Of a stretch of 64,000 nucleotides of DNA, positions 1 through 64,000 are shown piece after piece (positions within the stretch are counted from its first letter, which is position 1; each line of letters starts with the position of its first letter). The stretch spans positions 186,001-250,000 of the forward strand of contig CAIRCN010000020.1 in the NCBI GenBank assembly GCA_903877135.1, written 5' to 3'. The stretch comes from an uncultured Opitutia bacterium. GTDB lineage: Bacteria > Verrucomicrobiota > Verrucomicrobiia > Opitutales > Opitutaceae. The position numbers and the translations under genes are program-made. The notes beneath the pieces were generated by a model, which worked only from the letters and a program-made list of their open reading frames with translations, was not told where the DNA came from and searched no databases.

Positions 1-1040
1 AGCTCAAGGCCGCCGGCATCGCCTACGACATCACCGACGAGCGCACGCTCGAGGAGGACGGTCGCTGCGAAAACGGCCGCGTGCACCTCGGTCGCGCCAG
101 TTACGCCCACCTCGTCGTCGATCCCGGCGCGCAGCTTCGCGGCGAGTGGCCGACAACCCCCGCGCAAATCTCCAGCGCCGCCGAGCAGCACGTCACGAAT
201 AACGCGTCCTACCTCTCGCTCCCGCTCGCATGGAGTGTTCCCGCGCTCCCCGAAAACGCCTGGCTGATCGAGCCGCACCGCGAGGCGCCGCGCGCCTTCG
301 TCGCGAAGTTTGCCACTGCGTTTACCGAATGCACGACACCGGCGCGGTTTCTCCATTTTGCCGACGATCTCGTTGACGCGAGCCTCGACGGTCACCCGCT
401 CGCGCTGGAGACCAGCTACGACGGCACCCTCGCCCAGGTCGGCTCGCTCGGCCCCGGCGAACACACGCTGCGCATTCGCACCGTTCGCGAGTTTCCCGGC
501 AAGCCCTATCTCTGGCTCAAGGGCCAGTTCACGCTGCGTAGTCTCGCGCCTTACGCGCCCGGACCCAACGGCACCATCCGCACAGCCGGGCCGTTTGTCG
601 CCGGCGTCACCGCACCCACCGCCGCAGACGAACTCGTCGCCGGCGGCTTTCCGTTCCTGCATCGACCGCTCGTCGCCGAAACTACTATTACGCTCACGGC
701 GCCCGCCTCAGCGCTGCGTTTCACTGCCGCCGGCGGCGACGCAGTGCGCGCCAGCATCGACGGACAGCCAGCAGGCTGGGCGTGGGGACCAGACTGGCAG
801 CTCGCGCTCAAAAGCCCGCTCGCAGCCGGCGCGCATCGACTGCGGCTCGAGCTGGTGCCGAGCACGTTCAACCACTTTGGCCCGCACCACTACTACAACG
901 GCGACTGGCACGTCGTCAGCCCCGGCCAGGTGCTCGGCGAGAAAAACTTCGCCGACCTGCCGGACGCGCCGGCGGCGACCCATGTGCCCGCTTGGCACTT
1001 CAAGCCACTGCGGTTGCCGGCCAGCCTGACTCCTTCGTAG
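1..1040 (+). CDS. glycoside hydrolase-like protein, C-terminal part (partial, runs off the left edge)
   Basis: The reading frame is open from base 3 to the TAG at 1038-1040, so the start lies outside the window. The visible part begins with a Rossmann/GATase-like strand region (LKAAGIAYDITDERTLEEDG), typical of the domain near the end of large GH2/GH106-type glycosidases. It continues into beta-sandwich sequence with carbohydrate-binding-like patterns (GGFPFLHRPLVAET, FNHFGPHHYYNGDW). Such C-terminal sandwiches are common in rhamnosidase-like and GH2-like enzymes. The catalytic domain is not visible, so substrate and exact family are open. The gene converges on the minus-strand solute-binding/repeat-protein genes that end at 1059. 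Confidence 0.6.
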   Translation, partial: LKAAGIAYDITDERTLEEDGRCENGRVHLGRASYAHLVVDPGAQLRGEWPTTPAQISSAAEQHVTNNASYLSLPLAWSVPALPENAWLIEPHREAPRAFVAKFATAFTECTTPARFLHFADDLVDASLDGHPLALETSYDGTLAQVGSLGPGEHTLRIRTVREFPGKPYLWLKGQFTLRSLAPYAPGPNGTIRTAGPFVAGVTAPTAADELVAGGFPFLHRPLVAETTITLTAPASALRFTAAGGDAVRASIDGQPAGWAWGPDWQLALKSPLAAGAHRLRLELVPSTFNHFGPHHYYNGDWHVVSPGQVLGEKNFADLPDAPAATHVPAWHFKPLRLPASLTPS

Positions 1041-1058
1041 CTGCGCAGGCCGCCCGGT

Positions 1059-1859
1059 TCACGGCGCCGGTTTATCCACCTCCGCAAGATGCTGGCGGAC
1101 GATGTAAACGCGGAGGTCGCGCGGATTCTCGACGAGAAACGTGCGGTAGAATTTCGCCGCCTGCACACGGTCGCCCGCGAGCCGCGAGAGCTCCGCGATC
1201 TGCACCAGCACCTCCACGCGTGTCGGCCAGTCAAGCTGACGGAGGCGTTCGGCCGCGAGCAGGTGCGGCAGCGCGTCCGCCGCGGGCAGCCGGTAAAAGA
1301 AGAGCGCGTTCGCTATCGTGTAGTGGAGTTCGCTCTCCGCCGCTGGTGTGCGGGCCTGCGCGAGCAGTTTTCCGGCTTCGGCAATCCGAACCGCCGGTGG
1401 CGCCGCCGGGTCGAGTTCGTAAATCTGCAGCAGCGCCAGTCGGCTAAGCGCGGCCTGAGCCCAGCGCGAGTTGCCATGCTCGCTGACGAGCCGCCGAAAC
1501 TGGCGCGCCGCCTCGACCGGGTCGGGCTGCGGCTGGTGGTGCTGCGCGATGCGGCCAAGAAAAAAGCGCGCGCCCTGCGCCGCATCGTCCGCGCCGATGT
1601 CTGCGAGTTCGGTGAAAACCCGACGGGCCTCGTCGAGTTGCGCGCCCGTGACCGGCTGAAGATCCAGCAGCGCCACACCGTGGCCGAAGCGCGCCTCGCG
1701 CGCCAGCGCTGTGTCTGTGGCCGCCCGGACGCCGTCGAAAATTCTCAGGGCGTCCACCGCGCGGTAATTCGCCAGCGCCTGCCAGCCGGCCGCCAGCGGC
1801 GAAGCACTCGCCGCTCCCGCCGCGAGGCAGAACCCGAGCAGCATGATCGCGGTCTTCAT
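1059..1859 (-). CDS. secreted TPR-like helical repeat protein (copy A)
   Basis: A 266-residue protein with a clear signal peptide (MKTAIMLLGFCLAAGAASA) followed by alpha-helical repeats rich in Ala and Leu. The repeats resemble degenerate tetratricopeptide units (for example around WAQAALSRLALLQIYE and ALPHLLAAERLRQL). I chose the ATG at 1859 because it begins the signal peptide and forms an ATGA overlap with the stop of the upstream solute-binding gene, which implies translational coupling. It is a clear paralog of the protein at 3513-4322 and occupies the same place after its partner. I infer a periplasmic adaptor working with the binding protein. No enzymatic motif is visible. Confidence 0.7.
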   Translation of the reverse strand: MKTAIMLLGFCLAAGAASASPLAAGWQALANYRAVDALRIFDGVRAATDTALAREARFGHGVALLDLQPVTGAQLDEARRVFTELADIGADDAAQGARFFLGRIAQHHQPQPDPVEAARQFRRLVSEHGNSRWAQAALSRLALLQIYELDPAAPPAVRIAEAGKLLAQARTPAAESELHYTIANALFFYRLPAADALPHLLAAERLRQLDWPTRVEVLVQIAELSRLAGDRVQAAKFYRTFLVENPRDLRVYIVRQHLAEVDKPAP

Positions 1860-3433
1860 GGCGTGGAGCGGACCGGTAGCGCCAGCGCCGCACGGGTTTG
1901 ATAGATATAGATCTCGTTGCCCACAGTCATCAGCCGCACCGGCTCGGCCCGCGCGTTGGCGGGGGCGAGCTCTGCCGCGGCTACGGCGGCCACGTCCTCG
2001 CGACGGGCGTTGCTCACGCCGGCAATGATGTCGCGCCGGAAATCGTCGCGCACCTTGTCCGCGACGCCCGCGCGCAGCACCCGGCGGAAGGCGTCCACGC
2101 TGCCGCCGTTGTTCCACAACTGGCCGAGCTCAGATTGGATAAACTTGGACGCATCGGGGTGGCCGCTCGGGCCGAGGAAGCCCGCATACCAGCAGTAGCC
2201 GTCGGGCTGGAGCTTGAACTGGTCGGCGAAGTCGGAGGCCTTCACGCCGAGGGTGACCGGCTGCCAGTTGCTCACCCGCGTGAAAATCGCGGCGCCCTCC
2301 TGACTGCTCATGAAGCGGAGAAAATCGATTGCCTCCGCGCGGTGGCGCGTGTGACGGTTCACATAAAACGGCATGCCGGTAAAAAGCTGACCTTCGCTCA
2401 TCGGGCTCGTGGTGAAGCGGCCGTAAACCGGATCGTCCTCCCGCGGGTAGGGAAAGCGGAACGCGCCGAGCGCAAACGGGCAGAGCTGCAGCAGGCTGCT
2501 CGCCTCCCAGCTCGGCGTCACCATCATCAGCGCACGGCCAGCGACGAAATCCGTCAGCGCCGAGTCGCGCTCGCGCTGCATGAAACCGGGCGTGCACATC
2601 GCGCCAAATTCCCGGAGCACGTCGAAGGCGGCGGTCAGATCGGGCGAGTCGTAGCTCCACTCCCCGCGCAGGTAGGCCACGCCAAGGTCGGCGGGGTCCA
2701 GTTTCAGCCGGTGCTGGAAATCCATCTGCGCCGACAGGCGTGGCGTCAGCGAGGCCATCACCTCGCCCGTGAGGTTGATGTGAGTGGTGCGGGAATTCGC
2801 CAGCGGCACGAGGTCGAGCCGGTGCGCCCGATCGTAGGCGTGCACTTTGTCACATAGGGCCAGCAGCTCGCGGTAGGTGCGCGGCGGCGTGTCGCGACCG
2901 GTGATGTCCCGCAGCAGCGGCCGATTGAAAACGATCCGCATGACATGCGTCGTCAGCGACACGCCAAAGTAGTCGCTGAGTGCCTGCACGTAGTTGTCGG
3001 AGCTCGTCATGCCATCGATGAAAGTGTCGCGCCACGGCCGACCCGCGAGCGGCGTGCCGCGGTTGTAGGGATTCGGCTGCATGACCTCTGCGGTGATCGG
3101 CTGGAAATTCCGCGCGATGTCGGGCCATCCCCACGAATACTCGGCGAGGTCCGGCCCCGTGTCGCCGATCATCTGGGTCTGGATCCACGGCTGGTAAACC
3201 GGGTCGGGCACGGCGATCTGCACGACATGCACGCGCGGGTTGAGCTGCTCGTAGCGGCGGATGATGGCATCGATCGCCTCGCGCACGCCGCCCTCAAGCT
3301 GCCACTGGGACATGCGGATCGTCACACGGTCCGACCGGACCTCGTCCATAGTGTGCCGCAGCACCAGAAACGTCGCCACGGCGTAGGCGAGGCCCAGCAG
3401 CAGGAAAGCGATGAGGCGTCCGGAGAACTTCAT
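1856..3433 (-). CDS. extracellular solute-binding protein, membrane-anchored (copy A)
   Basis: A 525-residue protein of the family 1 ABC solute-binding fold, probably a carbohydrate binder. One N-terminal hydrophobic segment (about residues 7-24) lacks a lipobox and is followed at once by MSQWQLEGGVREAIDAI, the usual first strand and helix of these proteins. Later blocks such as NPYNRGTPL and ALMMVTPSWEASSL are shared with the paralog at 4319-5881. The start at 3433 puts the hydrophobic segment at the N-terminus. A longer frame upstream would add about 21 basic residues that look untranslated. No permease or ATPase gene is nearby, so the protein may pair with a distant transporter or act as a sensor. 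Confidence 0.75.
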   Translation of the reverse strand: MKFSGRLIAFLLLGLAYAVATFLVLRHTMDEVRSDRVTIRMSQWQLEGGVREAIDAIIRRYEQLNPRVHVVQIAVPDPVYQPWIQTQMIGDTGPDLAEYSWGWPDIARNFQPITAEVMQPNPYNRGTPLAGRPWRDTFIDGMTSSDNYVQALSDYFGVSLTTHVMRIVFNRPLLRDITGRDTPPRTYRELLALCDKVHAYDRAHRLDLVPLANSRTTHINLTGEVMASLTPRLSAQMDFQHRLKLDPADLGVAYLRGEWSYDSPDLTAAFDVLREFGAMCTPGFMQRERDSALTDFVAGRALMMVTPSWEASSLLQLCPFALGAFRFPYPREDDPVYGRFTTSPMSEGQLFTGMPFYVNRHTRHRAEAIDFLRFMSSQEGAAIFTRVSNWQPVTLGVKASDFADQFKLQPDGYCWYAGFLGPSGHPDASKFIQSELGQLWNNGGSVDAFRRVLRAGVADKVRDDFRRDIIAGVSNARREDVAAVAAAELAPANARAEPVRLMTVGNEIYIYQTRAALALPVRSTP

Positions 3434-3463
3434 GAAGGCAGCGCGGTGTAAACGAAGCCGGAG

Positions 3464-3477
3464 CGTTCGCCAAGCGG
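3464..3477 (-). promoter_or_regulatory. leader motif shared with the upstream duplicate
   Basis: The 14 bases CGTTCGCCAAGCGG (plus strand) match 13 of 14 bases at 5915-5928. Both copies sit the same distance (about 31-47 bases) before the start codon of a solute-binding gene, and each is followed by a similar A/T-rich patch. This suggests that the duplication included a promoter, operator or leader element. The function is inferred only. Confidence 0.35.
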
Positions 3478-3512
3478 CCACTGCACAATTTTTCACCGTG
3501 CGCGGGCCGCGG

Positions 3513-4322
3513 TCACGGCACCGACTTCAAGCCGGCGAGTTTTTGACGGACGGGATATTGGCGGGAGTCACGGGGATATTCACCGAGGAATTTTGTATAG
3601 AACGCCGCAGCCTGTGTCGCGTTGCCGCTCACGCGGGAGAGTTCGCCAATCTGCACAAGCACATCGGCGCGGGTCGGCACATCCATCGCGCCGGCGCGCT
3701 CCGCGGCGAGGAGGTGCGGCAGCGCGAGCCGCTCCGGAAGCCGGTGGTAAAACACCGCGTCGGCGATCACGAGGTGCAGCTCTGTCACGGAGGACGGCCC
3801 GTGGGCGAAGGGCAGCAGGCGTTCGGCGGCGGCCAGCCGGGCGCCAGGCTCGGCCGGTCCGGCCGATGTGTAGAGCAGCAGGATGGCGAGCCGCGGCACA
3901 GCGACCTGCGCCCAGAACGACTCGGGGTGATCCGCGATGAGCTGGCGAAAGCCCGCCGCCGCTTGCGCTGGGGCGGGCGGCTCGGCTTGAAGCTCGGCCA
4001 GCCGGGCAAGGAAAAACCGCGCGCCGAGCGCAATGTTATCAGTTCCGTCGGCGGCCAGCGCGGTGAGGAGGGCGCGCGCCTGCTCCACCCGGTCGGCCTG
4101 GGCGGTTTGCTGTGCCAGCAGGCTGAGTGCGGTGCCAAAGCGCACCTCACGTGGATCTGCGCTGGTTTCAGCGGCCAGCTGTTTGAAGCGCGGCAGCGCC
4201 TGATCGGGCCGGAAGTTTGCGAGCGTTTGCCAGGCAGCCGCCAGCGAGCCGGGCACTGGTTCCGCGCCAGGCGCAGGGACGGTCAGTAAACCGAGCAGAA
4301 TTACGAGTGAAACTGTTTTCAT
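3513..4322 (-). CDS. secreted TPR-like helical repeat protein (copy B)
   Basis: A 269-residue paralog of the protein at 1059-1859, with a signal peptide (MKTVSLVILLGLLTVPAPGA) and the same run of Ala/Leu-rich helical hairpins. The two copies share recognisable blocks throughout, such as the LPHLLAAER and PTR.(E/D)VLVQI.ELSR regions. The ATG at 4322 overlaps the stop of the solute-binding gene at 4319 by four bases (ATGA), exactly as in copy A. It is likely periplasmic. No catalytic residues are evident, so it is best regarded as a partner or scaffold for the adjacent binding protein. Confidence 0.7.
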   Translation of the reverse strand: MKTVSLVILLGLLTVPAPGAEPVPGSLAAAWQTLANFRPDQALPRFKQLAAETSADPREVRFGTALSLLAQQTAQADRVEQARALLTALAADGTDNIALGARFFLARLAELQAEPPAPAQAAAGFRQLIADHPESFWAQVAVPRLAILLLYTSAGPAEPGARLAAAERLLPFAHGPSSVTELHLVIADAVFYHRLPERLALPHLLAAERAGAMDVPTRADVLVQIGELSRVSGNATQAAAFYTKFLGEYPRDSRQYPVRQKLAGLKSVP

Positions 4323-5881
4323 CGCTGCGCCTCACAGAGGCTGTCGATGATTTGAAATGTTCGCCCTTCGAGCCGCGCGGGCAGCAGCGACAGGGTGGCG
4401 GCAGGCGCGGCGGGCGACGCGAACTGCTGCGCCACCGCGGCAGAGTCCTGACGGGTGAGATTCTGCACCTGCGAACGCACTTCACGCTTGAGGTCGGTCA
4501 GCACGCGCGGGCGCAAATCTGCATCCAGCGCGTCGGCATAGGTCTTGGCCCCGCCGGTGGGCCCCCAGAGGAGATAGTAGCGGTTGCGGATAAATGTGAT
4601 CGTCTCCACGCCGGTGAAGTTGAGAAACCCCACGCCCCAGCTGTAGCCGTCGTAAACCGGCAGGAACTGCCGCGAGTAGTCGGAGGCTTTGACGCCGACG
4701 ATGGCGGGCAACCACGTGCTGACATCGGTGAAAATCTGGTTGCCCTCCACGCTCGTGATGAAGTACAGAAAATCCAGCGCCTCCTTCTGGTGCGGTGTGA
4801 CACGGTTGATATACATCGCCATCAAGGTCGCCATGCTGCCATCGGAATACGGTCCGAGCATGTGCCGGCCGTAAATCGGGTCGTTCTGAAGCGGAACGGG
4901 AAAGCGGAACGCGCCCAGTTCGAAACTGCAGAGCTCTTTCAAGCTGCTCGCCTCCCAACTCGGCGCGATGATCATGAGCGAGCGCTGCCGCACAAAGTCC
5001 ATCAGCGCCGAATCGCGTGTCAGTTGAAGAAAACCCGGCACGCTGTTCCTCCCGAGATCCTGGAGCAGTTCGAGACCGACGCGGGGCTCGGGCGAATTAA
5101 AGTTCCACTCGCCGCGCAGGTAGGTGATGCCGAGATCGGTCGGCGTGAGCAGCATGCAGCGGCGGCGGTCAAGCCGCGCCGCCAGACCGCTGGCCGCCGA
5201 GTCGAACACGTAGTTCGCGACGCCGATGACGGTGTCCTTCGAGTTGGCGAGCGGCGCGAGCAGCAAGTGGTGTTCGCGGGCGTAGGTGCGGACGCGATCG
5301 CAGAGCGCGAGGAACTCGCGGTAGTCGCGCGGCGGCTCATCGGCGCCGGTGATCGCTTGCAGCATCGGTCGGTTATAAATCAGGCGCATACTGTGCTGCG
5401 TGAGCGTGGCGGCGTAATACTGGTTGAGCTGTTTGTTGAACCCATCGGCGTTGGCCATCGCGTCGAGAAAAGTGTCGCGCCACGGCACGTGTTCGAGGGG
5501 CGTGCCACGATTGTAGGGGTTGGGCTTCATCACCTCGTCGGTGATCGGCGCGAAGAAGCGCGCCACATCGAGGAAATCGATGCCGTATTCCACGACATCG
5601 GGACCGTTGTCGCCGATGAGCTGGGTTTTGGTCCACTGCTGGTAAATCGTGTCGGGCACGGAAATGACGACGACGTGCACGCAGGGGTTGAGCTGCTCAT
5701 AGCGGCGCGCCATCGCGTCGAACGCCTGGCGGACGCCGCCCTCGAGCTGCCATTGCGAAACGCGGAGCGTGATTTTATCCGAGGTCGCTTCGCGGACGGT
5801 CCGGCGCAGCATGAGCCCGGTCGCAACTAGGTAGACGAGACCAAGGATGAGTAGACCCGCTAAATTTTTCCGGAGCCGCAT
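4319..5881 (-). CDS. extracellular solute-binding protein, membrane-anchored (copy B)
   Basis: A 520-residue paralog of the binding protein at 1856-3433. It has an N-terminal transmembrane anchor (LLILGLVYLVATGLML), then LRVSQWQLEGGVRQAFDAMA and the same family blocks NPYNRGTPL, PWRDTFLDAM and LMIIAPSWEASSL. The ATG at 5881 places the anchor at the N-terminus. An extension to 6061 would translate the inverted-repeat region and is rejected. It is the first gene of a likely four-gene operon running to 1059. A carbohydrate ligand is the usual expectation for this family. The ligand cannot be read from sequence and no cognate membrane components are present. Confidence 0.75.
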   Translation of the reverse strand: MRLRKNLAGLLILGLVYLVATGLMLRRTVREATSDKITLRVSQWQLEGGVRQAFDAMARRYEQLNPCVHVVVISVPDTIYQQWTKTQLIGDNGPDVVEYGIDFLDVARFFAPITDEVMKPNPYNRGTPLEHVPWRDTFLDAMANADGFNKQLNQYYAATLTQHSMRLIYNRPMLQAITGADEPPRDYREFLALCDRVRTYAREHHLLLAPLANSKDTVIGVANYVFDSAASGLAARLDRRRCMLLTPTDLGITYLRGEWNFNSPEPRVGLELLQDLGRNSVPGFLQLTRDSALMDFVRQRSLMIIAPSWEASSLKELCSFELGAFRFPVPLQNDPIYGRHMLGPYSDGSMATLMAMYINRVTPHQKEALDFLYFITSVEGNQIFTDVSTWLPAIVGVKASDYSRQFLPVYDGYSWGVGFLNFTGVETITFIRNRYYLLWGPTGGAKTYADALDADLRPRVLTDLKREVRSQVQNLTRQDSAAVAQQFASPAAPAATLSLLPARLEGRTFQIIDSLCEAQR

Positions 5882-5914
5882 GAGAAAGCAGCCTCCGTCT
5901 AGACCATGCCGGGC

Positions 5915-5928
5915 CGTCCGCCAAGCGG
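5915..5928 (-). promoter_or_regulatory. leader motif shared with the downstream duplicate
   Basis: CGTCCGCCAAGCGG (plus strand) lies 34-47 bases before the start of the solute-binding gene at 5881 and matches 3464-3477 at 13 of 14 positions. It may be part of a promoter or operator duplicated together with the genes. Confidence 0.35.
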
Positions 5929-5964
5929 AGGTTTTCGCGATTTTTGCGCAGCGGTGCCACGGTA

Positions 5965-6069
5965 TTTTTGTTTTGGCTCGAACTGGAGCCGCGACGCCCT
6001 CGTCGCGGTTTCGGGCCGCCGACGCGACGAGGGCGTCGCGTCCCCAGGAACCAGATCTCAAAACAAAAA
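5965..6069. repeat. large nested inverted repeat in the 415-bp intergenic gap 5882-6296
   Basis: Two perfect inverted repeats are nested. The inner arms are 18 bases (5990-6007 and 6023-6040, around GCGACGCCCTCGTCGCG) with a 15-base loop. The outer arms are 11 bases (TTTTTGTTTTG at 5965-5975 and its complement at 6059-6069). The outer T/A tracts would make a terminator-like hairpin on either strand. It lies between the divergent starts at 5881 and 6297, so it is more likely a dispersed REP- or MITE-like element than an ordinary terminator. A second small hairpin (TCAGCGGC, 4-base loop, 6075-6094) follows directly. I see no gene in the rest of the gap. Confidence 0.7.
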
Positions 6070-6296
6070 AGTGATCAGCGGCACCCGCCGCTGACCATAA
6101 TCAAACCGTTTAGCACGCTAAAGTGTTCCCACTACCCGCGCCGGGCGTCACATTGGGATGTGCAGAAGGCTGTTTTTCTTTTCACTCGCGGGCTTTGGCT
6201 GACTCAATCTTAGCCAACCCCGGCACACCACACCATACCCCATGACCACTCCAAAAGCGACCCTGCCCGCACGGCCAGTGGCATTGGGAAAACCGC

Positions 6297-9200
6297 ATGA
6301 ACCCGCCCGACGCTAGTCCACTTATACCGCCGGGCGAAAACTCGCGCGGGGCGGATGTCAGGCGTCTCGCGCTGATCGCGCTGGCGTATCTGTTGGCGTT
6401 CAAACTGTCGCTGCTTTTCCCGGACGCGCAAAGCGTGCTGGCCGCCGTCTGGCCGCCAAGCGGCGTGGCGCTGGCGGCGCTGCTGCTCAGCCCGCGGCGG
6501 CAGCGCGGAGCGATCCTCGCCGTCATTTTCGCCACGGGTTATGCGGTCAATTTTTTGAATGGCCGGTCGCTCGGCGTGAGCGCCATGTTTGCAGTGGCCG
6601 ACGCGGTCGAGCCGTGGGCTTGCGTGTGGCTGATCACCCGATTGTGCCGAGCGAAACGCGTGACATTTTCGTGGCTCCGTGAAGTGCTGGCATTGGCGCT
6701 GTGCGCCTTCGTGGCGAACGGTGTCACCGCGCTCGCCGGCACCGCGGCGGTGATGACGGTGTCTCACGCGCATTTCAACGATCTCTATCTGACGTGGTGG
6801 ATTTCCGACGGGCTGGGAATCATGGTGGTGACGCCCCTGCTGGTCACCTGCGCCCAGCCTTGGCGGTTGTTCACCGGTGGGAGCTGGCCGCGCCTGCTGG
6901 AGACGGTGGTACTTGCGCTGGCCTGGTGCGTGTTCGCCTGGTTCGCCTTCAGCCGGGCAGGCGCGGGCCTGCCAGTGGCACCAGAGCCCTATTGGATTTG
7001 CGCGCTGCTGGTGTGGGCCGCGCTGCGGTTCGACACCCGGACCATGGCGGTGATGCTGACGCTGCTCGCGCTGATTGCCATTGGCTTCACCGTGACCGGC
7101 CGGAGCGGTTTCCCCCTCGGCGGCAACAGTCCTTCCGGGCACCTGCACATGGTGCAGCTTTATCTGAGCGTCATCACCCTCACCGGGTTGGTGCTGGCCG
7201 CGGTCATGACCGAGCGTAGCGGTGCGGAGGAGGCGTTGCGCAGGTCCGACCAGCAATTCCGCAATTTCATGCGGCATTTCCCCGGGCTGGCGTTCATCAA
7301 GGATGCCGACGGCCGGGTGCTGTTTGCCAACGAAGGTTTCGCCACCCTGCTCGGCCTGGAAACGCCGGCCATGCTGGGCAAGACGAACCGCGACCTGTTC
7401 CCTCCCGGGTTCGCGGAAACGATCGACGCGGATGACCGCCGCGTGCTGGCCGCCGGCCGGGACGAGGAGATCGAGGAGGTTTTTTCAGGGCGGACCTGGA
7501 CCACCCGCAAGTTCGCCATCACCGAGGAAGGCGCGCCGCCGTTGCTGGGCGGGATCACGCATGACATCACTGCCCGCAAGGAGGCGGAGGAGGCGCTGCG
7601 GGAAAGCGAGGCACGTTACAGGACACTCATCGAGAATACGCTGGTCGGCATCGGCATCTCAGCGGGCAACGAAGTCCTCTACGCCAACCAGGCGCTGCTC
7701 GAAATCTTCGGCTACTCCGACGAGGAGTTCCGCCGTCTGACCCTGCTCGATTCGGTGACGCCCGACTCGCGGCCCGTGATCGAGGACCGGATGCGACGCA
7801 TCGCCGACGGCGAAACCCTCTCGCCGGAATTCGAATTCTCCATCCGGCGCAAGGACGGCGCGATTCGCCGGCTCTACGGGATGACCATGTCCGTGGTCTG
7901 GCGCGGACGGCCGTGCCGGCAAACCATCTTCGTCGACATCACCAAGCGGCACGAGGCGGAGGCGGAGTTGCGCCACAGCGAGGAAAAGAACCGCTCGATC
8001 CTCCAGACCGCCATTGACGGTTTCTGGGCGGTGGACTCGCAGGGGCGCATCCTGGAGGTGAACGAGAGCTACTGCCGGATGAGCGGCTACACCGCGCAGG
8101 AACTGACGGGGATGCGGATCGTCGACGTCGAGTGCCGCGAGGCGAGCGGAGACGTGATCGCCCACAACCAAGCCATCATGGCCGAGGGCCAGCAAAGGTT
8201 CGAAACCCAGCACCGCCGCAAGGATGGAGCCATTCTCGAAATCGAAGTCAGCGTCCAGTATCAGCCCGCCGACGGAGGGCGGTTTGTGGCTTTTCTGCGC
8301 GACATCACCGAGCGCAAGCGGTTGGCGGCGACCTTGCGCGAGAGCGAGGAGCGCTACCGGCTCCTGGTGGACTCCGCGCCCGAGCCCATCGTGCTGCATC
8401 AGGCCGGGCGCATCATCTTCGCCAATCCCGCCGCGCTCAAACTGTTTGGCGCGACCAAGCCGGAGCAGATGCTCGGGAAGCCGATGACGGACTGCGTGCA
8501 TCCGGATTTCCGGCAGCGGGTGGCGGACCGGGCGCGGCGCGCCCTGGAGATCGGCGAGCCGCTCCGGCCGCTCGAGGAAAAACTCCTGCTGATGGATGGC
8601 ACCGCGATCGACGCCGAGGTCACCGGCGGCCGCCTGATCCTCGACGGACAGCCGACGATGCAAGTCTTCGTGCGCGACATCACCCAGCGCAAGCGGGCCG
8701 AGGCGGCGCTGCAGGCAAGCGAGCGGCAGTTCCGCCGGATCATTGAGACGATGCAGGATGGTTATTTTCGCACAGACCGGTCTCTGCGCTTGGTCATGGT
8801 CAGCCCATCCGGAGCCCGGATCTTCGGCTACGCTTCGCCAGAGAAAATGGTCGGGATGGATGTTGGCGCACTCTACCGCGACCAGCCGGCTCGCGACGGG
8901 GCGCAGAGCATCTTGCGCAAACACGGCAAGATCCTGGACTATGTCGTCGAAGCCCGCCGCAAGGACGGCACGACCTTCTGGGTGTCGCTCAACGCAACTT
9001 TTATCACCGACGACCACGGGCAGACGACCGGTGTGGAGGGGTTTGTCCGCGACATCACGGAGCGGAAGCTGGCCCAGGAGGCGCTGCGCAAGAGCGAGGC
9101 GCACCTTCGCTCCGTGATCGCGGCTGTGCCCTTCATCATCTGGGATCTGGACCGCACGGGCGCTATTTTGCTTTCGGAAGGCACGGCGCTGGCGCAGTTG

Positions 9201-10100
9201 GGTTTGAAGTCCGGCGAACTGGTCGGGCAAAACGTGTTTATCGCCTTTCAGAATGAGCCCGAAGCGCTCGCGCCGATCCGGCGCGGGCTGGCGGGCGAGG
9301 AGTTGGAGGCAGAACTCCAGTCCGGCGGCAGAAACTGGCACAACCGTTACGTCCCGCGGCGCGACGTTACGGGCAATGTCTGCGGGCTCGTCGGCGTGTC
9401 GGTTGACATCACCGACCGCGTGGTGGCGCAGAAGCAGTTGGAGGCGTTGCTCGAACAACACCAGCGGGACGCACGCACCAAGGGCGAGTTGCTGCGCGAG
9501 GTGAATCACCGCGTCACCAACAATCTTTCCTCGATCCTCGGCCTGTTCGTCAGCGAGCACAAAGCCCTTGAGCCCGCGAGCCAGCCGGTGGTGAAACCGG
9601 TGCTGGACCGCCTGACGCAGCGGATCCGCGGCTTGTTCACCGCGCACCGCCTGCTGTCGGATTCCGCGTGGGCGCCCCTCCGGGTGGACAAGCTGGCCGA
9701 GAAAATCATCGGCGCCGCCCTCTCCGCCGTGCCCCACGGCAGCGCCACCCGGATCACGATCCCGCCCACCCAGGCGGTGGTCTCGCCCCGGCAGGCCGGC
9801 AATCTCGCCCTGATCCTGAATGAACTGACGACCAACAGCATCAACCACGGCCAGACGGCCGGAACGCCTCTGGCGCTCAGCCTCGAAACCGGCAGCGAGG
9901 ACGAATACCTCACCGTTTGCTACCGCGACAATGGGCCGGGTTTCCCCGCCGAAATCCTCGCCGGCACACGTGGCAACATCGGCCTGCAACTCATACGCCA
10001 ACTTGCCACGGAGAGCCTGCGCGGTCAGCTCACCCTCGCCAACGATTCCGGCGCGGTGGTGCGGTTGCGCATCAGGAAGGAAGAGCCGCTGCGCACCTGA
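6297..10100 (+). CDS. MASE1 / multi-PAS sensor histidine kinase (HisKA_2 type)
   Basis: A 1267-residue inner-membrane sensor kinase. Residues about 20-300 form a MASE1-like multi-helix membrane sensor (AVWPPSGVALAALLL, WWISDGLGIMVVTPLLV). Six PAS domains follow, starting near residues 316, 436, 560, 682, 808 and 932, each opened by an S-E-x-x-x-R-type linker. The phosphoacceptor region is the HisKA_2 form, REVNHRVTNN, with His at about 1071. The ATPase domain has an N-box (NELTTNSINHG, near 1175) and a G-box (DNGPGFP, near 1210). The ATG at 6297 starts just before the first membrane segment. The response regulator follows directly, so the two probably form one signalling pair. The signal is unknown; PAS domains may bind small ligands or flavin/heme. 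Confidence 0.9.
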   Translation: MNPPDASPLIPPGENSRGADVRRLALIALAYLLAFKLSLLFPDAQSVLAAVWPPSGVALAALLLSPRRQRGAILAVIFATGYAVNFLNGRSLGVSAMFAVADAVEPWACVWLITRLCRAKRVTFSWLREVLALALCAFVANGVTALAGTAAVMTVSHAHFNDLYLTWWISDGLGIMVVTPLLVTCAQPWRLFTGGSWPRLLETVVLALAWCVFAWFAFSRAGAGLPVAPEPYWICALLVWAALRFDTRTMAVMLTLLALIAIGFTVTGRSGFPLGGNSPSGHLHMVQLYLSVITLTGLVLAAVMTERSGAEEALRRSDQQFRNFMRHFPGLAFIKDADGRVLFANEGFATLLGLETPAMLGKTNRDLFPPGFAETIDADDRRVLAAGRDEEIEEVFSGRTWTTRKFAITEEGAPPLLGGITHDITARKEAEEALRESEARYRTLIENTLVGIGISAGNEVLYANQALLEIFGYSDEEFRRLTLLDSVTPDSRPVIEDRMRRIADGETLSPEFEFSIRRKDGAIRRLYGMTMSVVWRGRPCRQTIFVDITKRHEAEAELRHSEEKNRSILQTAIDGFWAVDSQGRILEVNESYCRMSGYTAQELTGMRIVDVECREASGDVIAHNQAIMAEGQQRFETQHRRKDGAILEIEVSVQYQPADGGRFVAFLRDITERKRLAATLRESEERYRLLVDSAPEPIVLHQAGRIIFANPAALKLFGATKPEQMLGKPMTDCVHPDFRQRVADRARRALEIGEPLRPLEEKLLLMDGTAIDAEVTGGRLILDGQPTMQVFVRDITQRKRAEAALQASERQFRRIIETMQDGYFRTDRSLRLVMVSPSGARIFGYASPEKMVGMDVGALYRDQPARDGAQSILRKHGKILDYVVEARRKDGTTFWVSLNATFITDDHGQTTGVEGFVRDITERKLAQEALRKSEAHLRSVIAAVPFIIWDLDRTGAILLSEGTALAQLGLKSGELVGQNVFIAFQNEPEALAPIRRGLAGEELEAELQSGGRNWHNRYVPRRDVTGNVCGLVGVSVDITDRVVAQKQLEALLEQHQRDARTKGELLREVNHRVTNNLSSILGLFVSEHKALEPASQPVVKPVLDRLTQRIRGLFTAHRLLSDSAWAPLRVDKLAEKIIGAALSAVPHGSATRITIPPTQAVVSPRQAGNLALILNELTTNSINHGQTAGTPLALSLETGSEDEYLTVCYRDNGPGFPAEILAGTRGNIGLQLIRQLATESLRGQLTLANDSGAVVRLRIRKEEPLRT

Positions 10101-10117
10101 AATGCAGCCCAACGCCA

Positions 10118-10747
10118 ATGCCCATTCCCATGCAAAACTATAATCCCCTGCGCATCGTTATCGCCGAAGACGAGTCGCTCGTCGGAGACCTGATTCAACA
10201 TGAACTGGAAACCATCGGCATGGAAGTCGTCGGCCGCGCTGCCGATGGCCGGCAGGCGGTCGACTTGGCGCGCACACTCCAGCCCGGCGTCGTGCTGATG
10301 GATATCGCCATGCCCGAAATGGACGGCATCGCCGCCACCACCGCCATTATGGCGGAATGCCCGATCCCGGTGGTCATTCTGTCGGCCCACAAAACGGCAG
10401 AAGACGTGGCCCGGGCCACCGCCGCCGGCGTGGGGGCGTTTCTCATCAAGCCGCCCCAAGCCAACGAACTCGAGCGGGCCATCACGGTCGCGATGGCCCG
10501 CCACGACGATCTGATGGAATTGCGCGCGAAGAACCATGCCCTGCAGACGGCGCTCGCCGAGGTGAAAACGCTGAAGGGGCTTCTGCCCATCTGCAGCGGC
10601 TGCAAAAAAATCCGGGACGACAATGGGTATTGGGATGAGGTGGAAATCTATGTGATGAAACACACCGACGCGAAGTTCACGCACGGTTACTGCCCGCCGT
10701 GCCTGGAAAAATATTTTCCCGGCTGCACCATTCCGGCCAAAGGTTGA
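10118..10747 (+). CDS. response regulator with C-terminal Cys4 tail
   Basis: A protein of about 209 residues with a receiver domain: acidic pocket AEDES at 16-20, phospho-acceptor Asp62 in LMDIAMPEMDG, and FLIKPP carrying the conserved Lys. A predicted coiled coil (ELRAKNHALQTALAEVKTLK) leads to a small tail with four cysteines (LPICSGCKKIRDD and HGYCPPCLEKYF) that could bind zinc. No DNA-binding domain is present. The REC region resembles AmiR/NasT-type regulators, but the ANTAR helices are replaced by the coiled coil and Cys4 tail. It starts 17 bases after the kinase stop and is its probable partner. An alternative start is the ATG at 10130. Confidence 0.85.
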   Translation: MPIPMQNYNPLRIVIAEDESLVGDLIQHELETIGMEVVGRAADGRQAVDLARTLQPGVVLMDIAMPEMDGIAATTAIMAECPIPVVILSAHKTAEDVARATAAGVGAFLIKPPQANELERAITVAMARHDDLMELRAKNHALQTALAEVKTLKGLLPICSGCKKIRDDNGYWDEVEIYVMKHTDAKFTHGYCPPCLEKYFPGCTIPAKG

Positions 10748-10810
10748 AGGCGCGGTGAACAGATCGGATTTTGCGCCCGGCCGGAGGCCATAACGCGGAG
10801 GGCCGGCCGC

Positions 10811-11308
10811 TCAGTGCACCCACTTGTCCTCGGCGTCGCGGATCAACTGCTGGAGAATAGGGAAGTGCAGTTCGCCGTAGTTGAGCGCGTAGCGGAGCTT
10901 GCCGTCCATGAAAATCCAAGTCGTCGGCAGCCACGACACCGGCTGGCCCAGAAACGTGGTCATTTTTTCGCCGCTTTTGCGGGACGGATTAGGATGGAGA
11001 AAAAGCCGAAAGTTTTCCTGCGAGCCGACACCGTTCTGCGCGAGCAACGCGCGGCCGTCTTCGTTGTGCCACGCGGTGATGAAGACGAATTTCGTCTCGG
11101 CGTTGGTGTCGATGAATGTGCTCCAGCCGCTTTTCGCAAGCTCGGCCTTGCAGTTAGAGCACCACGGAGCCCAGAAATGCAGCACGGTGACCTGTGGGCC
11201 AGCCACGAGCGCGGCGACCTCGTTCTCCAGCGCCCTCACCGCGTCGTCACCGGCGCGAAGATTCATGACGGCCGCGAGCAACGCCAGCAGCAGAATGAGT
11301 CGTTTCAT
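10811..11308 (-). CDS. thioredoxin-like exported protein
   Basis: A 165-residue protein with a signal peptide (MKRLILLLALLAAVMNLRA) and a thioredoxin fold. The active-site motif is FWAPWCSNCK with Cys50 and Cys53, and a probable cis-Pro lies in SWLPTTWIF. It is likely a periplasmic TlpA/DsbE-like thiol-disulfide oxidoreductase. The WCSNC motif differs from the classical WCGPC, so redox potential and partners cannot be assumed. It converges with the response regulator gene, and the 63 bases between them are very GC-rich. Confidence 0.8.
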   Translation of the reverse strand: MKRLILLLALLAAVMNLRAGDDAVRALENEVAALVAGPQVTVLHFWAPWCSNCKAELAKSGWSTFIDTNAETKFVFITAWHNEDGRALLAQNGVGSQENFRLFLHPNPSRKSGEKMTTFLGQPVSWLPTTWIFMDGKLRYALNYGELHFPILQQLIRDAEDKWVH

Positions 11309-11321
11309 GCAGCGACGTTAA

Positions 11322-11383
11322 GTGGTCCGGCGCGCGGCGCAATCCTGCGCCGGAGAAAAATTCCCGCTCAACCGCCGGACCAC
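11322..11383. repeat. inverted repeat at the end of the AEC transporter gene
   Basis: The 11-base arm GTGGTCCGGCG (11322-11332) is repeated inverted at 11373-11383, overlapping the last codons of the transporter gene. Between them lies a 7-base hairpin (CGGCGCA, 11335-11341 with 11346-11352). It may act as a transcript-end or attenuation structure for the minus-strand transcript. There is no T-run, so it is not a canonical terminator. Confidence 0.35.
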
Positions 11384-12318
11384 GCTAGCCCGGCGTGCAG
11401 CCACCACGGGAGCAGGAATACGCTCGCCACCACTGTCGCCAGCACGACGCGCACCGCAGTGAGCTGGTGACCGCCGTAAAATTTCACCAGCACGAGCGGA
11501 AAAAACGCCGTCGGCATGCCCGCTTGCGCCACGAGCACGTGCCGCAGGTCCGCCGAAAATGGACCATAGCGCGCCAGCAGCAAAAACGCCACCGGCAGCA
11601 AGCCCAGTCGCAGCGCCACCGCCGACAACGACGTGCGCGCCTCGAACAGCTCGCGCGGCCCGTCGAACAGGTGCTCTGCCATCGTCGCGCCGCTCAGCAC
11701 CAGCCCGAGCGGAATCGCACAAACTGAGAGCGCCCGCACAGCCGTCACAACCACGCCGGGCAAGTGCGCGCCGAGGCCCGAGAGGTTGAGCGCCACCGCG
11801 ACCACGAGCGCCACCATCGGCGGGCTGACGAGTTTCCGCCAGCCCTCGCGCCACGACTGTCCCGCCAACACGAGCACGCCGACGGTCCAGATCGCGGCCT
11901 CCGCGCCGACGTTGTGGACGAAGAGCACGCCGAGGCTTTCCGCGCCAAACAGCGCCGTCATCAGCGGCACGGTGATGTAGCTGTAATTGTAGATACCGAC
12001 CACAAACGCGAAGGTGCGCAGCCCTGTGCCCACCGTGAAGCCCAGCCACCGCGCCGCGTAGTAACACACGCCGATCCCGAGCGCCATCGTGGCAAACCCC
12101 ACCAGCGGTGCCCACGCGAGATTGGCCGGCACAAGCAGCGCGTCGTTGGCGGGCACATGGTCAAAGATGAGACACGGGTAGAGGACGTTGACGACGAGCT
12201 TCAATAAACTCTCGTCAGCCTCGGCAGTGAGCCAGCGCACGCGCCGCAGCACGACGCCGAGCGCCATGAGCGCGAAAACCGGAATAATCAGCAGCAAAAT
12301 CTGCCAGTAAGAAGTCAT
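11368..12318 (-). CDS. AEC (auxin efflux carrier) family transporter
   Basis: A 316-residue integral membrane protein with about ten hydrophobic segments in the two-halves arrangement of the AEC/Mem_trans family. It starts with ILLLIIPVFALMALGVVLRR, includes LVVNVLYPCLIFDHV typical of the first helical hairpin, and has the repeat-like FPLVLVKFYGG near the C-terminus. Family members export or exchange organic anions such as malate or auxin-like acids. The substrate here is unknown. The gene ends 59 bases before the thioredoxin-like start, and only 7 bases separate it from the methyltransferase gene upstream, so co-transcription is likely. Confidence 0.85.
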   Translation of the reverse strand: MTSYWQILLLIIPVFALMALGVVLRRVRWLTAEADESLLKLVVNVLYPCLIFDHVPANDALLVPANLAWAPLVGFATMALGIGVCYYAARWLGFTVGTGLRTFAFVVGIYNYSYITVPLMTALFGAESLGVLFVHNVGAEAAIWTVGVLVLAGQSWREGWRKLVSPPMVALVVAVALNLSGLGAHLPGVVVTAVRALSVCAIPLGLVLSGATMAEHLFDGPRELFEARTSLSAVALRLGLLPVAFLLLARYGPFSADLRHVLVAQAGMPTAFFPLVLVKFYGGHQLTAVRVVLATVVASVFLLPWWLHAGLAWSGG

Positions 12319-12325
12319 GGTTCAC

Positions 12326-13186
12326 TCACGCGCTGTAATATTGGCTGGGGCTTGGCGCAGGCGGCGCCGATTTCTCGGCCACGAGCAAGAGGTGGCTGAC
12401 AAAGCCATCCGCGTCTGCCGCCAGCAGCTGCAGAAAAGCCAGCAGGCCCTCCCGTTCTCCCGGCGACATGTCGGCCGGGTCCCTTGTCTCCAGCCACTGC
12501 CGCAGCCAGTCCTCCCAAAAAATCCGGCTCTGCGGGTGGCAGACAGATTTCAAAACAAGCACGATGCCAATTTTCTCAAAATGCCGCCGCCACCACGCCG
12601 GCGAATGCACCGCGAGGCAGTCGGGAAACTCCACGAGCAACTCCGGCCGCGGATTCGACGGCAGTTCGTCGCGGTAACACGGGCTGCCCACGCAAATCTT
12701 CGCGCCCATCTTGACGAATTTCAGCAGGTAGGGCAGATAGAGATCGTCGGTGCCAAAGTAAAAATACGAATTTAGGCAAAACACCGCGTCGAAAAACTCC
12801 ATCGCAAACGGCAGCGCATGCGCCTCCGCTTTGACCGGCACGACGAGACCGCCTACGCCCGCATCCTGCGCGCGCTGGGCGAGCTTGCCCTCGTCCATTT
12901 CGTTTTTGTCCACAGCCCACACCTGCACGCCATAGCGCTTCGCCAAAAACACTGCCGTCGTGCCGCCGCCGCAGGCCAGATCAAGCACACGCATCCCCGG
13001 TTTCAAGCCAAGTTCGTCCGCCATATCGGCCACGAAAAACAGCCCGCCCTGCCCGTGGATGTCGCGGTAGATTTCCGCGCGGCTGAGATTTTTTAACACT
13101 GGTCGGCTCTCCGGACCGAGCGTTTGCAGCGATGCGATCAGCGCCGCCCGGTCCACCCGCGGCCATTGTTTTAGGAAGGATTCCAT
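12326..13186 (-). CDS. class I SAM-dependent methyltransferase
   Basis: A 286-residue protein with a Rossmann methyltransferase core. Motif I is VLDLACGGGTT near residues 67-77, followed by VWAVDKNEMD (motif II acidic loop) and FFDAVFCLNSYFYFG (post-motif). The N-terminal GGLFFVADMADEL segment resembles small-molecule methyltransferases rather than nucleic-acid enzymes. I chose the ATG at 13186; a TTG 15 bases upstream also exists. The substrate is not recognisable. It is probably co-transcribed with the AEC transporter downstream. Confidence 0.75.
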   Translation of the reverse strand: MESFLKQWPRVDRAALIASLQTLGPESRPVLKNLSRAEIYRDIHGQGGLFFVADMADELGLKPGMRVLDLACGGGTTAVFLAKRYGVQVWAVDKNEMDEGKLAQRAQDAGVGGLVVPVKAEAHALPFAMEFFDAVFCLNSYFYFGTDDLYLPYLLKFVKMGAKICVGSPCYRDELPSNPRPELLVEFPDCLAVHSPAWWRRHFEKIGIVLVLKSVCHPQSRIFWEDWLRQWLETRDPADMSPGEREGLLAFLQLLAADADGFVSHLLLVAEKSAPPAPSPSQYYSA

Positions 13187-13229
13187 CGGGCGCCGAGCCA
13201 AAGCCGTTCACCCAGCGGTGCAACGTGAA

Positions 13230-14480
13230 TCAATTTTCTCCGCCGCCCATCGCCTGCCCTGCCAGCCAGCCGGTCGTCCACGCCGCCTGAAAGTTAAAGC
13301 CGCCCGTCACGCCGTCGATGTCGAGCACCTCGCCCGCGAAGTGCAGCCCCGGGCAGACGCGGCTCTCCATAGTGCGGAAATCCACCTCAGCCAGGCTCAC
13401 GCCGCCGCAGGTCACAAACTCCTCCTTGAAGAGGCTCTTGCCCACCACCTGAAATTCGGCGGCGGTGAGCTGCAACACGAGCGTGCCGAGGGCGGCGTTG
13501 CCGATTTGCGCCCATGGCGTCGCGGGGGCGATCCCCGCCGAAGCCACCAACCGCTCCCACAGCCGCTGCGGCATCGGCAGCGGACTCCAGGTGGCGATCT
13601 GCTTGCGCGGGTTTTTCGCCCGCACCTCGGACAGTTCGCGCGGTAGCGAATCGCGCGTGTGCGGTTCAGCGAAATTGACCACGAGCGGAAACTCGTAGTG
13701 GGCGGCCGCCATCTCCCGCGCGCCCCACGCCGAGAGTTTCAGGACCACCGGCCCGCTCAGCCCCCAGTGCGTGATCAGTAGCGGGCCGGTCTCGCGCAAC
13801 TTGGTGCCGCGCACGCCGGCCGCGGCATTTTCCAGCGACACCCCCGAGAGACCCTCCAGCCGCTTGTCGTCGATGTGGAACGTGAACAGCGACGGCACCG
13901 GCGACACGATAGTGTGACCGAGCGCCTGCGCGATTGTCAGACCCACCGAAGATTTGTTGCCGCCCGTGGCAAGGAGCAGCCGGTCGCAGCGCAGCGTCGT
14001 GTCGTTCGTGAGCGTCAGCCAGAAATCGGGCGCGCCACCCTCGCGATTGAGCCACTCGACCTTGCGCACGCCCACGCTGGTCACGAGTTTTACGCCGGCC
14101 TGTTCCGCCGCCTGCAGCAGGCAGTCCGCGATGGTCGCCGAATCATCGGTGACCGGAAACATGCGGCCATCCTCCTCAGTCTTCAGCTCTACGCCGCGCG
14201 CGACAAACCACTCAACGGTGTCGCGCGGCTGCCAGCGATGAAACGCGCCCAGCAGTTCCCGCCCGCCCCGCGGGTAGCGCTTCACCAACTCGCGCGGCTC
14301 GAAGCAGGCGTGGGTGGCGTTACAGCGCCCGCCGCCGGACACGCGCACCTTGGCCAGCGGGTTCGCGGTCACCTCGAGCAGCGTCACCGTGCCGGCAGCG
14401 CCGAGTTTTTCCGCACAGGCGATCGCGGCGAAAAATCCCGCCGCGCCCCCACCCACGATCACCATGCGTCTTGCACTCAT
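13230..14480 (-). CDS. HI0933/BaiN-like NAD(P)/FAD-dependent oxidoreductase
   Basis: A 416-residue flavoprotein of the HI0933 (YhiN/BaiN) family. The N-terminal dinucleotide-binding motif VIVGGGAAGFFAA is at residues 7-19. The family signature VRVSGGGRCNAT lies about 40 residues further, the central LLLATGG binds FAD, and the C-terminal DIDGVTGGFNFQAAW motif closes the FAD site. Members reduce unsaturated compounds or have unknown roles. I took the ATG at 14480 just before the nucleotide-binding motif; an upstream extension to 14573 would cross the terminator at 14519-14553. The length is typical of the family. Confidence 0.85.
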   Translation of the reverse strand: MSARRMVIVGGGAAGFFAAIACAEKLGAAGTVTLLEVTANPLAKVRVSGGGRCNATHACFEPRELVKRYPRGGRELLGAFHRWQPRDTVEWFVARGVELKTEEDGRMFPVTDDSATIADCLLQAAEQAGVKLVTSVGVRKVEWLNREGGAPDFWLTLTNDTTLRCDRLLLATGGNKSSVGLTIAQALGHTIVSPVPSLFTFHIDDKRLEGLSGVSLENAAAGVRGTKLRETGPLLITHWGLSGPVVLKLSAWGAREMAAAHYEFPLVVNFAEPHTRDSLPRELSEVRAKNPRKQIATWSPLPMPQRLWERLVASAGIAPATPWAQIGNAALGTLVLQLTAAEFQVVGKSLFKEEFVTCGGVSLAEVDFRTMESRVCPGLHFAGEVLDIDGVTGGFNFQAAWTTGWLAGQAMGGGEN

Positions 14481-14518
14481 GCCGTAGCGTGCGAACGACA
14501 ACCCAGCGCGTCGAAGCC

Positions 14519-14553
14519 AAAAAAAAGGCCGTCGTGGCCCCCGCCACGACGGC
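14519..14553 (-). terminator. rho-independent terminator for the Spy-like gene
   Basis: On the minus strand a perfect 11-base stem (GCCGTCGTGGC) with a 4-base G loop is followed after one base by eight T residues. It lies 24 bases after the stop of the Spy-like gene and separates it from the flavoprotein gene. Confidence 0.85.
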
Positions 14554-14576
14554 ACAACCAACCCTACACACAAATT

Positions 14577-15017
14577 TTATGAGTCTTTCGGCTTCATACC
14601 TTCAGGCCGGCCCGGACCTTCTGCCGGCAGCTTGTCAAAGATGGCCTGTTGCTCCGGCGTCAGAACGGCGCGAACCTGGTCGTGATTCGCCTTCATCATG
14701 GCCTCGCGCTTGGCGCGGCGTTCCTCGCGGCTGAGGTCCTTGTTCGCCGGATCATCTCGCATCGCCTTGCCCTGCTCGGCGGACTGCTTCCAGATCGCTT
14801 TGATCTTGGTTTGCTGATCAGCGGTGAGGTTCAGCTTTTCGGTAAGAAATTCCATGCGGTGCTTCATCATGGCGCGCATGTTGGGGCGCGGGTGGGCATC
14901 CATATCGGGAGCCGGTGGTGCGGCAGGAGCCGGAGCGGGATCGGCGGCAAACGCAAAGGGTGCAAGCGTCACGACCGCGAGAGCAACGAGGGTAGAGAAT
15001 TTAAATGAGTTTTTCAT
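14577..15017 (-). CDS. Spy/CpxP-like periplasmic protein
   Basis: A 146-residue exported protein with a signal peptide (MKNSFKFSTLVALAVVTLAP) and a Pro/Ala-rich linker. A helical part carries two LTxxQQ-type motifs (LNLTADQQTKIKAIW and VLTPEQQAIFDKL), the hallmark of the Spy/CpxP family of periplasmic chaperones and stress sensors. Met-rich stretches (NMRAMMKHRMEF) could bind metal. The ATG at 15017 begins the signal peptide. It is monocistronic with its own strong terminator. In the Cpx and Bae systems such proteins are induced by envelope stress, but no such regulator lies beside it here. Confidence 0.75.
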   Translation of the reverse strand: MKNSFKFSTLVALAVVTLAPFAFAADPAPAPAAPPAPDMDAHPRPNMRAMMKHRMEFLTEKLNLTADQQTKIKAIWKQSAEQGKAMRDDPANKDLSREERRAKREAMMKANHDQVRAVLTPEQQAIFDKLPAEGPGRPEGMKPKDS

Positions 15018-15110
15018 GATAAGTGAGAGCCAAGACGCATCGCGCCGATTGCGGTTACACAATTTTTGCAGAGCTTGCCGGTCGCCCCATTCCCTACCAG
15101 CGTCTCGCCC

Positions 15111-15842
<732 letters not shown>

Positions 15843-15844
15843 CC

Positions 15845-17602
15845 ATGGTCCGCGCGCTCCTCTACCTGCGGTTCACTTCGCTCGGCAACCTGCTCCGCTC
15901 GCGCGTGCTGCGGCTGCGGCAGCCGAAATACCTCGTCGGCGCGGTCGTGGGCGCAGGATATTTCTACCTAATTTTTTTCCGGCGCGTAACCGTCGGCCCG
16001 CCGTTGAGCGCCACGGAGGCAGCCGGTTTTCCCTCCGAATTAATGCCAACGGTCGCCGCGCTCGGTGCCCTGGTGTTGCTCGTCATCGCTGCGTTGAGCT
16101 GGCTCGTGCCCTCACAACGCGCCGGGCTCACGTTCAGCGAGGCGGAGATCGCATTCCTGTTTCCAGCGCCGGTCACACGGCGAAAACTCATCCATTACAA
16201 ACTCCTCGGCTCGCAGTTCGCGGTCCTGTTTACGTCCCTCCTCTTCACCTTTTTCTCGCGGCGCTGGAGTTTCCTCGGCGGCAATGCCGCGACGCACGCC
16301 GTCGGCTGGTGGTTTGTCCTCGCCACCCTCAACCTGCACTTCATCGGCTCTTCGTTCGTCATCACCCGGCTACTCGTCCGCGGCATCACGCCCTGGCGGC
16401 GCCGGCTGGCGGTGCTAGGCGGCCTCGCCCTCGTCGTGGCCGGCACGCTCCTCTGGATCTGGCACGGCCTGCGGGCGCCGCAAGCCGCCGACCTAGCGGA
16501 CTTCACCACGATGGTGGCTTATCTGGGCACGCTCCTTTCCCACGGTCCACTGGCGTGGTTGCTGTTGCCGGGCAAGGCCGTGCTCGGGCCTTTCCTCGCG
16601 CCCGATGGGCGCGCCTTTCTGGTCGCGCTCGGACCGGCGGCGTTGGTCTTCGCCGCCCACTATTGGTGGATTCTCAAGGCCGAGGTGTCGTTCGAGGACG
16701 CGTCGATCATGAAAGCGGAGAAACGCGCCGCCCGCGTCGCCGCTGTCCGCGAGGGCAACTGGCGCCCAACCCGTGGAACCGACAGCGCCCGGCCGGGGCC
16801 CTTCCGGCTGGCCGAGACCGGCCGTCCCGAACTCGCCTTCCTGTGGAAGAACCTGCTCTCGACCCATCCAATTTTCCGGCCCCGGGTTCTGGCGATCGTC
16901 GCCGGCGGCCTTGTTGCGCTCTGCCTGTGGTTGGGTTCGCGTCCGGATTATCACGCCGGCCTCACGATCATCGCTACCGTCGTCCTCATGGCCGGCGGCT
17001 ACATCCTGTTCCTCGGACCGCAACTCGCCCGCCAGGATCTGCGCAGCGACCTGCTAAATGCCGACATTCTCAAAATTTACCCCCTGCGCGGCTGGCAGAT
17101 CGTGCTTGGTGAGATGCTCACGCCCGTCGCGATCCTCAGCGGACTGCTGTGGCTAGCGTTGCTGGCGGCCATCTTGGCCTTCCAACCGGCGGACCTAGAC
17201 TGGCTCACGCTCCCTGCCCGCACGGTGACGGCGGTGTGCCTCGGTTTAGTCATTCCGTTCGTCTGCACGCTGCAACTGCTTGTGCCCAACGCCGCCGCCC
17301 TTCTTTTTCCCGCCTGGATGCAGTCGATGCGTAACCGCACCGAGCGCGGCATCGAGGTGATGGGGCAGCGGCTCATCTTCGTCGCCGGGCAGTTTCTCGT
17401 CGTGGTAGTGGCGTTGCTCCCGGCGGCGCTAGTGGCCGCTGTCCTCATTTTCGCCTCACAGTGGCTCATCGGTCCCGCCGCTGCGGTGGCGCTCGCCACC
17501 CTGCCGGTGCTGGCCATTCTGGCCGGCGAGATTTGGTTCGGCGTCCATTGGCTGGGCGCGCGCTTCGAGCGTTTCGACCTCTCCTCCGAACTGCGCCCGT
17601 GA
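15845..17602 (+). CDS. ABC exporter permease subunit
   Basis: A 585-residue membrane protein with about ten to twelve hydrophobic helices. It contains the block LTFSEAEIAFLFPAPVTRRK, characteristic of the putative ABC exporter family found beside this ATPase type. A GGAG lies 8 bases before the ATG at 15845; a GTG at 15839 overlapping the ATPase stop is an alternative. The stop overlaps the GTG start of the following zincin (GTGA, 17599-17602), so all three genes are likely co-translated. The cargo is unknown. Confidence 0.85.
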   Translation: MVRALLYLRFTSLGNLLRSRVLRLRQPKYLVGAVVGAGYFYLIFFRRVTVGPPLSATEAAGFPSELMPTVAALGALVLLVIAALSWLVPSQRAGLTFSEAEIAFLFPAPVTRRKLIHYKLLGSQFAVLFTSLLFTFFSRRWSFLGGNAATHAVGWWFVLATLNLHFIGSSFVITRLLVRGITPWRRRLAVLGGLALVVAGTLLWIWHGLRAPQAADLADFTTMVAYLGTLLSHGPLAWLLLPGKAVLGPFLAPDGRAFLVALGPAALVFAAHYWWILKAEVSFEDASIMKAEKRAARVAAVREGNWRPTRGTDSARPGPFRLAETGRPELAFLWKNLLSTHPIFRPRVLAIVAGGLVALCLWLGSRPDYHAGLTIIATVVLMAGGYILFLGPQLARQDLRSDLLNADILKIYPLRGWQIVLGEMLTPVAILSGLLWLALLAAILAFQPADLDWLTLPARTVTAVCLGLVIPFVCTLQLLVPNAAALLFPAWMQSMRNRTERGIEVMGQRLIFVAGQFLVVVVALLPAALVAAVLIFASQWLIGPAAAVALATLPVLAILAGEIWFGVHWLGARFERFDLSSELRP

Positions 17603-17970
17603 AATTCACCCGTCTCACCAAACTCGCCGCCGACGCCGTCGGATCCGCGCAACGCCGGCTCCCGCCCGACATCCGCGCCCTTGCCCGCACCGTGCCGGTG
17701 CACTACCTCGCCGGCCCGGACACCGATGTTCTGGCCGAGGGGTTAGAACCCGATATCCTCGGCCTTTTCACCGGCAACCCCCACGGCACGGAAATCTCCC
17801 AATCCGATCCCGCGCCGCCGCAAATCCTCCTCTACCTGGAGAGCCTCTGGGACTTCGCCGAAGGGGACGTAGAGGCGTTCCGTGAGGAGACGCGCCTCAC
17901 TTACCTGCACGAACTCGGCCACTATCTCGGCTGGGACGAGGATGAGTTGGCCGCGCGCGGGCTTGACTGA
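17599..17970 (+). CDS. zincin-like metallopeptidase family protein
   Basis: A small 123-residue protein of the PF06262-type metallopeptidase-like family. The zinc motif HELGHYLGWDEDEL is at residues 104-117, where the two His and a downstream acidic residue would bind zinc. I chose the GTG start at 17599 because it gives the normal family length and overlaps the permease stop by four bases. There is no signal peptide, so it is cytoplasmic. It is coupled to the ABC exporter and might process cargo or assist assembly, but that is inference. Confidence 0.85.
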   Translation: MKFTRLTKLAADAVGSAQRRLPPDIRALARTVPVHYLAGPDTDVLAEGLEPDILGLFTGNPHGTEISQSDPAPPQILLYLESLWDFAEGDVEAFREETRLTYLHELGHYLGWDEDELAARGLD

Positions 17971-18071
17971 TTGTCAGGCTGTTTTCGTCGCCAGGAACCA
18001 GTCGCACTCCGCGCTTTCCAAGTGCCTGTTGCCGTGCATAGTCTCGAACTTCTCAACTTTTCCGCCCAGCC

Positions 18072-18752
18072 ATGAAAAAATCCCTGTTCCTCACCGTCCT
18101 CGCGTTCTGCACCATGTTCCGCCTGTCAGCCGGCGCCACTTCACGCTCAGATGCCATCGCGCATGTCGAAAGCTGCGAAGCGATCCTCCAGGAGTTCATG
18201 GCCGACCCGGCCACCGCCATCCCTGCGCCCGTGCTGCAAAAGGCCCGCGCCCTGATCATCGTCAACCAGTTCAAAGGCGGCTTCTACATCGGTGTGAAGA
18301 ATGGCTATGGCGTCGTGCTCGTGAAGAAGGCAAACGGCAACTGGAGTCTACCGGTGCTCGTGGCCGCCGGCGAGGTCAGCCTGGGCCTGCAATTCGGCGC
18401 CAACTCCATCGAGACCGTGATGGTCGTGACCGACGACAACACACCGCGCATGATATTCAACCAACGCTTCAATGTCGGCGTGGACGCCAAGGCCGTCGCC
18501 GGCCCCAATGCCGCCGAGGCCGAGCGCTTCAACCAAGACCTCCTCGACTCTCCGGTGCTCGTTTACACCAAGACGCGCGGTCTCTTTGCCGGCGCCACCG
18601 TGAAAACCGGCTGGCTCCAGCGCGACGATACCACCAATTTCAACCTCTACGGCACGCAATACACGATGCCCGAGCTGCTCTACAGTGACTGGGTGAAGCC
18701 CATCGACGAAGTGAAACCGCTGATGGATTACGTGAAGAAAATCGCGCCCTGA
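18072..18752 (+). CDS. exported SYLF (Ysc84) domain lipid-binding protein
   Basis: A 226-residue protein with a signal peptide (MKKSLFLTVLAFCTMFRLSAGA) and a full SYLF/DUF500 domain. Typical blocks are IPAPVLQKARALIIVNQFKGG, GYGVVLVKK, PVLVAAGEVSLGLQFG and GLFAGATVKTGWLQ. Eukaryotic SYLF domains bind phosphoinositides, while bacterial exported versions are of unknown role, probably envelope lipid binding. The ATG at 18072 begins the signal peptide. It stands alone, with about 100 bases upstream holding no recognisable site. Confidence 0.9.
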   Translation: MKKSLFLTVLAFCTMFRLSAGATSRSDAIAHVESCEAILQEFMADPATAIPAPVLQKARALIIVNQFKGGFYIGVKNGYGVVLVKKANGNWSLPVLVAAGEVSLGLQFGANSIETVMVVTDDNTPRMIFNQRFNVGVDAKAVAGPNAAEAERFNQDLLDSPVLVYTKTRGLFAGATVKTGWLQRDDTTNFNLYGTQYTMPELLYSDWVKPIDEVKPLMDYVKKIAP

Positions 18753-18788
18753 GTCCGCGCAACGTCAGCCCGGCTGACGTGTCACCCC

Positions 18789-19211
18789 ATGCCCACCAAC
18801 CCCATCCTCGGCGGCGGCGGTTTTCACCACGTCTGCATCAAAACCCGCGATTGGGACGCCACCATGCGTTTCTACCGCGAAACCCTCGGCTTTACGGAAA
18901 AAATTGCCTGGCGCAGCGCGCCCCAGCGCGCCGTGATGCTCGATGCGGGCGACGGCAACTACCTCGAGGTCTTCGAGGATCTCGCCTACGCCGCCGCGCC
19001 CAATGGCATCGTAAACCACTTCGCGCTGCGCACCACTCGACTCGACGAAGTCGCCGCGCGCGTCCGCGCCGCCGGCGCGAAAATCACCATGGAGCCCAAG
19101 GATGTCACCATCCCGACGATTAACGGAGCCGGTCCAGTGCCCGTCCGCATCTTTTTCTGCGAAGGCCCCAACGGCGAGAGCATCGAGTTCCTGCAGAACA
19201 CTCTGACGTAG
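18789..19211 (+). CDS. VOC (glyoxalase/bleomycin-resistance) family protein
   Basis: A 140-residue protein with the two beta-alpha-beta-beta-beta modules of the vicinal oxygen chelate superfamily. His near the start (GGFHHVCIKTRDWDATMRFY), Glu in NYLEVFED, His in NHFALRT and Glu in NGESIEFLQ could supply the metal site. It could be a lyase or isomerase of the lactoylglutathione-lyase type. The exact reaction cannot be read. The ATG at 18789 gives the normal length. It converges with the CinA-C-like gene. Confidence 0.85.
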   Translation: MPTNPILGGGGFHHVCIKTRDWDATMRFYRETLGFTEKIAWRSAPQRAVMLDAGDGNYLEVFEDLAYAAAPNGIVNHFALRTTRLDEVAARVRAAGAKITMEPKDVTIPTINGAGPVPVRIFFCEGPNGESIEFLQNTLT

Positions 19212-19241
19212 AGGCATCGGCTGGAAGCCAGCGCCATCGGT

Positions 19242-19742
19242 TCACCGGCGAACTTCGCGCAGATAACCGATTAGCGCCTCCACGACCGCGTCGGCCACGT
19301 TCTCCTGCACTGCGGTGCGTGTCGCCCCCGGACAATCCACTCGCCCACTCCGCACGACAAATTTCCCATCGCCCACGTCATGCGCCAGCGCCCACCACGC
19401 ATAAGGCTCAGCAACATTCCAGTCAGCCGAAGGCTCGGCGTAGCCCGTCGTCGCGACTGCAAAATCGCTGCCGAACATCGCACACGCACCGCGCGCCATC
19501 TGCTCCGCCACCGCGGCCGACACGCAGTTCACTGCCTTCGCGGCGGCGCGGTCAACGCCTAGTAGCTTCCCCTTTTGATCCAGCGAATAGGCCGTGACCC
19601 CGCCAAGAAAAAACTCCGACGCGCCCGAGATCATCCCGATGCGTGCCTGCACGCGCCCGCAAGTGATGCTCTCCGCCACCGCGAGGGTCCGCCACGGTCC
19701 GCGCAGCATCAGCGTCTTCAACTCGGCCAGTCCCGCGCTCAT
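19242..19742 (-). CDS. CinA C-terminal domain protein (NMN amidohydrolase-like)
   Basis: A 166-residue stand-alone CinA-C/PncC-type domain, which in characterised members deamidates nicotinamide mononucleotide. The block AESITCGRVQARIGMISGAS matches the family active-site region, and VTAYSLDQKGKLLGV follows. The first part reads SITCG rather than the common SCTGG, so the subgroup is divergent. The ATG at 19742 overlaps the exonuclease III stop by four bases (ATGA), so they are translationally coupled. That may link NAD recycling with DNA repair. Confidence 0.8.
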   Translation of the reverse strand: MSAGLAELKTLMLRGPWRTLAVAESITCGRVQARIGMISGASEFFLGGVTAYSLDQKGKLLGVDRAAAKAVNCVSAAVAEQMARGACAMFGSDFAVATTGYAEPSADWNVAEPYAWWALAHDVGDGKFVVRSGRVDCPGATRTAVQENVADAVVEALIGYLREVRR

Positions 19743-20494
19743 TTCAGCTCCAGTCCCACCGGGCAGTGGTCGCTGCCCATTACCTCGGGGCTGATCCAGG
19801 CTCGCTTCAGCCGCGGCCGCAGCGCCTCCGAGACCATGAAATAATCGATTCTCCACCCGATGTTCCTTTGCCGTGCACCCGCGCGATACGTCCACCAAGT
19901 GTAGTGGCCCGGACCTTTTTCAAATTCGCGAAACGTGTCCACGAAACCCGCCGCGAGAAAATCCCGGAAGTCCGCGCGTTCCTCGTCAGAGAATCCGGGA
20001 TTGCCCACGTTTTCGCTCGGCCGCGCGAGGTCGATCTCCTCGTGCGCCACGTTGAGGTCGCCGCAAAAAATCACCGGTTTTTTCTTCTCCAAATTTTTCA
20101 CGTGGGCCAGCAGCGCCCGGTCCCACGCCTGGCGAAATCCGATTCGCGCCAGCTCCGGCTGCGCGTTCGGCACATAGACGTTCACCAAAAAATAGTCGGC
20201 AAACTCCGCCGTGATCGCGCGCCCCTCGGCGTCGTGCTCCGGCGAGCCGATGCCCATGGTCACCGCCAGCGGCTTGATGCGCGTGTAGAGCGCCGTGCCG
20301 CTGTAACCTTTCTTCTGCGCCGAATTCCAGAAAACCTCATAGCCCTGCGGCCACACGACATGCTGCACGTCGCCCGGCATCGCCTTCACCTCCTGCAACC
20401 CGATCACGTCGGCGTTTGTCGCGTTCATCCAGTCGAGCAAGCCCTTGCCGTGCGCGGCGCGCACGCCGTTGACGTTCCAGGAGAGGAGTTTCAT
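19739..20494 (-). CDS. xth: exodeoxyribonuclease III
   Basis: A 251-residue exonuclease III/AP endonuclease. Motifs run in family order: MKLLSWNVNGVRAA at the start, LQEVKA (metal Glu), YSGTALYTR, PVIFCGDLNVAHEEIDLA, and the C-terminal RIDYFMVS and GSDHCPVGLEL with the catalytic His. The enzyme acts on abasic sites and 3' ends in base excision repair. The ATG at 20494 gives the canonical N-terminus; an upstream extension to 20728 is not supported. It leads a two-gene unit with the CinA-like gene. Confidence 0.92.
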   Translation of the reverse strand: MKLLSWNVNGVRAAHGKGLLDWMNATNADVIGLQEVKAMPGDVQHVVWPQGYEVFWNSAQKKGYSGTALYTRIKPLAVTMGIGSPEHDAEGRAITAEFADYFLVNVYVPNAQPELARIGFRQAWDRALLAHVKNLEKKKPVIFCGDLNVAHEEIDLARPSENVGNPGFSDEERADFRDFLAAGFVDTFREFEKGPGHYTWWTYRAGARQRNIGWRIDYFMVSEALRPRLKRAWISPEVMGSDHCPVGLELK

Positions 20495-20618
20495 GCGGGT
20501 CCGTTCAACGCGGGAGCACCGCCGGGTGCAAATCGTTTCGCTTGCCCGCTCATCCCGCCACCAGACCGCTCGCAATTCTGCGCTTCCCTCTGGTCGCTCG
20601 TTGCCGAAACTTTCCGCG

Positions 20619-21539
20619 ATGAAATTGCGGATCCTCCTCTCCCTGACCGCGGTGTTGGCTGGTTTCGCCCGCGCCCAGACTTCGGGCGACATCAAGGGCT
20701 TTGCCCCCGTCTCGGTGTCCTCCGCCAACTATCGCGACACTTCTCGCACGACCCTGCTCCAGATGGTCAACCGCCAGAACGCGCTCAATCCCGAGACCCG
20801 CGAACTGTCGCCGCTCGCCGCGCCAAAATATTTCGTCTTCATCCCCGGTGAAATTTTCCCCGCCGACTTAAATTACGAAGCCATCTGCGGCCTGCTCACG
20901 AAGGCGCTGGCGAAGAAAAACTACATCAATGCCGCCGATTCTCTCGGCATTATCCGCGAGCCTGCGAAAGTCACCCTGATGCTGCGCGTCAACTACGGCA
21001 TCTCCCTCTGGCGCCTGCCGGTCGTGCGCACCGAGCATCTCGCGTGGGACGAAGGCCTCGTCGGCAAAGTCCACGATTCCCGTAGCCTGACCCACTACGG
21101 CGGCGACCGCACCTGGGATCATCGCGCCGGCGGCAACGACGATTCGCTCACCGCCAGCGCCGAAAACGAGTCCAAATCCCTCTCGGTTTGGGGCGGCAGC
21201 AGCGCCAAGAGCGCAAGCACCGCAGCCCCCATTAGCCCCAACACCGCGGCGGGCGCGTATGAAGGCACACGGGAATTCAACCTCGTCGTCGTCGACGCCT
21301 TCGACTACGCCGAGCTCAAGTCCCAGGGCAAAGCCGCCAAGTGCCTCTGGACCACGTTCGTCGCCGCGCCGGTGCAGCACGGCCAGAAATTCTCCGAAAT
21401 CATCGGCACCATGCTCCGGGCCGCCACGCCGTTTTGGGGCGAGACGACTCCGGGCATGCAAGTTTACGACGACGCGCGCGCCAAGGTCACCCTCGGCGAA
21501 CTCATCGAGGTGAAGGACCCGCCGCCGGAGAAAAAGTGA
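20619..21539 (+). CDS. exported protein of unknown function
   Basis: A 306-residue protein with a signal peptide (MKLRILLSLTAVLAGFARAQ). I do not recognise the family. The body has alternating helical and strand sequence, a Ser/Ala-rich low-complexity stretch around residues 190-205 (GGSSAKSASTAAPISP) and a conserved-looking core (REFNLVVVDAFDYAELKSQG) near residue 220. It is probably periplasmic or secreted. The 124 bases between it and the divergent exonuclease III gene hold both promoters but show no clear site. Confidence 0.65.
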   Translation: MKLRILLSLTAVLAGFARAQTSGDIKGFAPVSVSSANYRDTSRTTLLQMVNRQNALNPETRELSPLAAPKYFVFIPGEIFPADLNYEAICGLLTKALAKKNYINAADSLGIIREPAKVTLMLRVNYGISLWRLPVVRTEHLAWDEGLVGKVHDSRSLTHYGGDRTWDHRAGGNDDSLTASAENESKSLSVWGGSSAKSASTAAPISPNTAAGAYEGTREFNLVVVDAFDYAELKSQGKAAKCLWTTFVAAPVQHGQKFSEIIGTMLRAATPFWGETTPGMQVYDDARAKVTLGELIEVKDPPPEKK

Positions 21540-21620
21540 GCGGGCCGCGCCCCACAAAATGACGCACCCGGGTGTTGCAGCCGCCCGTTGCTCGGCTGAA
21601 AGTCGCGCCCTCCGCCATCC

Positions 21621-23129
21621 ATGTCCGCCTTTGCTCATTTGCCCCTCGGTCAGTGCATCCCGGCCTCGGTTCACGCTGTGTCGTGCAGTCTGCCGACAAT
21701 GCGCGCCGTCCGCGGCTATGAGGAGAAAGACCCGGCGATCACCAGTCATCTCACTTCTGGCTACCCGCGCTTCGTCGTGCATCCGTTCGCCCGCCGGCTC
21801 GGCGCGCACTTCCTCGCGACCACCCCCGCACTCAACGGCCGCACGCTCTGGCTCACTTCCTCCGAAAAAACGGCCAGCGCCCTCGCCGCGCACCTTGGCG
21901 CCGACGCCGAACTCTTCGCGCGCGCCGGTTTGCATGGCGTCTCACATCCCGAGGCGTCCGCCGACACCGCCGCCCGCGCCAAAACCTTCCTCCAAAACCT
22001 CGGCGGCTTCCTCTCTTCGCGCGAAGCCGAGGACCATCTCGTGCACCTCGGCCTCGTCGCCGCGCCTTACGCCGAGGAGACTTTCGCCGGCGATGCCGCC
22101 GCCGAAGTCCGCCGCTACCTCCGCCGCGCGCTCCCGGGCGCGGCCGACACCGACCTTCTCCTCACCAGCTGCGGCATGAGCGCCATCTGGGCCGCTTTCC
22201 GCGCCGCCGCCGACCTCCAGGCTTCCCGCGGCCGCACCGTCTGGCTCCAGCTCGGCTGGCTCTACCTCGACACCATCGCGATCCTCAAAAAGTTCACCGC
22301 CGCGCCTCTCGACTACGTTTATTTGCGCAACGTTTTCGACCTCGCCGCCCTTGAACGCGTCTTCGCCGCCCACGGCCCGCGCATCGCCGGCCTCGTCGCC
22401 GAAGTGCCGACCAACCCGCTCATCCAGACGCCCGATCTCCCCGCCCTCGCCGCGCTCTGCCGCCGCCACGGCGCGCTCCTGCTCGTCGATCCCTCCATCG
22501 CCTGTGTCTTCAACCTCGACGTCCTCCTGCACGCCGACGTCGTCGTCTCCAGTCTCACCAAATACACCGCCAGCGAGGGCGACCTCACCGCCGGCCTCGC
22601 CGCCGTCAACCCCGCCGCGCCCGACGCCACCGAACTCCGCCGCCGCATCGCCGCCGAGATCGAGCCGCTCTACCCTCGCGATCTCGCCCGCCTCGCCGCG
22701 CAAATCGGCCGCACCGAAGCCGTCCTCGCCCACATTCACGCCAACACCGCCCGCGTCGCCGCCTTTTTGGAAAACCATCCTGCCGTCGGCGAAGTATACT
22801 GGGCGCTGCGTCCCGAATCTCGCGCCAGCTACCTACGCCTCGCCCGCGCCCCTAACGCCACCGGCGGAATGATCACCTTCACGCTGAAAAAAATCGGCGC
22901 GCTAACGAATTTCTACGACCGCCTCCGCCTACCGAAAGGCCCGAGCTTCGGGATGACGACAACGCTGATCTGCCCGTTCATGTATCTTGCGCACTACGAT
23001 CTGGTGACGACCCCCGCCGGCCTCGCTGAGCTGGCCGCGAGCAACCTCGACCCCGATCTCCTCCGCCTCTGCGTCGGCACCGAACCCGCCGAAGAAATCA
23101 TTGCCACCCTCGCCGAAGCGCTTGAGTGA
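21621..23129 (+). CDS. Cys/Met metabolism PLP-dependent enzyme, fungal STR2-like
   Basis: A 502-residue fold-type I PLP enzyme. The catalytic core is of the cystathionine gamma-synthase type, with the PLP-binding Lys in SSLTKYTASEGD and the PLP Asp in LLVDPSIACVF. Ahead of it is an extension of about 100 residues (HAVSCSLPTMRAVRGYEEKD, SGYPRFVVH) that resembles the N-terminus of fungal STR2-type cystathionine gamma-synthases. Standard bacterial enzymes are about 390 residues. It probably acts in methionine or transsulfuration metabolism. The partner substrate is unproven. Confidence 0.8.
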   Translation: MSAFAHLPLGQCIPASVHAVSCSLPTMRAVRGYEEKDPAITSHLTSGYPRFVVHPFARRLGAHFLATTPALNGRTLWLTSSEKTASALAAHLGADAELFARAGLHGVSHPEASADTAARAKTFLQNLGGFLSSREAEDHLVHLGLVAAPYAEETFAGDAAAEVRRYLRRALPGAADTDLLLTSCGMSAIWAAFRAAADLQASRGRTVWLQLGWLYLDTIAILKKFTAAPLDYVYLRNVFDLAALERVFAAHGPRIAGLVAEVPTNPLIQTPDLPALAALCRRHGALLLVDPSIACVFNLDVLLHADVVVSSLTKYTASEGDLTAGLAAVNPAAPDATELRRRIAAEIEPLYPRDLARLAAQIGRTEAVLAHIHANTARVAAFLENHPAVGEVYWALRPESRASYLRLARAPNATGGMITFTLKKIGALTNFYDRLRLPKGPSFGMTTTLICPFMYLAHYDLVTTPAGLAELAASNLDPDLLRLCVGTEPAEEIIATLAEALE

Positions 23130-23143
23130 CGGGAGGCCTCCAA

Positions 23144-23872
23144 ATGGCTGAAACTGTCCACGCGTTCAGAAGCGCCCATTTGGGCAACGAGCGATCAATC
23201 TGGATTCGCGAGCCGGCCGTTCCCTCCCAGCCGTATGGCCTGACCATCTTTCTCGATGGCGAACTTTACCGTGATCGGGTTGGCGTGATCGCCATCATCG
23301 ACGATTTGGAGGCGAGGGCCGCCTTGGCCAATTCATTGTTCGTCTTCGTATCGATGCACAGCGAAGAAGCTCGATGGATTGAGTGCCCATGCCATCAATC
23401 TTTTGCAGACTTCATCAACGGCGAACTCGTGACGTGGCTCGAAGCGAAATATCCGGCGGTGAAAAAGTCCGCGGAGCGCATCCTGATCGGATTGAGCTAC
23501 ACCGGGCTGGCCGCCGCTTTCATTGCGATGAAGGCGCCGGGCGCGTTCACCCACGTCGTCGCGCAATCAGGTTCTTTCTGGTGGAACGATTGCTGGCTCG
23601 TTGAACAATTCCGCCGCTTGGAAACGCGCCTCCCGACCGCATTCTATTTTGACGTCGGATCAAAGGAGACCAACGAGAATGTTCGCCACAAAATAGACGT
23701 GCTCCAAGTCGTGTCACAGATCGCCGCAATCCGACGGCTGCGCGACGTCATGTTGGATCAAGGCTACGCCATAAAGTATGTGGAATTCGAAGGCGGCCAT
23801 GAATTCGCGGCATGGCGAAAGACCCTCCCCGAGGCCCTGCGGTGGGTGCTGCCGGCGAGCACGAAAGACTGA
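23144..23872 (+). CDS. putative esterase (enterochelin-esterase-like alpha/beta hydrolase)
   Basis: A 242-residue protein of the putative-esterase/Fes-like family. The nucleophile Ser lies in LIGLSYTGLAAAF (GxSxxG), an acid is probable in FDVGSKETNENV, and the catalytic His is in FEGGHEFAAWR. The ATG at 23144 is set by a perfect GGGAGG ribosome-binding site at 23131-23136. It follows the PLP gene by 14 bases. Its base composition and codon use look less GC-biased than its neighbours, which suggests later acquisition. The substrate is unknown. Confidence 0.8.
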   Translation: MAETVHAFRSAHLGNERSIWIREPAVPSQPYGLTIFLDGELYRDRVGVIAIIDDLEARAALANSLFVFVSMHSEEARWIECPCHQSFADFINGELVTWLEAKYPAVKKSAERILIGLSYTGLAAAFIAMKAPGAFTHVVAQSGSFWWNDCWLVEQFRRLETRLPTAFYFDVGSKETNENVRHKIDVLQVVSQIAAIRRLRDVMLDQGYAIKYVEFEGGHEFAAWRKTLPEALRWVLPASTKD

Positions 23873-23874
23873 AC

Positions 23875-24156
23875 ATGCCCACACCGGCGCCCGTTTCCTG
23901 CACCCTCGCCATCAAGGCCATCCCCAACGCCCCGCGCAGTGAGGTCGTCGGCTGGCTGGGCGAAGCGTTGAAGGTGAAGGTCCACGCGCCGCCCGTCGAG
24001 GGCCGCGCCAACGAGGTGCTCCGAGAGTTTCTCGCCGACGAGCTCGGTCTCCCGCGCCGTGCCGTCACCGTGCTCCGCGGCGACACTTCGCGTCAGAAAC
24101 TTCTTCGTATCGACGGGCTGACTTTGGCCGAGGTCAAGGTCCGGCTCGGCGTGTAG
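23875..24156 (+). CDS. DUF167 (YggU) family protein
   Basis: A 93-residue small cytoplasmic protein with the whole DUF167 domain: IKAIPNAPRSEVVGW, LKVKVHAPPVEGRANEVL and a Lys-rich end (SRQKLLRIDGL). Function is unknown throughout the family. The ATG at 23875 lies 2 bases after the esterase stop, so it probably shares that transcript. It converges with the short aldehyde dehydrogenase gene 18 bases away. Confidence 0.85.
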   Translation: MPTPAPVSCTLAIKAIPNAPRSEVVGWLGEALKVKVHAPPVEGRANEVLREFLADELGLPRRAVTVLRGDTSRQKLLRIDGLTLAEVKVRLGV

Positions 24157-24174
24157 CCGCCAAAATCCGCGGCG

Positions 24175-25041
24175 TTACGCGCCGACCGGGTGCCAAGTCG
24201 TCTTGAACTCCAGCGCCTGGCGAATCTCGTAAACGCTCTGCGCGGAATCGGCGAACCAGTCGATCTTGTCCTCGGCCTTGAGCAGGTGGGTGCGTTTGAC
24301 ACTCTCGGTCGCGCCGAGCTTCAGCGTCTTACGCTCCTCGGCGTTGGCGACACCAGTGAGGGCGCGCAGGTGTGTGTGCGTGGCGAAGGTCGGGATGAGT
24401 TCCTTGTGGAAGCCCGTCAGCAGGTTGACGACTCCTCCCGGCAGGTCGCTCGTGGCCAGCATCTCGCCGAGCAGAATCGCCGGATAGGGTTGCGACGTGG
24501 ACGCGAGCGCGGCGACGGTGTTGCCGCCGGTGATCACCGGGGCGACGAGCGAAATCAGCGCGAGCAGCGGCGCCTCCTCGGGCGCGATCACACCGACGAC
24601 ACCCATTGGCTCGGTGACGGTGAAGTTGAAGTGCGCCGAGGCGACGGGGTTCACGCTACCGAGGACCTGCTCGAACTTGTCGGTCCAACCGGCGTAGTGG
24701 ATCAGGCGGTCGCTCGCGGCAGCCACCTCGCGGGCCGCGGCAGCCTTGGAGGCGCCACCAAGCATGATTGCTTCGGCCATTTCACCGGCGCGCGCCTCGA
24801 GCATTTCGCCGAGGCGGTAGATGATCTGGCCGCGGTTGTAGGCGCTGCGCTTCGCCCAGCCGGGGCCGGCCTTGGCGGCGGCCTCGACGGCGTTGCGCAG
24901 GTCCTTGCGGGTGCACTGCGGGATGTTGGCGAAGAAATTCCCCGCCGCGTCCTTCAGCGGAAACACGCGCGAACTCTCGGAGCGGATGAACGCGCCGCCG
25001 ACATAAACTTTCGGGGTCTTGGTGATGGGAAGTCGGGTCAT
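24175..25041 (-). CDS. short aldehyde-dehydrogenase-like protein without catalytic domain (ALDH16 C-terminal type)
   Basis: A 288-residue protein homologous to the NAD-binding part of aldehyde dehydrogenases (VYVGGAFIRSESSRVFPLK at the start, VTEPMGVVGVIAPEEAPLL in the Rossmann region). It is about 200 residues shorter than a normal enzyme and lacks the catalytic Cys and Glu segments. It resembles the C-terminal pseudo-domain of ALDH16-type proteins and ends cleanly (KTTWHPVGA), so it looks like a real gene, not a decayed one. It is the last gene of the deoC operon, where the full ALDH would be its partner. Confidence 0.75.
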   Translation of the reverse strand: MTRLPITKTPKVYVGGAFIRSESSRVFPLKDAAGNFFANIPQCTRKDLRNAVEAAAKAGPGWAKRSAYNRGQIIYRLGEMLEARAGEMAEAIMLGGASKAAAAREVAAASDRLIHYAGWTDKFEQVLGSVNPVASAHFNFTVTEPMGVVGVIAPEEAPLLALISLVAPVITGGNTVAALASTSQPYPAILLGEMLATSDLPGGVVNLLTGFHKELIPTFATHTHLRALTGVANAEERKTLKLGATESVKRTHLLKAEDKIDWFADSAQSVYEIRQALEFKTTWHPVGA

Positions 25042-25067
25042 GGAAAAGGCGGTGGTGGCAGCAGAGA

Positions 25068-26441
25068 TCAGGTTTCAGAGGCGGCGTCGGCGAGCGGCAC
25101 CGGGGTGTCGCCCTGTAGGTAGGTTTTTTCCTGATAGGCCCGCGCCACAAAGACGAAGACCGCAACGCAGCCGATGGAGAGTGCGGCGAAGAAATTGTAG
25201 TAGGACGCGCCCTGGAGCTTCAGCGTGCCGTCGGGGTTGGCGATGAACCAGTGGACGAGCGCGGTGAACGCGTTGCCCGCCGAGACAGACAGGAGGTAGA
25301 GCGCCATGACGATGGACTTCATGTGGCGCGGCGACTGGGTGTAGGCGAACTCGAGCGACGTGATTGAGACCATTACCTCGCCGGCGGAGAGCAGCGCGTA
25401 GGCGGGCATCTGCCAGCCGATGCTGGGTTTCAGGCCCGCGCCGATCTGCGTCTCGATCCACGCGCTGACCATGAAGGAAAAGCCCGTGACGATCAGCCCA
25501 AGGCCGATCTTCCGCAGCGGCGTAAGCGTGAACACGCGGTTGATCGCGGGGTAGATGAGGTATTGGAAGAGCGGGATGAACGCCAGGATCATGATGGCGT
25601 TGACCGCCTGAATCTGGGAGGCGATCCAATCGATGCCGAGGAAGCGCAGGTTCATATTCTGCGCCTGCAGCACCCACTCACCACCGCTCTGGTCCCAGAG
25701 CGACCAGAAGACCGCAACGAACGCGAACAGGATGGCCAGCCGGCCCAGCGCGGCGAAACCCTCACGGTTGAAGGTGTCGCGCAGGAACGTTTTCCCGCCG
25801 CAGGGAATGTGAGCGAACTTATACCGGCCCGCCCAAAAGATGACCGTGGCAAGCAGCATCAGCACCGCCGGCACCCCGAAGGCCGGCACCGGCCCGTAGT
25901 TGGCCAGCAGCCACGGGATGAGCAGAATGGAGAAAAAGGAACCGAAGTTGACCGAGAAATAAAACCAGCCGAACGCGCGCGACAACAGATGCTGGTTGTC
26001 CGAGCCGAACTGGTCGCCGACGTTGGAGGAGACGCAGGGTTTGATGCCGCCCGATCCGAGCGCGATGAGCGTGAGGCCGAGCGTGAGCCCGACGCGGGTG
26101 TGGTCCAGCGCGAGCGTGATGCTGCCGAGGCAGTAAACCAGCGAGAGCCAGAAGATGGTGCGGTATTTGCCAAGAAACGCGTCCGCCACGATGGCGCCGA
26201 GCGTCGGGAAGAAATAGTTCGCCGAGAGGAATAGGTGATACCAGCCGTTGGCCTCGTTTTCGGCCATCGGGGCGAGGGCGCCCGACCGGTCCATGAGGTA
26301 TTTGGTCATGAACACGACGAGGATGGCGCGCATCCCGTAGAAATTAAACCGTTCTGCGGCCTCGTTGCCGATGATGTAGGGGATGCCCGGAGGCATCTTA
26401 TCCGTCTTGAGCGGGGCAGTGATGAATTTGGGGTCGGCCAT
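25068..26441 (-). CDS. POT family proton-dependent oligopeptide transporter
   Basis: A 457-residue protein with 12 or more transmembrane segments of the POT/PTR2 family. The proton-coupling motif NEAAERFNFYG (ExxERFxxY-type) is near residue 30, followed by GAIVADAFLGKYRTI and LGSGGIKPCVSSNVGDQF. These transporters import di- and tripeptides with protons, though some carry other solutes. Its place between the full and short aldehyde dehydrogenase genes (12- and 26-base gaps) is unusual. It is likely co-transcribed with deoC. Confidence 0.88.
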   Translation of the reverse strand: MADPKFITAPLKTDKMPPGIPYIIGNEAAERFNFYGMRAILVVFMTKYLMDRSGALAPMAENEANGWYHLFLSANYFFPTLGAIVADAFLGKYRTIFWLSLVYCLGSITLALDHTRVGLTLGLTLIALGSGGIKPCVSSNVGDQFGSDNQHLLSRAFGWFYFSVNFGSFFSILLIPWLLANYGPVPAFGVPAVLMLLATVIFWAGRYKFAHIPCGGKTFLRDTFNREGFAALGRLAILFAFVAVFWSLWDQSGGEWVLQAQNMNLRFLGIDWIASQIQAVNAIMILAFIPLFQYLIYPAINRVFTLTPLRKIGLGLIVTGFSFMVSAWIETQIGAGLKPSIGWQMPAYALLSAGEVMVSITSLEFAYTQSPRHMKSIVMALYLLSVSAGNAFTALVHWFIANPDGTLKLQGASYYNFFAALSIGCVAVFVFVARAYQEKTYLQGDTPVPLADAASET

Positions 26442-26453
26442 GGGGAAACTGGT

Positions 26454-27968
26454 TCAGACGAGTTTGGCGTAGTCGAGCAGGCCCTGGCGGCCGCCTTCGC
26501 GGCCGAAGCCGCTCTCCTTGTAGCCGCCGAAGGGCGACGTGGGGTCGAATTTGTTGAAGGTGTTGGCCCAGACGACGCCAGCCTTGAGTTCGGTGGACAT
26601 CTTGAGGATGCGCGAGCCCTTGTCGGTCCACACACCGGCGCTGAGGCCGTAGGCGGTGTTGTTGGCCTTCTCGATGGCCTCATCGACCGTGCGGAATGTC
26701 AGGATGCTGAGCACCGGGCCGAAGATTTCCTCGCGCGCGATGCGGTGGCTCTGGGTGACGCCGGTGAAAATCGTCGGCGGCATGAAGAACCCTTTCGCCG
26801 GCCGGCGGAACGGCGGCTGCCACATCTCGGCGCCTTCCTTCACTCCGATGTCGAGATAGGCCTGGATGCTGTCGAGTTGGGCGCGGGAGACGATCGCGCC
26901 AAGGTCGGTGTTCTTGTCGAGCGGATCGCCGACGCGGAGCACACGCAGCCGGTTTTTCAGTTTCGCCACGATGGTGCGGGCCACCGACTCGTGCACGAGC
27001 AGCCGGGAGCCGGCGCAACACACCTGACCCTGGTTGAAGAAGATGCCGTTGACGATGCCCTCGACCGCCTGGTCGAGCGGCGCGTCGTCGAACACGATGT
27101 TCGCCGCCTTGCCGCCGAGCTCCATCGTCATCTTTTTGTCGGTGTCCGCCACCGAGCGCATGATGACCTTGCCGACCTCGGTCGAGCCGGTGAACGCGAT
27201 CTTGGCCGCGGTCGGATGCGCCATCATCAGGCCGCCGGTGGAGCCGGAGCCGGTGATGACGTTGACCACGCCCGGCGGCAGGCCGGCGTCCTGGAAAATC
27301 TCCGCGAGCTTGACGGCGGTGATCGGGGTGTTCGTCGCGGGCTTGATGACGACGCAGTTGCCGGCGGCCAGCGCCGGGGCGATTTTCCACGCGAGCATCA
27401 GCAGCGGGAAATTCCACGGGATGACCTGGCCGACGACGCCGAGCGGAGCGAGCCGGCGGCCGGGCGCCACGTAGTCGAGCTTGTCGGCCCAGCCGCCGTG
27501 ATAGAAGAAGTGCGCGGCGGCCATCGGCACGTCGAAGTCGCGGGTTTCGCGGATCGGCTTACCGTTGTCCATCGTCTCGGCGACGGCGAATTCCCGCGCG
27601 CGGTCCTGAAGCAAGCGCGCGATGCGGAAGAGATATTTGCCGCGTTCCTTGCCGGGCATCTTGCCCCACACCGTCTCGAACGCGTGCTGCGCCGCCGCGT
27701 AGGCCGCATCGACGTCGGCCGCGCCGCCGAGGGCGAGTTCGGCGATCTTCTGTTCGTTCGCCGGATTGATGGAGTCGAAATACTTCCCGGAGGCGGGCGC
27801 GACGAACTTGCCGCCGATGAAGAGCTCGTAGCGGGGCTTGAGCTTCGGGTCGGCCGTCTCGGGCGACGGATCGTATTCCCAGAGGTCGCCGAAGCACAGC
27901 TCGGGCGCGGGGCGGTGGCCGCGGTTGGCCGGACGGGCGGTTTTCTTTTCGGGGGCAAGCGTGGGCAT
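26454..27968 (-). CDS. aldehyde dehydrogenase (ALDH16-like catalytic subunit)
   Basis: A 504-residue NAD(P)-dependent aldehyde dehydrogenase. It has the catalytic Cys in NQGQVCCAGS, the general base Glu in TMELGGKAAN, and the NAD-binding blocks GVVGQVIPWNFPLLML and FTGSTEVG. An N-terminal extension (CFGDLWEYDPSPE) is reminiscent of ALDH16 proteins. The ATG at 27968 follows a GAGGAAA ribosome-binding site. Located 14 bases after deoC, it most likely oxidises the acetaldehyde released from deoxyribose 5-phosphate. Confidence 0.88.
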   Translation of the reverse strand: MPTLAPEKKTARPANRGHRPAPELCFGDLWEYDPSPETADPKLKPRYELFIGGKFVAPASGKYFDSINPANEQKIAELALGGAADVDAAYAAAQHAFETVWGKMPGKERGKYLFRIARLLQDRAREFAVAETMDNGKPIRETRDFDVPMAAAHFFYHGGWADKLDYVAPGRRLAPLGVVGQVIPWNFPLLMLAWKIAPALAAGNCVVIKPATNTPITAVKLAEIFQDAGLPPGVVNVITGSGSTGGLMMAHPTAAKIAFTGSTEVGKVIMRSVADTDKKMTMELGGKAANIVFDDAPLDQAVEGIVNGIFFNQGQVCCAGSRLLVHESVARTIVAKLKNRLRVLRVGDPLDKNTDLGAIVSRAQLDSIQAYLDIGVKEGAEMWQPPFRRPAKGFFMPPTIFTGVTQSHRIAREEIFGPVLSILTFRTVDEAIEKANNTAYGLSAGVWTDKGSRILKMSTELKAGVVWANTFNKFDPTSPFGGYKESGFGREGGRQGLLDYAKLV

Positions 27969-27982
27969 GAAAATTTCCTCGG

Positions 27983-28942
27983 TTAGTAGCTCTCGGCGGC
28001 TTCGCTGAAGTAATAGGGCGCCTGGTAAGCGCCGGTTTTTTCCTTCTCGATCTGGCGGACCAGGTCGTTGAGCAGCGCGCTCGCGCCGAAACGGTAGCGC
28101 TCGTTCGTGAGCCAGGCATCGCCGAGCGTTTCCTTCACCGCGATGAGGAACTGCAGCGCCTGCTTGGCGGTGCGGATGCCGCCGGCGGGCTTCATCCCGA
28201 TGGCAATGCCGGTGTCGAGGTAGAAGTCGCGGATGGCCTCGAGCATCACCTGGTTGTTGCCGAGGGTAGCGTTGAGCGAGGTCTTGCCCGTGCTCGTCTT
28301 GATGAAGTCGCCCTCGCGGATCACCTCCATCGCGATGAAGGACGCCGCGCGGATGTTGTCGAAGGTTTCGAGCTCGCTGACTTCGAGGATGACCTTCAGC
28401 GCGGCGTCGCCGCAGGCTGCGAGCACGGCGCAAATCTCGTCCTGCACCTCGGCAAACTCGCCGGCGAGAAACGCCCCGCGGTTGATCACCATGTCGATCT
28501 CGTCCGCGCCGTCGGCCACGGCCGACTTCACCTCGGCGAGGCGCGTCTTCAGTGGCGCCTGCCCGCTCGGGAACGCCGTCGCCACCGACGCGATCCGCAC
28601 CGCGGAGTCGCCGCCGAGCGCCCGCCGCGCGTGCCGCACCATCGACGGATAAACGCACACAGCCGCGACCTGCGGCACCGCGGGATCGTCGTGCGGGTGC
28701 AGCGCCTTCTGGCAGAGCGAGGCGACCTTGCCGGGGGTGTCCTTGCCCTCGAGCGTGGTGAGATCGACCATCGAGACGGCCTTTTTCAGGCCCCAGAGCT
28801 TGGAGACTTTTTTGATGCTGCGCGTCGTGTATTTAGCCACGCGCTCCTCGATGCCGACCTGATCGACCGAGCCTATTTCATCGAACAGCCGCGCAAACGC
28901 GGCGTGGGGAGATTTGACCAACATGGCGCGGACTATCGGCAT
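27983..28942 (-). CDS. deoC: deoxyribose-phosphate aldolase
   Basis: A class I aldolase of about 319 residues that cleaves 2-deoxyribose 5-phosphate to glyceraldehyde 3-phosphate and acetaldehyde. The Schiff-base Lys is K215 in FIKTSTGK, and the second active-site Lys is K251 in KPAGGIR. EIDMVINRGAFLAGE matches the family. The start could be the ATG at 28942 or at 28924. It leads a four-gene operon with ALDH, POT and short ALDH genes, fitting DNA or nucleoside salvage. It is divergent from the thioesterase gene. Confidence 0.92.
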   Translation of the reverse strand: MPIVRAMLVKSPHAAFARLFDEIGSVDQVGIEERVAKYTTRSIKKVSKLWGLKKAVSMVDLTTLEGKDTPGKVASLCQKALHPHDDPAVPQVAAVCVYPSMVRHARRALGGDSAVRIASVATAFPSGQAPLKTRLAEVKSAVADGADEIDMVINRGAFLAGEFAEVQDEICAVLAACGDAALKVILEVSELETFDNIRAASFIAMEVIREGDFIKTSTGKTSLNATLGNNQVMLEAIRDFYLDTGIAIGMKPAGGIRTAKQALQFLIAVKETLGDAWLTNERYRFGASALLNDLVRQIEKEKTGAYQAPYYFSEAAESY

Positions 28943-29006
28943 GCCCCGGCTCGAAAACAAACGAAAACTCGTGCACGCCACGCCGGGTTCACCTACATCA
29001 TGAGAC

Positions 29007-29402
29007 ATGACCTCATCCTCTTCCGCGCCCACTTCGCCCACCGGTGAACTCGTCATCCGCACCATCGCCATGCCCGCCGACGCCAACGCCAACGGCGACA
29101 TCTTCGGCGGCTGGCTCATGTCGCAAATGGACCTCGGCGGCGCCATCCTCGCGCGCGGCACGGCGCACTCTCGTGTCACCACGGTTGCCATTGACGGCAT
29201 GTCCTTCCTCCGTCCGGTCAATGTTGGTGATATCGTCTCGTGTTACGCCCACCTCCTCGGCGTCGGTCGCACTTCGATGAAGATCCGCGTCGAGGCCTGG
29301 GTGCAGCGCTTCACTGACGGCCCGCCGCTGCATGTCACTGAAGGCAACCTCACCTACGTGGCCATCGACACCGACGGCAAACCCCACCCCGTCAAACGCT
29401 GA
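29007..29402 (+). CDS. acyl-CoA thioesterase, hotdog fold (YciA-like)
   Basis: A 131-residue hotdog-fold thioesterase. MPADANANGDIFGGWLMSQMD carries the catalytic Asp and the long hotdog helix, and DGMSFLRPVNVGDIVSCYAHL forms the following strands. Such enzymes hydrolyse acyl-CoA in the cytoplasm. The ATG at 29007 gives the standard length. It is divergent from deoC with 64 bases between, and the next gene starts 6 bases after its stop, so the two are probably co-transcribed. Confidence 0.88.
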   Translation: MTSSSSAPTSPTGELVIRTIAMPADANANGDIFGGWLMSQMDLGGAILARGTAHSRVTTVAIDGMSFLRPVNVGDIVSCYAHLLGVGRTSMKIRVEAWVQRFTDGPPLHVTEGNLTYVAIDTDGKPHPVKR

Positions 29403-29408
29403 CCCGCT

Positions 29409-29855
29409 ATGCGCCGCCTTGCTGTCTGCCTCGTCCTGCTTAGCCTCGTTTGCCTACCGGCGCGCGCGATATCCGTCGCGGACGAAGTGCGCACGGCTGA
29501 CACCGCCCGTGTGCTCGCCACCGTGCGCAGTGACACCCACCGCATCGCCTCGCTACTCTCGGACCAGTTGCACTACGGTCACGCCGACGGCCGCATGCAG
29601 ACCAAGAACGAGTTCATCGCCGCCGTGCGCACGAGCCAGATGAAATACGAGGCCTACGATTATCTGGAGCGGGAAGTCGCGCCTGTCTCTGACGACGTCG
29701 CCATCATGACCGGTCGGGCCAAGCTCAAGGTCAGCATCAACGGACGCCGGCTGGAGTTTGTGATCCAGTTCCTTGCCGTGTGGCGGCGCGAACACGGTGC
29801 CTGGCATCTGTTCGCCTACCAATCCGCCCAGCTCGGCGAGCCGGTCAGAAAATAG
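29409..29855 (+). CDS. exported NTF2-like (SnoaL/DUF4440-type) protein
   Basis: A 148-residue protein with a signal peptide (MRRLAVCLVLLSLVCLPARA) and an NTF2-like cone fold: LLSDQLHYGHADGRMQTKNEF, then four strands ending in FLAVWRREHGAWHLFAYQS. Catalytic residues are not evident. These exported NTF2-like proteins may bind small ligands. It lies in a run with the thioesterase (6-base gap) and the SGNH lipoprotein gene downstream. Confidence 0.8.
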   Translation: MRRLAVCLVLLSLVCLPARAISVADEVRTADTARVLATVRSDTHRIASLLSDQLHYGHADGRMQTKNEFIAAVRTSQMKYEAYDYLEREVAPVSDDVAIMTGRAKLKVSINGRRLEFVIQFLAVWRREHGAWHLFAYQSAQLGEPVRK

Positions 29856-29872
29856 GCCGCCGCCAAATTTTC

Positions 29873-30664
29873 ATGCGCACCACCCTGCCCCATTTCCTCT
29901 CCGCCCTGGCGCTCGTTGCCGGGTTAACCGCCTGCACCGCCGTTCCGACGGTCGCACCGGCCCCCGCCGTCGCTGCCCCCGCTCCGGTCGCCGCCCCGCC
30001 CGTCGCCGATGCCTCGCTGCCGGCTCCGAAAACGGGCAACAAGCGTTTCTTCGAGCTGCACGAGTCTTTCCTCGCACGCACGAAGGCCGGTCCGATTGGC
30101 CTACTGTTCCTCGGCGACTCGATCACCGAGGGCTGGAAAAAAGCGCCGCATATCTGGGAGCATTACTACGGCGCCTTTCAGCCGGCCAATTTCGGCATCA
30201 GCGGCGACCAGACCCAGCACGTCATCTGGCGGATTGAAAACGGTGAGCTGGACGGCATTACGCCAAAGGTCGTCGTGCTGATGATCGGCACCAACAACAC
30301 CTCCCAGCACACAGCCGCGCAAATCGCCGCCGCCGATCGCAGGATCGTGCAGATGCTGCGCACCCGGCTCCCAGCCGCCAAAGTGCTGCTGTTGGCAATT
30401 TTCCCTCGTGGTCTCGACAAAAATAAAGATGGCACCATCGATCCTCGGCCTCGGCGCATGGAGATCATCAATGCAGTGAACCCCGAACTCGCGAAACTCG
30501 ACGACGGCCGGATGGTCCGTTTCCTCGACATCAACGCCAATTTCCTCGGCAATGACGGCACGATTCCCCGTGGCATCATGCCCGACCAACTGCACCCAAG
30601 CGCGGCCGGTTACCAGCTCTGGGCCGAGGCGATACAACCGCTCCTGCAGGAAATGATGAAGTAG
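29873..30664 (+). CDS. SGNH/GDSL-family lipoprotein esterase
   Basis: A 263-residue lipoprotein with lipobox LTAC (Cys21), a Pro/Ala-rich linker, then an SGNH hydrolase domain similar to platelet-activating-factor acetylhydrolase subunits. The catalytic Ser83 is in FLGDSITEGW, the oxyanion Gly in NFGISGDQT, the Asn in MIGTNNTSQH, and the Asp/His pair in PDQLHPS. It probably deacetylates a carbohydrate or lipid in the outer envelope. The ATG at 29873 gives the lipoprotein signal. Confidence 0.88.
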   Translation: MRTTLPHFLSALALVAGLTACTAVPTVAPAPAVAAPAPVAAPPVADASLPAPKTGNKRFFELHESFLARTKAGPIGLLFLGDSITEGWKKAPHIWEHYYGAFQPANFGISGDQTQHVIWRIENGELDGITPKVVVLMIGTNNTSQHTAAQIAAADRRIVQMLRTRLPAAKVLLLAIFPRGLDKNKDGTIDPRPRRMEIINAVNPELAKLDDGRMVRFLDINANFLGNDGTIPRGIMPDQLHPSAAGYQLWAEAIQPLLQEMMK

Positions 30665-30685
30665 CGGCTCGGACGCTCGAATGCG

Positions 30686-32005
30686 TCAACCCGTCAGCTC
30701 GAACCGCCCAAAAATCTCTGGGTGCCCGAGCACGGCGCGCACGAGGATCGCGGGATATTCGCAGTAGCCGCGCGGCCCGGTCATGTCCACCCGCGCCACC
30801 TGCAGCGGGTGGTAGCGCTCGTGCCAGAAGCCGTCGCACTTGAGCCCCATCTGACAGACCTTGAACACCGACTCGCGCACGCGTTTCGCCTCGCCGCGTT
30901 TCACGCAGGCCTGCCACTCGAGGAACCACACGCGGCCCATCGCGGCGGCATCGTAGAGCGGCCCGACAGGAATTTCGAAGCCGACGTCTTCGTGCGACGA
31001 GTGAAACTCCCACTCCTGGTAGGTAAACGGCTTCGACACCGTCTGCGTGGGCATGTCGCCGTGCCAGAAAGAGCGCTCGGCCATCATGCGTGGCCAGAGC
31101 GCATCGGCCTGCGCAGGCGTCGCCACGTCGTGCGCGATGGCGGCCCAGTTCACGTCGGACAGCCCGTGCAGATCCACCACACCGCGCTCCGGATGGACGT
31201 ATTCGGCAAAGTGGTCGCCGCGCCAGAACACCTCGCGGAAACGCGCCGCCAGCGTCTCCGCCTCGGCGGTCCAGCGCACAGCCGCGGGGGCGTGGCCAGC
31301 CGCGGCGCACAACGCCGCCATGCGCCGGAACGCATGCACGGTGTAGCATTGCCCGACGCCGTCCCACTGGTGGCGCGGCGGCAGCTCGGTGTAGAAACCG
31401 GCGCCCGCGATCAGGCCGTTTTCGCTCTTGCGCGAGAGCAGATAGCGCGCCGCCAACTCGAGCGAGGGCAGCTTAGCTGCCAGCCACGCGCGGTCCTGCG
31501 TCGCCCCGAACAACTCGTCGCCGAGCAACACATAGCTCACGGCGGCGAGGATGCTCAGTGGGTTGATGCCGGCGATCCAGTGACTGTAGAGTCCGGCCCA
31601 CTTGCGGGCCACGTAGCCCTCGCGTTTCGGATCATAGGCGAAAACATCCCGCGGCAGGCTCAGGCCCTTCAGGTAGGTGGTCGGGTTTTCGGGCGGCGGC
31701 TCGGCCGGAAACACCGCGAAGGGAATGTTGCCGTCAGCACGCTGGCTTGCCTGCACAAAGTCGAAATAGTCGCGCACGAGCTGGGTGCGCCCGAGCAACA
31801 GATAGGCGCCCGCCATCTGCCACGAGTCGAGGCCCGGCCAGGTGTTTTCCGCGCCGAACCAGTGACCGTCGGCCACGATCATGAAGTGCCCCGGGTAGGC
31901 GCGCTCCGTGGCAGCCGGCTCAAGCGACTTCTTAATGGCGGCGGTAACGCCTTGGCTGATGATGGTCGCTTCATCGAGCGGCGGAGGGGAGACGGGATCA
32001 GACAT
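30686..32005 (-). CDS. six-hairpin glycoside hydrolase-like protein
   Basis: A 439-residue protein with the repeated helical pairs of an (alpha/alpha)6 barrel as in GH37, GH63 and GH78 relatives. Characteristic segments are NTWPGLDSWQMAGAYLLLG near the N-terminus, WDGVGQCYTVHAF in the middle, and EFHSSHEDVGFEIPVG near the C-terminus with several acidic residues that could be catalytic. There is no signal peptide, so it is cytoplasmic. Its ATG at 32005 lies 6 bases after the dioxygenase gene, so they form an operon. The substrate is unknown, perhaps a rhamnose- or glucose-containing oligosaccharide. Confidence 0.65.
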   Translation of the reverse strand: MSDPVSPPPLDEATIISQGVTAAIKKSLEPAATERAYPGHFMIVADGHWFGAENTWPGLDSWQMAGAYLLLGRTQLVRDYFDFVQASQRADGNIPFAVFPAEPPPENPTTYLKGLSLPRDVFAYDPKREGYVARKWAGLYSHWIAGINPLSILAAVSYVLLGDELFGATQDRAWLAAKLPSLELAARYLLSRKSENGLIAGAGFYTELPPRHQWDGVGQCYTVHAFRRMAALCAAAGHAPAAVRWTAEAETLAARFREVFWRGDHFAEYVHPERGVVDLHGLSDVNWAAIAHDVATPAQADALWPRMMAERSFWHGDMPTQTVSKPFTYQEWEFHSSHEDVGFEIPVGPLYDAAAMGRVWFLEWQACVKRGEAKRVRESVFKVCQMGLKCDGFWHERYHPLQVARVDMTGPRGYCEYPAILVRAVLGHPEIFGRFELTG

Positions 32006-32011
32006 GGGAAA

Positions 32012-32773
32012 TCAGGCGACTACGCTTTCGGCGTAACGCAGAATCGCGTCATCAGGTGTCGTGACGATCGGCACAGGACGGCCGTGGCCCTTGCCGCCAT
32101 AGGGCACATTGGAGAGAGCGTTGTAGCAGCAAATGTAGGCGCGGCGCGGTTTGTTGGAGAGATTCGCCTCCGAGGCGTGGAAGGTGTTGCCGTGGAAAAA
32201 CAGCGCGCTGCCGGCCGGCGCCTCGCAGTATTTCATGCCGAGCCGTTCAATGGCAGCATTCACCCGCTCCTGGTCAGCGCCCGCCTGCTGGCCTACGCGC
32301 CCGTGATCGAAGCGACCGAGCAGGTGTGAACCGGGCACGACCTTTAGGCAACCGTTCTCCTTCGTCGCCGGATCTAGGGCGATCATGCACGAAATCAGCC
32401 GTGGGTAGAGGCAGCCATCGCCATACCAGTAGCCGTAGTCCTGGTGCCACTCCCACGCACCGCCGATGCGCGGCTCCTTCAGCATGACTTTGCTGTGCCA
32501 GTGGTAGACATCCTCACGCAGGAGCATGCGGACGTTGTTGACGATCCGCGGACTCGCGCTGACCGCGCCAAACACATCGTCGCCGATGTCGGACCAAAGC
32601 GAGAGCTTACTGGCGCGGCCAGCCGCATCGGCCATGTTGAACTGGTGCTTCGTCGCGCGCCCTTCCTTGGTGACGTTGGCCAGTAGAACCTCGACTTCCT
32701 GCGGCGCGAACACATCGGGCACGAGCACATAGCCGTTACTGTCGTATGCCTGGATCTGATCAAAGGTGAGCAT
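32012..32773 (-). CDS. phytanoyl-CoA dioxygenase family protein
   Basis: A 253-residue Fe(II)/2-oxoglutarate-dependent dioxygenase. The iron-binding pair is His110 and Asp112 in WEWHQDYGYWYGDG, the distal His is in FFHGNTFHASEANLS, and the conserved GSHLLG lies between. Such bacterial members often act on sugars or small molecules beside carbohydrate genes. I took the ATG at 32773 (MLTFDQIQAYDSNGY). It leads an operon with the six-hairpin glycosidase. A 16-base palindrome sits about 31 bases upstream. Confidence 0.88.
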   Translation of the reverse strand: MLTFDQIQAYDSNGYVLVPDVFAPQEVEVLLANVTKEGRATKHQFNMADAAGRASKLSLWSDIGDDVFGAVSASPRIVNNVRMLLREDVYHWHSKVMLKEPRIGGAWEWHQDYGYWYGDGCLYPRLISCMIALDPATKENGCLKVVPGSHLLGRFDHGRVGQQAGADQERVNAAIERLGMKYCEAPAGSALFFHGNTFHASEANLSNKPRRAYICCYNALSNVPYGGKGHGRPVPIVTTPDDAILRYAESVVA

Positions 32774-32803
32774 GGAAAAACGGAGTTTCGCGGAGCCTGC
32801 CCG

Positions 32804-32819
32804 GCGGTCGCGCGACCGC
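32804..32819. promoter_or_regulatory. palindrome upstream of the dioxygenase operon
   Basis: GCGGTCGCGCGACCGC is a perfect 16-base palindrome, 31 bases before the start of the dioxygenase gene. It could be an operator for a dimeric regulator, but in such GC-rich DNA a short palindrome may occur by chance. Confidence 0.3.
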
Positions 32820-32906
32820 AAGTAGCTTCGAGAAGCGGTGTCGCGGCAGCCCTCGCCTCATGTTCTTCCCGCGATCACGCCCCGAGCGGCTCGAAACTGC
32901 GGCGCT

Positions 32907-34469
32907 TCACGCATTCATGTCAGCCCATTTCTTGGCCATCCGGCCAAAAATCCACAGGCCGAACGCCGCGACAACGCCAATCGCCGCAAACGGCAGCCAG
33001 ACGTAGTGTGGATGGTAGGTGTCCCACAGCAGCCGCGTCACCGCCACCGAGTCCTGCCCGGTGAGTTCCTGGAGCTTCGCCATCGCGACCGTGCGCTTGA
33101 GGCCCAGCGCCGTTTCGAGCGTGGCGACGTCGCCGTTCCAGTCCCGGCCCTGGCCGAACGGCGTGTGCTCCGCGATGTAGCGCAGCGCCAGCACCGCCTT
33201 CTCGCCGAACCGCCCATAAACATAGCCTGCAATGGTCGAGCCGAAATACACGCCGACGCCGACCGGGATGTTCACGTAGCCGAGGTAGAGGCCCTTCTTT
33301 CCGGGCGGCGCGATCAGCGCGAGGTATTCGCTCTTCTTCGGGCCGGTCGTCATCTCGCCGAGCGAGAAAAACAAAATGCCCGTCACCAAGATCCATCCGC
33401 TCTGCGTCCAGCCCGCCACCAACACGCCCACGACCGCGAGGACCATGCCGATCAGCATCGACTCGAGCGTGCGCATCTTCCGCGTCAGCCACGACACGCC
33501 CACCACGCCGAGGATGATGAAAAACGAGTTCGCGCTCAACAGCACCTGCTGCGGGATCATCGGCCCGCGCGGCGTCTGCTCGACCAGCGCATGCCGCACC
33601 AACTCCGGCGCCCACCCCAGCATCGCCGCCATCGGCCGGCTGTCCACCCAGTCGGCGATGAAGTTCGGCTGCAGATCCCAGAGCTGATACATCATCAGCC
33701 AGAAACACGACATGATCGCCATCCAGGTCAGCAGCCGCCGCTCGAAGATGTTCGTCAGCGTGCGCCACAGCACCTGGCCAACCGTCTCGGTCTTCGACGC
33801 GCCCGAGGGCACGTCCTTGAACGTCAGCAGCAGCACGAGGTTGAACGACGAGAAAAACGCCGACGCCAGAAACAGGTTGCGCCACGCCTCCTTCGAGTTG
33901 GCCACCGCGTGCAGCGGCCCCGGCAGCAGCGCGCTCAGCGTGAGCAAAATCGACGGCACCAGGGAACCGACGAACCCGCCGATGTTGACCACCCAGTAAA
34001 ACACGCCCCACCCGACCGACGTCTTGCCCGCGGGCATGCTGTGCGCGAGCGAGCCCTGGATGCTCGGCTTGAAGAACGCCGTGCCGGTGGCGAGCGTCAT
34101 GATCGCGATGAAGAGCGCCCAGAAATTGCTCAGGAAGCTGAGGTCCCGCATGACCGCGATCATCAGGTAGCCAAGCATCATCAGGGACACCGCAAACCCG
34201 AGGACGCGCTTGTAGCCGAATCGGTCCGCAATGCCGCCGGTCACGATCGGCAGTAGCGACTGAAACGCCGCCCAACACGCATAGATCGTGCCCTTGTCCA
34301 TCGCCGTGAGGTGCAGCCCGCCGGGGTTGTCAGCCTGCATGATGTAGATCGGCGCCATCACGCGCAGATTGTAGAACGCGAGCCGCTCCCACATCTCGAT
34401 CGTGTTCAGCGTCCAAAACGTGCGGCCGAATTTCAGGGGGAGCGCAGGGGCGGCGGGCGGGGGGCTCAT
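32907..34469 (-). CDS. POT/MFS family transporter
   Basis: A 520-residue polytopic membrane protein of the major facilitator superfamily, closest to the peptide (POT) branch. It has TIEMWERLAFYNLRVMAPIYI near the start (ExxERxxxY-like), GIADRFGYKRVLGF and ATGTAFFKPSIQGSLA. About twelve hydrophobic helices are visible. The ATG at 34469 gives a normal start; the extension upstream is Arg-rich and rejected. Substrate is unproven. It is divergent from the secreted protein gene at 34574 with about 100 bases between. Confidence 0.85.
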   Translation of the reverse strand: MSPPPAAPALPLKFGRTFWTLNTIEMWERLAFYNLRVMAPIYIMQADNPGGLHLTAMDKGTIYACWAAFQSLLPIVTGGIADRFGYKRVLGFAVSLMMLGYLMIAVMRDLSFLSNFWALFIAIMTLATGTAFFKPSIQGSLAHSMPAGKTSVGWGVFYWVVNIGGFVGSLVPSILLTLSALLPGPLHAVANSKEAWRNLFLASAFFSSFNLVLLLTFKDVPSGASKTETVGQVLWRTLTNIFERRLLTWMAIMSCFWLMMYQLWDLQPNFIADWVDSRPMAAMLGWAPELVRHALVEQTPRGPMIPQQVLLSANSFFIILGVVGVSWLTRKMRTLESMLIGMVLAVVGVLVAGWTQSGWILVTGILFFSLGEMTTGPKKSEYLALIAPPGKKGLYLGYVNIPVGVGVYFGSTIAGYVYGRFGEKAVLALRYIAEHTPFGQGRDWNGDVATLETALGLKRTVAMAKLQELTGQDSVAVTRLLWDTYHPHYVWLPFAAIGVVAAFGLWIFGRMAKKWADMNA

Positions 34470-34573
34470 CCATTCAACGTGGCGCGACCCGGGCCGCGAC
34501 GGCAAGAGCGATGTCGCCCGGCGGTTTTTCTTCGCCCTCGCGCCCCGGCGTGCCAGCGTCACCTCTGCCCCGC

Positions 34574-36388
34574 ATGCACCTGCGCCCCTTCCTCCTCATC
34601 GCCACCCTGCTCGTCGCCTCGACGCCGGCCCACGCGCAGGGACTCTACCCCACCGACGCTTCCTACCGCACCGCCTTCCTCGCTCGCTGCACCGAGGCGC
34701 GTGAGGCCATGGCCCGCAAAACCTGGACACCGGGCTACGACTCCCGGGTGCGCAACTACCTTGGCATCGTCAAGGTCGCCACCGGCATCGATGGCGCCAC
34801 CGGTCTCAAATACCTTGAGGACGCCGTCGCCGACCCAAAGCCAGTCTGGGGCTGCTTCGAAGTCTACGCGTTCATGGAGGCCGTGGAGCGCCTCGGCGAC
34901 AAACTCCCGCCCGCCCTCGTCGAAAAAATCCGCACGCGCCTCGCCGCCAGTTTCACCGATGACTTCGGTTTTACCGACAACCACATGCTCCAGATTCACG
35001 TGGCGCGCTACCTGTTTGGCCAGCGCTGGCCCGACGGCCCGGCTTTTGCCGACGGTTCCACCCCGGCGCAGGCCAGCCGCGACTCTGCCGGGTGGATCCG
35101 CCGCTGGATCGACTCCACCGTCACCCGCGGCATGTATGAATACGACTCGCCCAACTACCACCACCTCTACCTCCTCTGTTTCGCCAGTCTTTACGAATTC
35201 TCCAACGACGAGCTGATGCGCCGGCAGTCGTGGATGATCATGCAGGTGCTGCTCGCCGACTGGGCGACTAAGTATCTCGAGGGCAACTGGGTCGGCGCAC
35301 ACAGCCGTGAGAAATACAACCAGGTGCTGCACACCCTCGAGCACACCGGCGCCGCCACGCGCTTCGGCCGGCTCTACTTCGGCGCCGCGCCGCTGCGCCC
35401 CGACCTCAAGGAGTCCGAGGCCGTCGGTCTCGCCGCGCTGCAGAAGTTTTCCGCGCTGCCCATGATCGGCCGCATGGCCACTGACCGCACGCACCCCTAC
35501 CTCCTGCGCGAACTCAAGCCCCCGCGCCGCGGTCCGCGCATCCAGTATGGCGAACCCATGTGGACCTACACCTATGTCGCGCCCGAATTCGCCGTCGGCT
35601 CCTCGTGGGGCGATCTCACCGACGTCGAGCAACACCGCTGGGACCTCACCTGGCTCTCGCCGCAGGACGGCTCCACGTGCTTTTTCATCAACCCCTCCTG
35701 CTCGGTTAAACAGCTCCACCGCTACTTCGAGGATCCAGTGGACAAGCTGCTCGGCGCCATCCTCAGCACGCGCCCCTACTACACCGATCCCAACAAATGG
35801 ATCGAGCCCTCACCCTTCGAGGACGTCTTTCAGCAGGACACCGCCGTCATCGACCTCTACGACATTCCGCCGACCGCCGAGATTCAGCACATCAACGGTG
35901 TCTTTCCCCACTCCATCGCAGAAAAGCGTGAACAGGACGGCTGGATCTTCTGCCGCGCCGACGGCATCTACTTCGGCGTGTGGACGAGTGTGCCCGGCGA
36001 GTGGCACAAGGAAAACGACTACGACCGCCTCACGATCCTCCACCCGAAAACCGCCATCATCCTCGAAGCCGTCGCCGCCAAGGAGGAAAAGAACTTCGAC
36101 GCCTTCTGCGCCCGCCTGCGAGCCAGCCGGCCTCAGTTCGATGAGCGCACGCTGACTGCCACCTACACCAACACCCGCGGCCACAAAATCCAGTTCACCC
36201 ACCTTGGCCCGCGTCTCGTGGACGGCGTCGCCGTGAATCTCGACGAATGGCCGCTCTTCGAAGGCCCGTGGCTGAACGCCCGCCACAACACCGGCATCGT
36301 CACCCTGCAATGCGGCGCCGAGCGCGTGACCCTCGATTTCAAAACCGCCACGTTTCGCACGGAAACCGTGCCCGCTTCCTCTCGCTAG
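34574..36388 (+). CDS. secreted protein of unknown function, possible alpha-toroid carbohydrate-active enzyme
   Basis: A 604-residue protein with a signal peptide (MHLRPFLLIATLLVASTPAHA). The first half is helical (GATGLKYLEDAVADPKPVWG, NYHHLYLLCFASLYEFSND), as in (alpha/alpha)6 toroids of polysaccharide lyases. The second half is strand-rich (GWIFCRADGIYFGVW) and could be a beta-sandwich. I recognise no catalytic signature, so a lyase role is only a guess from architecture and neighbours. Its divergent partner is a transporter, and it converges with the nine-gene operon. Confidence 0.6.
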   Translation: MHLRPFLLIATLLVASTPAHAQGLYPTDASYRTAFLARCTEAREAMARKTWTPGYDSRVRNYLGIVKVATGIDGATGLKYLEDAVADPKPVWGCFEVYAFMEAVERLGDKLPPALVEKIRTRLAASFTDDFGFTDNHMLQIHVARYLFGQRWPDGPAFADGSTPAQASRDSAGWIRRWIDSTVTRGMYEYDSPNYHHLYLLCFASLYEFSNDELMRRQSWMIMQVLLADWATKYLEGNWVGAHSREKYNQVLHTLEHTGAATRFGRLYFGAAPLRPDLKESEAVGLAALQKFSALPMIGRMATDRTHPYLLRELKPPRRGPRIQYGEPMWTYTYVAPEFAVGSSWGDLTDVEQHRWDLTWLSPQDGSTCFFINPSCSVKQLHRYFEDPVDKLLGAILSTRPYYTDPNKWIEPSPFEDVFQQDTAVIDLYDIPPTAEIQHINGVFPHSIAEKREQDGWIFCRADGIYFGVWTSVPGEWHKENDYDRLTILHPKTAIILEAVAAKEEKNFDAFCARLRASRPQFDERTLTATYTNTRGHKIQFTHLGPRLVDGVAVNLDEWPLFEGPWLNARHNTGIVTLQCGAERVTLDFKTATFRTETVPASSR

Positions 36389-36397
36389 ACCCTCGGC

Positions 36398-37066
36398 TCA
36401 CAGCTCGTCCGCCTGAACCGACAGAGCGAGGGCCTGCTCGCAGCGTTTGCGCGATTTCTCCACGCCGAGCGCCTCGAGCCCGAGGGCATTCGCCACGGCC
36501 AGCACGGTGCCGACGCCGCAGAATGGATCGAAAATCACCTTCGCGCCCATCTGATCACGCGCGAACCGCACTGCGTGCGCCGCCGCGCGAATCCCCATCG
36601 CCCGCACCCACGGCTGGCGGCCCGCGTCCGTGATGACATCCGGCAGAGGCAGCACGTCGGGACATTTCAGCGCCCGAGAAACCGCTATCAGGTGCGTGTA
36701 ACCCGGCCGGCCGTAGGTCAGCATTCCTGGCGGCCGGCGGCAGACGATCTTGTGAAAGAGCACGCGTGCGCCAGCGTCCTCAGCAGCGCGAGTGACCATT
36801 GCCCCTTTGTCGATCCACGCGCCGTCGCGTTTGATGTCCGACTGGAAAAACAGCGACGCGCTCTCCTCCGGCACCGCGTCCACGACGAGACGCACAGCGT
36901 TGAGAAACCACGCGCGCCATGCCAGCAGCGCCAGGTTCACCTCCGAGACGTCGGGCAGCGACGTCACGGCGCAGGCGCCCGCGATCCGGCCGCGCGCCTC
37001 CATCCACGGGATCGCATCGGCGCACTCGACGCTGCGCCCGTGTGCTGGCTCAAACGGTGAGGGCAT
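36398..37066 (-). CDS. SAM-dependent methyltransferase (DNA/RNA methylase-like)
   Basis: A 222-residue protein. Its order is the amino-methyltransferase type: catalytic region first (AVTSLPDVSEVNLALL), then the cofactor motif VIFDPFCGVGTVLAVANALG and VEKSRKRCEQA near the C-terminus. The TSLPD takes the place of the usual (D/N/S)PP(Y/W). Related proteins are annotated as DNA-modification-like methyltransferases; the target is unknown. The ATG at 37066 overlaps the end of the GH172-like gene by 17 bases. It is the last gene of the nine-gene operon, and its link to sugar use is unclear. Confidence 0.7.
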   Translation of the reverse strand: MPSPFEPAHGRSVECADAIPWMEARGRIAGACAVTSLPDVSEVNLALLAWRAWFLNAVRLVVDAVPEESASLFFQSDIKRDGAWIDKGAMVTRAAEDAGARVLFHKIVCRRPPGMLTYGRPGYTHLIAVSRALKCPDVLPLPDVITDAGRQPWVRAMGIRAAAHAVRFARDQMGAKVIFDPFCGVGTVLAVANALGLEALGVEKSRKRCEQALALSVQADEL

Positions 37067-38027
37067 CGACCGGCGAATCCTGATACCAGTAGGTGACGAT
37101 ACCGAACCGCACCTGCCCGCTGCCCTCGGCACGCGCGAGTCGCAGCTGGTCGTTGTGAATCTCGTGCTCGTAGTTGATACGCGCCCGCAGCGAGACCGAG
37201 AACCGCACCGGGTCGTTCAGGAGGAAACGGTAGCACGCCAGCCGCGTCTCGCCGTCAGCGTCACTCAGGTAGGTCGTGCCCGAATGATTGTCTGCCCAGA
37301 CCTTGTGCCAGCTCCAACTGAAGCCGAAAAAATCCTCCGTCCCGAGGTAGTTGCAGGTCGGCGCCGTGGCGCCGTCGACCCAGAATTCGTCGTTGCCTTC
37401 GCAGATGCCCTGTTTGTCGGCAAAGTGCGGGCACCGGCTCACCGCGGTGAGATGGCAACCGAGGAAATGCCCCCGCCCATATGTGTTCAACAGCGGCACA
37501 TCCTCCCTCGTAATATCGATGGTGCGGTCGAGCCAGCGCGCGTGGAAATGCCCCGAGTCCACCTCCCATGCCGGCAGCGCCTCGGCCGTCACATAGCCGT
37601 AGCCAAGGACGGTCTTGCCCGTCGTGTTCACCAGCGAAATCTCGATTCCCTCGCGAAACGGCATCGGCAGATAGCAGAACAATGAGTTGGTCGGCCGCTT
37701 CGCCATCACGATACTGGCAAAGTGAAGGGATTCGCTGCCGAAGGAGTCGCAGAAAAAATCGCCAACCGGCGCGAATACAGAGTCAAAGTCATTTCCATCG
37801 TAGCGAACACTGAGAAAAACTCCTCGTGAAAGCTCGGTGCGATCGCCGCCCTCCATGTTCAGCGTGAGATGGATCGTGCGCACGGCACCGGGACCGGTAA
37901 AGCGGCCCAGTTCAACCCGGCCGTGGGGAACCAAGTCGGGTAGTTCAGGATAGGCGTCCCAATGCCAGAGGCTGTTTTGCATCAGCGACCGGTAAGGGCG
38001 AATTTTGCTCAGGTCGGTGGGATTCAT
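37050..38027 (-). CDS. DUF2961 / GH172-like glycoside hydrolase
   Basis: A 325-residue protein of the DUF2961 family, now grouped as glycoside hydrolase family 172 (known members act on fructofuranosides and D-arabinofuranosides). Diagnostic blocks are ELGRFTGPGAVRTIHLTL, GRGHFLGCHL, ICEGNDEFWVDG and YLGTEDFFGFSW, where the Glu residues in the last two are the expected catalytic pair. There is no signal peptide, so it likely acts on imported oligosaccharides. I took the ATG at 38027; a GTG at 38054 is possible. It lies in the operon between the oxidoreductase and methyltransferase genes. Confidence 0.8.
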   Translation of the reverse strand: MNPTDLSKIRPYRSLMQNSLWHWDAYPELPDLVPHGRVELGRFTGPGAVRTIHLTLNMEGGDRTELSRGVFLSVRYDGNDFDSVFAPVGDFFCDSFGSESLHFASIVMAKRPTNSLFCYLPMPFREGIEISLVNTTGKTVLGYGYVTAEALPAWEVDSGHFHARWLDRTIDITREDVPLLNTYGRGHFLGCHLTAVSRCPHFADKQGICEGNDEFWVDGATAPTCNYLGTEDFFGFSWSWHKVWADNHSGTTYLSDADGETRLACYRFLLNDPVRFSVSLRARINYEHEIHNDQLRLARAEGSGQVRFGIVTYWYQDSPVDALTV

Positions 38028-38055
38028 GAAAGTGCGAAGGGTTGCGGTGGCCACA

Positions 38056-39069
38056 TCACATCTCGACGTTGACCAGCCCGCGGTCGGCCGCTTCCTGCGC
38101 CTTTAGCGCCGCGCGGCTCGCCCGGAAAACTTCGGCCGAGGTTAGCCCGTCGTTTGGCTGACCGCGCAACTCGCGGAGAAAGGCCGTGAGATAGCCGCCC
38201 GGATTCGACGCAGCCGGCGGCACGCTGCGGCAGGTTTGCTCGCCCTCCTTGAAAAGCAGGATTTCCTTCGCGGTTAGTGTCGTTTCGAGCACGCCCTCAC
38301 TGCCCCACATCGTCAGCCGCCAATACATCGGCAGCGAGTAACGGTGGCTGTTGGGCGAAACATAGGAAACGTCGCCCATGATACCAGCGCTGTTGTCCAA
38401 CTCTGCTATGAACTGGCCGGCGTTCTTAAAATGCGAATCCGCCGGCACTCCCGCCGCCCAGCAGCGCGCGGCCGTCACGCGCCTGACGCCAAGGCCCGTG
38501 AGCCAGGCAACGAGGTCGAGGCCGTGGATCGAAAGGTCGTTGACGGTGCCGCCGTGCTTGCCCGCTTCGTGATACCACGCCGCGCGCACTCCCGGCAGCA
38601 AAGGATGTTGTCCTTCCAGCGAAGCCGCCCGCACATCGCCGATCTCCCCGGCGCGGACCAGCTCGCGGACCTTGATGAAGATGCCGGAATCGCGCATATC
38701 GAGCATCATGCCGACGGTAAGTGTTTTCGCGGCGGCCAGCCGCACGATCTCGTCGTGCTCGGCCAGTGTCGTGCACATGGGCTTGTCGGCGAGCACGTGA
38801 CGGCCGGCGTTGAGGCAGTCGATCACCACGCGTCCGCGCTTCGCAAACCATTCGCCGACCACGACTGCGTCGCATGTGACCTCCGCTAGCATCGCACGGT
38901 AGTTGGAGTGCGTGAGGCGGACGCGCGCATCGCCCGCGAGCTTTTCCCGCGTCGCCGCGTCCTCCTCGCACATGGCGACAACCTCGATGTCCGGATGGGC
39001 CGATGCGCGCATGACAAGGTCCCAGATGTGCGGATGTTGAAAGCCGATGAAGGCAAAACGAGTTTTCAT
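38056..39069 (-). CDS. Gfo/Idh/MocA family oxidoreductase
   Basis: A 337-residue NAD(P)-dependent sugar dehydrogenase-like protein. An N-terminal Rossmann fold (FAFIGFQHPHIWD) replaces the usual GxGxxG. The EKP-type motif is present as VLADKPMC, and a Gfo/Idh C-terminal domain follows with GTVNDLSIHGLDLVAWLTG holding a likely catalytic His. Members oxidise or epimerise sugars and inositols. It is 12 bases after the ankyrin gene in the operon and probably processes sugars released by the lyase and GH172-like enzymes. The exact substrate is unknown. Confidence 0.88.
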   Translation of the reverse strand: MKTRFAFIGFQHPHIWDLVMRASAHPDIEVVAMCEEDAATREKLAGDARVRLTHSNYRAMLAEVTCDAVVVGEWFAKRGRVVIDCLNAGRHVLADKPMCTTLAEHDEIVRLAAAKTLTVGMMLDMRDSGIFIKVRELVRAGEIGDVRAASLEGQHPLLPGVRAAWYHEAGKHGGTVNDLSIHGLDLVAWLTGLGVRRVTAARCWAAGVPADSHFKNAGQFIAELDNSAGIMGDVSYVSPNSHRYSLPMYWRLTMWGSEGVLETTLTAKEILLFKEGEQTCRSVPPAASNPGGYLTAFLRELRGQPNDGLTSAEVFRASRAALKAQEAADRGLVNVEM

Positions 39070-39081
39070 GTGAGTTTAGCG

Positions 39082-39759
39082 CTATTTTCCTCCGGCGGCC
39101 TTGAGCACCGCGGCGATCTCCAGATTTCCGGCGCGTTCCGCGTGGGCGAGCGGCGTCACGCCGTGGTGGTCCGGCAAATTGGGATTGGCGCCCGCCGCGA
39201 GGAGCAGCCGGACGATCTCGGTGTGCACCGGCCCGCGTTTTTTCTTCATGCTCGCCTCCATCAGCGCAGTCCAACCGAGGTTGTTGATGTGGTTCACGTC
39301 GACCGAGGTCTTGAGCAGCTCGCGCACGTTTTCGATGTGCCCCTTCTCCGCCGCCGGGATGAGCGCCGTCCCGCCGAAGCGGTTGGTGCTCTTCAAATCG
39401 GCCCCGGCCTTGAGCGTGAGGCGAAGAATCTCAAGCCGGCCCTCGGCGCCGGCGTAGAGATACGGCGTGTCCTTGATGTTGTCGCGGGCGTTGACGTCGG
39501 AGCCGGCGGCAATGAGCGGCGCCGCAGCGTCCGGATGATTGCCGTGCGTCGCTGCCATCAGTGCGGTCCAGCCGTGGTCGTCGCGGGCCTGCACGCTCGC
39601 GCCCTGCGCCAGCAAATGCTTCACGGCGGGAACATCTCCGTGCCGTGCGGCTTCGATCAGCTGTTGATCGGCCGAGGGCGCAACCGAAGCGGCGGCGTCT
39701 GCCGCCTTTAGCGTCAAGGCCGCAAACAAGACAGCCGAGAACAGGAGATAATTTTTCAT
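39082..39759 (-). CDS. exported ankyrin-repeat protein
   Basis: A 225-residue protein with a signal peptide (MKNYLLFSAVLFAALTLKAA) followed by about five ankyrin repeats, for example RDDHGWTALMAATHGNHPDA and NNLGWTALMEASMKKKRG. Ankyrin repeats form a protein-binding surface, so a periplasmic interaction partner is likely. It lies 17 bases after the oligogalacturonate-lyase-like gene in an otherwise metabolic operon, where a periplasmic adaptor is unexpected. No enzymatic motif is seen. Confidence 0.85.
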   Translation of the reverse strand: MKNYLLFSAVLFAALTLKAADAAASVAPSADQQLIEAARHGDVPAVKHLLAQGASVQARDDHGWTALMAATHGNHPDAAAPLIAAGSDVNARDNIKDTPYLYAGAEGRLEILRLTLKAGADLKSTNRFGGTALIPAAEKGHIENVRELLKTSVDVNHINNLGWTALMEASMKKKRGPVHTEIVRLLLAAGANPNLPDHHGVTPLAHAERAGNLEIAAVLKAAGGK

Positions 39760-39776
39760 GAGCGATTGGGTGGGAG

Positions 39777-39902
39777 TCAGGCGGTTGAAGGCACCGAGTA
39801 GATTTGGCGGACGCCGGAGCAGTCGGACGTGAACAAAACCTCGCGCTGGTCAGGCGACAACACCGGATGCGGGTGGTTGTCCTGCGTGAGCCACGAAGTG
39901 TT
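39777..39902 (-). pseudogene. C-terminal remainder of the oligogalacturonate-lyase-like gene beyond an in-frame TGA
   Basis: Immediately after the TGA at 39903-39905, the same frame continues for 41 codons to a TGA at 39777-39779. The translation (NTSWLTQDNHPHPVLSPDQ, then REVLFTSDCSGVRQIYSVP) matches the conserved C-terminal segment of PL22 oligogalacturonate lyases, including the Gln-x2-His-x-His metal-binding residues reported for that family. The match shows that the gene once extended, or still extends by readthrough, to 39777. Confidence 0.8.
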
Positions 39903-41069
39903 TCACGCACACAGCGGCACGACCTCCATGCGACCATTCACCCAGTCGACGTTCAAGCGGGAGATGAGATTGCCGCGGCGCTGCATTACGCCGGATTCGT
40001 CCGCAATGGCGTCGGTGATGACGAAGTCGCCGCGGTGGCTCGGGAAAAAATGCCCGTAGAATGACGGCTGGCTGCGCGGAATGGAAATTTCCTGCAGCGG
40101 TGTCGCCGCGTCGACCGGGGCGCGACCAACGAACTGCTCGGGACATTCGCCCGCATCCCAGCGCACGCCGTGGTAGACGACCGCCTCCCCATCCTCCTGC
40201 CAGACCTCGTGCGCCACATCATCGAGCCCGAGATCGGGCGACACTCGGAAACAAATAGGCCGGTCGGGGCGGCGCACCTGCACGCGTTCGCGGCCGTCCT
40301 GTTTCAGCCAAATACGCGCGACGCCAAGCGGCCAGTTCCATTCGTGATTGTAGAGCACGAGGTCGCGGCGGCGCGGATGATACTGGATGTGCGTGACCCA
40401 CGCCGGCTCCTCCCATCGCAAGGCCATCCGGCCAGTCGCCACGTCGACCTTGGCGATTTGGGTCGTAAGGCCGAACTCCGCATATTGCTCCGACATCTCG
40501 CGGTTGCCTTTCCTCACTGCACCAAAATCGAGAATGCGTCGGTCGGCCAAGCTCAGCAGCACGTGCGCTCCCTTTGCATCGAGGTGCGTGTAGCCAACCG
40601 TTCGGTAGGGTGGAATCTCCGCCAACATGCGCCGGGTGCCATCGCGCAGACTCACGGCGTCGAGCTGACCCCAGCCGTCCCCGCGCCCCCAGACAAAGTA
40701 GAGCACGCCCCCAACCGGATCGAGGCACGGGCTGGATTTGTTCAGGCCGTGCGCGGCAATCGCACCATTGAAGAGATAGTCTTCCTTAGAGTCGTTTGAC
40801 CGCGGACGTGCGAAATAGGGATAAGCCTGCATCGCGGGCCCGGGAAATGCCGCCAACGGTTCCATCTTCCCCGTTGCACGATCGATGCGCGCGAGGCTCG
40901 CGCCCTCCAGGTGTTCCGAGTAGGCGTTGGTGATCACGGCGAGCGTGCGGCCGTCTGCCGTCACGCTGTTCGTCGTGAAATAGAGCAACTGGCAATTTAC
41001 CGTGCGCGGGGATTCGGGGCGGGCTGGGTGCATGCGACAGGCAAAATACAGCGTGTGAACGCATCCCAC
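39903..41069 (-). CDS. oligogalacturonate lyase-like (PL22) protein, interrupted by an in-frame stop
   Basis: A 388-residue, seven-bladed beta-propeller protein resembling PL22 oligogalacturonate lyases, which degrade short pectin fragments in the cytoplasm. Recognisable blades include LLYFTTNSVTADGRTLAVI, YTHLDAKGAHVLLSLADRR and THIQYHPRRRDLVLYNHE, with a His that may bind metal. The frame stops at a TGA (39903-39905) just before the last conserved segment, which carries three metal ligands. The N-terminus is also about 25-30 residues shorter than expected, and the start (GTG 41069 or ATG 41033) is uncertain. It may be a decayed gene or a readthrough case. It lies 18 bases after a URO-D-like gene. 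Confidence 0.75.
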   Translation of the reverse strand: MGCVHTLYFACRMHPARPESPRTVNCQLLYFTTNSVTADGRTLAVITNAYSEHLEGASLARIDRATGKMEPLAAFPGPAMQAYPYFARPRSNDSKEDYLFNGAIAAHGLNKSSPCLDPVGGVLYFVWGRGDGWGQLDAVSLRDGTRRMLAEIPPYRTVGYTHLDAKGAHVLLSLADRRILDFGAVRKGNREMSEQYAEFGLTTQIAKVDVATGRMALRWEEPAWVTHIQYHPRRRDLVLYNHEWNWPLGVARIWLKQDGRERVQVRRPDRPICFRVSPDLGLDDVAHEVWQEDGEAVVYHGVRWDAGECPEQFVGRAPVDAATPLQEISIPRSQPSFYGHFFPSHRGDFVITDAIADESGVMQRRGNLISRLNVDWVNGRMEVVPLCA

Positions 41070-41087
41070 GCTGGCGAGCGTCGAAAA

Positions 41088-42110
41088 TCAGCCGCGGGTC
41101 GCCGCGATCATGGCGTCGACGTTAGCAAACGGCGTCTCGACCGCCAGCGTGCATCCCGAGCTGAGCACAAAGCGTCTGTGACCGGCCGCCGCCACCGTGA
41201 CCATCGCCTGCTGCGCGGCGCGGCGCACGTCCGCAGGATTGCCCCGCGCGAGCACGCTCACCGGATCGAGATTGCCCCAGAGGGCGATGCCTGAGCCGAC
41301 AGTGCGGCAGGCCAGCGCCAAGTCGGTCCGCTGGTCGATCTCCAGCCCATCGGCGCCGCTGCGCGCCATGTCGGCGAGAATCGATTCGGCGTTGCCGCAG
41401 ATGTGCAACGAGACGGGTTTGCCCGTGGCGGCTTTCAAACCGGCGATGAGCCGCTGCTCGAACGGCAGCGCGATTTCGCGGTAACGCTGCGGCCCGATCA
41501 GTCCCGCTGGCGAATCGCCGCCGGTCAGCATGTTGGCGCCTGCCGCGGCGAGCGCGCACCCGTAGGCCAGGCCATAGTCGAGGCAGCGTTCCATCAGCGC
41601 CTGCACGAGCGCGGGGTCGTCGTCGAGCGCGAGCATGAGCTCGTTGATGCCCATGAGCGCCGCCGCGAGGGAGAAAGGGTATTGGTCAAAACAGGCTAGG
41701 ACCGCGGCCTCGCCGCCGACCGCCGCCACCACCTGGCGCAGGGCCGCGAGCATCAACGGATAGCGCCCCTGCGTAGCAACGTCCGGAGGCGGGATCGCGC
41801 GCACATCCGCGAGGCACCGCACGAGCGGTTCGCCAAGACCGCCCCACGGCTGGTCCTCGCTCAGTGGCCCGACGCGCGCGCCCATCGCCTGCGCGCTGAC
41901 CCACGTGTCGGCCGACAGACACACCACGTCCGGACGGAAACGTTCGTAAGTGCGGAGGATGGCGCCGGCCAGCGCGTTCGCATCGCTCGTGTAGCGGTGC
42001 AGCGAGACTCCGGTCACGCTCGCGCAGAAATGCACCGTCAGCGGCGCCACCGGCACCCGGGGCACCGGCTCGCCGCGCAGAGCCGTCAGGACAAGTTCCT
42101 TCGACGTCAT
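41088..42110 (-). CDS. URO-D-like (MtaA/CmuA-type) protein 1, zinc-site form
   Basis: A 340-residue protein of the uroporphyrinogen decarboxylase superfamily, in the branch of corrinoid methyltransferases such as MtaA. The zinc-site pattern is complete: His236 and Cys238 in SLHICGNAESIL, and Cys320 in LSSGCTLAVETP. True URO-D enzymes of haem synthesis lack this pattern. I infer methyl transfer rather than decarboxylation. The ATG overlaps the stop of the next upstream URO-D-like gene by four bases (42107-42110). No corrinoid protein is visible in the window. Confidence 0.82.
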   Translation of the reverse strand: MTSKELVLTALRGEPVPRVPVAPLTVHFCASVTGVSLHRYTSDANALAGAILRTYERFRPDVVCLSADTWVSAQAMGARVGPLSEDQPWGGLGEPLVRCLADVRAIPPPDVATQGRYPLMLAALRQVVAAVGGEAAVLACFDQYPFSLAAALMGINELMLALDDDPALVQALMERCLDYGLAYGCALAAAGANMLTGGDSPAGLIGPQRYREIALPFEQRLIAGLKAATGKPVSLHICGNAESILADMARSGADGLEIDQRTDLALACRTVGSGIALWGNLDPVSVLARGNPADVRRAAQQAMVTVAAAGHRRFVLSSGCTLAVETPFANVDAMIAATRG

Positions 42111-43186
42111 GGTGTCAGTGCGTAACGCTCCGGCCGCTCGCGCGCGTGCCGGTCGAGTCCGTCCATGATCGCGCGACAGCTGTTTTGCCAGTGGTCGGGA
42201 GGCATGTTTTCAGTGATGCCTACCAGCAGTCCGTCAACCGAGCCGGCCTCGTTGACCAGATCCACCATGGTCTGCTCGACGGCGGCATCGGACTTGAGGT
42301 GCACCGACGAGGGAAAATTGATCCACAGCACCTTGTCCGGCCACGCGGCGCGCGCCTCGGCGAGCGTCATGTCGGTGTCGGGCGCGGGCGTGAACGCCTC
42401 GATGTAGTCGAGCGGCAAGCCGGCGATGGCAGAGGCGATGATGCGGTTGTTGGCGTCGAAGTGGCAGCCGATGAGCTTGCCATGGCGGTGCATGACCTCG
42501 GCCGCCTCGTGGTAGTGCGGCACAAAATATTCCTCGAAAACTTTTCCGCCGATGATCTCCGGCGTGACGTTGCCGCCGTAGTTCGCGTGCCCCGCGGGCG
42601 ACTGGGCGACGAGCGGGTAAATTTTTCGCCGGTTCTCGACGAGAATCTCGTAGAGGCTCAGCACCTCGTCGCGCCGCTCCATCCACTCCTCGCAAAACTG
42701 CTCCATCTTCATGATGCCGCCCGAAATCAGCTCCTGCAGCGGCTCCAGCCCGAAGTTCGCGCGGAAGATCGCATCCTCGCCGAATTCCTCCTGAGCCCGG
42801 AGAAACTCGGCGTAGGCCGGCTCGTAAACCTCGTCGCGCAGGAAAAAACGGATCACGGCGTAATCCTCGGGCCGCTTGAGCAGCAGTTCGTGCCACCAGA
42901 CGGTGAAGCCGCCGTCCTCGGCGAGCGTCGAGAGTTCGCCGACGGGCGTTTCGTAGCGAGTGCGCGTGAGCTTTCGTTCGCCCTCCCAGTGGACTTGCTG
43001 GGTCACTTTGACGTTGGGCCGGTGAGTCTTGACGACCGGCAGGCGATTCACGACGCACATTCCGCGGTTGCGCAGTTCGCGTTCGGTTTGAGACGTCTGG
43101 ACAAACGCCTCGTAAAACGTAAACGGCACCACGTCGCTGTGTCCGCCGTTCAAGGCTCGTTCGACTCGGGTGCGTGGTGTCATCAT
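42107..43186 (-). CDS. URO-D-like protein 2, His-x-Asp form
   Basis: A 359-residue member of the same superfamily but of a different type. The place of the zinc motif holds GCHFDANNR (His242, Asp244) and the final Cys is absent (LLVGITENMPPDHW). A TIM-barrel core is apparent (LPLDYIEAFTPAPDTDM). This pattern may still bind a metal by His and Asp, or act on another substrate. Its stop overlaps the start of URO-D-like gene 1, so the two are coupled and may form a hetero-oligomer. It starts with MMTPRTRVERALNGG. Confidence 0.78.
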   Translation of the reverse strand: MMTPRTRVERALNGGHSDVVPFTFYEAFVQTSQTERELRNRGMCVVNRLPVVKTHRPNVKVTQQVHWEGERKLTRTRYETPVGELSTLAEDGGFTVWWHELLLKRPEDYAVIRFFLRDEVYEPAYAEFLRAQEEFGEDAIFRANFGLEPLQELISGGIMKMEQFCEEWMERRDEVLSLYEILVENRRKIYPLVAQSPAGHANYGGNVTPEIIGGKVFEEYFVPHYHEAAEVMHRHGKLIGCHFDANNRIIASAIAGLPLDYIEAFTPAPDTDMTLAEARAAWPDKVLWINFPSSVHLKSDAAVEQTMVDLVNEAGSVDGLLVGITENMPPDHWQNSCRAIMDGLDRHARERPERYALTP

Positions 43187-43198
43187 TTGTTGTAAATT

Positions 43199-44212
43199 TT
43201 AGGGTTGGTGCGACCGCGCATAGTCGCACAGGGCACGAAGATTTTCGGCGGGGGTATCACGGGGCACTTCGCAACCCGGACCGACGATGAATCCCGGCCC
43301 GGCGTCGCGGTGGCAGGCCGCCAGCGCGGCGGTGACCGCGGCGGGCGTGCTGTTGCGCAGGGCGGTCACAGGATTGAGGTTGCCGAGCAACACCTGGTCC
43401 GGACCCATCTGGGCGCGGGCCTCGGTGATCGGCACCATCGAGTCGAGGTCTACGATCGCGCAGCCCAGCCGGCCCATGCCCGAGAGGTGAGCGCGGGTGT
43501 TGCCGCAGATGTGGAGGCGGGCCGGCACGCCCAGCGCATGGACGCCGTCCACCAGCCGTTTTTCGTAGGGCCAGACGAATTCTCGGTAAAGGCCCGGACC
43601 GATCAGCGAAGCCGCCGCGTCGCCGATGCCGATCAAGTCCGCCCCGGCCGCGACCTGCGCGCGGGCGAAGTTCAGCTCCATCTCGAGCACGAAGGTGAAC
43701 AGGTTGTGCACAAAGGCCGGATCGTCGAAAAAATCCATCATGAGCGTGTTGATGCCACGCAGGTCTGCGCCTTCCGCGATCGGCCCCTCGATCCAGCCCT
43801 CCACGAGCAGGTCGCGGCCCACCTTTTCCTTCAGGAGACCGACGGCGCGGATCCGGTTGTGCATGCGGCCGCCGCCGAGCGGGTCGGGCTGCCGCAGGCC
43901 GGCGAGTTGGATCTTGTCGGCAAGCCGCGCGTCCTCCTCGACGATCGCTACCGGCTGCTCGTCGAAATACTGTACGCGCGCGCCGCAATCCGCGGCCTCT
44001 ACCGCGGGGTCCGACATGGCGTTGACGTAGTCGAAGCCGAACTCCTCCGCCGTGCGCACCTGCGCCTCGGCCAGCACATGGCAATTCGTGCAGTAGTCGA
44101 GATAGCGCACTCCCGCCAGTCGCGCCGCGAACATCATGGTGATGGGCATCAGCGGCAGCCGGTCCACGGGCTGGCCGGCAAGGTGGGCAAGAATGCGTTC
44201 GCGACCGTTCAT
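43199..44212 (-). CDS. URO-D-like (MtaA/CmuA-type) protein 3, zinc-site form
   Basis: A 337-residue paralog of URO-D-like protein 1. It has His234 and Cys236 in RLHICGNTRAHL and Cys314 in VGPGCEVPRDTP, which complete the His-x-Cys...Cys zinc site of MtaA-type methyltransferases. IPGxY-like segments (SLIGPGLYREFVWPYE) match the family. The start is ATG at 44212. Only 12 and 16 bases separate it from its URO-D-like neighbours, so it is co-transcribed. Substrate unknown. Confidence 0.82.
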   Translation of the reverse strand: MNGRERILAHLAGQPVDRLPLMPITMMFAARLAGVRYLDYCTNCHVLAEAQVRTAEEFGFDYVNAMSDPAVEAADCGARVQYFDEQPVAIVEEDARLADKIQLAGLRQPDPLGGGRMHNRIRAVGLLKEKVGRDLLVEGWIEGPIAEGADLRGINTLMMDFFDDPAFVHNLFTFVLEMELNFARAQVAAGADLIGIGDAAASLIGPGLYREFVWPYEKRLVDGVHALGVPARLHICGNTRAHLSGMGRLGCAIVDLDSMVPITEARAQMGPDQVLLGNLNPVTALRNSTPAAVTAALAACHRDAGPGFIVGPGCEVPRDTPAENLRALCDYARSHQP

Positions 44213-44228
44213 GGCGCGTCAGCTCCGC

Positions 44229-45191
44229 TTAGTAATTTCCCTCGCGACGCCAAACATCCAGCATGATCTCGTAACTGGCGAGCGGCATTCCGGTGTAGAT
44301 GCAGTTGCTCGTGGAGAAAATGTAACCGCCGCCGGGCATGCCGTGCTGCAACGCGTAACGCGCCGCGGCCTCGATCTGCTCTGGCGTGCCAGTGTCCAGC
44401 ATGCCGCAGTGGACGTTGCCGATCAGGCAGACCTCCTTGCCGTAGCGGCGCTTCACCTCGGCGATGTCCACCGCGCCCTGCGGGTCGAGCGAGTGCAACG
44501 CGTGCGGATGCGTCTGCACGAGCTGGTCGATGATCGGCATGATGTTGCCGTCGGTGTGCTTGATCACGTAGTAGCCGAGGTCGCGATAGCCGCGCGTGAC
44601 CTCCGCGAGGTAGGGCGTGACGAATTCGGAAAACTGCGCAGGGCTCAAGAACGGCCCGGTGTTGAAACAGTAGTCCGCGCAGAGTGCGAAACCATCGAGC
44701 CCGCCTGAGCGACGGAGCTTTGCGGCGTTTGCCAATGCATCGCGCACCCAGCCAGCCGTCTGCGCCTTCAGCCGCTCGGGCTCCTCGACCAGCTGACAGG
44801 AAAAATTTTCCATCTCCGTGCCATTCGGCACCGAAAATGTCGCGTCGCCGTGCGCCATAAGGAAGTAACGGTCGCCGGTCCGCTCACGGATGAGATCCAC
44901 CATCCGTTCAATTTCCTCCACTGTGCCGGGATTGGGATGGATGAAAATCGCGCTGTGCTCATAGCGTTCCGCGGTCTTGATGTAGATGTCCGCCATGTCG
45001 CGCCGATGCAGTTCGCGCTCCTTCGGTTCCATCTGCAGCCATTGACCGTAGTCGCGGTGCGAAGGATGCACGCGGCCGAAGGCCTCCATCGTGAGGAAAA
45101 ACACAAGCTCGACGTGTGGCACACGCCCGGTAAGCGGGCGGCGTTCGAGGGCGGTGATGAAGCGTTCGCGTGGAGTCATGGATGTGAACAT
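44229..45191 (-). CDS. URO-D-like protein 4, His-x-Asp form (first gene of the operon)
   Basis: A 320-residue member of the URO-D-like superfamily with His212 and Asp214 in VIKHTDGNIMP in place of the His-x-Cys pair; a Cys (Cys297, in STSNCIYTG) is present near the C-terminus. The core has HPNPGTVEEIERMVDLI and MAHGDATFSVPNG. It leads the nine-gene operon and is preceded by a 15-base palindrome. The start is ATG 45191 (alternative 45179). By resemblance it may be a methyltransferase-related protein, but the reaction is not known. Confidence 0.78.
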   Translation of the reverse strand: MFTSMTPRERFITALERRPLTGRVPHVELVFFLTMEAFGRVHPSHRDYGQWLQMEPKERELHRRDMADIYIKTAERYEHSAIFIHPNPGTVEEIERMVDLIRERTGDRYFLMAHGDATFSVPNGTEMENFSCQLVEEPERLKAQTAGWVRDALANAAKLRRSGGLDGFALCADYCFNTGPFLSPAQFSEFVTPYLAEVTRGYRDLGYYVIKHTDGNIMPIIDQLVQTHPHALHSLDPQGAVDIAEVKRRYGKEVCLIGNVHCGMLDTGTPEQIEAAARYALQHGMPGGGYIFSTSNCIYTGMPLASYEIMLDVWRREGNY

Positions 45192-45206
45192 GGGGCGGCT
45201 GTCTCT

Positions 45207-45221
45207 GAGCCAACATGGCTC
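45207..45221. promoter_or_regulatory. palindrome in the 193-bp divergent region 45192-45384
   Basis: GAGCCA-ACA-TGGCTC is a perfect 6+6-base inverted repeat with a 3-base spacer, 16-30 bases before the start of the nine-gene operon. It may be an operator. Further right, TTGGCT and AATAGT (45295-45322, 16-base spacing) are weak candidates for a plus-strand promoter of the gene at 45385. Confidence 0.3.
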
Positions 45222-45384
45222 GCGAACAGCAATCTTGCGAGGCCGATGCTGGCCAATAGCGATCTGACACTAAACTGAAAAAACTGCGCGTTTCTTGGCT
45301 TATTGTTTCGTCACAAAATAGTGGCCGACATTCGCCAGACTTTGGATTCGCACCACCGACCGGCCTTACTCAGAGTCCATCCGA

Positions 45385-46098
45385 ATGCGGGCTCCCCTGA
45401 AATTTGTTCGTGCGCTCGTCCTGTCCCTGCTGCTCACTGTCGCCGGTGCGGCGCAGGAGGTTCAGCTACACGGACTGGTGTTTGAGGAGTGGGTGCGGGA
45501 CGAGTTTTTCGCCGGTTACCGTCCTCCGAGTTACACGCAAAAGTGGGACATCCCTGCCGCGGTCAACTGCGCGCACGGTGGCGTGCCCGTCAACCTGAAG
45601 GCTGCCAAATACGGCACGCCCGTCGACCTCGGCGACGCACTGCGGCAGTTCGACATCGCCGAGCCCTTCATCTTCGTCATCGGCTACTGGCGCCAGGAGG
45701 GCGATGCGAAACGTTTTGTCAATATACTCAACCTGCGCGTCGAACAGGCGCAGTGGCGCAAACTCTGGGGCGCGGTCACCCGCGCCGACTTGGAGAAACT
45801 CGACGCGCTGATCAAGGACCGCTCACTCGATTTTTACGAGGCTCGGGAACGCGCGCAGGCGATGAAGCACAAGACCCCGTTCACCCAGTCGATCATCGTG
45901 CTCAACCCCAAGATCGACGCGAAGACCCAGCGCCGCCTCCAGTGCAGCCTGCGGTTTGAGGACGTGTTCAAATATATCGCTCCTGAGGCCGACCTGAAAC
46001 CACAGGCACAACCATCTCTATGGGGTGTGACCTTTCCTGACGCCATGGTCTCGAAACCACGCGAGTTTTCACATTCAACAAATCCACATTCACCATGA
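45385..46098 (+). CDS. exported protein of unknown function, possible nuclease-like fold
   Basis: A 237-residue protein with a signal peptide (MRAPLKFVRALVLSLLLTVAGA). The body (FEEWVRDEFF, YTQKWDIPAAVN, VPVNLKAAKYGTPVDLGDAL, FIFVIGYWRQEGD) has the order of elements of a PD-(D/E)XK fold, with Glu, Asp and Lys in plausible positions, but the central acidic residue before the Lys is replaced by Asn. I do not recognise the family, and the nuclease idea is weak. It overlaps the GH5-like gene by ATGA (46095-46098), so the two are co-translated. Confidence 0.6.
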   Translation: MRAPLKFVRALVLSLLLTVAGAAQEVQLHGLVFEEWVRDEFFAGYRPPSYTQKWDIPAAVNCAHGGVPVNLKAAKYGTPVDLGDALRQFDIAEPFIFVIGYWRQEGDAKRFVNILNLRVEQAQWRKLWGAVTRADLEKLDALIKDRSLDFYEARERAQAMKHKTPFTQSIIVLNPKIDAKTQRRLQCSLRFEDVFKYIAPEADLKPQAQPSLWGVTFPDAMVSKPREFSHSTNPHSP

Positions 46099-47447
46099 AT
46101 ATCATCCAAGTGCATCCGACGGGCTGGGGTTTCTGTGAGCGCGGCGGCGGGAGGACGTTTACGCCCTGGGGCTGCAATTACTACGATCCGTTCACCGGCT
46201 GGTCCCCGCGCCTGTGGGAGCAGTTTGACGCGGGACGAGTGAGCGATCACTTCGGCCACATCCGGTCCATCGGCGGCAACGCCATCCGGGTGTTTTCGAC
46301 CGTGATGAACTTGATGGACGGCCCCGGCAAAGTCAGCGCCGCCGGGCTGGCGAAAATGGAGCGGATGCTGACACTCGCCGGCGAACACGGGCTGCGTGTG
46401 ATCTGGTCTGGACCGAGCCTGTGGGAGGGCGCGCCGCCGTGGTGGCACGAATTCGCAACCTACGAATGCTACGCCCGGCCCGACCTGATCGCAGCACAGC
46501 AGGTTGCCTGGCGGGGCATCGCGCACGCCATGCGGGGCCACCCAGCACTGCTCGCCTACGAACTGCACAACGAACCATTCGCGCCGTGGCGTGCGACACC
46601 GGCGGTCCGCGAAGCATGGACACACTGGCGCGCGCAATTCGCCCCGGGCGCACCGATCGATTTTCCTGCCCCGGCCGAGCCGCTCTGCTGGGACTGGAGC
46701 GCCGACCTGCAACGGTTCCGCGAACACATCGCGTCCAGTTACGTCCGTCACATGGTGGCGACGATTCGCGAGTGCGACGACACCCACCTCGTCACGATCG
46801 GGCTGCACCAGAAGAGTGCGCCGTTCGACTGGTATCCCCCCGACCCGTATGCGGCGTTCAACCCGCACCAGCTCGCAGACCTCGTTGACTACACGTCGGT
46901 GCATTTTTACCCGCACCACATTTTCCATCCCAACCTCTACCTCGATCCCGGCGCGACGGCGCAGGGCATGGAGGAAACGCTGCTCCATGGCCGCGCCGTC
47001 GTGCGCTACATGCACACGGCCGGTAAACCCGTCGTCCTCGAGGAGTGCGGCTGGTATGGCGGCGGCTCGGTGATGTTCGCGAATCGCGAGCAACCCGCGC
47101 GCACCGAGGCTGACCAGACTGAGTGGTGCCGCGGCCTCGTCGAAGCCACGCGGGGCGACGTCTGCGGCTGGCTGTTCTGGCCCTACCGCGACACGCCCTC
47201 GTCGCTCGACTCGAGCAAACGCAGCGGATTTTTCGACGCCGAAGGGCGGCTGAAAGACTGGGGCCGCGTCTTCGCCGCACTCGCGCCGGAAATCACCTCC
47301 GCCATTCCTGTGCGTAAACCCGGCACATGTTCATTGCCACTGTCGTGGAAAAAACTCGTGACCGATCCCGAGCACATCAAGAGCTTCCGCGCCGCCTACC
47401 TCGCCGCCTTCCAGCGCGGCGAGACGGTGGATTTCGCTCTCAGTTGA
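46095..47447 (+). CDS. GH5-like glycoside hydrolase (clan GH-A)
   Basis: A 450-residue TIM-barrel glycosidase. The acid/base Glu160 is in ELHNEPFAPW (strand 4) and the nucleophile Glu317 (or 316) in VVLEECGWYGG (strand 7), with FTPWGCNYYDPFTGW at the start and YTSVHFYPH in strand 6. The pattern fits mannanase/cellulase-like GH5 members. There is no signal peptide, and the start is coupled to the exported protein upstream. The substrate is unproven. It converges with the membrane-protein gene at 47458. Confidence 0.8.
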   Translation: MNIIQVHPTGWGFCERGGGRTFTPWGCNYYDPFTGWSPRLWEQFDAGRVSDHFGHIRSIGGNAIRVFSTVMNLMDGPGKVSAAGLAKMERMLTLAGEHGLRVIWSGPSLWEGAPPWWHEFATYECYARPDLIAAQQVAWRGIAHAMRGHPALLAYELHNEPFAPWRATPAVREAWTHWRAQFAPGAPIDFPAPAEPLCWDWSADLQRFREHIASSYVRHMVATIRECDDTHLVTIGLHQKSAPFDWYPPDPYAAFNPHQLADLVDYTSVHFYPHHIFHPNLYLDPGATAQGMEETLLHGRAVVRYMHTAGKPVVLEECGWYGGGSVMFANREQPARTEADQTEWCRGLVEATRGDVCGWLFWPYRDTPSSLDSSKRSGFFDAEGRLKDWGRVFAALAPEITSAIPVRKPGTCSLPLSWKKLVTDPEHIKSFRAAYLAAFQRGETVDFALS

Positions 47448-47457
47448 AGGGTGCGCC

Positions 47458-48681
47458 TCAGGCCATCTGCGTCTTGGCCGCGGAGCCGCCGAAGAGTTCC
47501 TTCAGCATGCTCCACGCCTTGCGCAGACCGGCGTCGCGCACGCCACCGCCCATCAGGTAGGCGCGGACGATCGTCTCCTCGTGGCCGCGGTAGCGCGGCG
47601 GCAACAGGAACAGTGTGCCAGCCTTGTCAGCCGTGATCGTCGAGAAGAAAAACCCCTTGCCCACCCCAAGCGCTTCACGCGGCACGGCCACGGGCGCAAT
47701 TTTCACAGGCAACCAGAGCCACGGATGGTATACGAACTCATAGGTGCCGGCCGTGCGCAGCACCAACCGACCGTAGGTGCGCACCGGCACACCGGGCAGG
47801 TTGCCGCCCGCGAACATCCAGTTGTCGTTCTCCGCCGGCTGAAACCGCGAGCGCCGCACTGTGAAGAAATCCCAGCAGAACACCGTGCCAAACACCGTCA
47901 GCCGGAACGCCCAGCCCGCCACCAGATAGGCGACGACAATCACCACCAGCGAGAGCGCCGCGCCCACCCACGGGTTGATCGTGGCGGTGAGTGTCAGCAC
48001 GCCGAGCAGCGCCGTGCGCGCCGTCTTCAGCGCCGCGTCGATCGCGCCCCACGGACTGAGCAGGATGAGGACGTTGATCGCGTGCGACGCCATCCAGACG
48101 AGCGCGAACATCGCGATGCCAAACGGAATCGTGAGGATATTGAGCAGCCACGAGAGATCGATCGCCCCGAGGTGGATCATCGCCAGTCCGCCCGTGGCAA
48201 CCGCATGGCCGGCCGCGGCGGTTTTGCTTCCGACGATCATCTTGGAAACTGCATCCATTGTGAACGGCACCACCGCCCCTGCGGCGACGAGGCCTGTGGC
48301 CTTGTTCTCGACCACCTCCAGCACATCGAGCGGTTTTTTCAAACCGGGCGGCACGACCGCGCCAAACGCATCCTTGGCCGCGCAGGCGCCCACCAGCAGC
48401 AGTGCCGGCCCGAAAAAACTCCAGTGCGCATACCACGGCAACTTGGCGCGTGCCGTGTCGTCCTTCGCCGCAGCCCACTGATAAGCACCGTAGGCGCCGG
48501 TGCCGAGCAGCGGCGAGATCGCCATGCCGGTGACGGTCGAGATGGCACTCGCGATTGGCGCGCCGGGCGAATGGTCGGCGGCTTTCGCGGCCTGTTGGGC
48601 CGTGCCCGCCGCGTAGGCAAACGGGGCAAGAATGAGCGCAGCGGTGAGGGCGAGGAGAAACAATGGGGCAAGGCGTTTCAT
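47458..48681 (-). CDS. membrane protein of unknown function
   Basis: A 407-residue protein with an N-terminal signal or anchor (MKRLAPLFLLALTAALILAP) and about six further hydrophobic segments, for example LLNILTIPFGIAMFALVWMA and LSLVVIVVAYLVAGWAFRL. A C-terminal soluble part is rich in Gly and aromatic residues. I do not recognise the family. The ATG at 48681 begins the signal. It ends 10 bases from the GH5-like gene's stop (convergent) and stands alone on its strand beside the fusion gene at 48748. Confidence 0.6.
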   Translation of the reverse strand: MKRLAPLFLLALTAALILAPFAYAAGTAQQAAKAADHSPGAPIASAISTVTGMAISPLLGTGAYGAYQWAAAKDDTARAKLPWYAHWSFFGPALLLVGACAAKDAFGAVVPPGLKKPLDVLEVVENKATGLVAAGAVVPFTMDAVSKMIVGSKTAAAGHAVATGGLAMIHLGAIDLSWLLNILTIPFGIAMFALVWMASHAINVLILLSPWGAIDAALKTARTALLGVLTLTATINPWVGAALSLVVIVVAYLVAGWAFRLTVFGTVFCWDFFTVRRSRFQPAENDNWMFAGGNLPGVPVRTYGRLVLRTAGTYEFVYHPWLWLPVKIAPVAVPREALGVGKGFFFSTITADKAGTLFLLPPRYRGHEETIVRAYLMGGGVRDAGLRKAWSMLKELFGGSAAKTQMA

Positions 48682-48747
48682 GGGGCAGAAATTTTCCGCA
48701 AAGCTACGCACCAGCCCCGCCCTGACAACCGATTTCCGGCGCCGCAC

Positions 48748-50757
48748 TTACGGCTGGTCGTCTCGCTCGAGGTTGAGCCAGGCGAGCTCGCCCGGCGTGA
48801 GCGCGACCTTCAGGCACTCCAGCGAACTCACCGTTTCGCCGATCAGCCGCGGTCCGATGAGCGCGAACACGGGGAACGGCTGGTGCAGCACATAGGCCGC
48901 CGCGATGGCGATGGGCGTCACGCCCTTCCTCCGCGCGAGCTCGACGGCGCGCTCGCGCCGCGCGAAATTGTCGTCGCTATACCAGCATCGAACGAGCTGC
49001 GAGTCCTCGCGCTTGTCGCGGCCGGCCCGGTCGGTGAAGAACCCGCGCGCCTGGCTCGACCACGCGAGCAGCGGAATCTGGTGCTCTGCGAGCCAGCGGC
49101 GCGAAGTCGGGTCCGAGGCGGCGATGCAGCCGTCCCACACCGCTTCGACCATGCGTGCGAGGCTGAAGTTGTTGCTGACGACGCCGAAGCCCTGCAGGCC
49201 CTTGCTGCGCGCATAGGCGTTCGCCTCGGCGACGCGGGCGAGCGACCAGTTCGAGCCGCCGAACACGCGGACGCGGCCCGCGCGCACATGTCCGTTGAGC
49301 ACGTCGACAAATTCGCCAACCGGCACCTCCAAGTTGTCGCGGTGCAGCATGTAGATGTCGGCGTAACCGGTCTGCAGCCGGCCGAGCGACTCCTCGAGCT
49401 GGTTCGAGAGCCACTCCGGCGTGCAGCACGGTGTGTGCGCGCCCTTCACGATTACGGCGACCGACCCGCGCACGCCGCGGTTTTTGATCCACTGGCCGAG
49501 CAATTTCTCCTGCAAGCCACCGCCGTAAACGTAGGCCGTATCGAACGCGTTGCCGCCGCGCTCGACGTAGTCGTCCCACACCGCCGCCCCGTGCGGCATC
49601 GTCGTTTGGTTGTCGCAGCCCATCACAAGCCGCGCAAACGGCAGCGAGAGACCGGGGATGTTTCCCGCGGGGATCGGGGCGTCGGCCTGGCGCGCAAGCG
49701 GACGGCGGGCATGGGTGTGCGTGAAATTTTCCGGCTTCTCCGCCTCGTAAACGAGCCCGATGGCGGCGCGCCACGCGTCGAGCGTCGCAAGGTTGCCGAG
49801 CGTGTCGGCCACCGGCATCGCGGGCACCTCGCGGGCTCCGCGCGCCAGCGCCTCGGCCACCGCGTCGGCCTCGAGGCCGTAGAGGTGCGCCGACGTGTGA
49901 ATCTCGATGTCCTCCACCGCGCCGTTCTTGTGCAGGTGGATTTTCGCCGTGGCGCCCTCGTTCGGCGGAATCCAAGGCGACGGCACATGTAGCATGCCGG
50001 CGGTGCCGTAGATGCGCGTCGAGTTGTCCTGACTGACACAGACGCTCGTCGCGACCTGCGCCACGAGTCCAGTCGCGAACTTCAGAGTCGCAGCCGCATA
50101 GGCGTCGACGCCAGTCTCCGGGTGCAACTGCCCCGCGCCGCTCACCGCAACGGGATCAAGGAACGGCGCGCCAGCCGCCGCCCCGGCGATCAGTCGGACA
50201 AAGGAGGTCGTGTAGCAACCGACATCGAGGATGCCGCCGCCGCCCGCAGCGTTCGCCCAGAGGCGCGAGGTAGCGTTGAAGCCGGCATTGAAGCCGAAGG
50301 TCGCCTGCACGAGCTTCACCTCGCCGAGCGCACCACTGCGCACGAGTTCGAGGATCTTCACCGTCTGCGGATGGCAGCGATACATGAACGCCTCCATCAG
50401 CAGCACGCTGTGCGACCGGCAGGCCTCGGCGGCCACCATCGCCTCGGCGTGGTTGAGGCCAAGCGGCTTTTCGCAGAGGACGTGCTTGCCCGCCTCAGCG
50501 GCGCGGATGATCCACGCCAGGTGCTGCGGGTGCGGCGTCGCGATGTAGACCGCCTGGACGTCCGGATCGGCCAGCAGCGCCTCGTAGCTGCCGTGCGCGC
50601 GCGGCACGCCGAACTCGGCGGCGAATTTTTCCGCCGCGGCCGTCGTGCGACTGCCAACCGCGGCAAGCCGGCCGTGGCGCGATTGGGCCACGCCGCGAGC
50701 AAAGATGCCCGCGATGCGGCCCGTGCTCAAAATTCCCCAGCCAAGTCGAGTAGTCAT
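48748..50757 (-). CDS. Gfo/Idh/MocA oxidoreductase fused to an aldo/keto reductase
   Basis: A 669-residue fusion. Residues 1 to about 335 are a Gfo/Idh/MocA dehydrogenase (GWGILSTGRIAGIFARG, VLCEKPLGLNHAE). Residues from about 355 are a complete aldo/keto reductase with its tetrad: Asp and Tyr in NAFDTAYVYGGG, Lys in AVIVKGAH, and His in IYMLHRDNL. Both domains use NAD(P)H, so the fusion could carry out paired oxidation and reduction of a sugar, for example a net epimerisation or isomerisation. The frame is continuous. The ATG at 50757 begins the first domain. Confidence 0.85.
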   Translation of the reverse strand: MTTRLGWGILSTGRIAGIFARGVAQSRHGRLAAVGSRTTAAAEKFAAEFGVPRAHGSYEALLADPDVQAVYIATPHPQHLAWIIRAAEAGKHVLCEKPLGLNHAEAMVAAEACRSHSVLLMEAFMYRCHPQTVKILELVRSGALGEVKLVQATFGFNAGFNATSRLWANAAGGGGILDVGCYTTSFVRLIAGAAAGAPFLDPVAVSGAGQLHPETGVDAYAAATLKFATGLVAQVATSVCVSQDNSTRIYGTAGMLHVPSPWIPPNEGATAKIHLHKNGAVEDIEIHTSAHLYGLEADAVAEALARGAREVPAMPVADTLGNLATLDAWRAAIGLVYEAEKPENFTHTHARRPLARQADAPIPAGNIPGLSLPFARLVMGCDNQTTMPHGAAVWDDYVERGGNAFDTAYVYGGGLQEKLLGQWIKNRGVRGSVAVIVKGAHTPCCTPEWLSNQLEESLGRLQTGYADIYMLHRDNLEVPVGEFVDVLNGHVRAGRVRVFGGSNWSLARVAEANAYARSKGLQGFGVVSNNFSLARMVEAVWDGCIAASDPTSRRWLAEHQIPLLAWSSQARGFFTDRAGRDKREDSQLVRCWYSDDNFARRERAVELARRKGVTPIAIAAAYVLHQPFPVFALIGPRLIGETVSSLECLKVALTPGELAWLNLERDDQP

Positions 50758-50836
50758 AAGAAAGGTTTTGCGAACGTGGGAAAAATTTTCGTTCAGCGCA
50801 ATCACACTGAGGATTGCGCCGCCAGAACCGCTCTGA

Positions 50837-51568
50837 ATGATCGCCTCCATGCTGACCAAGGCCGCGATCCAGCGTCTGCGCTCGCTCCGCGAAAAAAAAC
50901 ACCGCGAGGCGCTCGGCCTATTTGTCGTCGAGGGCGAGAAGGTCGTCACTGAACTGCTCGCCTCCTCGTTTGTCTTTGCGGAAATCTACGCCACACCCCA
51001 GTGGACCGGTCAACGCACCCACGATATGACGCCCGACGAAATGGCGCGCGCGAGCCACTTTCCCACGCCCTCAAGCGTGCTAGCCGTCGGCAACATCGAG
51101 CGCGAACCGCTGCCCGTCGGGGCGCTCGACCACGGCCTGACGCTCGTGCTCGACGGCGTGCAGGACGCCGGCAACGTCGGCACTCTCCTGCGCGTCGCCG
51201 ATTGGTTCAGCCTCGACCGCGCAGTGCTTTCGCCGGACTGCGCCGACCTCTTTCACCAAAAGGTCATCAACGCCAGCATGGGCTCCTTCGCCCGCGTGCG
51301 CGTCTACACAGCCGACCTGCCCACCGCGCTAGCGGGTCTCGCCGCCCCCGTCCTCGGCTGCGATCTCGCGGGCCAAGATGTCCACGCTCTCCCCGCGCTG
51401 CGCGACGCCGTCATTGTCATTGGCGGCGAGGGACGCGGCCTCACCCAGGCGGTCAGAAAATTTGTCACGCATTATGTGACCATTCCGCGTTTCGGCGGCG
51501 TGGAGTCACTCAACGCCGGGATCGCCGCGGCCATCGTGTGCGACAACCTGCGGCGCACGCAAAAGTAG
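50837..51568 (+). CDS. TrmH/SpoU-family RNA methyltransferase
   Basis: A 243-residue SPOUT methyltransferase that would 2'-O-methylate rRNA or tRNA. The three family motifs are present: VQDAGNVGTLLRVADW (motif 1 with the catalytic Arg), VIVIGGEGRGL (motif 2) and VESLNAGIAAAI (motif 3, trefoil knot). An N-terminal substrate-binding domain precedes them. The start is ATG 50837 or 50849. It is divergent from the fusion gene. The target nucleotide cannot be inferred. Confidence 0.88.
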   Translation: MIASMLTKAAIQRLRSLREKKHREALGLFVVEGEKVVTELLASSFVFAEIYATPQWTGQRTHDMTPDEMARASHFPTPSSVLAVGNIEREPLPVGALDHGLTLVLDGVQDAGNVGTLLRVADWFSLDRAVLSPDCADLFHQKVINASMGSFARVRVYTADLPTALAGLAAPVLGCDLAGQDVHALPALRDAVIVIGGEGRGLTQAVRKFVTHYVTIPRFGGVESLNAGIAAAIVCDNLRRTQK

Positions 51569-51637
51569 ATCCAGCCCACCACGCGCAACTGGGCAAACCG
51601 GCATGGACAGCCGCGGGTATTACGCTTTTTTGAGGGC

Positions 51638-52528
51638 ATGATTCACCCCGCCCTTCGCCTGCAACTCGTCGCCATGTGGCTCGCCTTGGCCGCCGCTGGC
51701 TGCGCCGCACCTAGCCCAGATTTCATGACGTTGTTCGACTACGACCACTCCGCCACGCTGGAAATCCACGAACTCGGCACCGCGACGCGAGACCACGCCG
51801 TCGTGCACGATCTCACGTTCATCGGCGTGAAAAAACCTGTGAATGCCTACCTCGTGACGCCCACCGGCGGCATCGGGCCATTCGCGGGTATCTTGTATGT
51901 CCACTGGCTCGGCACACCGGCGACGACCAATCGTACGGAGTTCCTTAACGAAGCCGTCGCCCTCGCTGGTAGCGGCGTGGTCTCGCTGCTCGTGGACACG
52001 ATGTGGGCGCGGCCCAAGTGGTATGAGGATCGCGTGCCCGAGGAGGATTTCGCCGCTTCTGTGCGGCAGGTGATCGAACTGCGCCGGGCAATGGATCTGC
52101 TGCTGAGCCGACCGGGCGTGGATGCGAAGCGCATCGCCCTCGTCGGGCACGATTACGGCGCGATGCACGGGATCGTGATGGGCGGAGTCGATCGCCGGGC
52201 CAAAACCTACGTGCTGATGGCCGGCACGCCGCATTTCATCGACTGGGCGCTCTACGCGCGCCAGCCGAAAGACCTCAAAGCTTTCCGCCAGCAACTCGCA
52301 CCGCTCGACCCAATCAATTTCATCGCGCGCGTGGAACCAGCAACGGTGTTTTTCCAGTTCGCGGGCAAAGATGAATATGTGCCAGCAACCTCCGCCAGTG
52401 CCTTCTACGCCGCCGCCTCGCCCCGCAAGCAGATGTCGACCTACGCGACCGGCCACGATCTCCATACACCGGAGGTGGCTGCCGACCGCATCGCCTGGCT
52501 CAGGCACGCACTCGCGCCAAGCCAGTGA
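51638..52528 (+). CDS. alpha/beta hydrolase lipoprotein with an Asp at the nucleophile position
   Basis: A 296-residue lipoprotein (lipobox AAGC, Cys22) of the alpha/beta hydrolase fold, similar to dienelactone-hydrolase-like proteins. The nucleophile elbow reads VGHDYGAMHG with Asp172 where Ser or Cys is usual, as in epoxide hydrolases and haloalkane dehalogenases. The probable His is in ATGHDLHTPE and the acid in FAGKDEYVPA. An Asp nucleophile would form an ester intermediate, so dehalogenase or epoxide-hydrolase chemistry is possible. The true substrate is unknown. Confidence 0.78.
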   Translation: MIHPALRLQLVAMWLALAAAGCAAPSPDFMTLFDYDHSATLEIHELGTATRDHAVVHDLTFIGVKKPVNAYLVTPTGGIGPFAGILYVHWLGTPATTNRTEFLNEAVALAGSGVVSLLVDTMWARPKWYEDRVPEEDFAASVRQVIELRRAMDLLLSRPGVDAKRIALVGHDYGAMHGIVMGGVDRRAKTYVLMAGTPHFIDWALYARQPKDLKAFRQQLAPLDPINFIARVEPATVFFQFAGKDEYVPATSASAFYAAASPRKQMSTYATGHDLHTPEVAADRIAWLRHALAPSQ

Positions 52529-52546
52529 GCGCCGGCCGAACTCCGG

Positions 52547-52792
52547 TCACTCCTTCGATTTTTTCCCTGAACCACCGCCGCCTCCAGCGGTGAGGAGGGT
52601 GCCCGCCAGCACACCGACGGCGAACATGCCGAAGAAAATTAGCGCGGCCGAGGAATGGATCGGAGTTTTCGCCGTCGTGCCGGCGATGGGGAAGAAAAGG
52701 TTGATCTCGTGGACGTTGTTCATGCCCACGTAGAGCACGACGAAGAGGATCAGGAGGAAAAAAATCGATTTAATGACGGCGGCAAAGCTCAT
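52547..52792 (-). CDS. small two-helix membrane protein (LapA-like)
   Basis: An 81-residue protein with two hydrophobic helices (IKSIFFLLILFVVLYVGM and ALIFFGMFAVGVLAGTLL) separated by a short polar loop, and a Gly/Lys-rich tail (GGGGGSGKKSKE). The layout resembles LapA-type small inner-membrane proteins involved in lipopolysaccharide assembly. The similarity is topological only. It starts with MSFAAVIKSIFF and lies 71 bases after the phosphatase gene on the same strand. Confidence 0.65.
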   Translation of the reverse strand: MSFAAVIKSIFFLLILFVVLYVGMNNVHEINLFFPIAGTTAKTPIHSSAALIFFGMFAVGVLAGTLLTAGGGGGSGKKSKE

Positions 52793-52862
52793 GGTGGAAA
52801 GGATTAGACGACCGGCCAGAGCTATGGGCCCTACTTCGGCAGTGCAAACGCAAAACGCCCGT

Positions 52863-53795
52863 TCAGCGAGTGGTCCCAGCCAGCGCCTTGTCGGTATGCC
52901 TACTGACCTCGGTGGAATAAAGCACGCGGCCCCTGTGGTCGATAAACTCGACGCGCATCCGCTCCGCCGTCAGCCGCGCCGCGAGGAAGCCCGAGGTGTC
53001 ACCATTGCTGAACAGGGTCCGGGCGTTGCGTCCGGCGCTGCGCACCGCCGAGCCGGCACCCGATACAAAATACTCCACTGGCCCCGCGTCGCGCAGGTGC
53101 TGCATGTCGTGGTCGTGGCCCGCGAGGTAGGCCTGCACGCCGTAGCGGTCGAGCAGGGGCTTGAGCCGGGCGATGAGGTCGGGCGTGTCGCCGTGGGTCT
53201 TGCTCGCCGAATAGACGGGATGGTGGCCGCAGACGATTTTCCACTGCGCGCGAGAGGTGGCGAGTTCGCGCTCGAGCCAGGCGAGCTGTGCGTCCGCATT
53301 CTGCGTCGCAACGTCGCTAAACTTGGTGGCACTGGTGCGGTAGCTTTTTACGAGAGCAGTGGTGTCGAGGCAGAAAAACTGCACCTTCGTCTGCGCATCA
53401 ACAACTTCGGTCCAGGTGTAATAGCGTGCGAGCATCCGCCAACGCGAGCCGAGCGCGATGCGGTCAACCTGGGCCTGCGGGTTGGTGAGATAGTCGTGGT
53501 TGCCAAGCACAGCATACCACGGGACCTGCAGCGACTCGGCCGTGTAGATGTCGTCGAACGAGGTTTTCCACTGCGGGTCGGTCGTCGATCGCACTCCTTT
53601 GTCATAGAAATTATCACCCAGCGAGAGGATGAGCCGGCAATGCAGCAACGCCGCGGTCCGGCCCATTTGCACGGCATTTTCGCGCTGGCCGTTCTTGCCG
53701 TCGCAGCCCCAGTCGCCAACCGCAAGAAAGGCGAGTTCGGTGTGGCCCGGGATCGCAGACGCCAACGTGAGCCAGAGCAGCAGGAGTTTCTTCAT
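52863..53795 (-). CDS. purple-acid-phosphatase-like metallophosphoesterase
   Basis: A 310-residue exported phosphatase with a signal peptide (MKKLLLLWLTLASAIPGHT). All five metal-binding motifs appear in order: GDWGCDG, LSLGDNFYD, LGNHDY, CGHHPVYS and GHDHDMQHL. They match the tartrate-resistant (mammalian-like) purple acid phosphatases with a di-metal centre. It probably releases phosphate in the periplasm. The ATG at 53795 gives the signal. It is divergent from the second dioxygenase gene. Confidence 0.88.
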   Translation of the reverse strand: MKKLLLLWLTLASAIPGHTELAFLAVGDWGCDGKNGQRENAVQMGRTAALLHCRLILSLGDNFYDKGVRSTTDPQWKTSFDDIYTAESLQVPWYAVLGNHDYLTNPQAQVDRIALGSRWRMLARYYTWTEVVDAQTKVQFFCLDTTALVKSYRTSATKFSDVATQNADAQLAWLERELATSRAQWKIVCGHHPVYSASKTHGDTPDLIARLKPLLDRYGVQAYLAGHDHDMQHLRDAGPVEYFVSGAGSAVRSAGRNARTLFSNGDTSGFLAARLTAERMRVEFIDHRGRVLYSTEVSRHTDKALAGTTR

Positions 53796-53927
53796 ATTTG
53801 GAGCGTAACCAATAGAACACAGTGCCATCGCAGCACAACCTTTCCCTCTTTCCTGCCGTTGACGCTCTGATTCTCTGTCTCACGAGTGGCGACAACCTGC
53901 AAAGTGTGCTACCGAATTGTCCATTTT

Positions 53928-54902
53928 ATGAACACTCCCGCACTCACAATGCCCGCCACATCCCTCCGCCCACCGGGCTATTTCTCGCTCGACGCGGATC
54001 CTGCGGCCGTGAAGGCTTTCTATGAAACCAACGGCTACCTCGTCCTCGAAAACGCTTTCACGCCCACTGAGGTCGACGAGCTGAAACGCGAGACGACACT
54101 CATCTGCCGCGGGGAGCGCGGCGAGTTGCCCGATCACCCGAAAGCGGAGGCCGCCGAGCCGGACGACTCGGTGCTGCAGCGTTTCCTCTGCATCCATTTT
54201 CCGCACAAGTGTTCCGACCTGATGCTGCGCGCCATCCACAACGCGCCGACCGTCAGGGCCCTCACGACCGTCGTCGGCCCCAACGTGAAGTTTATGCAAT
54301 CGATGCTCTTCATCAAATCCTCCGGCAAGCCCGGCCAAGCCTGGCACCAGGACGAGGACTACATCCCCACGCGCGATCGCTCGCTCACCGGCGTCTGGAT
54401 CGCGCTCGACCGCGCCACCGTCGAAAACGGCGGCCTCTGGGTCATCCCCGGCTCACACCGGCCCGGCATCCTCTGGGAGCAACGCTGGCACGGCGACCGC
54501 CGTTTCGACTGCGCCGAGCAGTCGGTCAACTTCCCCTACCGCGATGAGGAGGCGGTCCCCGTCGAGGTCGAGGCCGGCAGCGTTGTGTTTTTCAACGGCT
54601 ACCTGCTGCACCGCTCTCTGCCCAACCGCGCACCGGAGGGCACCTACCGCCGCTCGCTCGTCAACCACTACATGACCTGCGAATCGCATCTCCCCTGGGG
54701 CAAGACCCCGGACGGCGACCACAACGCGCACTACGATTATCGCGACATCATCATCGTCGCCGGCACCGACCCCTACGCCTACAAAGGCTACGCCGACATC
54801 CAGCGCCCCTCGGTCCGCCCCAGCGGCCAGGGCGGTTGCGACAAATGGGGCGGAAACAAATACCAGGACGAGCTGCCCGCCAATTCCGCAACCGGCGGCT
54901 GA
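53928..54902 (+). CDS. phytanoyl-CoA dioxygenase family protein (second copy)
   Basis: A 324-residue Fe(II)/2-oxoglutarate dioxygenase. The iron ligands are His140 and Asp142 in AWHQDEDYIP, with the distal His in LLHRSLPNRAPEG. GSHRPG and the Arg of TYRRSL complete the 2-oxoglutarate site. It is longer than the copy at 32012 and only distantly similar. The ATG at 53928 is the best start, with an alternative at 53949. A weak terminator follows at 54923. The 132-base divergent region upstream shows no clear site. Confidence 0.88.
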   Translation: MNTPALTMPATSLRPPGYFSLDADPAAVKAFYETNGYLVLENAFTPTEVDELKRETTLICRGERGELPDHPKAEAAEPDDSVLQRFLCIHFPHKCSDLMLRAIHNAPTVRALTTVVGPNVKFMQSMLFIKSSGKPGQAWHQDEDYIPTRDRSLTGVWIALDRATVENGGLWVIPGSHRPGILWEQRWHGDRRFDCAEQSVNFPYRDEEAVPVEVEAGSVVFFNGYLLHRSLPNRAPEGTYRRSLVNHYMTCESHLPWGKTPDGDHNAHYDYRDIIIVAGTDPYAYKGYADIQRPSVRPSGQGGCDKWGGNKYQDELPANSATGG

Positions 54903-54922
54903 CGCATTCCGCTCAAATCGAC

Positions 54923-54947
54923 TTGCCGGCCGGAGCGCCGGCAATTT
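54923..54947 (+). terminator. weak rho-independent terminator for the second dioxygenase gene
   Basis: A perfect 8-base stem (TTGCCGGC) with a 6-base loop, followed by TTT, 21 bases after the stop. The short T-run makes it a weak terminator. Confidence 0.5.
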
Positions 54948-54999
54948 GGGAGCTTGCCATCCGGTGGGTTGGGGTCGCTTAGATTCCCTACACTACGCC

Positions 55000-56214
55000 A
55001 TGGAAATGCCCGCCCAAGTCGCCTCGTCTCGTCCCCCTTCCGCCACGCGCTCCGGCGCCGGTGGCTTCGATCCACGCGATCAGCTCACTCCACGCCGGCT
55101 CACCACCGCGATGTGGGATCAGGCGTTTCTCCTGCGCCACAGCCCGGGCGGCAGCTTCGCCGACTGGGACCGCGTGCTCGATGAGACGGTCGAGCGCGGC
55201 TACAACACCGTCCGTCTCGACCCGATGCCGCAGTGGATCGACCTCGCGATGCCCGGCCGCAAGCTCCACTGGCCTGACCCTAAGGCGCCCTTCCTCCCGT
55301 GGGATTGGAACACCTCTGTCACCGCGCCCGTCGGCCGCTGGTTGATCGCGTTCATGGAGAAACTCCTCGCGCGTCCGAGCCTCCACTACACGCTCAGCGC
55401 GTGGTGGTTTGGTTTTGATCCGAGTCACTCGCTCAAGGGCCCGTCCGTGCTCCGCACGCCGGCCAACCACACTGAAGGCGCTGAGATGTGGGCCGTCATG
55501 CTGCACGAGTGGAAACGCCGCTTCGGCTTCGCGCGGCTCGTCTACGTCGACCTCGCCAACGAGGTTCCATATTTCTTTCCGGGTTTCGTCGCCCGCCTGA
55601 AAAGGGATCACGGCCTAGACTGGGGCACAGCCGACGCGTTTACGCCGGCCCAAGTCGCAGCGATTGCCGCCGAGCTAAATCCTCCGCTGGCGGCGCTGCG
55701 CCGCGAATTTCCGGAGCTGCGTTTCACAGCGTCGATCCACGGCGACCTGCGCTGGCTCGCCGTGCCACTCGAGCTCGACTGCCTCGACGTGCATTTCTAC
55801 GCCGACGCCGACCCGCGCTGGTCGCAGCGCACACGCTTCGGGGAACTCATGCCGCATCTCTATGCGCGCAACGACTGGCACGCTGCCTTTTCCGACCGCT
55901 GCAAGAAAACCGCCGACGCCATCGGCCCGATGCTCCGCCAGCGCCAGCGCGCCAAGCTCGCGCACTTCGCCGCTTGGGCCGCCGAGCGCGGCGCGCCGCT
56001 CACCACAACCGAGGCGTGGTCGACTTGGTATTATTTCGACAGTCTCGACCTCGACTGGGGTTGGCTGCTCGAATGGGCCGAGTGGAGCGTGGACGACGCG
56101 ATCGACGCCGGCATGTGGGGCTGGACTCCGCACAACTACGTGCAGCCGCACTTCGCCAACTGGCGCGACGTGCGCTGGCACCGCCGCCTCACCGACCGCT
56201 TCCTCCGCAGTTGA
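55000..56214 (+). CDS. cellulase-like (clan GH-A type) sugar-binding protein
   Basis: A 404-residue cytoplasmic TIM-barrel protein resembling the sugar-binding cellulase-like family. Glu188 in DLANEVPYFF and Glu338 in LTTTEAWSTW take the positions of acid/base and nucleophile. Aromatic residues (TLSAWWFGFDP, MWGWTPHNY) line the likely cleft. There is no signal peptide. The start is ATG 55000 (55006 also possible). Activity is not established for this family. It stands alone after the dioxygenase, with a repeat region downstream. Confidence 0.75.
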   Translation: MEMPAQVASSRPPSATRSGAGGFDPRDQLTPRRLTTAMWDQAFLLRHSPGGSFADWDRVLDETVERGYNTVRLDPMPQWIDLAMPGRKLHWPDPKAPFLPWDWNTSVTAPVGRWLIAFMEKLLARPSLHYTLSAWWFGFDPSHSLKGPSVLRTPANHTEGAEMWAVMLHEWKRRFGFARLVYVDLANEVPYFFPGFVARLKRDHGLDWGTADAFTPAQVAAIAAELNPPLAALRREFPELRFTASIHGDLRWLAVPLELDCLDVHFYADADPRWSQRTRFGELMPHLYARNDWHAAFSDRCKKTADAIGPMLRQRQRAKLAHFAAWAAERGAPLTTTEAWSTWYYFDSLDLDWGWLLEWAEWSVDDAIDAGMWGWTPHNYVQPHFANWRDVRWHRRLTDRFLRS

Positions 56215-56220
56215 GCAAGG

Positions 56221-56290
56221 TAGGGGCGGTTGTCTCCGACCGCCCTCGGGCCCGCCAACACAACTGGGCGGTTAAGGATAACCGTCCCTA
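56221..56290. repeat. imperfect dyad repeat after the cellulase-like gene
   Basis: A 70-base element. Its ends (TAGGGGCGGTT and AACCGTCCCTA) are inverted with one mismatch. Inside are a 7-base hairpin (GGGCGGT, 56224-56230 with 56239-56245) and a second GGGCGGTTA copy. It resembles a REP- or MITE-like dispersed repeat, but copies elsewhere cannot be seen in this window. Confidence 0.5.
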
Positions 56291-56347
56291 GCCTCGCGCC
56301 CTGCTCCGTCAGATCGGACGTTGGAAAATCCGCCGTTTCCCGGAGGC

Positions 56348-56370
56348 AATGTCACGTAATACGTGACATT
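56348..56370. promoter_or_regulatory. 23-bp perfect palindrome upstream of the APC permease gene
   Basis: AATGTCACGTA, a central A, then TACGTGACATT: two perfect 11-base arms. It lies about 99 bases before the permease ATG and is markedly less GC-rich than its surroundings. It is a strong candidate operator for a dimeric regulator. Which one is unknown. Confidence 0.55.
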
Positions 56371-56468
56371 CTGTATTGGCGCTTTTCGCGCGGGTCGCGA
56401 TCAAGCCAAGCTGCCGGCAGTGTATTCTTGCCACGCCTGCGTCGCACCACAGGCTGGCGTCGGCCTGC

Positions 56469-57764
56469 ATGAGTAACCCCCCGCCGAAAATCGAACTCGT
56501 GCGCGCCCTCGGTCGCTGGACGCTCGTGGCGCTCGTGTTCAACGGCATCGTCGGCAGTGGCATTTTCAGTCTGCCGAGCACCGTCGCCCGCCTCCTCGGC
56601 CCGGCCGCGCTCTGGGGCTATGCGCTCGCGGCGCTCTGCATCCTGCCGATCGTGGCCGTGGTGGCGGAACTCGGCTCGCAATACCGCGAGGCTGGCGGCC
56701 AATACCTCTACGCACGCGACGGCCTCGGCCGCTTCGCCGGCATCCAGACCGGCTGGTTCCTCTGGTTGATGCGGCTCACATCAGCCGGTGCGGTCGCCAA
56801 CGTGTTTGTGACCTATCTCGGGGAATTTCTCCCGGGCGTCACAACGGGACTGCCGCGGGCTATGGTGATGATCGCGGTGTTCGCCGGTCTCGCGGCTGTC
56901 AACTTCCTCGGCGTGCGCGCCGGCGCCGGCCTCTCGAATTTTTTCACGCTGATCAAGCTCACCTCTCTCGGTCTCTTCATCGCCGCCGGGCTGCTGCTGG
57001 CGCAGCATCATGCGCCAACTGTGCTAGACCGCACACCCAGTGCCGGGTCGTGGATCGATGTGCTGGTGACGCTCGTCTTCGCCTACGGTGGCTTCGAGGC
57101 CGCGTTGATTCCAGCCGCCGAGGTCAAAGACCCACGCCAAGACCTCCCGCGTGCCCTCGGTTTTGCCCTGTCGCTCGTCGCAGTCGTTTATTTGCTCGTC
57201 CATCTCGTGACGATGTGGACCGTTCCCGACCTCGCGCACAGCGAGCGACCGTTGGCCGACGCAGCGCGTGCGTTCGACGGCGCGCACGGCGCGGCGGCGA
57301 TCACCGTCGGCGTGCTCATCTCCGCCGGCGGCTGGCTGAGCGTGCAATTCGTGTCGGCGCCCCGCCTCACCTACGCGCTGGCCGAGCGGCGTGACTTTCC
57401 GCCGTGTTTCGCAGCGGTGCATCCTCGGTTTCGTTCACCGCACATCTCCATCCTCGTGTATGCCGTGCTGGTCATCGGCCTCTCGCTCTATGGCAATTTC
57501 ATGTGGAACGTCGTGCTGTCGGTCGCCGCGCGGCTTGTGACCTACGCGACCTCGTGCGCCGCACTCATCCGGCTGCGCCAGATCCGGCCTGAGGCCGACG
57601 CCTGGCGCGCGCCCGCAGGCCGTTTCCTCGCCCTGCTCGGCATCGCGTTCTGCGTTCTGCTCATCTCGCGGCTCACGGCCGCACACGCAGCCATAGTCGC
57701 TGTGGTGGCCGTCATCGCCACAGCGAACTGGTTGGCTGTGCGTCAACGCACCGAGATCACGTGA
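56469..57764 (+). CDS. APC superfamily amino acid permease
   Basis: A 431-residue membrane protein with about twelve helices of the APC superfamily. The first-helix substrate motif NGIVGSGIFSLPSTVA (GxGIF) is near residue 25, and FAYGGFEAALIPAAEVKDPR matches helix 6 and the conserved cytosolic loop. It probably imports or exchanges amino acids. The ATG at 56469 is the start. It may be controlled by the palindrome at 56348. It converges with the DUF885 gene 5 bases away. Confidence 0.88.
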   Translation: MSNPPPKIELVRALGRWTLVALVFNGIVGSGIFSLPSTVARLLGPAALWGYALAALCILPIVAVVAELGSQYREAGGQYLYARDGLGRFAGIQTGWFLWLMRLTSAGAVANVFVTYLGEFLPGVTTGLPRAMVMIAVFAGLAAVNFLGVRAGAGLSNFFTLIKLTSLGLFIAAGLLLAQHHAPTVLDRTPSAGSWIDVLVTLVFAYGGFEAALIPAAEVKDPRQDLPRALGFALSLVAVVYLLVHLVTMWTVPDLAHSERPLADAARAFDGAHGAAAITVGVLISAGGWLSVQFVSAPRLTYALAERRDFPPCFAAVHPRFRSPHISILVYAVLVIGLSLYGNFMWNVVLSVAARLVTYATSCAALIRLRQIRPEADAWRAPAGRFLALLGIAFCVLLISRLTAAHAAIVAVVAVIATANWLAVRQRTEIT

Positions 57765-57768
57765 CCGC

Positions 57769-59598
57769 CTAGCCCTTCTGCGTCGCGGCGATCCACGCGC
57801 GGACGTTTTCCTCCAGCACGTCGAGCGGAACGGCGCCGTCCTTCAGCACGACGTCGTGGAACTGGCGGAGATCAAATTTCGGGCCGAGTTCCTTCGTCGC
57901 CAGAGCGCGCAGCTCAAGAATTTTGAGCATGCCGATTTTGTAGGCGGTGGCCTGGCCGGCCATCACGATGTAGCGGTTCGTCTCGGTGAGGATGTCGCGG
58001 TCGCTGTTGGGCGTGTTGGTGTGGAGCCAGTCGATGACCTGCTGGCGCGTCCAGTGCTTGGCGTGCAGCCCCGTGTCGACCACGAGGCGCGCCGCACGCC
58101 AGAGCTCCATCGAGAGGCGGCCGAAGTCGGAATACGGGTCGGCGTAAAAACCCATCTCCTTCGGAATGCGTTCGCAGTAGAGGCCCCAGCCCTCGACGTA
58201 GGCCGTGTAGCCGAAGCCGAATTTTCGGAATTTCGGGATACCCTGCAGCTCCTGCGCGATCGCGATCTGCATGTGGTGACCGGGAATGCCCTCGTGGAAC
58301 GCCAGCGCCTCCATCTCATATTTCGGCACCGCGCCCATCTCGTAGAGGTTGACGTAGTAGGTGCCGGGCCGCGTGCCGTCCATCGCCGGCTGCTGGTAAA
58401 ACGCCCCGCCGCTCTCGCGTTCGCGGAACGGCTCGACCGCCTTCACGATGATGGCGGCGCGCGGCTTGGTCAGGAACAGTTCGTCGAGCCGTGCACGCAT
58501 GGAGTCGATGATCTTGATCGCGCCCTCGAGGTAGGCGGCCTTGCCCGCAGGCGTGTTGGGGAAATAAAACTTCGGGTCCTCGCGCAGGTGCTTGAAGAAC
58601 GCCGGCAGGTCGCCCTTGAAGCCGACCTTCTGGCGGATCTGGTCCATCTCGGCGTGAATGCGCGCAACCTCCTGCAGCCCGATCTCGTGGATCTGCTCGG
58701 CGGTGAGCGTGGTCGTGGTGGTGCGGCGCAAGGCGAAATTGTAGTAGTCGCCGCCCTCGGGAAATTTCCACACGCCGTCCTCGTCGGTCGCCACTTTCGC
58801 GAGCGATTCCAGCTCGGCAATAAGCGCTTCGTAGGCAGGCTTCACCGACACCAGCAGCGCGCGCTGCGCCTCGGCGACGAGCCGGTCGCGCGTGGCCGGA
58901 TCGGCGTCGGGGATCTTGGCGACCTTCTTCTGAAAATCTTCGAGGAGCGCGCTGGGCTTGCCCGTGGCGTCGAACGGCGCCCCGGTGATGATCCCGCGCG
59001 ACGACTCCAGCACGAGAGGAAACACGAACTTCGGCGGCACGATGCCCTTCGCGCGGCGGATCTCCAACTGGTCCACGAGCTGGTCGAACTTCACCTTCAG
59101 GCCGTTGAGCCGGTCGATGTAGGCCTGCGCATCCTTCACGCTGTCCACCCGATGCATGTTGATCAGGAACGCCACCAAGCCGGTGTGCCTCCCGAACATC
59201 TGGTTCACTGGATAATTGTGATAGCGCCACTTGTAGCCCTCGATGGCGCGCTCCGACTGGCGGACCCAAAGCCGGTAGCTGAGCTGCGTCTGATGGTTGA
59301 GCGCGTCGTAGTTGATGCCGCGCTTCAGCTCGGCGAGATGTTGCACCTGTAGTGCGAAGTCCTCGGTCTCACGCGCCTCGGAGTCGTCGTCCCACTTGCC
59401 GTAGTCCTTGTGGATACCGAGCTGTGTCTGAAACTCGGGACTGCGGTCGACGCGCTCGTTGAAGATGCGCTCGAAAAAGTCGTTCGCCTTCTTCGATTCG
59501 GCGGCGATCTGCTCGGGAGTGTAGCTGGCGGCGAAGGCAACGGTCGCGCCGGCAAATGACGCGGCCGCCAGCGCCGCACGGAGAAAGAATCTGTTCAT
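57769..59598 (-). CDS. exported DUF885 family peptidase-like protein
   Basis: A 609-residue protein with a signal peptide ([19 protein letters not shown]) and a complete DUF885 domain. The family motif HEGIPGHH is at residues 435-442 with [13 protein letters not shown] following, as in zinc-dependent M2/M32-like helical peptidases. The second His and a downstream Glu would bind zinc. A periplasmic carboxypeptidase-like role is likely but unproven. The ATG at 59598 gives the signal. It stands alone. Confidence 0.88.
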
Positions 59599-59658
59599 GG
59601 AGCGGACATCAGAGACAGAAACGTCGCTCGCGCAAGCCTCGTGCACCGCCCGGAAAAC

Positions 59659-60654
59659 TCAGCCATGCTTCGCCGTCAGCTCATCGTAGGCGGCACTCAG
59701 GTTCATGCCGAGGCGGTTGGGGAGCAGAGTGTGAAAATCGGGGAAGCCCGGGAAATTTACCAGCGCCACAATTTTTTCCTTCGGCTCGCCCGCGGCGATT
59801 TTTTCCTGCGTGTAATCGAGCAGCGCCGAGAGGTAGTCGCGCATCACGCGCAGATCTGCGTGCCCGCCGGTGACGCCGAATTTCTTGCCGCCGTGGCCGA
59901 AGACGTAGATCGCGTCGGCTGGATAAGTTTTAACCACATCCTCGAGCGCCTGCACCCAGCCGCGCAGCGAGCAGCCGCCGGGGCGGTCGGTGACGGGATA
60001 GAGGCGGTTAAAGACGAGGTCGCCGACGTGGACGACGTTGGCCCGCTCGAACACCACCACGATGTCGCCGCCGGTGTGCGCGGGGCCGTGGTAGCGCGCA
60101 CTGACGGTCTCGCCGCCGAGGTCGGCCCGCCAAGTCGCGGGAAAAGTCGCATCGGCGTAAACCTGTCCGTCCAGCCGCGCCCACAGTGGGGCGTTGCCGG
60201 TTTTTTCGGCGCGCTCGGCCGCGGCACGCTGGAGCGCAGGCACCTTGGCGTGCGCGACAATCGTGCGGGTGGCGGGCTTCATCACGCCGTTGCCGCCCGT
60301 GTGGTCGGCGTGGTGGTGCGTGTTGAGCACGACATCGAGCTTGCGTCCGCCGCGCCCTGGCAGCCCCGCCAGAAACATCGCTGCCGTTTCAGGAAACTGC
60401 GTGTCGACCGCCACCAGCGCATCCTTCGTCGTGAGCCACCCAATCGTGCCGCCGCGCCCCATGAAAAGTCCCGCGCCGCCGCGCAGCGCGCGAAATTCCG
60501 TTACCAGTGGTAGCTGCCGTCCGGCCGGCGTGGCGACCGGCACCGTGGGGCGCGACCCTGGCGGGTTGGCGGTCTGTCCGGAAAGCAGCGAGCGGGAGAG
60601 CAACCCCGTGGAAATATAGATCGACGAGCGAACGATGAAATCACGGCGGTTCAT
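59659..60654 (-). CDS. Tat-exported MBL-fold metallohydrolase
   Basis: A 331-residue metallo-beta-lactamase-fold hydrolase. The N-terminus MNRRDFIVRSS has a twin-arginine (Tat) signal, so it is folded before export. Zinc motif HHHADH (His113, His115, Asp117, His118) with HTGGNG following, then GPAHTGGDIVV and VFGHGG supply further ligands. Its activity could be beta-lactamase-, glyoxalase- or quinoprotein-relay-like. The ATG at 60654 sets the Tat signal. It is divergent from the sigma factor gene with about 100 bases between. Confidence 0.82.
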   Translation of the reverse strand: MNRRDFIVRSSIYISTGLLSRSLLSGQTANPPGSRPTVPVATPAGRQLPLVTEFRALRGGAGLFMGRGGTIGWLTTKDALVAVDTQFPETAAMFLAGLPGRGGRKLDVVLNTHHHADHTGGNGVMKPATRTIVAHAKVPALQRAAAERAEKTGNAPLWARLDGQVYADATFPATWRADLGGETVSARYHGPAHTGGDIVVVFERANVVHVGDLVFNRLYPVTDRPGGCSLRGWVQALEDVVKTYPADAIYVFGHGGKKFGVTGGHADLRVMRDYLSALLDYTQEKIAAGEPKEKIVALVNFPGFPDFHTLLPNRLGMNLSAAYDELTAKHG

Positions 60655-60761
60655 GCGCACATCCAAGCACGCCCGCCCGCCGCGCGCACGGAGGAAATTT
60701 CCTGTAACCTTTCCGCCTCCAGGCGGTTTTCTCCTGCAACCAGCCATGCCCGTTGTCGCCC

Positions 60762-61415
60762 GTGATCGCCACCCTCACAGAAATCAATGTTCAAACCCGT
60801 CCGTCCGTGGTTAGTTTGCGTGCACCCACCCCCGTGGACACCGCCACTGACGCCATTTCCGACCATGAGTTGATGCTCGCCGTGCGCGACGGCGAACTCG
60901 ACGCGCTCGGCGAACTCTTTGAGCGCTACCATGGCCCGCTCTATGGCTTTCTCGCAAAACTCACCGGCCATCACGCCGCCGCCGAGGACATCGCCCAGAC
61001 GGTGTTTCAGCGCATGTTGAAATACCGCCACACCTACCGCGACGACGGCAGTTTCACGGCGTGGATGTATCATCTCGCCCGCCGCTGTGCCGCCGACCAT
61101 TTCCGCAAAACCAACTCGGCTCCCGCCCCGACCGATCCCTCCGACCTGCAGAACCACGCCGACGAAGCGCCCGACGCCAGCGACCGTGCCGCCCGCCGCG
61201 ACGACCACGACCTGCTCCACCTCGCGCTCAACCGCCTCGACCGCGACGCCCGCGAAGTTCTCCTCCTCAGCCGTTTTCAGGAACTCTCCTTCGCCGAGAT
61301 CGCCAACATACTCGAATGCTCCGCCGGCGCCGCCAAAGTCCGCGCCCACCGCGCGCTCAAGGAACTCCGCGACATCTACCTCGCCCTCCAGCGCGAAGGC
61401 CCCGCCCGCAACTGA
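60762..61415 (+). CDS. ECF-type RNA polymerase sigma factor
   Basis: A protein of about 217 residues with both sigma-70 domains of an ECF factor. Region 2 is ELFERYHGPLYGFLAKLTGH then AEDIAQTVFQRML, and region 4 is a helix-turn-helix ending in ELSFAEIANILECSAGAAKV. The start is uncertain: GTG 60762, TTG 60753 or GTG 60807, with no in-frame ATG before residue 37. It is followed 22 bases later by an anti-sigma factor gene, the usual ECF arrangement. It probably controls an envelope response that includes the DUF4097 gene. Confidence 0.85.
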   Translation: MIATLTEINVQTRPSVVSLRAPTPVDTATDAISDHELMLAVRDGELDALGELFERYHGPLYGFLAKLTGHHAAAEDIAQTVFQRMLKYRHTYRDDGSFTAWMYHLARRCAADHFRKTNSAPAPTDPSDLQNHADEAPDASDRAARRDDHDLLHLALNRLDRDAREVLLLSRFQELSFAEIANILECSAGAAKVRAHRALKELRDIYLALQREGPARN

Positions 61416-61437
61416 AACTTTTTATATCGCCACCGCC

Positions 61438-62256
61438 ATGAACTGCACCCGCGCCCAGGAAAATTTTCCCAACCTCCTCGATCCGCGCACTCCCGCCGAC
61501 GCTCACGCCGACGACCGCGCCCACCTCGCCTCCTGCCCCGACTGCCAGCGCGAATACGCCTCGCTCGCCCGCACGCTCTCCGCCCTCGACCGTCTGCCTG
61601 CCGCCAAACCCTCGCCCCGCCTCCGCGCCGGTTTCTACGCGATGCTCGAACAGGAGAAAAACTCCGCCGCCAGCGTGCAAGCCGCCGTCTTGCGCCACCG
61701 TCGCGCCGCTCGCGTCTCGCTCTGGCGCTGGATCCTCGCGCCCCTCGCCGCTGGCGCGCTCGCCCTCGGCGGTTTTTTTGCCGGCACGCGCTACGCCCCT
61801 GTCCCGGCGCCAGCCATCGACCCCGCCACAAAACGCGAACTCGCCGAACTCCGCGCCAAAGTCGACGGCGTCGGCCAGCTCGTCGGCTACACTTTTCTCC
61901 AGCAGCGCTCCGCTAACGAGCGCCTGCAGGGCGTCCTCACGACGCTCGATCAGAAAAACCCCGATCAGAAAATCCTCGCCAACCTCGTCGGTGCGCTCGC
62001 GCTCGACCCGAGCGTCAACGTCCGCCTCTCCGCCCTCGACGCGCTCTACCCGCACGCCGGTGAACAGCTCGTCCGCACCGGCGTCCTTGCCTCGCTGCCC
62101 CGCGAGCAAAACCCGCTCGTCCAGGTCGCCATGATCGACTTCATCGTCGCCGCCCGTGACCGCAACGCCACGCCCGAACTCGAGCGGATGTCCCACAACG
62201 AATCCATCGACCGCTCCGTGCGCGACGCCGCCAAGCGTGCCATCGCCCAGCTCTAG
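61438..62256 (+). CDS. anti-sigma factor with zinc-binding domain and HEAT repeats
   Basis: A 272-residue membrane protein. The N-terminal zinc-binding anti-sigma motif (His29, Cys33, Cys36 in HLASCPDC) would hold the sigma factor. One transmembrane helix (about 95-116, ILAPLAAGALALGGFFAG) is followed by an exported C-terminal part of HEAT-like repeats (NVRLSALDALYPHAGEQLV, VAMIDFIVAARDRN). The HEAT repeats could sense a periplasmic ligand or protease. The ATG at 61438 begins the protein. It is paired with the sigma factor gene upstream. Confidence 0.82.
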   Translation: MNCTRAQENFPNLLDPRTPADAHADDRAHLASCPDCQREYASLARTLSALDRLPAAKPSPRLRAGFYAMLEQEKNSAASVQAAVLRHRRAARVSLWRWILAPLAAGALALGGFFAGTRYAPVPAPAIDPATKRELAELRAKVDGVGQLVGYTFLQQRSANERLQGVLTTLDQKNPDQKILANLVGALALDPSVNVRLSALDALYPHAGEQLVRTGVLASLPREQNPLVQVAMIDFIVAARDRNATPELERMSHNESIDRSVRDAAKRAIAQL

Positions 62257-62327
62257 ACCCATTTTCCACAACCGCATCACCGGCGCTGCGCCAAGCGCCA
62301 CTCACCAAAATTCCAACCTGGTTTTCC

Positions 62328-63392
62328 ATGAAATCCGTCCGCCTTTTTTCCTCCTTCGTCATCGCCGCCGCGTCGGCCGTGGTCCTACTCACCGCCGCGC
62401 GCGCAGATGAGACTGAGACCGCCTCCATCAAGTTCTCCGACCCCACCAAACCCGGCACACTCAAAGTCAGCCTCGCTCACGGCGACCTACACATTCGCGG
62501 CACCGACGCCGCCGACGTCACCGTCAAGACCGACCTGAAGCCCGAGGCGCCCGCGCTCCGCAAGGACGGCCTGCGCGTGCTCACCTCCTCTTCCAGCTAT
62601 TCGCTCACCGAGGAGAAAAACGTCATTTCCCTCACCTACGGCACCGAAGGCTGGTCCGGCAGTGGCGGCGAGTTCGACATCGCAGTCCCGCGCACCACGA
62701 GCATCGTCATCTCCTGCGCCATGGGCGGCGAGATCGAGGTGGGCGGTGTCACCGGCGACCTTGAAATCAAGAGCCTCAACGGCGAGGTCAAACTCGCCGA
62801 CCTCTCGGGCGGTGCGCTCGTCGAGACGATGAACGGCGAGATCCACGCAACCGTGCGCGAGCTCCGCGACGGCAAACCGCTCTCGTTCTCCTCGATGAAC
62901 GGCGAAGTCGCGCTCAACCTTCCCGCCACTGCCAAGGCTAACGTCCGCCTGCGCACCCACAACGGCTCCATCCTCACCGATTTCGACGAAAAGGCGCTCG
63001 TCACCAAGACCGAGTCTCTCCGCACCAAGGGCTCGCATACTCCGCGCGCCATCGTCCGTGCGGATGGCAATGTCGACTCCGCCGAAATCCGCGCCGTTGT
63101 GCATGACGCCGTGCAAACCGCCGTCCAAGTCGCGCACGAAGTCGCCGCCGCCACCCGCGAAGCCGTCCGCGCCGAGCGCGAAGCTGCGCGCGCTGCTCAC
63201 GAAGCCGCTCAGGCAACAGGAGAAACCAGCACCGAGGAAGCCCCGGTTGCCCCCATCCCGCCCATTCCCCCGCTGCCTCCGATGACCGGTGGCAAGATTG
63301 TCACCGGCACGCTCAACGGCGGCGGCCCAGAAATCCGCATCACCACCATGAACGGCGACGTCACCCTCCGCCGGATCGACGTAAAAATGTAG
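62328..63392 (+). CDS. exported DUF4097-family beta-helix-like protein
   Basis: A 354-residue protein with a signal peptide (MKSVRLFSSFVIAAASAVVLLT) and the repeated S/T-x-N-G-(E/D)-(V/I) motif of DUF4097 (KSLNGEVKL, ETMNGEIHA, SSMNGEVAL, TTMNGDVTL), which folds into a beta-helix or propeller. A region rich in Ala and Glu (residues about 255-300) may form a helical segment, followed by a Pro-rich stretch (PIPPIPPLPPM). It is likely a target of the upstream ECF system, by position. A strong terminator follows. Confidence 0.82.
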   Translation: MKSVRLFSSFVIAAASAVVLLTAARADETETASIKFSDPTKPGTLKVSLAHGDLHIRGTDAADVTVKTDLKPEAPALRKDGLRVLTSSSSYSLTEEKNVISLTYGTEGWSGSGGEFDIAVPRTTSIVISCAMGGEIEVGGVTGDLEIKSLNGEVKLADLSGGALVETMNGEIHATVRELRDGKPLSFSSMNGEVALNLPATAKANVRLRTHNGSILTDFDEKALVTKTESLRTKGSHTPRAIVRADGNVDSAEIRAVVHDAVQTAVQVAHEVAAATREAVRAEREAARAAHEAAQATGETSTEEAPVAPIPPIPPLPPMTGGKIVTGTLNGGGPEIRITTMNGDVTLRRIDVKM

Positions 63393-63417
63393 TCCCCGCC
63401 AAAATCAAAGTCTGTCT

Positions 63418-63455
63418 GCGCCGCGCGAATTTTCCTCGCGCGGCGCTTTTCTTTT
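63418..63455 (+). terminator. rho-independent terminator after the DUF4097 gene
   Basis: A perfect 11-base stem (GCGCCGCGCGA) with a 7-base loop, followed by TTTTCTTTT, 25 bases after the stop. It marks the end of the sigma/anti-sigma/DUF4097 unit. Confidence 0.85.
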
Positions 63456-63499
63456 CCCGCCGGACTTGCTCCACTGCGGCCAGCCAACCCTCGCCCCGC

Positions 63500-64000
63500 A
63501 TGGACCCCGATCAACGCTCGCGCCTCACCGCGTGGTTGCGCCGCGAAAACCTCGCCGGCGCCCTCCTCGCCTCGCCCTTCTCCGTCGACTGGGCCTCCGG
63601 CCACGAATCCGCGATTGAAACCGGCCCCAATCCCTTCGCCGGCGGACCATCGCTCCTCCTCGTCGAGCCCGACACCGCCACGCTCGTCTACCCCGATTGC
63701 GAGGCACCCGACCTCGCCGCGCTCGGTCTCCGCGGCCTCGCCTACGCGAGCTACACGCCCGCCGGCCCGCTCGCACCCGCCGCTCGCCTGCTGGAAAAAA
63801 CCCGCGAACTCCTCGCCGGAAAAAACGTCCGCGCACTCGGCGCCGAATTCGCCGCCCTGCCTGCGCCGCTCGCCGCACTCCTGCGCGCCGCACGTCCGAT
63901 CAATGGCGCGCTCTCCGAGCTTCGCGCCGTCAAATCCCCCGCCGAGCTCGCGGCCCTCCGCGCCTCGCTCGCGCTCTGCGACCACGCCCAGGCCGTGCTG
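63500..64000 (+). CDS. M24 (Xaa-Pro aminopeptidase-like) family protein, N-terminal part (partial, runs off the right edge)
   Basis: The ATG at 63500 opens a frame that stays open for 167 codons to the window end. The sequence begins MDPDQRSRLTAWLRRENLAG and has the creatinase-like N-terminal domain of M24 peptidases, ending at SELRAVKSPAELAALRASLA, the usual linker before the catalytic pita-bread domain. The metal-binding residues lie outside the window. It is probably a cytoplasmic Xaa-Pro aminopeptidase-like protein, and is set apart from the upstream unit by the terminator at 63418. Confidence 0.75.
   Translation, partial: MDPDQRSRLTAWLRRENLAGALLASPFSVDWASGHESAIETGPNPFAGGPSLLLVEPDTATLVYPDCEAPDLAALGLRGLAYASYTPAGPLAPAARLLEKTRELLAGKNVRALGAEFAALPAPLAALLRAARPINGALSELRAVKSPAELAALRASLALCDHAQAVL

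Follow-up and report, generated by a model that had tools for sequence, protein, structure and literature searches.

URO-D-fold gene quartet at an Opitutaceae glycan locus: candidate corrinoid-dependent O-demethylases

Introduction

Three-component corrinoid O-demethylases such as OdmB, VdmB, MtvB and MtoB consist of an MT I, a corrinoid protein, an MT II and an activase, and those described in the excerpt of PMC13222342 used here act on methoxylated aromatics. The same excerpt gives Acetobacterium dehalogenans a methyltransferase repertoire of 26 systems. Type 1 mlp gene clusters, as covered in part of Kountz and Balskus (PMC10418091), carry several URO-D-superfamily genes per operon and no H4folate methylase; in these passages, H-C-C metal sites favour S or Se, and O-methyltransferases have one or both cysteines swapped for carboxylates or non-coordinating residues. 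O-methyl groups hinder the use of sugars, and the enzymatic sugar demethylation found in our literature search is an oxygen-dependent P450 route, in which a monooxygenase aerobically demethylates 6-O-methyl-D-galactose from porphyran and yields formaldehyde (PMC10033563, in part).

Here we analyze a window, the whole stretch of 64,000 nucleotides studied, from an uncultured Opitutia bacterium. It contains a nine-gene run that a first-pass annotation had interpreted as a pathway for an O-methylated, uronate-containing glycan. Four of its genes (g9-g8-g7-g6, the quartet) encode URO-D-fold proteins. As in the three-component O-demethylases, URO-D-superfamily methyl donor enzymes are present, the genome has matches to all partner classes, and methyl-THF oxidation genes are found; unlike OdmB, VdmB, MtvB and MtoB, the quartet lies in a glycan locus and its partners lie on other contigs. 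The quartet shares with the Type 1 mlp clusters of the PMC10418091 excerpt an operon with multiple superfamily genes, some members with H-C-C sites (g6 and g8) and the absence of an H4folate methylase from the cluster. It differs in that its operon has no corrinoid protein or activase (both are on contig C6), g7 and g9 are not H-C-C, and the neighbors are glycan rather than sulfur/selenium genes. We rejected assignment to Type 1 mlp clusters because the quartet lacks both an in-cluster corrinoid protein and activase and H-C-C sites in all members. Like A. dehalogenans as excerpted, this genome encodes many parallel methyltransferases, but its 41 non-HemE URO-D-like ORFs are accompanied by a single stand-alone corrinoid protein and a single activase. 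The route we propose resembles the excerpted porphyran P450 route in that an O-methyl group is removed from a sugar as the glycan is degraded; unlike it, ours would be corrinoid-dependent and oxygen-independent.

Results

The nine-gene run has two separable parts

All nine minus-strand ORFs of the first-pass annotation are present in the window:

g9, 44229 to 45191, minus strand: URO-D-fold protein, putative substrate:corrinoid methyltransferase (PF01208)
g8, 43199 to 44212, minus strand: MtaA-type URO-D-fold protein (PF01208, TIGR01463)
g7, 42107 to 43186, minus strand: divergent URO-D-fold protein (AlphaFold model, alignment)
g6, 41088 to 42110, minus strand: MtaA-type URO-D-fold protein (PF01208, TIGR01463)
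g5, 39903 to 41069, minus strand: PL22-like (oligogalacturonate-lyase-like) protein with an early in-frame stop (PF14583, sub-threshold)
g4, 39082 to 39759, minus strand: ankyrin-repeat protein with an apparent signal peptide, judged by eye (PF12796, 119.4 bits)
g3, 38056 to 39069, minus strand: Gfo/Idh/MocA oxidoreductase (PF22725, PF01408)
g2, 37050 to 38054, minus strand: DUF2961 (GH172-type) protein (PF11175, 152.9 bits)
g1, 36398 to 37132, minus strand: SAM-methyltransferase-like protein, start uncertain (PF01555)

From g9 to g1, the intergenic gaps are 16, 12, -4, 18, 143, 12, 1 and -83 bases, the last hinging on the start chosen for g1. The earlier statement that gaps are at most 28 bases fails between g5 and g4 as the ORFs stand (143 bases), but holds there if g5 is read in the frame homologous to its orthologs, which ends at 39777, 17 bases from g4. 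The run splits into the quartet and a glycan/accessory set, g5-g1.

We compared 13 Opitutaceae-type loci, the window included; contig ends make all presence counts minima. Outside the window, 12 loci carry quartet genes side by side with 69-90% identity (contigs of genomes G016 and G039 among them), and because of this recurrence their clustering exceeds chance. Co-conservation, proposed as a test in the first-pass annotation, is split: g9, g7 and g6 are in all 13 loci and g8 is in 9, against 8 loci for g5, 5 for each of g4, g3 and g2, and 3 for g1. The window alone has all nine genes. Contig L144 ends within g9, and g6 is detached from g7 in three loci (L141, L143 and L145). In G016 the quartet, and in L137 three quartet genes out of four, occur with none of g5-g1; conversely, close g5 orthologs occur in G049 and G072, genomes with one URO-D each and no quartet. 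Since the two parts separate both ways and the locus is mosaic, the partners may be neighbors by insertion. The cargo that recurs beside the quartet, in varying order, comprises g5, g4, g3, g2, U10 and a gene of 930 aa whose match to a glycosidase domain is partial. In 4 of the 13 loci, the gene divergent from the quartet is of the HemW/HemN-like radical SAM type.

Quartet proteins share the URO-D fold and differ in their metal sites

The URO-D fold is present in all four quartet proteins. Pfam profile searches matched g6 (225.4 bits), g8 (218.7 bits) and g9 (79 bits) to PF01208, whose cut-off is 23.9 bits. Profile searches with g7 returned no Pfam or NCBIfam match; its AlphaFold model (pLDDT 94.8) aligns with URO-D (Z 23.1, rmsd 3.5, 301 aligned) and MtaA (Z 21.7, rmsd 3.7, 291 aligned), whereas the next structural class reaches a Z of only 15.7. 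Relatives of g7 occur in many phyla.

By sequence, g6 and g8 are closest to MtaA, in an analysis whose FastTree covered 59 sequences without O-demethylase references for g7 and g9. Both score better with TIGR01463 (mtaA_cmuA) than with hemE (g8, 164.7 versus 72 bits; g6, 162.8 versus 83 bits), each under the TIGR01463 cut-off of 235.4 bits, and MtaA (4ay7) is the best PDB relative of both (E 3.1e-25 for g8, 2e-24 for g6). An N-terminal RQAGRY motif marks HemE, and 1 of the 59 sequences carries it: a separate HemE gene on contig C69. The refuting condition of the first-pass annotation, clustering with true URO-D, thus does not overturn the view that the quartet proteins are of the corrinoid-methyltransferase kind, and that view is supported. 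We rejected a HemE identity because RQAGRY is absent and hemE scores (those above for g6 and g8, 23.7 bits for g9, no match for g7) fall far under the cut-off of 302.95. The genome encodes 42 URO-D-like ORFs, 41 of them not HemE; by eye, many of its scattered URO-D genes adjoin housekeeping genes.

Metal-site residues divide the quartet: g6 and g8 have H-C-C, g9 has H-D-N (HTDG...SNC), and g7 has H-D-E, with H242, D244 and E326 invariant in an alignment of 31 homologs. CdmB, a UroD-superfamily relative, works without zinc according to the PMC13222342 excerpt, so these residues do not prove mechanism. The S-type H-C-C sites in two of the four members, including g6 with its presence in 13 of 13 loci, count against a reading as sugar O-demethylation.

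Corrinoid machinery is encoded elsewhere in the genome

The absence of a corrinoid protein gene nearby, reported earlier, holds for the nine-gene run and the examined flanks, and the suggested search of the rest of the genome found one on contig C6. This corrinoid protein (C6:170859-171497; PF02607 and PF02310 matches), the one stand-alone example in the genome, is closest in the PDB to 1y80 (E 6.9e-54) and scores 193 bits with the NCBIfam model MtgC and 173 bits with pyl_corrinoid, both under their cut-offs. The genome's one activase lies 0.3 kb away (PF14574, 222.6 bits, above cut-off; AcsV, 337.9, under cut-off). Both lie within a cluster of further URO-D-like genes, a hub whose gene order in our ORF lists is common to G000, G016 and G039 as far as contigs reach. 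On contig C4, a run comprises an AraC-type regulator, an MTHFR with DUF5981, a pterin-binding methyltransferase of the methyl-THF:corrinoid type (PF00809 above cut-off; PRK07535, 107 bits, under the cut-off of 259) and a formate-THF ligase (904.6 bits). Corrinoid protein, activase and methyl-acceptor enzyme, assigned by Pfam matches above cut-off with NCBIfam names below theirs, are thus all encoded outside the nine-gene operon.

Among 115 related genomes, at least two URO-Ds occur in 33 of the 34 with an activase versus 8 of the 81 others (Fisher p 4e-20, phylogeny uncorrected). At >=63% identity, orthologs of the C4-type methyltransferase are found in the same four genomes that have g7 orthologs at >=62% (G000, G016, G033 and G039), and in no others. 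The C4 methyltransferase is matched (E 1e-20) in only 15 of the 34 activase genomes, with identities of 32-38% in 11 of the 15, which leaves many genomes with no assignable acceptor enzyme. Neither the hub corrinoid protein nor the hub activase had a relative in any of the 33 g7 loci, many of them on short contigs. Corrinoid dependence of the quartet is well supported.

Neighboring genes hint at a deoxy-sugar substrate

The window copy of g5 scores 23.9 bits with PF14583 (PL22; cut-off 30). One TGA is reported inside the profile match; the in-frame TGA ends the ORF (39903-39905), and the homologous frame continues to 39777. Five aligned orthologs run past this site through QDNHPHP, which aligns with the Q-x-x-H-P-H stretch of 3pe7. 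They thus resemble PL22 oligogalacturonate lyases (3pe7, 3c5m) and keep an invariant Q-x-x-H-x-H; unlike those lyases, g5 shows remote similarity (E about 1e-13), and the window copy ends before the motif. In PL22, this motif has a metal-binding role. We rejected the window copy as a PL22 member because of its sub-threshold profile score and the loss of the motif through the stop. For g2, the DUF2961 score (cut-off 27 bits) places the protein by domain in GH172, which we take DUF2961 to represent; its PDB matches include 7v1v (difructose dianhydride I synthase/hydrolase) and 8ic8 (exo-alpha-D-arabinofuranosidase). The g1 match to PF01555 spans residues 198-234 only (30.8 bits). Four flanking genes complete the site:

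30686 to 32005, minus strand: six-hairpin glycosidase-like protein with a borderline alpha-L-rhamnosidase domain (PF17389, 25.0 bits, cut-off 24.5; PF22422, 29.8, cut-off 27)
34511 to 36388, plus strand: convergent, exported-looking protein of about 600 aa, no Pfam/NCBIfam match; conserved at the site (7 of 13 loci, plus L183)
45385 to 46098, plus strand: divergent 237-aa protein, no Pfam match; present in 5 of 13 loci
46095 to 47447, plus strand: divergent GH5-like protein (PF00150, 45 bits, cut-off 23.5)

Carbohydrate-related genes at the locus are therefore PL22-like, DUF2961, GH5-like and borderline or partial rhamnosidase-type matches. The uronate proposed earlier leaned mainly on the PL22-like gene, which is truncated in the window. 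In other phyla, a g7 relative adjoins rhamnulokinase-, rhamnulose-1-phosphate-aldolase- and FucI-type genes (L161) and another adjoins FGGY kinase and aldolase genes (L168), within a hand-picked set of 23 neighbors from 11 of 21 loci with no background control. By eye, the remaining ten loci have no clear sugar operon except L162. Another URO-D gene of the window's own genome sits 73 bases from rhaM. Taken with the borderline domain matches of the locus, these neighbors favor sugars of the rhamnose/fucose type, and we infer a sugar substrate for which the hints are more of a deoxy-sugar than of a uronate.

Discussion

The quartet may consist of UroD-superfamily corrinoid-dependent methyltransferases that strip O-methyl groups from a sugar or oligosaccharide freed by the glycan enzymes of the locus, a proposal to which we give an even chance. 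In the reactions we infer, g7 and g9, with H-D-E and H-D-N sites, would activate the methyl ether for transfer of its methyl group to Co(I) of the C6 corrinoid protein, which would presumably serve all members, while the C6 activase would hold the corrinoid cobalt reduced. The C4 methyltransferase would transfer the methyl group to tetrahydrofolate, and MTHFR and formate-THF ligase would oxidize it to formate with a gain of ATP. The MtaA-like g6 and g8, with thiolate-type sites, might carry out a thioether/thiol step; alternatively, they might deliver methyl groups from the corrinoid protein to an acceptor thiol. The demethylated sugar would be processed by g3, g5, g2 and the flanking glycosidase-like genes. 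Of the earlier interpretation, the corrinoid type, trans partners and glycan genes are retained; co-conservation is split, and a uronate is less favored than a deoxy-sugar.

Since the superfamily O-demethylases named in the PMC13222342 excerpt act on methoxylated aromatics and the locus is mosaic, the quartet could instead demethylate lignin or humic pieces, with the glycan genes as bystanders. We consider this unlikely: profiles and inspection by eye revealed no aromatic-degradation gene among the examined neighbors, glycan-related genes recur across loci, and sugar-catabolism genes lie beside some g7 relatives in other phyla.

A further reading is that a variable slot, bounded by a Gfo-AKR gene on one side and the exported gene (34511) on the other, gathers unrelated cargo by chance, leaving the quartet functionally untied to the glycan genes. 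The cargo does vary among the 13 loci, and G016, L137, G072 and G049 separate the two parts as described; a limited set nevertheless recurs next to the quartet in varying orders, several members looking carbohydrate-related, and we judge this reading rather improbable.

With H-C-C g6 and g8 as its core, the quartet might act on methyl-sulfur or methyl-selenium compounds, as mlp clusters do. The mtaA_cmuA scores, the universal presence of g6 and, in the PMC10418091 excerpt, the tie of H-C-C to S/Se methyltransferases and the missing in-cluster H4folate methylase all fit. However, g7 and g9 are equally universal, the examined locus genes include no sulfur or selenium gene, and the operon has no corrinoid protein or activase, so that we find this improbable. 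That the proteins are haem/tetrapyrrole or other lyases rather than corrinoid enzymes, as the family name and the divergent HemW/HemN-like gene might suggest, is scarcely credible given RQAGRY in the C69 HemE only, extra URO-Ds that track activase presence, and MtaA as best PDB relative of g6 and g8.

Extending the O-demethylation proposal, we tentatively suggest an undescribed O2-independent O-methyl-glycan route, doubtful as a whole, that would be used by Opitutaceae and sporadically by bacteria in other phyla. In it, a single corrinoid protein and a single activase would support some forty dispersed URO-D-fold demethylases. Each of these would act on its own methylated sugar position, and the g7 family would demethylate methyl-deoxysugars of the rhamnose/fucose type. 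If true, low-oxygen bacteria could strip O-methyl groups and gain formate, and many "uroporphyrinogen decarboxylase" annotations (41 of 42 here) would acquire a function. The contrast between sister genomes makes the proposal directly testable: in one genus, G039 carries hub and quartet, whereas G072 has one URO-D, no activase and no C4-type methyltransferase match, and its syntenic locus lacks the quartet but keeps g5, g1, the flanks and a fragment of g3.

A nine-gene run with four URO-D-like proteins

The closely spaced minus-strand ORFs proposed in the first-pass annotation, nine in number, are all present between 36398 and 45191 of the window, which covers 186001-250000 of contig C20 in a genome of 4.23 Mb (G000; 87 contigs, 97% complete). 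In 5' to 3' order they are:

g9, g8, g7, g6 (minus strand): URO-D-like proteins, the quartet
g5 (minus strand): PL22-like protein
g4 (minus strand): ankyrin protein
g3 (minus strand): Gfo/Idh/MocA protein
g2 (minus strand): DUF2961 protein
g1 (minus strand): protein with a partial SAM-methyltransferase match

The gaps had been described as at most 28 bases; one measures 143 bases, because an in-frame TGA at 39903-39905 (minus strand) stops g5 about 42 residues short of the ends of its orthologs. The missing part contains QDNHPHP, which aligns to Q-V-T-H-P-H (residues 350-355) of PL22 structure 3pe7, a stretch whose residues presumably bind the catalytic metal. Related genomes carry intact g5 copies, the window copy stops before the conserved Q-x-x-H-x-H stretch, and no second copy was found in G000; the stop could reflect either genuine truncation of the gene or a fault in the assembly. 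A promoter and terminator scan gave no promoter-like and seven terminator-like sites, none exceeding shuffled sequences.

The quartet has the URO-D fold and is distinct from HemE

We detected no match to g7 in Pfam or NCBIfam. Its structure model, built with a 31-sequence alignment (pLDDT 94.8), aligned to URO-D with a VIA-align Z of 23.1 (rmsd 3.5, 301 aligned) and to the URO-D-fold corrinoid methyltransferase MtaA (structure 4ay7) with a Z of 21.7 (rmsd 3.7, 291 aligned); the next fold class was core methionine synthase (Z 15.7). The model thus assigns g7 to the URO-D fold, and the earlier count of four URO-D-like proteins is therefore right. Identity is 34% between g6 and g8 and 16-21% in the remaining pairs, suggesting that the quartet members are old paralogs.

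At the columns matching the metal-site H, C and C of MtaA-type g6, we found H-C-C in g6 and g8, H-D-N in g9 and H-D-E in g7, with identical patterns in the orthologs from related genomes G016 and G039 and from locus L142. Residues H242, D244 and E326 of g7 are invariant across alignment A5, whose 31 homologs leave out those of L136, L141, L144, L145, L150, L152 and L159. According to Kountz and Balskus (PMC10418091), H-C-C marks S-methyltransferases, and O-methyltransferases have carboxylates or non-coordinating residues in place of one or both cysteines. We ruled out that the quartet are true HemE, the haem-synthesis URO-D, on hemE profile scores and because a separate HemE lies on contig C69 (383.9 bits) and is the sole carrier of the RQAGRY motif among 59 URO-D-like sequences compared.

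Candidate corrinoid partners are encoded in trans

G000 contains 42 URO-D-like ORFs (39 Pfam matches, g7 and two g7-like ORFs), of which 41 are non-HemE; seven of these carry H-C-C and 34 other patterns. Outside this count stand two proteins of 424 and 361 aa, without a Pfam match and placed in the URO-D tree, from a cluster on contig C6 that we call the hub. The first-pass annotation had suggested a search for corrinoid partners elsewhere in the genome, and the search found the following:

C6, about 160.9-178.1 kb: cluster of eleven URO-D-like genes (Pfam matches in nine of them, none in the other two) enclosing the only stand-alone corrinoid protein and only activase of G000, 0.3 kb apart
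C6:160.9-180.1 kb overall (L038, L039): the hub with its adjoining homocysteine-methyltransferase/MTHFR fusion
C4:40635-45736 (L173): AraC-type regulator, MTHFR+DUF5981, pterin-binding methyltransferase, formate-THF ligase (904.6 bits)

The C4 run would be a methyl oxidation branch. The best assignment of its pterin-binding protein is methyl-THF:corrinoid methyltransferase, at a sub-threshold 107 bits (cut-off 259); the remaining two PF00809 matches are, by length and score, FolP-like (305-aa frame) and MetH-like (962-aa frame), and the other PF02607 match lies within a MetH-like frame of 962 aa. With the corrinoid protein and activase on C6 and the methyltransferase/THF genes on C4, every partner class of an O-demethylase system appears from gene content to be encoded in trans. 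Over the stretch that their contigs cover, G016 and G039 have the hub genes in the G000 order. A TGA within the activase profile match, considered as a sign of recoding, is an ordinary stop past which the match extends (ORF 168956-170590). A second MTHFR+DUF5981 lies on C10 (L078), adjoining a URO-D-like gene.

The quartet and the hub co-vary among related genomes

Across 115 genomes, G000 included, the activase occurs in 34. At least two URO-Ds were present in 33 of these 34 but in only 8 of the 81 without activase (Fisher p 4e-20, ignoring phylogeny; counts level off near 16 per genome, the maximum number of candidates scored). Matches to g7 occur in 10 of the 115, with orthologs (at least 62%) only in G000, G016, G033 and G039. 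The C4 methyltransferase has matches in 15, all activase genomes, leaving 19 of the 34 without one; its orthologs (at least 63%) are in the same four genomes, the other 11 matching at 32-38%. Treating the genomes as independent, although they are related, gives this exact coincidence a chance of 1.4e-7. G001, the sole genome of the set from the same genus as G000, lacks the activase and has a single URO-D.

A g7 scan of named genomes returned 33 loci, 12 of them Opitutaceae-type (L136-L145, L150 and L157, including G016 as L139 and G039 as L140).

Table. Genes at 13 loci (the 12 plus the window). g7 was the query; counts are minima, several loci being cut by contig ends.
g9, g7, g6: 13/13 each
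g8: 9/13
g5: 8/13
g4, g3, g2: 5/13 each
g1: 3/13
U10, a further URO-D-like gene (H-C-C; sub-threshold in Pfam at 19.9 bits): 5/13
930-aa gene, partially matching a rhamnosidase-type jelly roll at a sub-threshold score: 4/13
MFS gene resembling the L-lactate family: 2/13
Exported flank gene: 7/13

Co-conservation thus held for g9, g7 and g6 and failed for the run as a whole: g5-g1 recur in only 3-8 of 13 loci, and all nine genes occur in the window alone, with eight in L142. Gene order across the loci is mosaic. From G016 and G039 we had considered g1-g5 a window-only insertion, an idea dropped because they recur in further loci. For the exported flank protein, the AlphaFold model was discarded (pLDDT 46.1), and a profile search against the PDB gave a single match (E 0.65).

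The G039 contig stops within the g3 ortholog. G072, from the same genus, has one URO-D, no activase and no C4-type methyltransferase match; its syntenic site retains Gfo-AKR, DUF237, g5, g1, the exported gene, PhyH neighbours and a g3 fragment, and the quartet is missing. The quartet therefore tracks the corrinoid hub here while the glycan genes persist alone. No other evidence speaks as strongly as this contrast for a quartet that may depend on corrinoid, and G072 shows, as far as gene content goes, that g5-g1 would not require the quartet. We consider it very probable that the quartet proteins are methyltransferases that depend on corrinoid and are supplied by the hub; the frailest step of the proposed mechanism is what the H-C-C members g6 and g8 would do.

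Other genes accompany these loci. A HemW/HemN-like radical SAM gene lies divergent from the quartet, upstream of g9, in four of 13 (L137, L138, L139 and L145; the L145 copy scored over cut-off for PRK08629). A 733-aa window ORF (48748-50949, minus strand) joins a Gfo/Idh/MocA part to an aldo-keto reductase part, and this flank is kept in 9 of 13. The window also holds two PhyH-family dioxygenase genes (32012-32821, minus strand; 53886-54902, plus strand), the first of which adjoins the locus even at sites lacking the quartet (L183, L184); that they form an oxygen-dependent counterpart is pure speculation.

Among the nearest known systems are the aromatic O-demethylases and CdmB (PMC13222342) and the mlp clusters of Kountz and Balskus; what sets the present system apart is that it lies among glycan genes and that a very large paralog set would draw on partners encoded in trans. 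Searches of the open-licence literature, among them ones on URO-D in Opitutae, on corrinoid demethylation of O-methyl-rhamnose and on O-methylated sugars in Verrucomicrobia, turned up no system with this combination of features, judged by titles and abstract openings.

Neighbors of g7 relatives hint at deoxy sugars

The other 21 g7 loci hold relatives at 41-69% and derive, by title, from Planctomycetes, Phycisphaerae, Lentisphaerae, Kiritimatiellaeota, Chloroflexi/Anaerolineae, Firmicutes, Caldisericota, Hebobacteria, Armatimonadetes and others; L155 is a Verrucomicrobia MAG. No g6, g8 or g9 orthologs were found in them, bar weak g9-like matches in L159 and L166. Neighbors were tested as 23 hand-picked genes from 11 loci, without a background control, and the ten other loci were read by eye.

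Table. Neighbors of g7 relatives.
L161: rhamnulokinase-type (446.9 bits, cut-off 527.95); rhamnulose-1-phosphate-aldolase/dehydrogenase-type (301.2 bits, cut-off 567.75); L-fucose-isomerase domains (over Pfam cut-off); PHP protein
L162: gene order as in L161, by eye
L168: FGGY kinase, class II aldolase, Gfo, GntR, amidohydrolase, weak sugar-isomerase match, one gene of no assigned family
L160: GH20
L163: GH123
L155: GH32, MFS protein
L156: GH38, mannonate dehydratase, amine oxidase
L147: GH109-type protein
L166: Gfo
L149:1440-4253 (Lentisphaerae MAG): DUF1638-hydantoinase/oxoprolinase fusion directly after the g7 relative
L158: abhydrolase
L159: another URO-D

DUF1638 occurs beside corrinoid methyltransferases. 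In G000 itself, a URO-D-like gene on C67 lies 73 bases from rhaM (L-rhamnose mutarotase) on the same strand (C67:5386-6996, L087); many other URO-Ds of this genome adjoin housekeeping genes, by eye, and rhamnosidase-like signals at the locus are borderline or partial. The odds that the quartet naturally acts on an O-methylated sugar or oligosaccharide are about even. The uronate proposed in the first-pass annotation keeps the hints from PL22 and one distant mannonate dehydratase, which the candidate deoxy-sugar hints outnumber.
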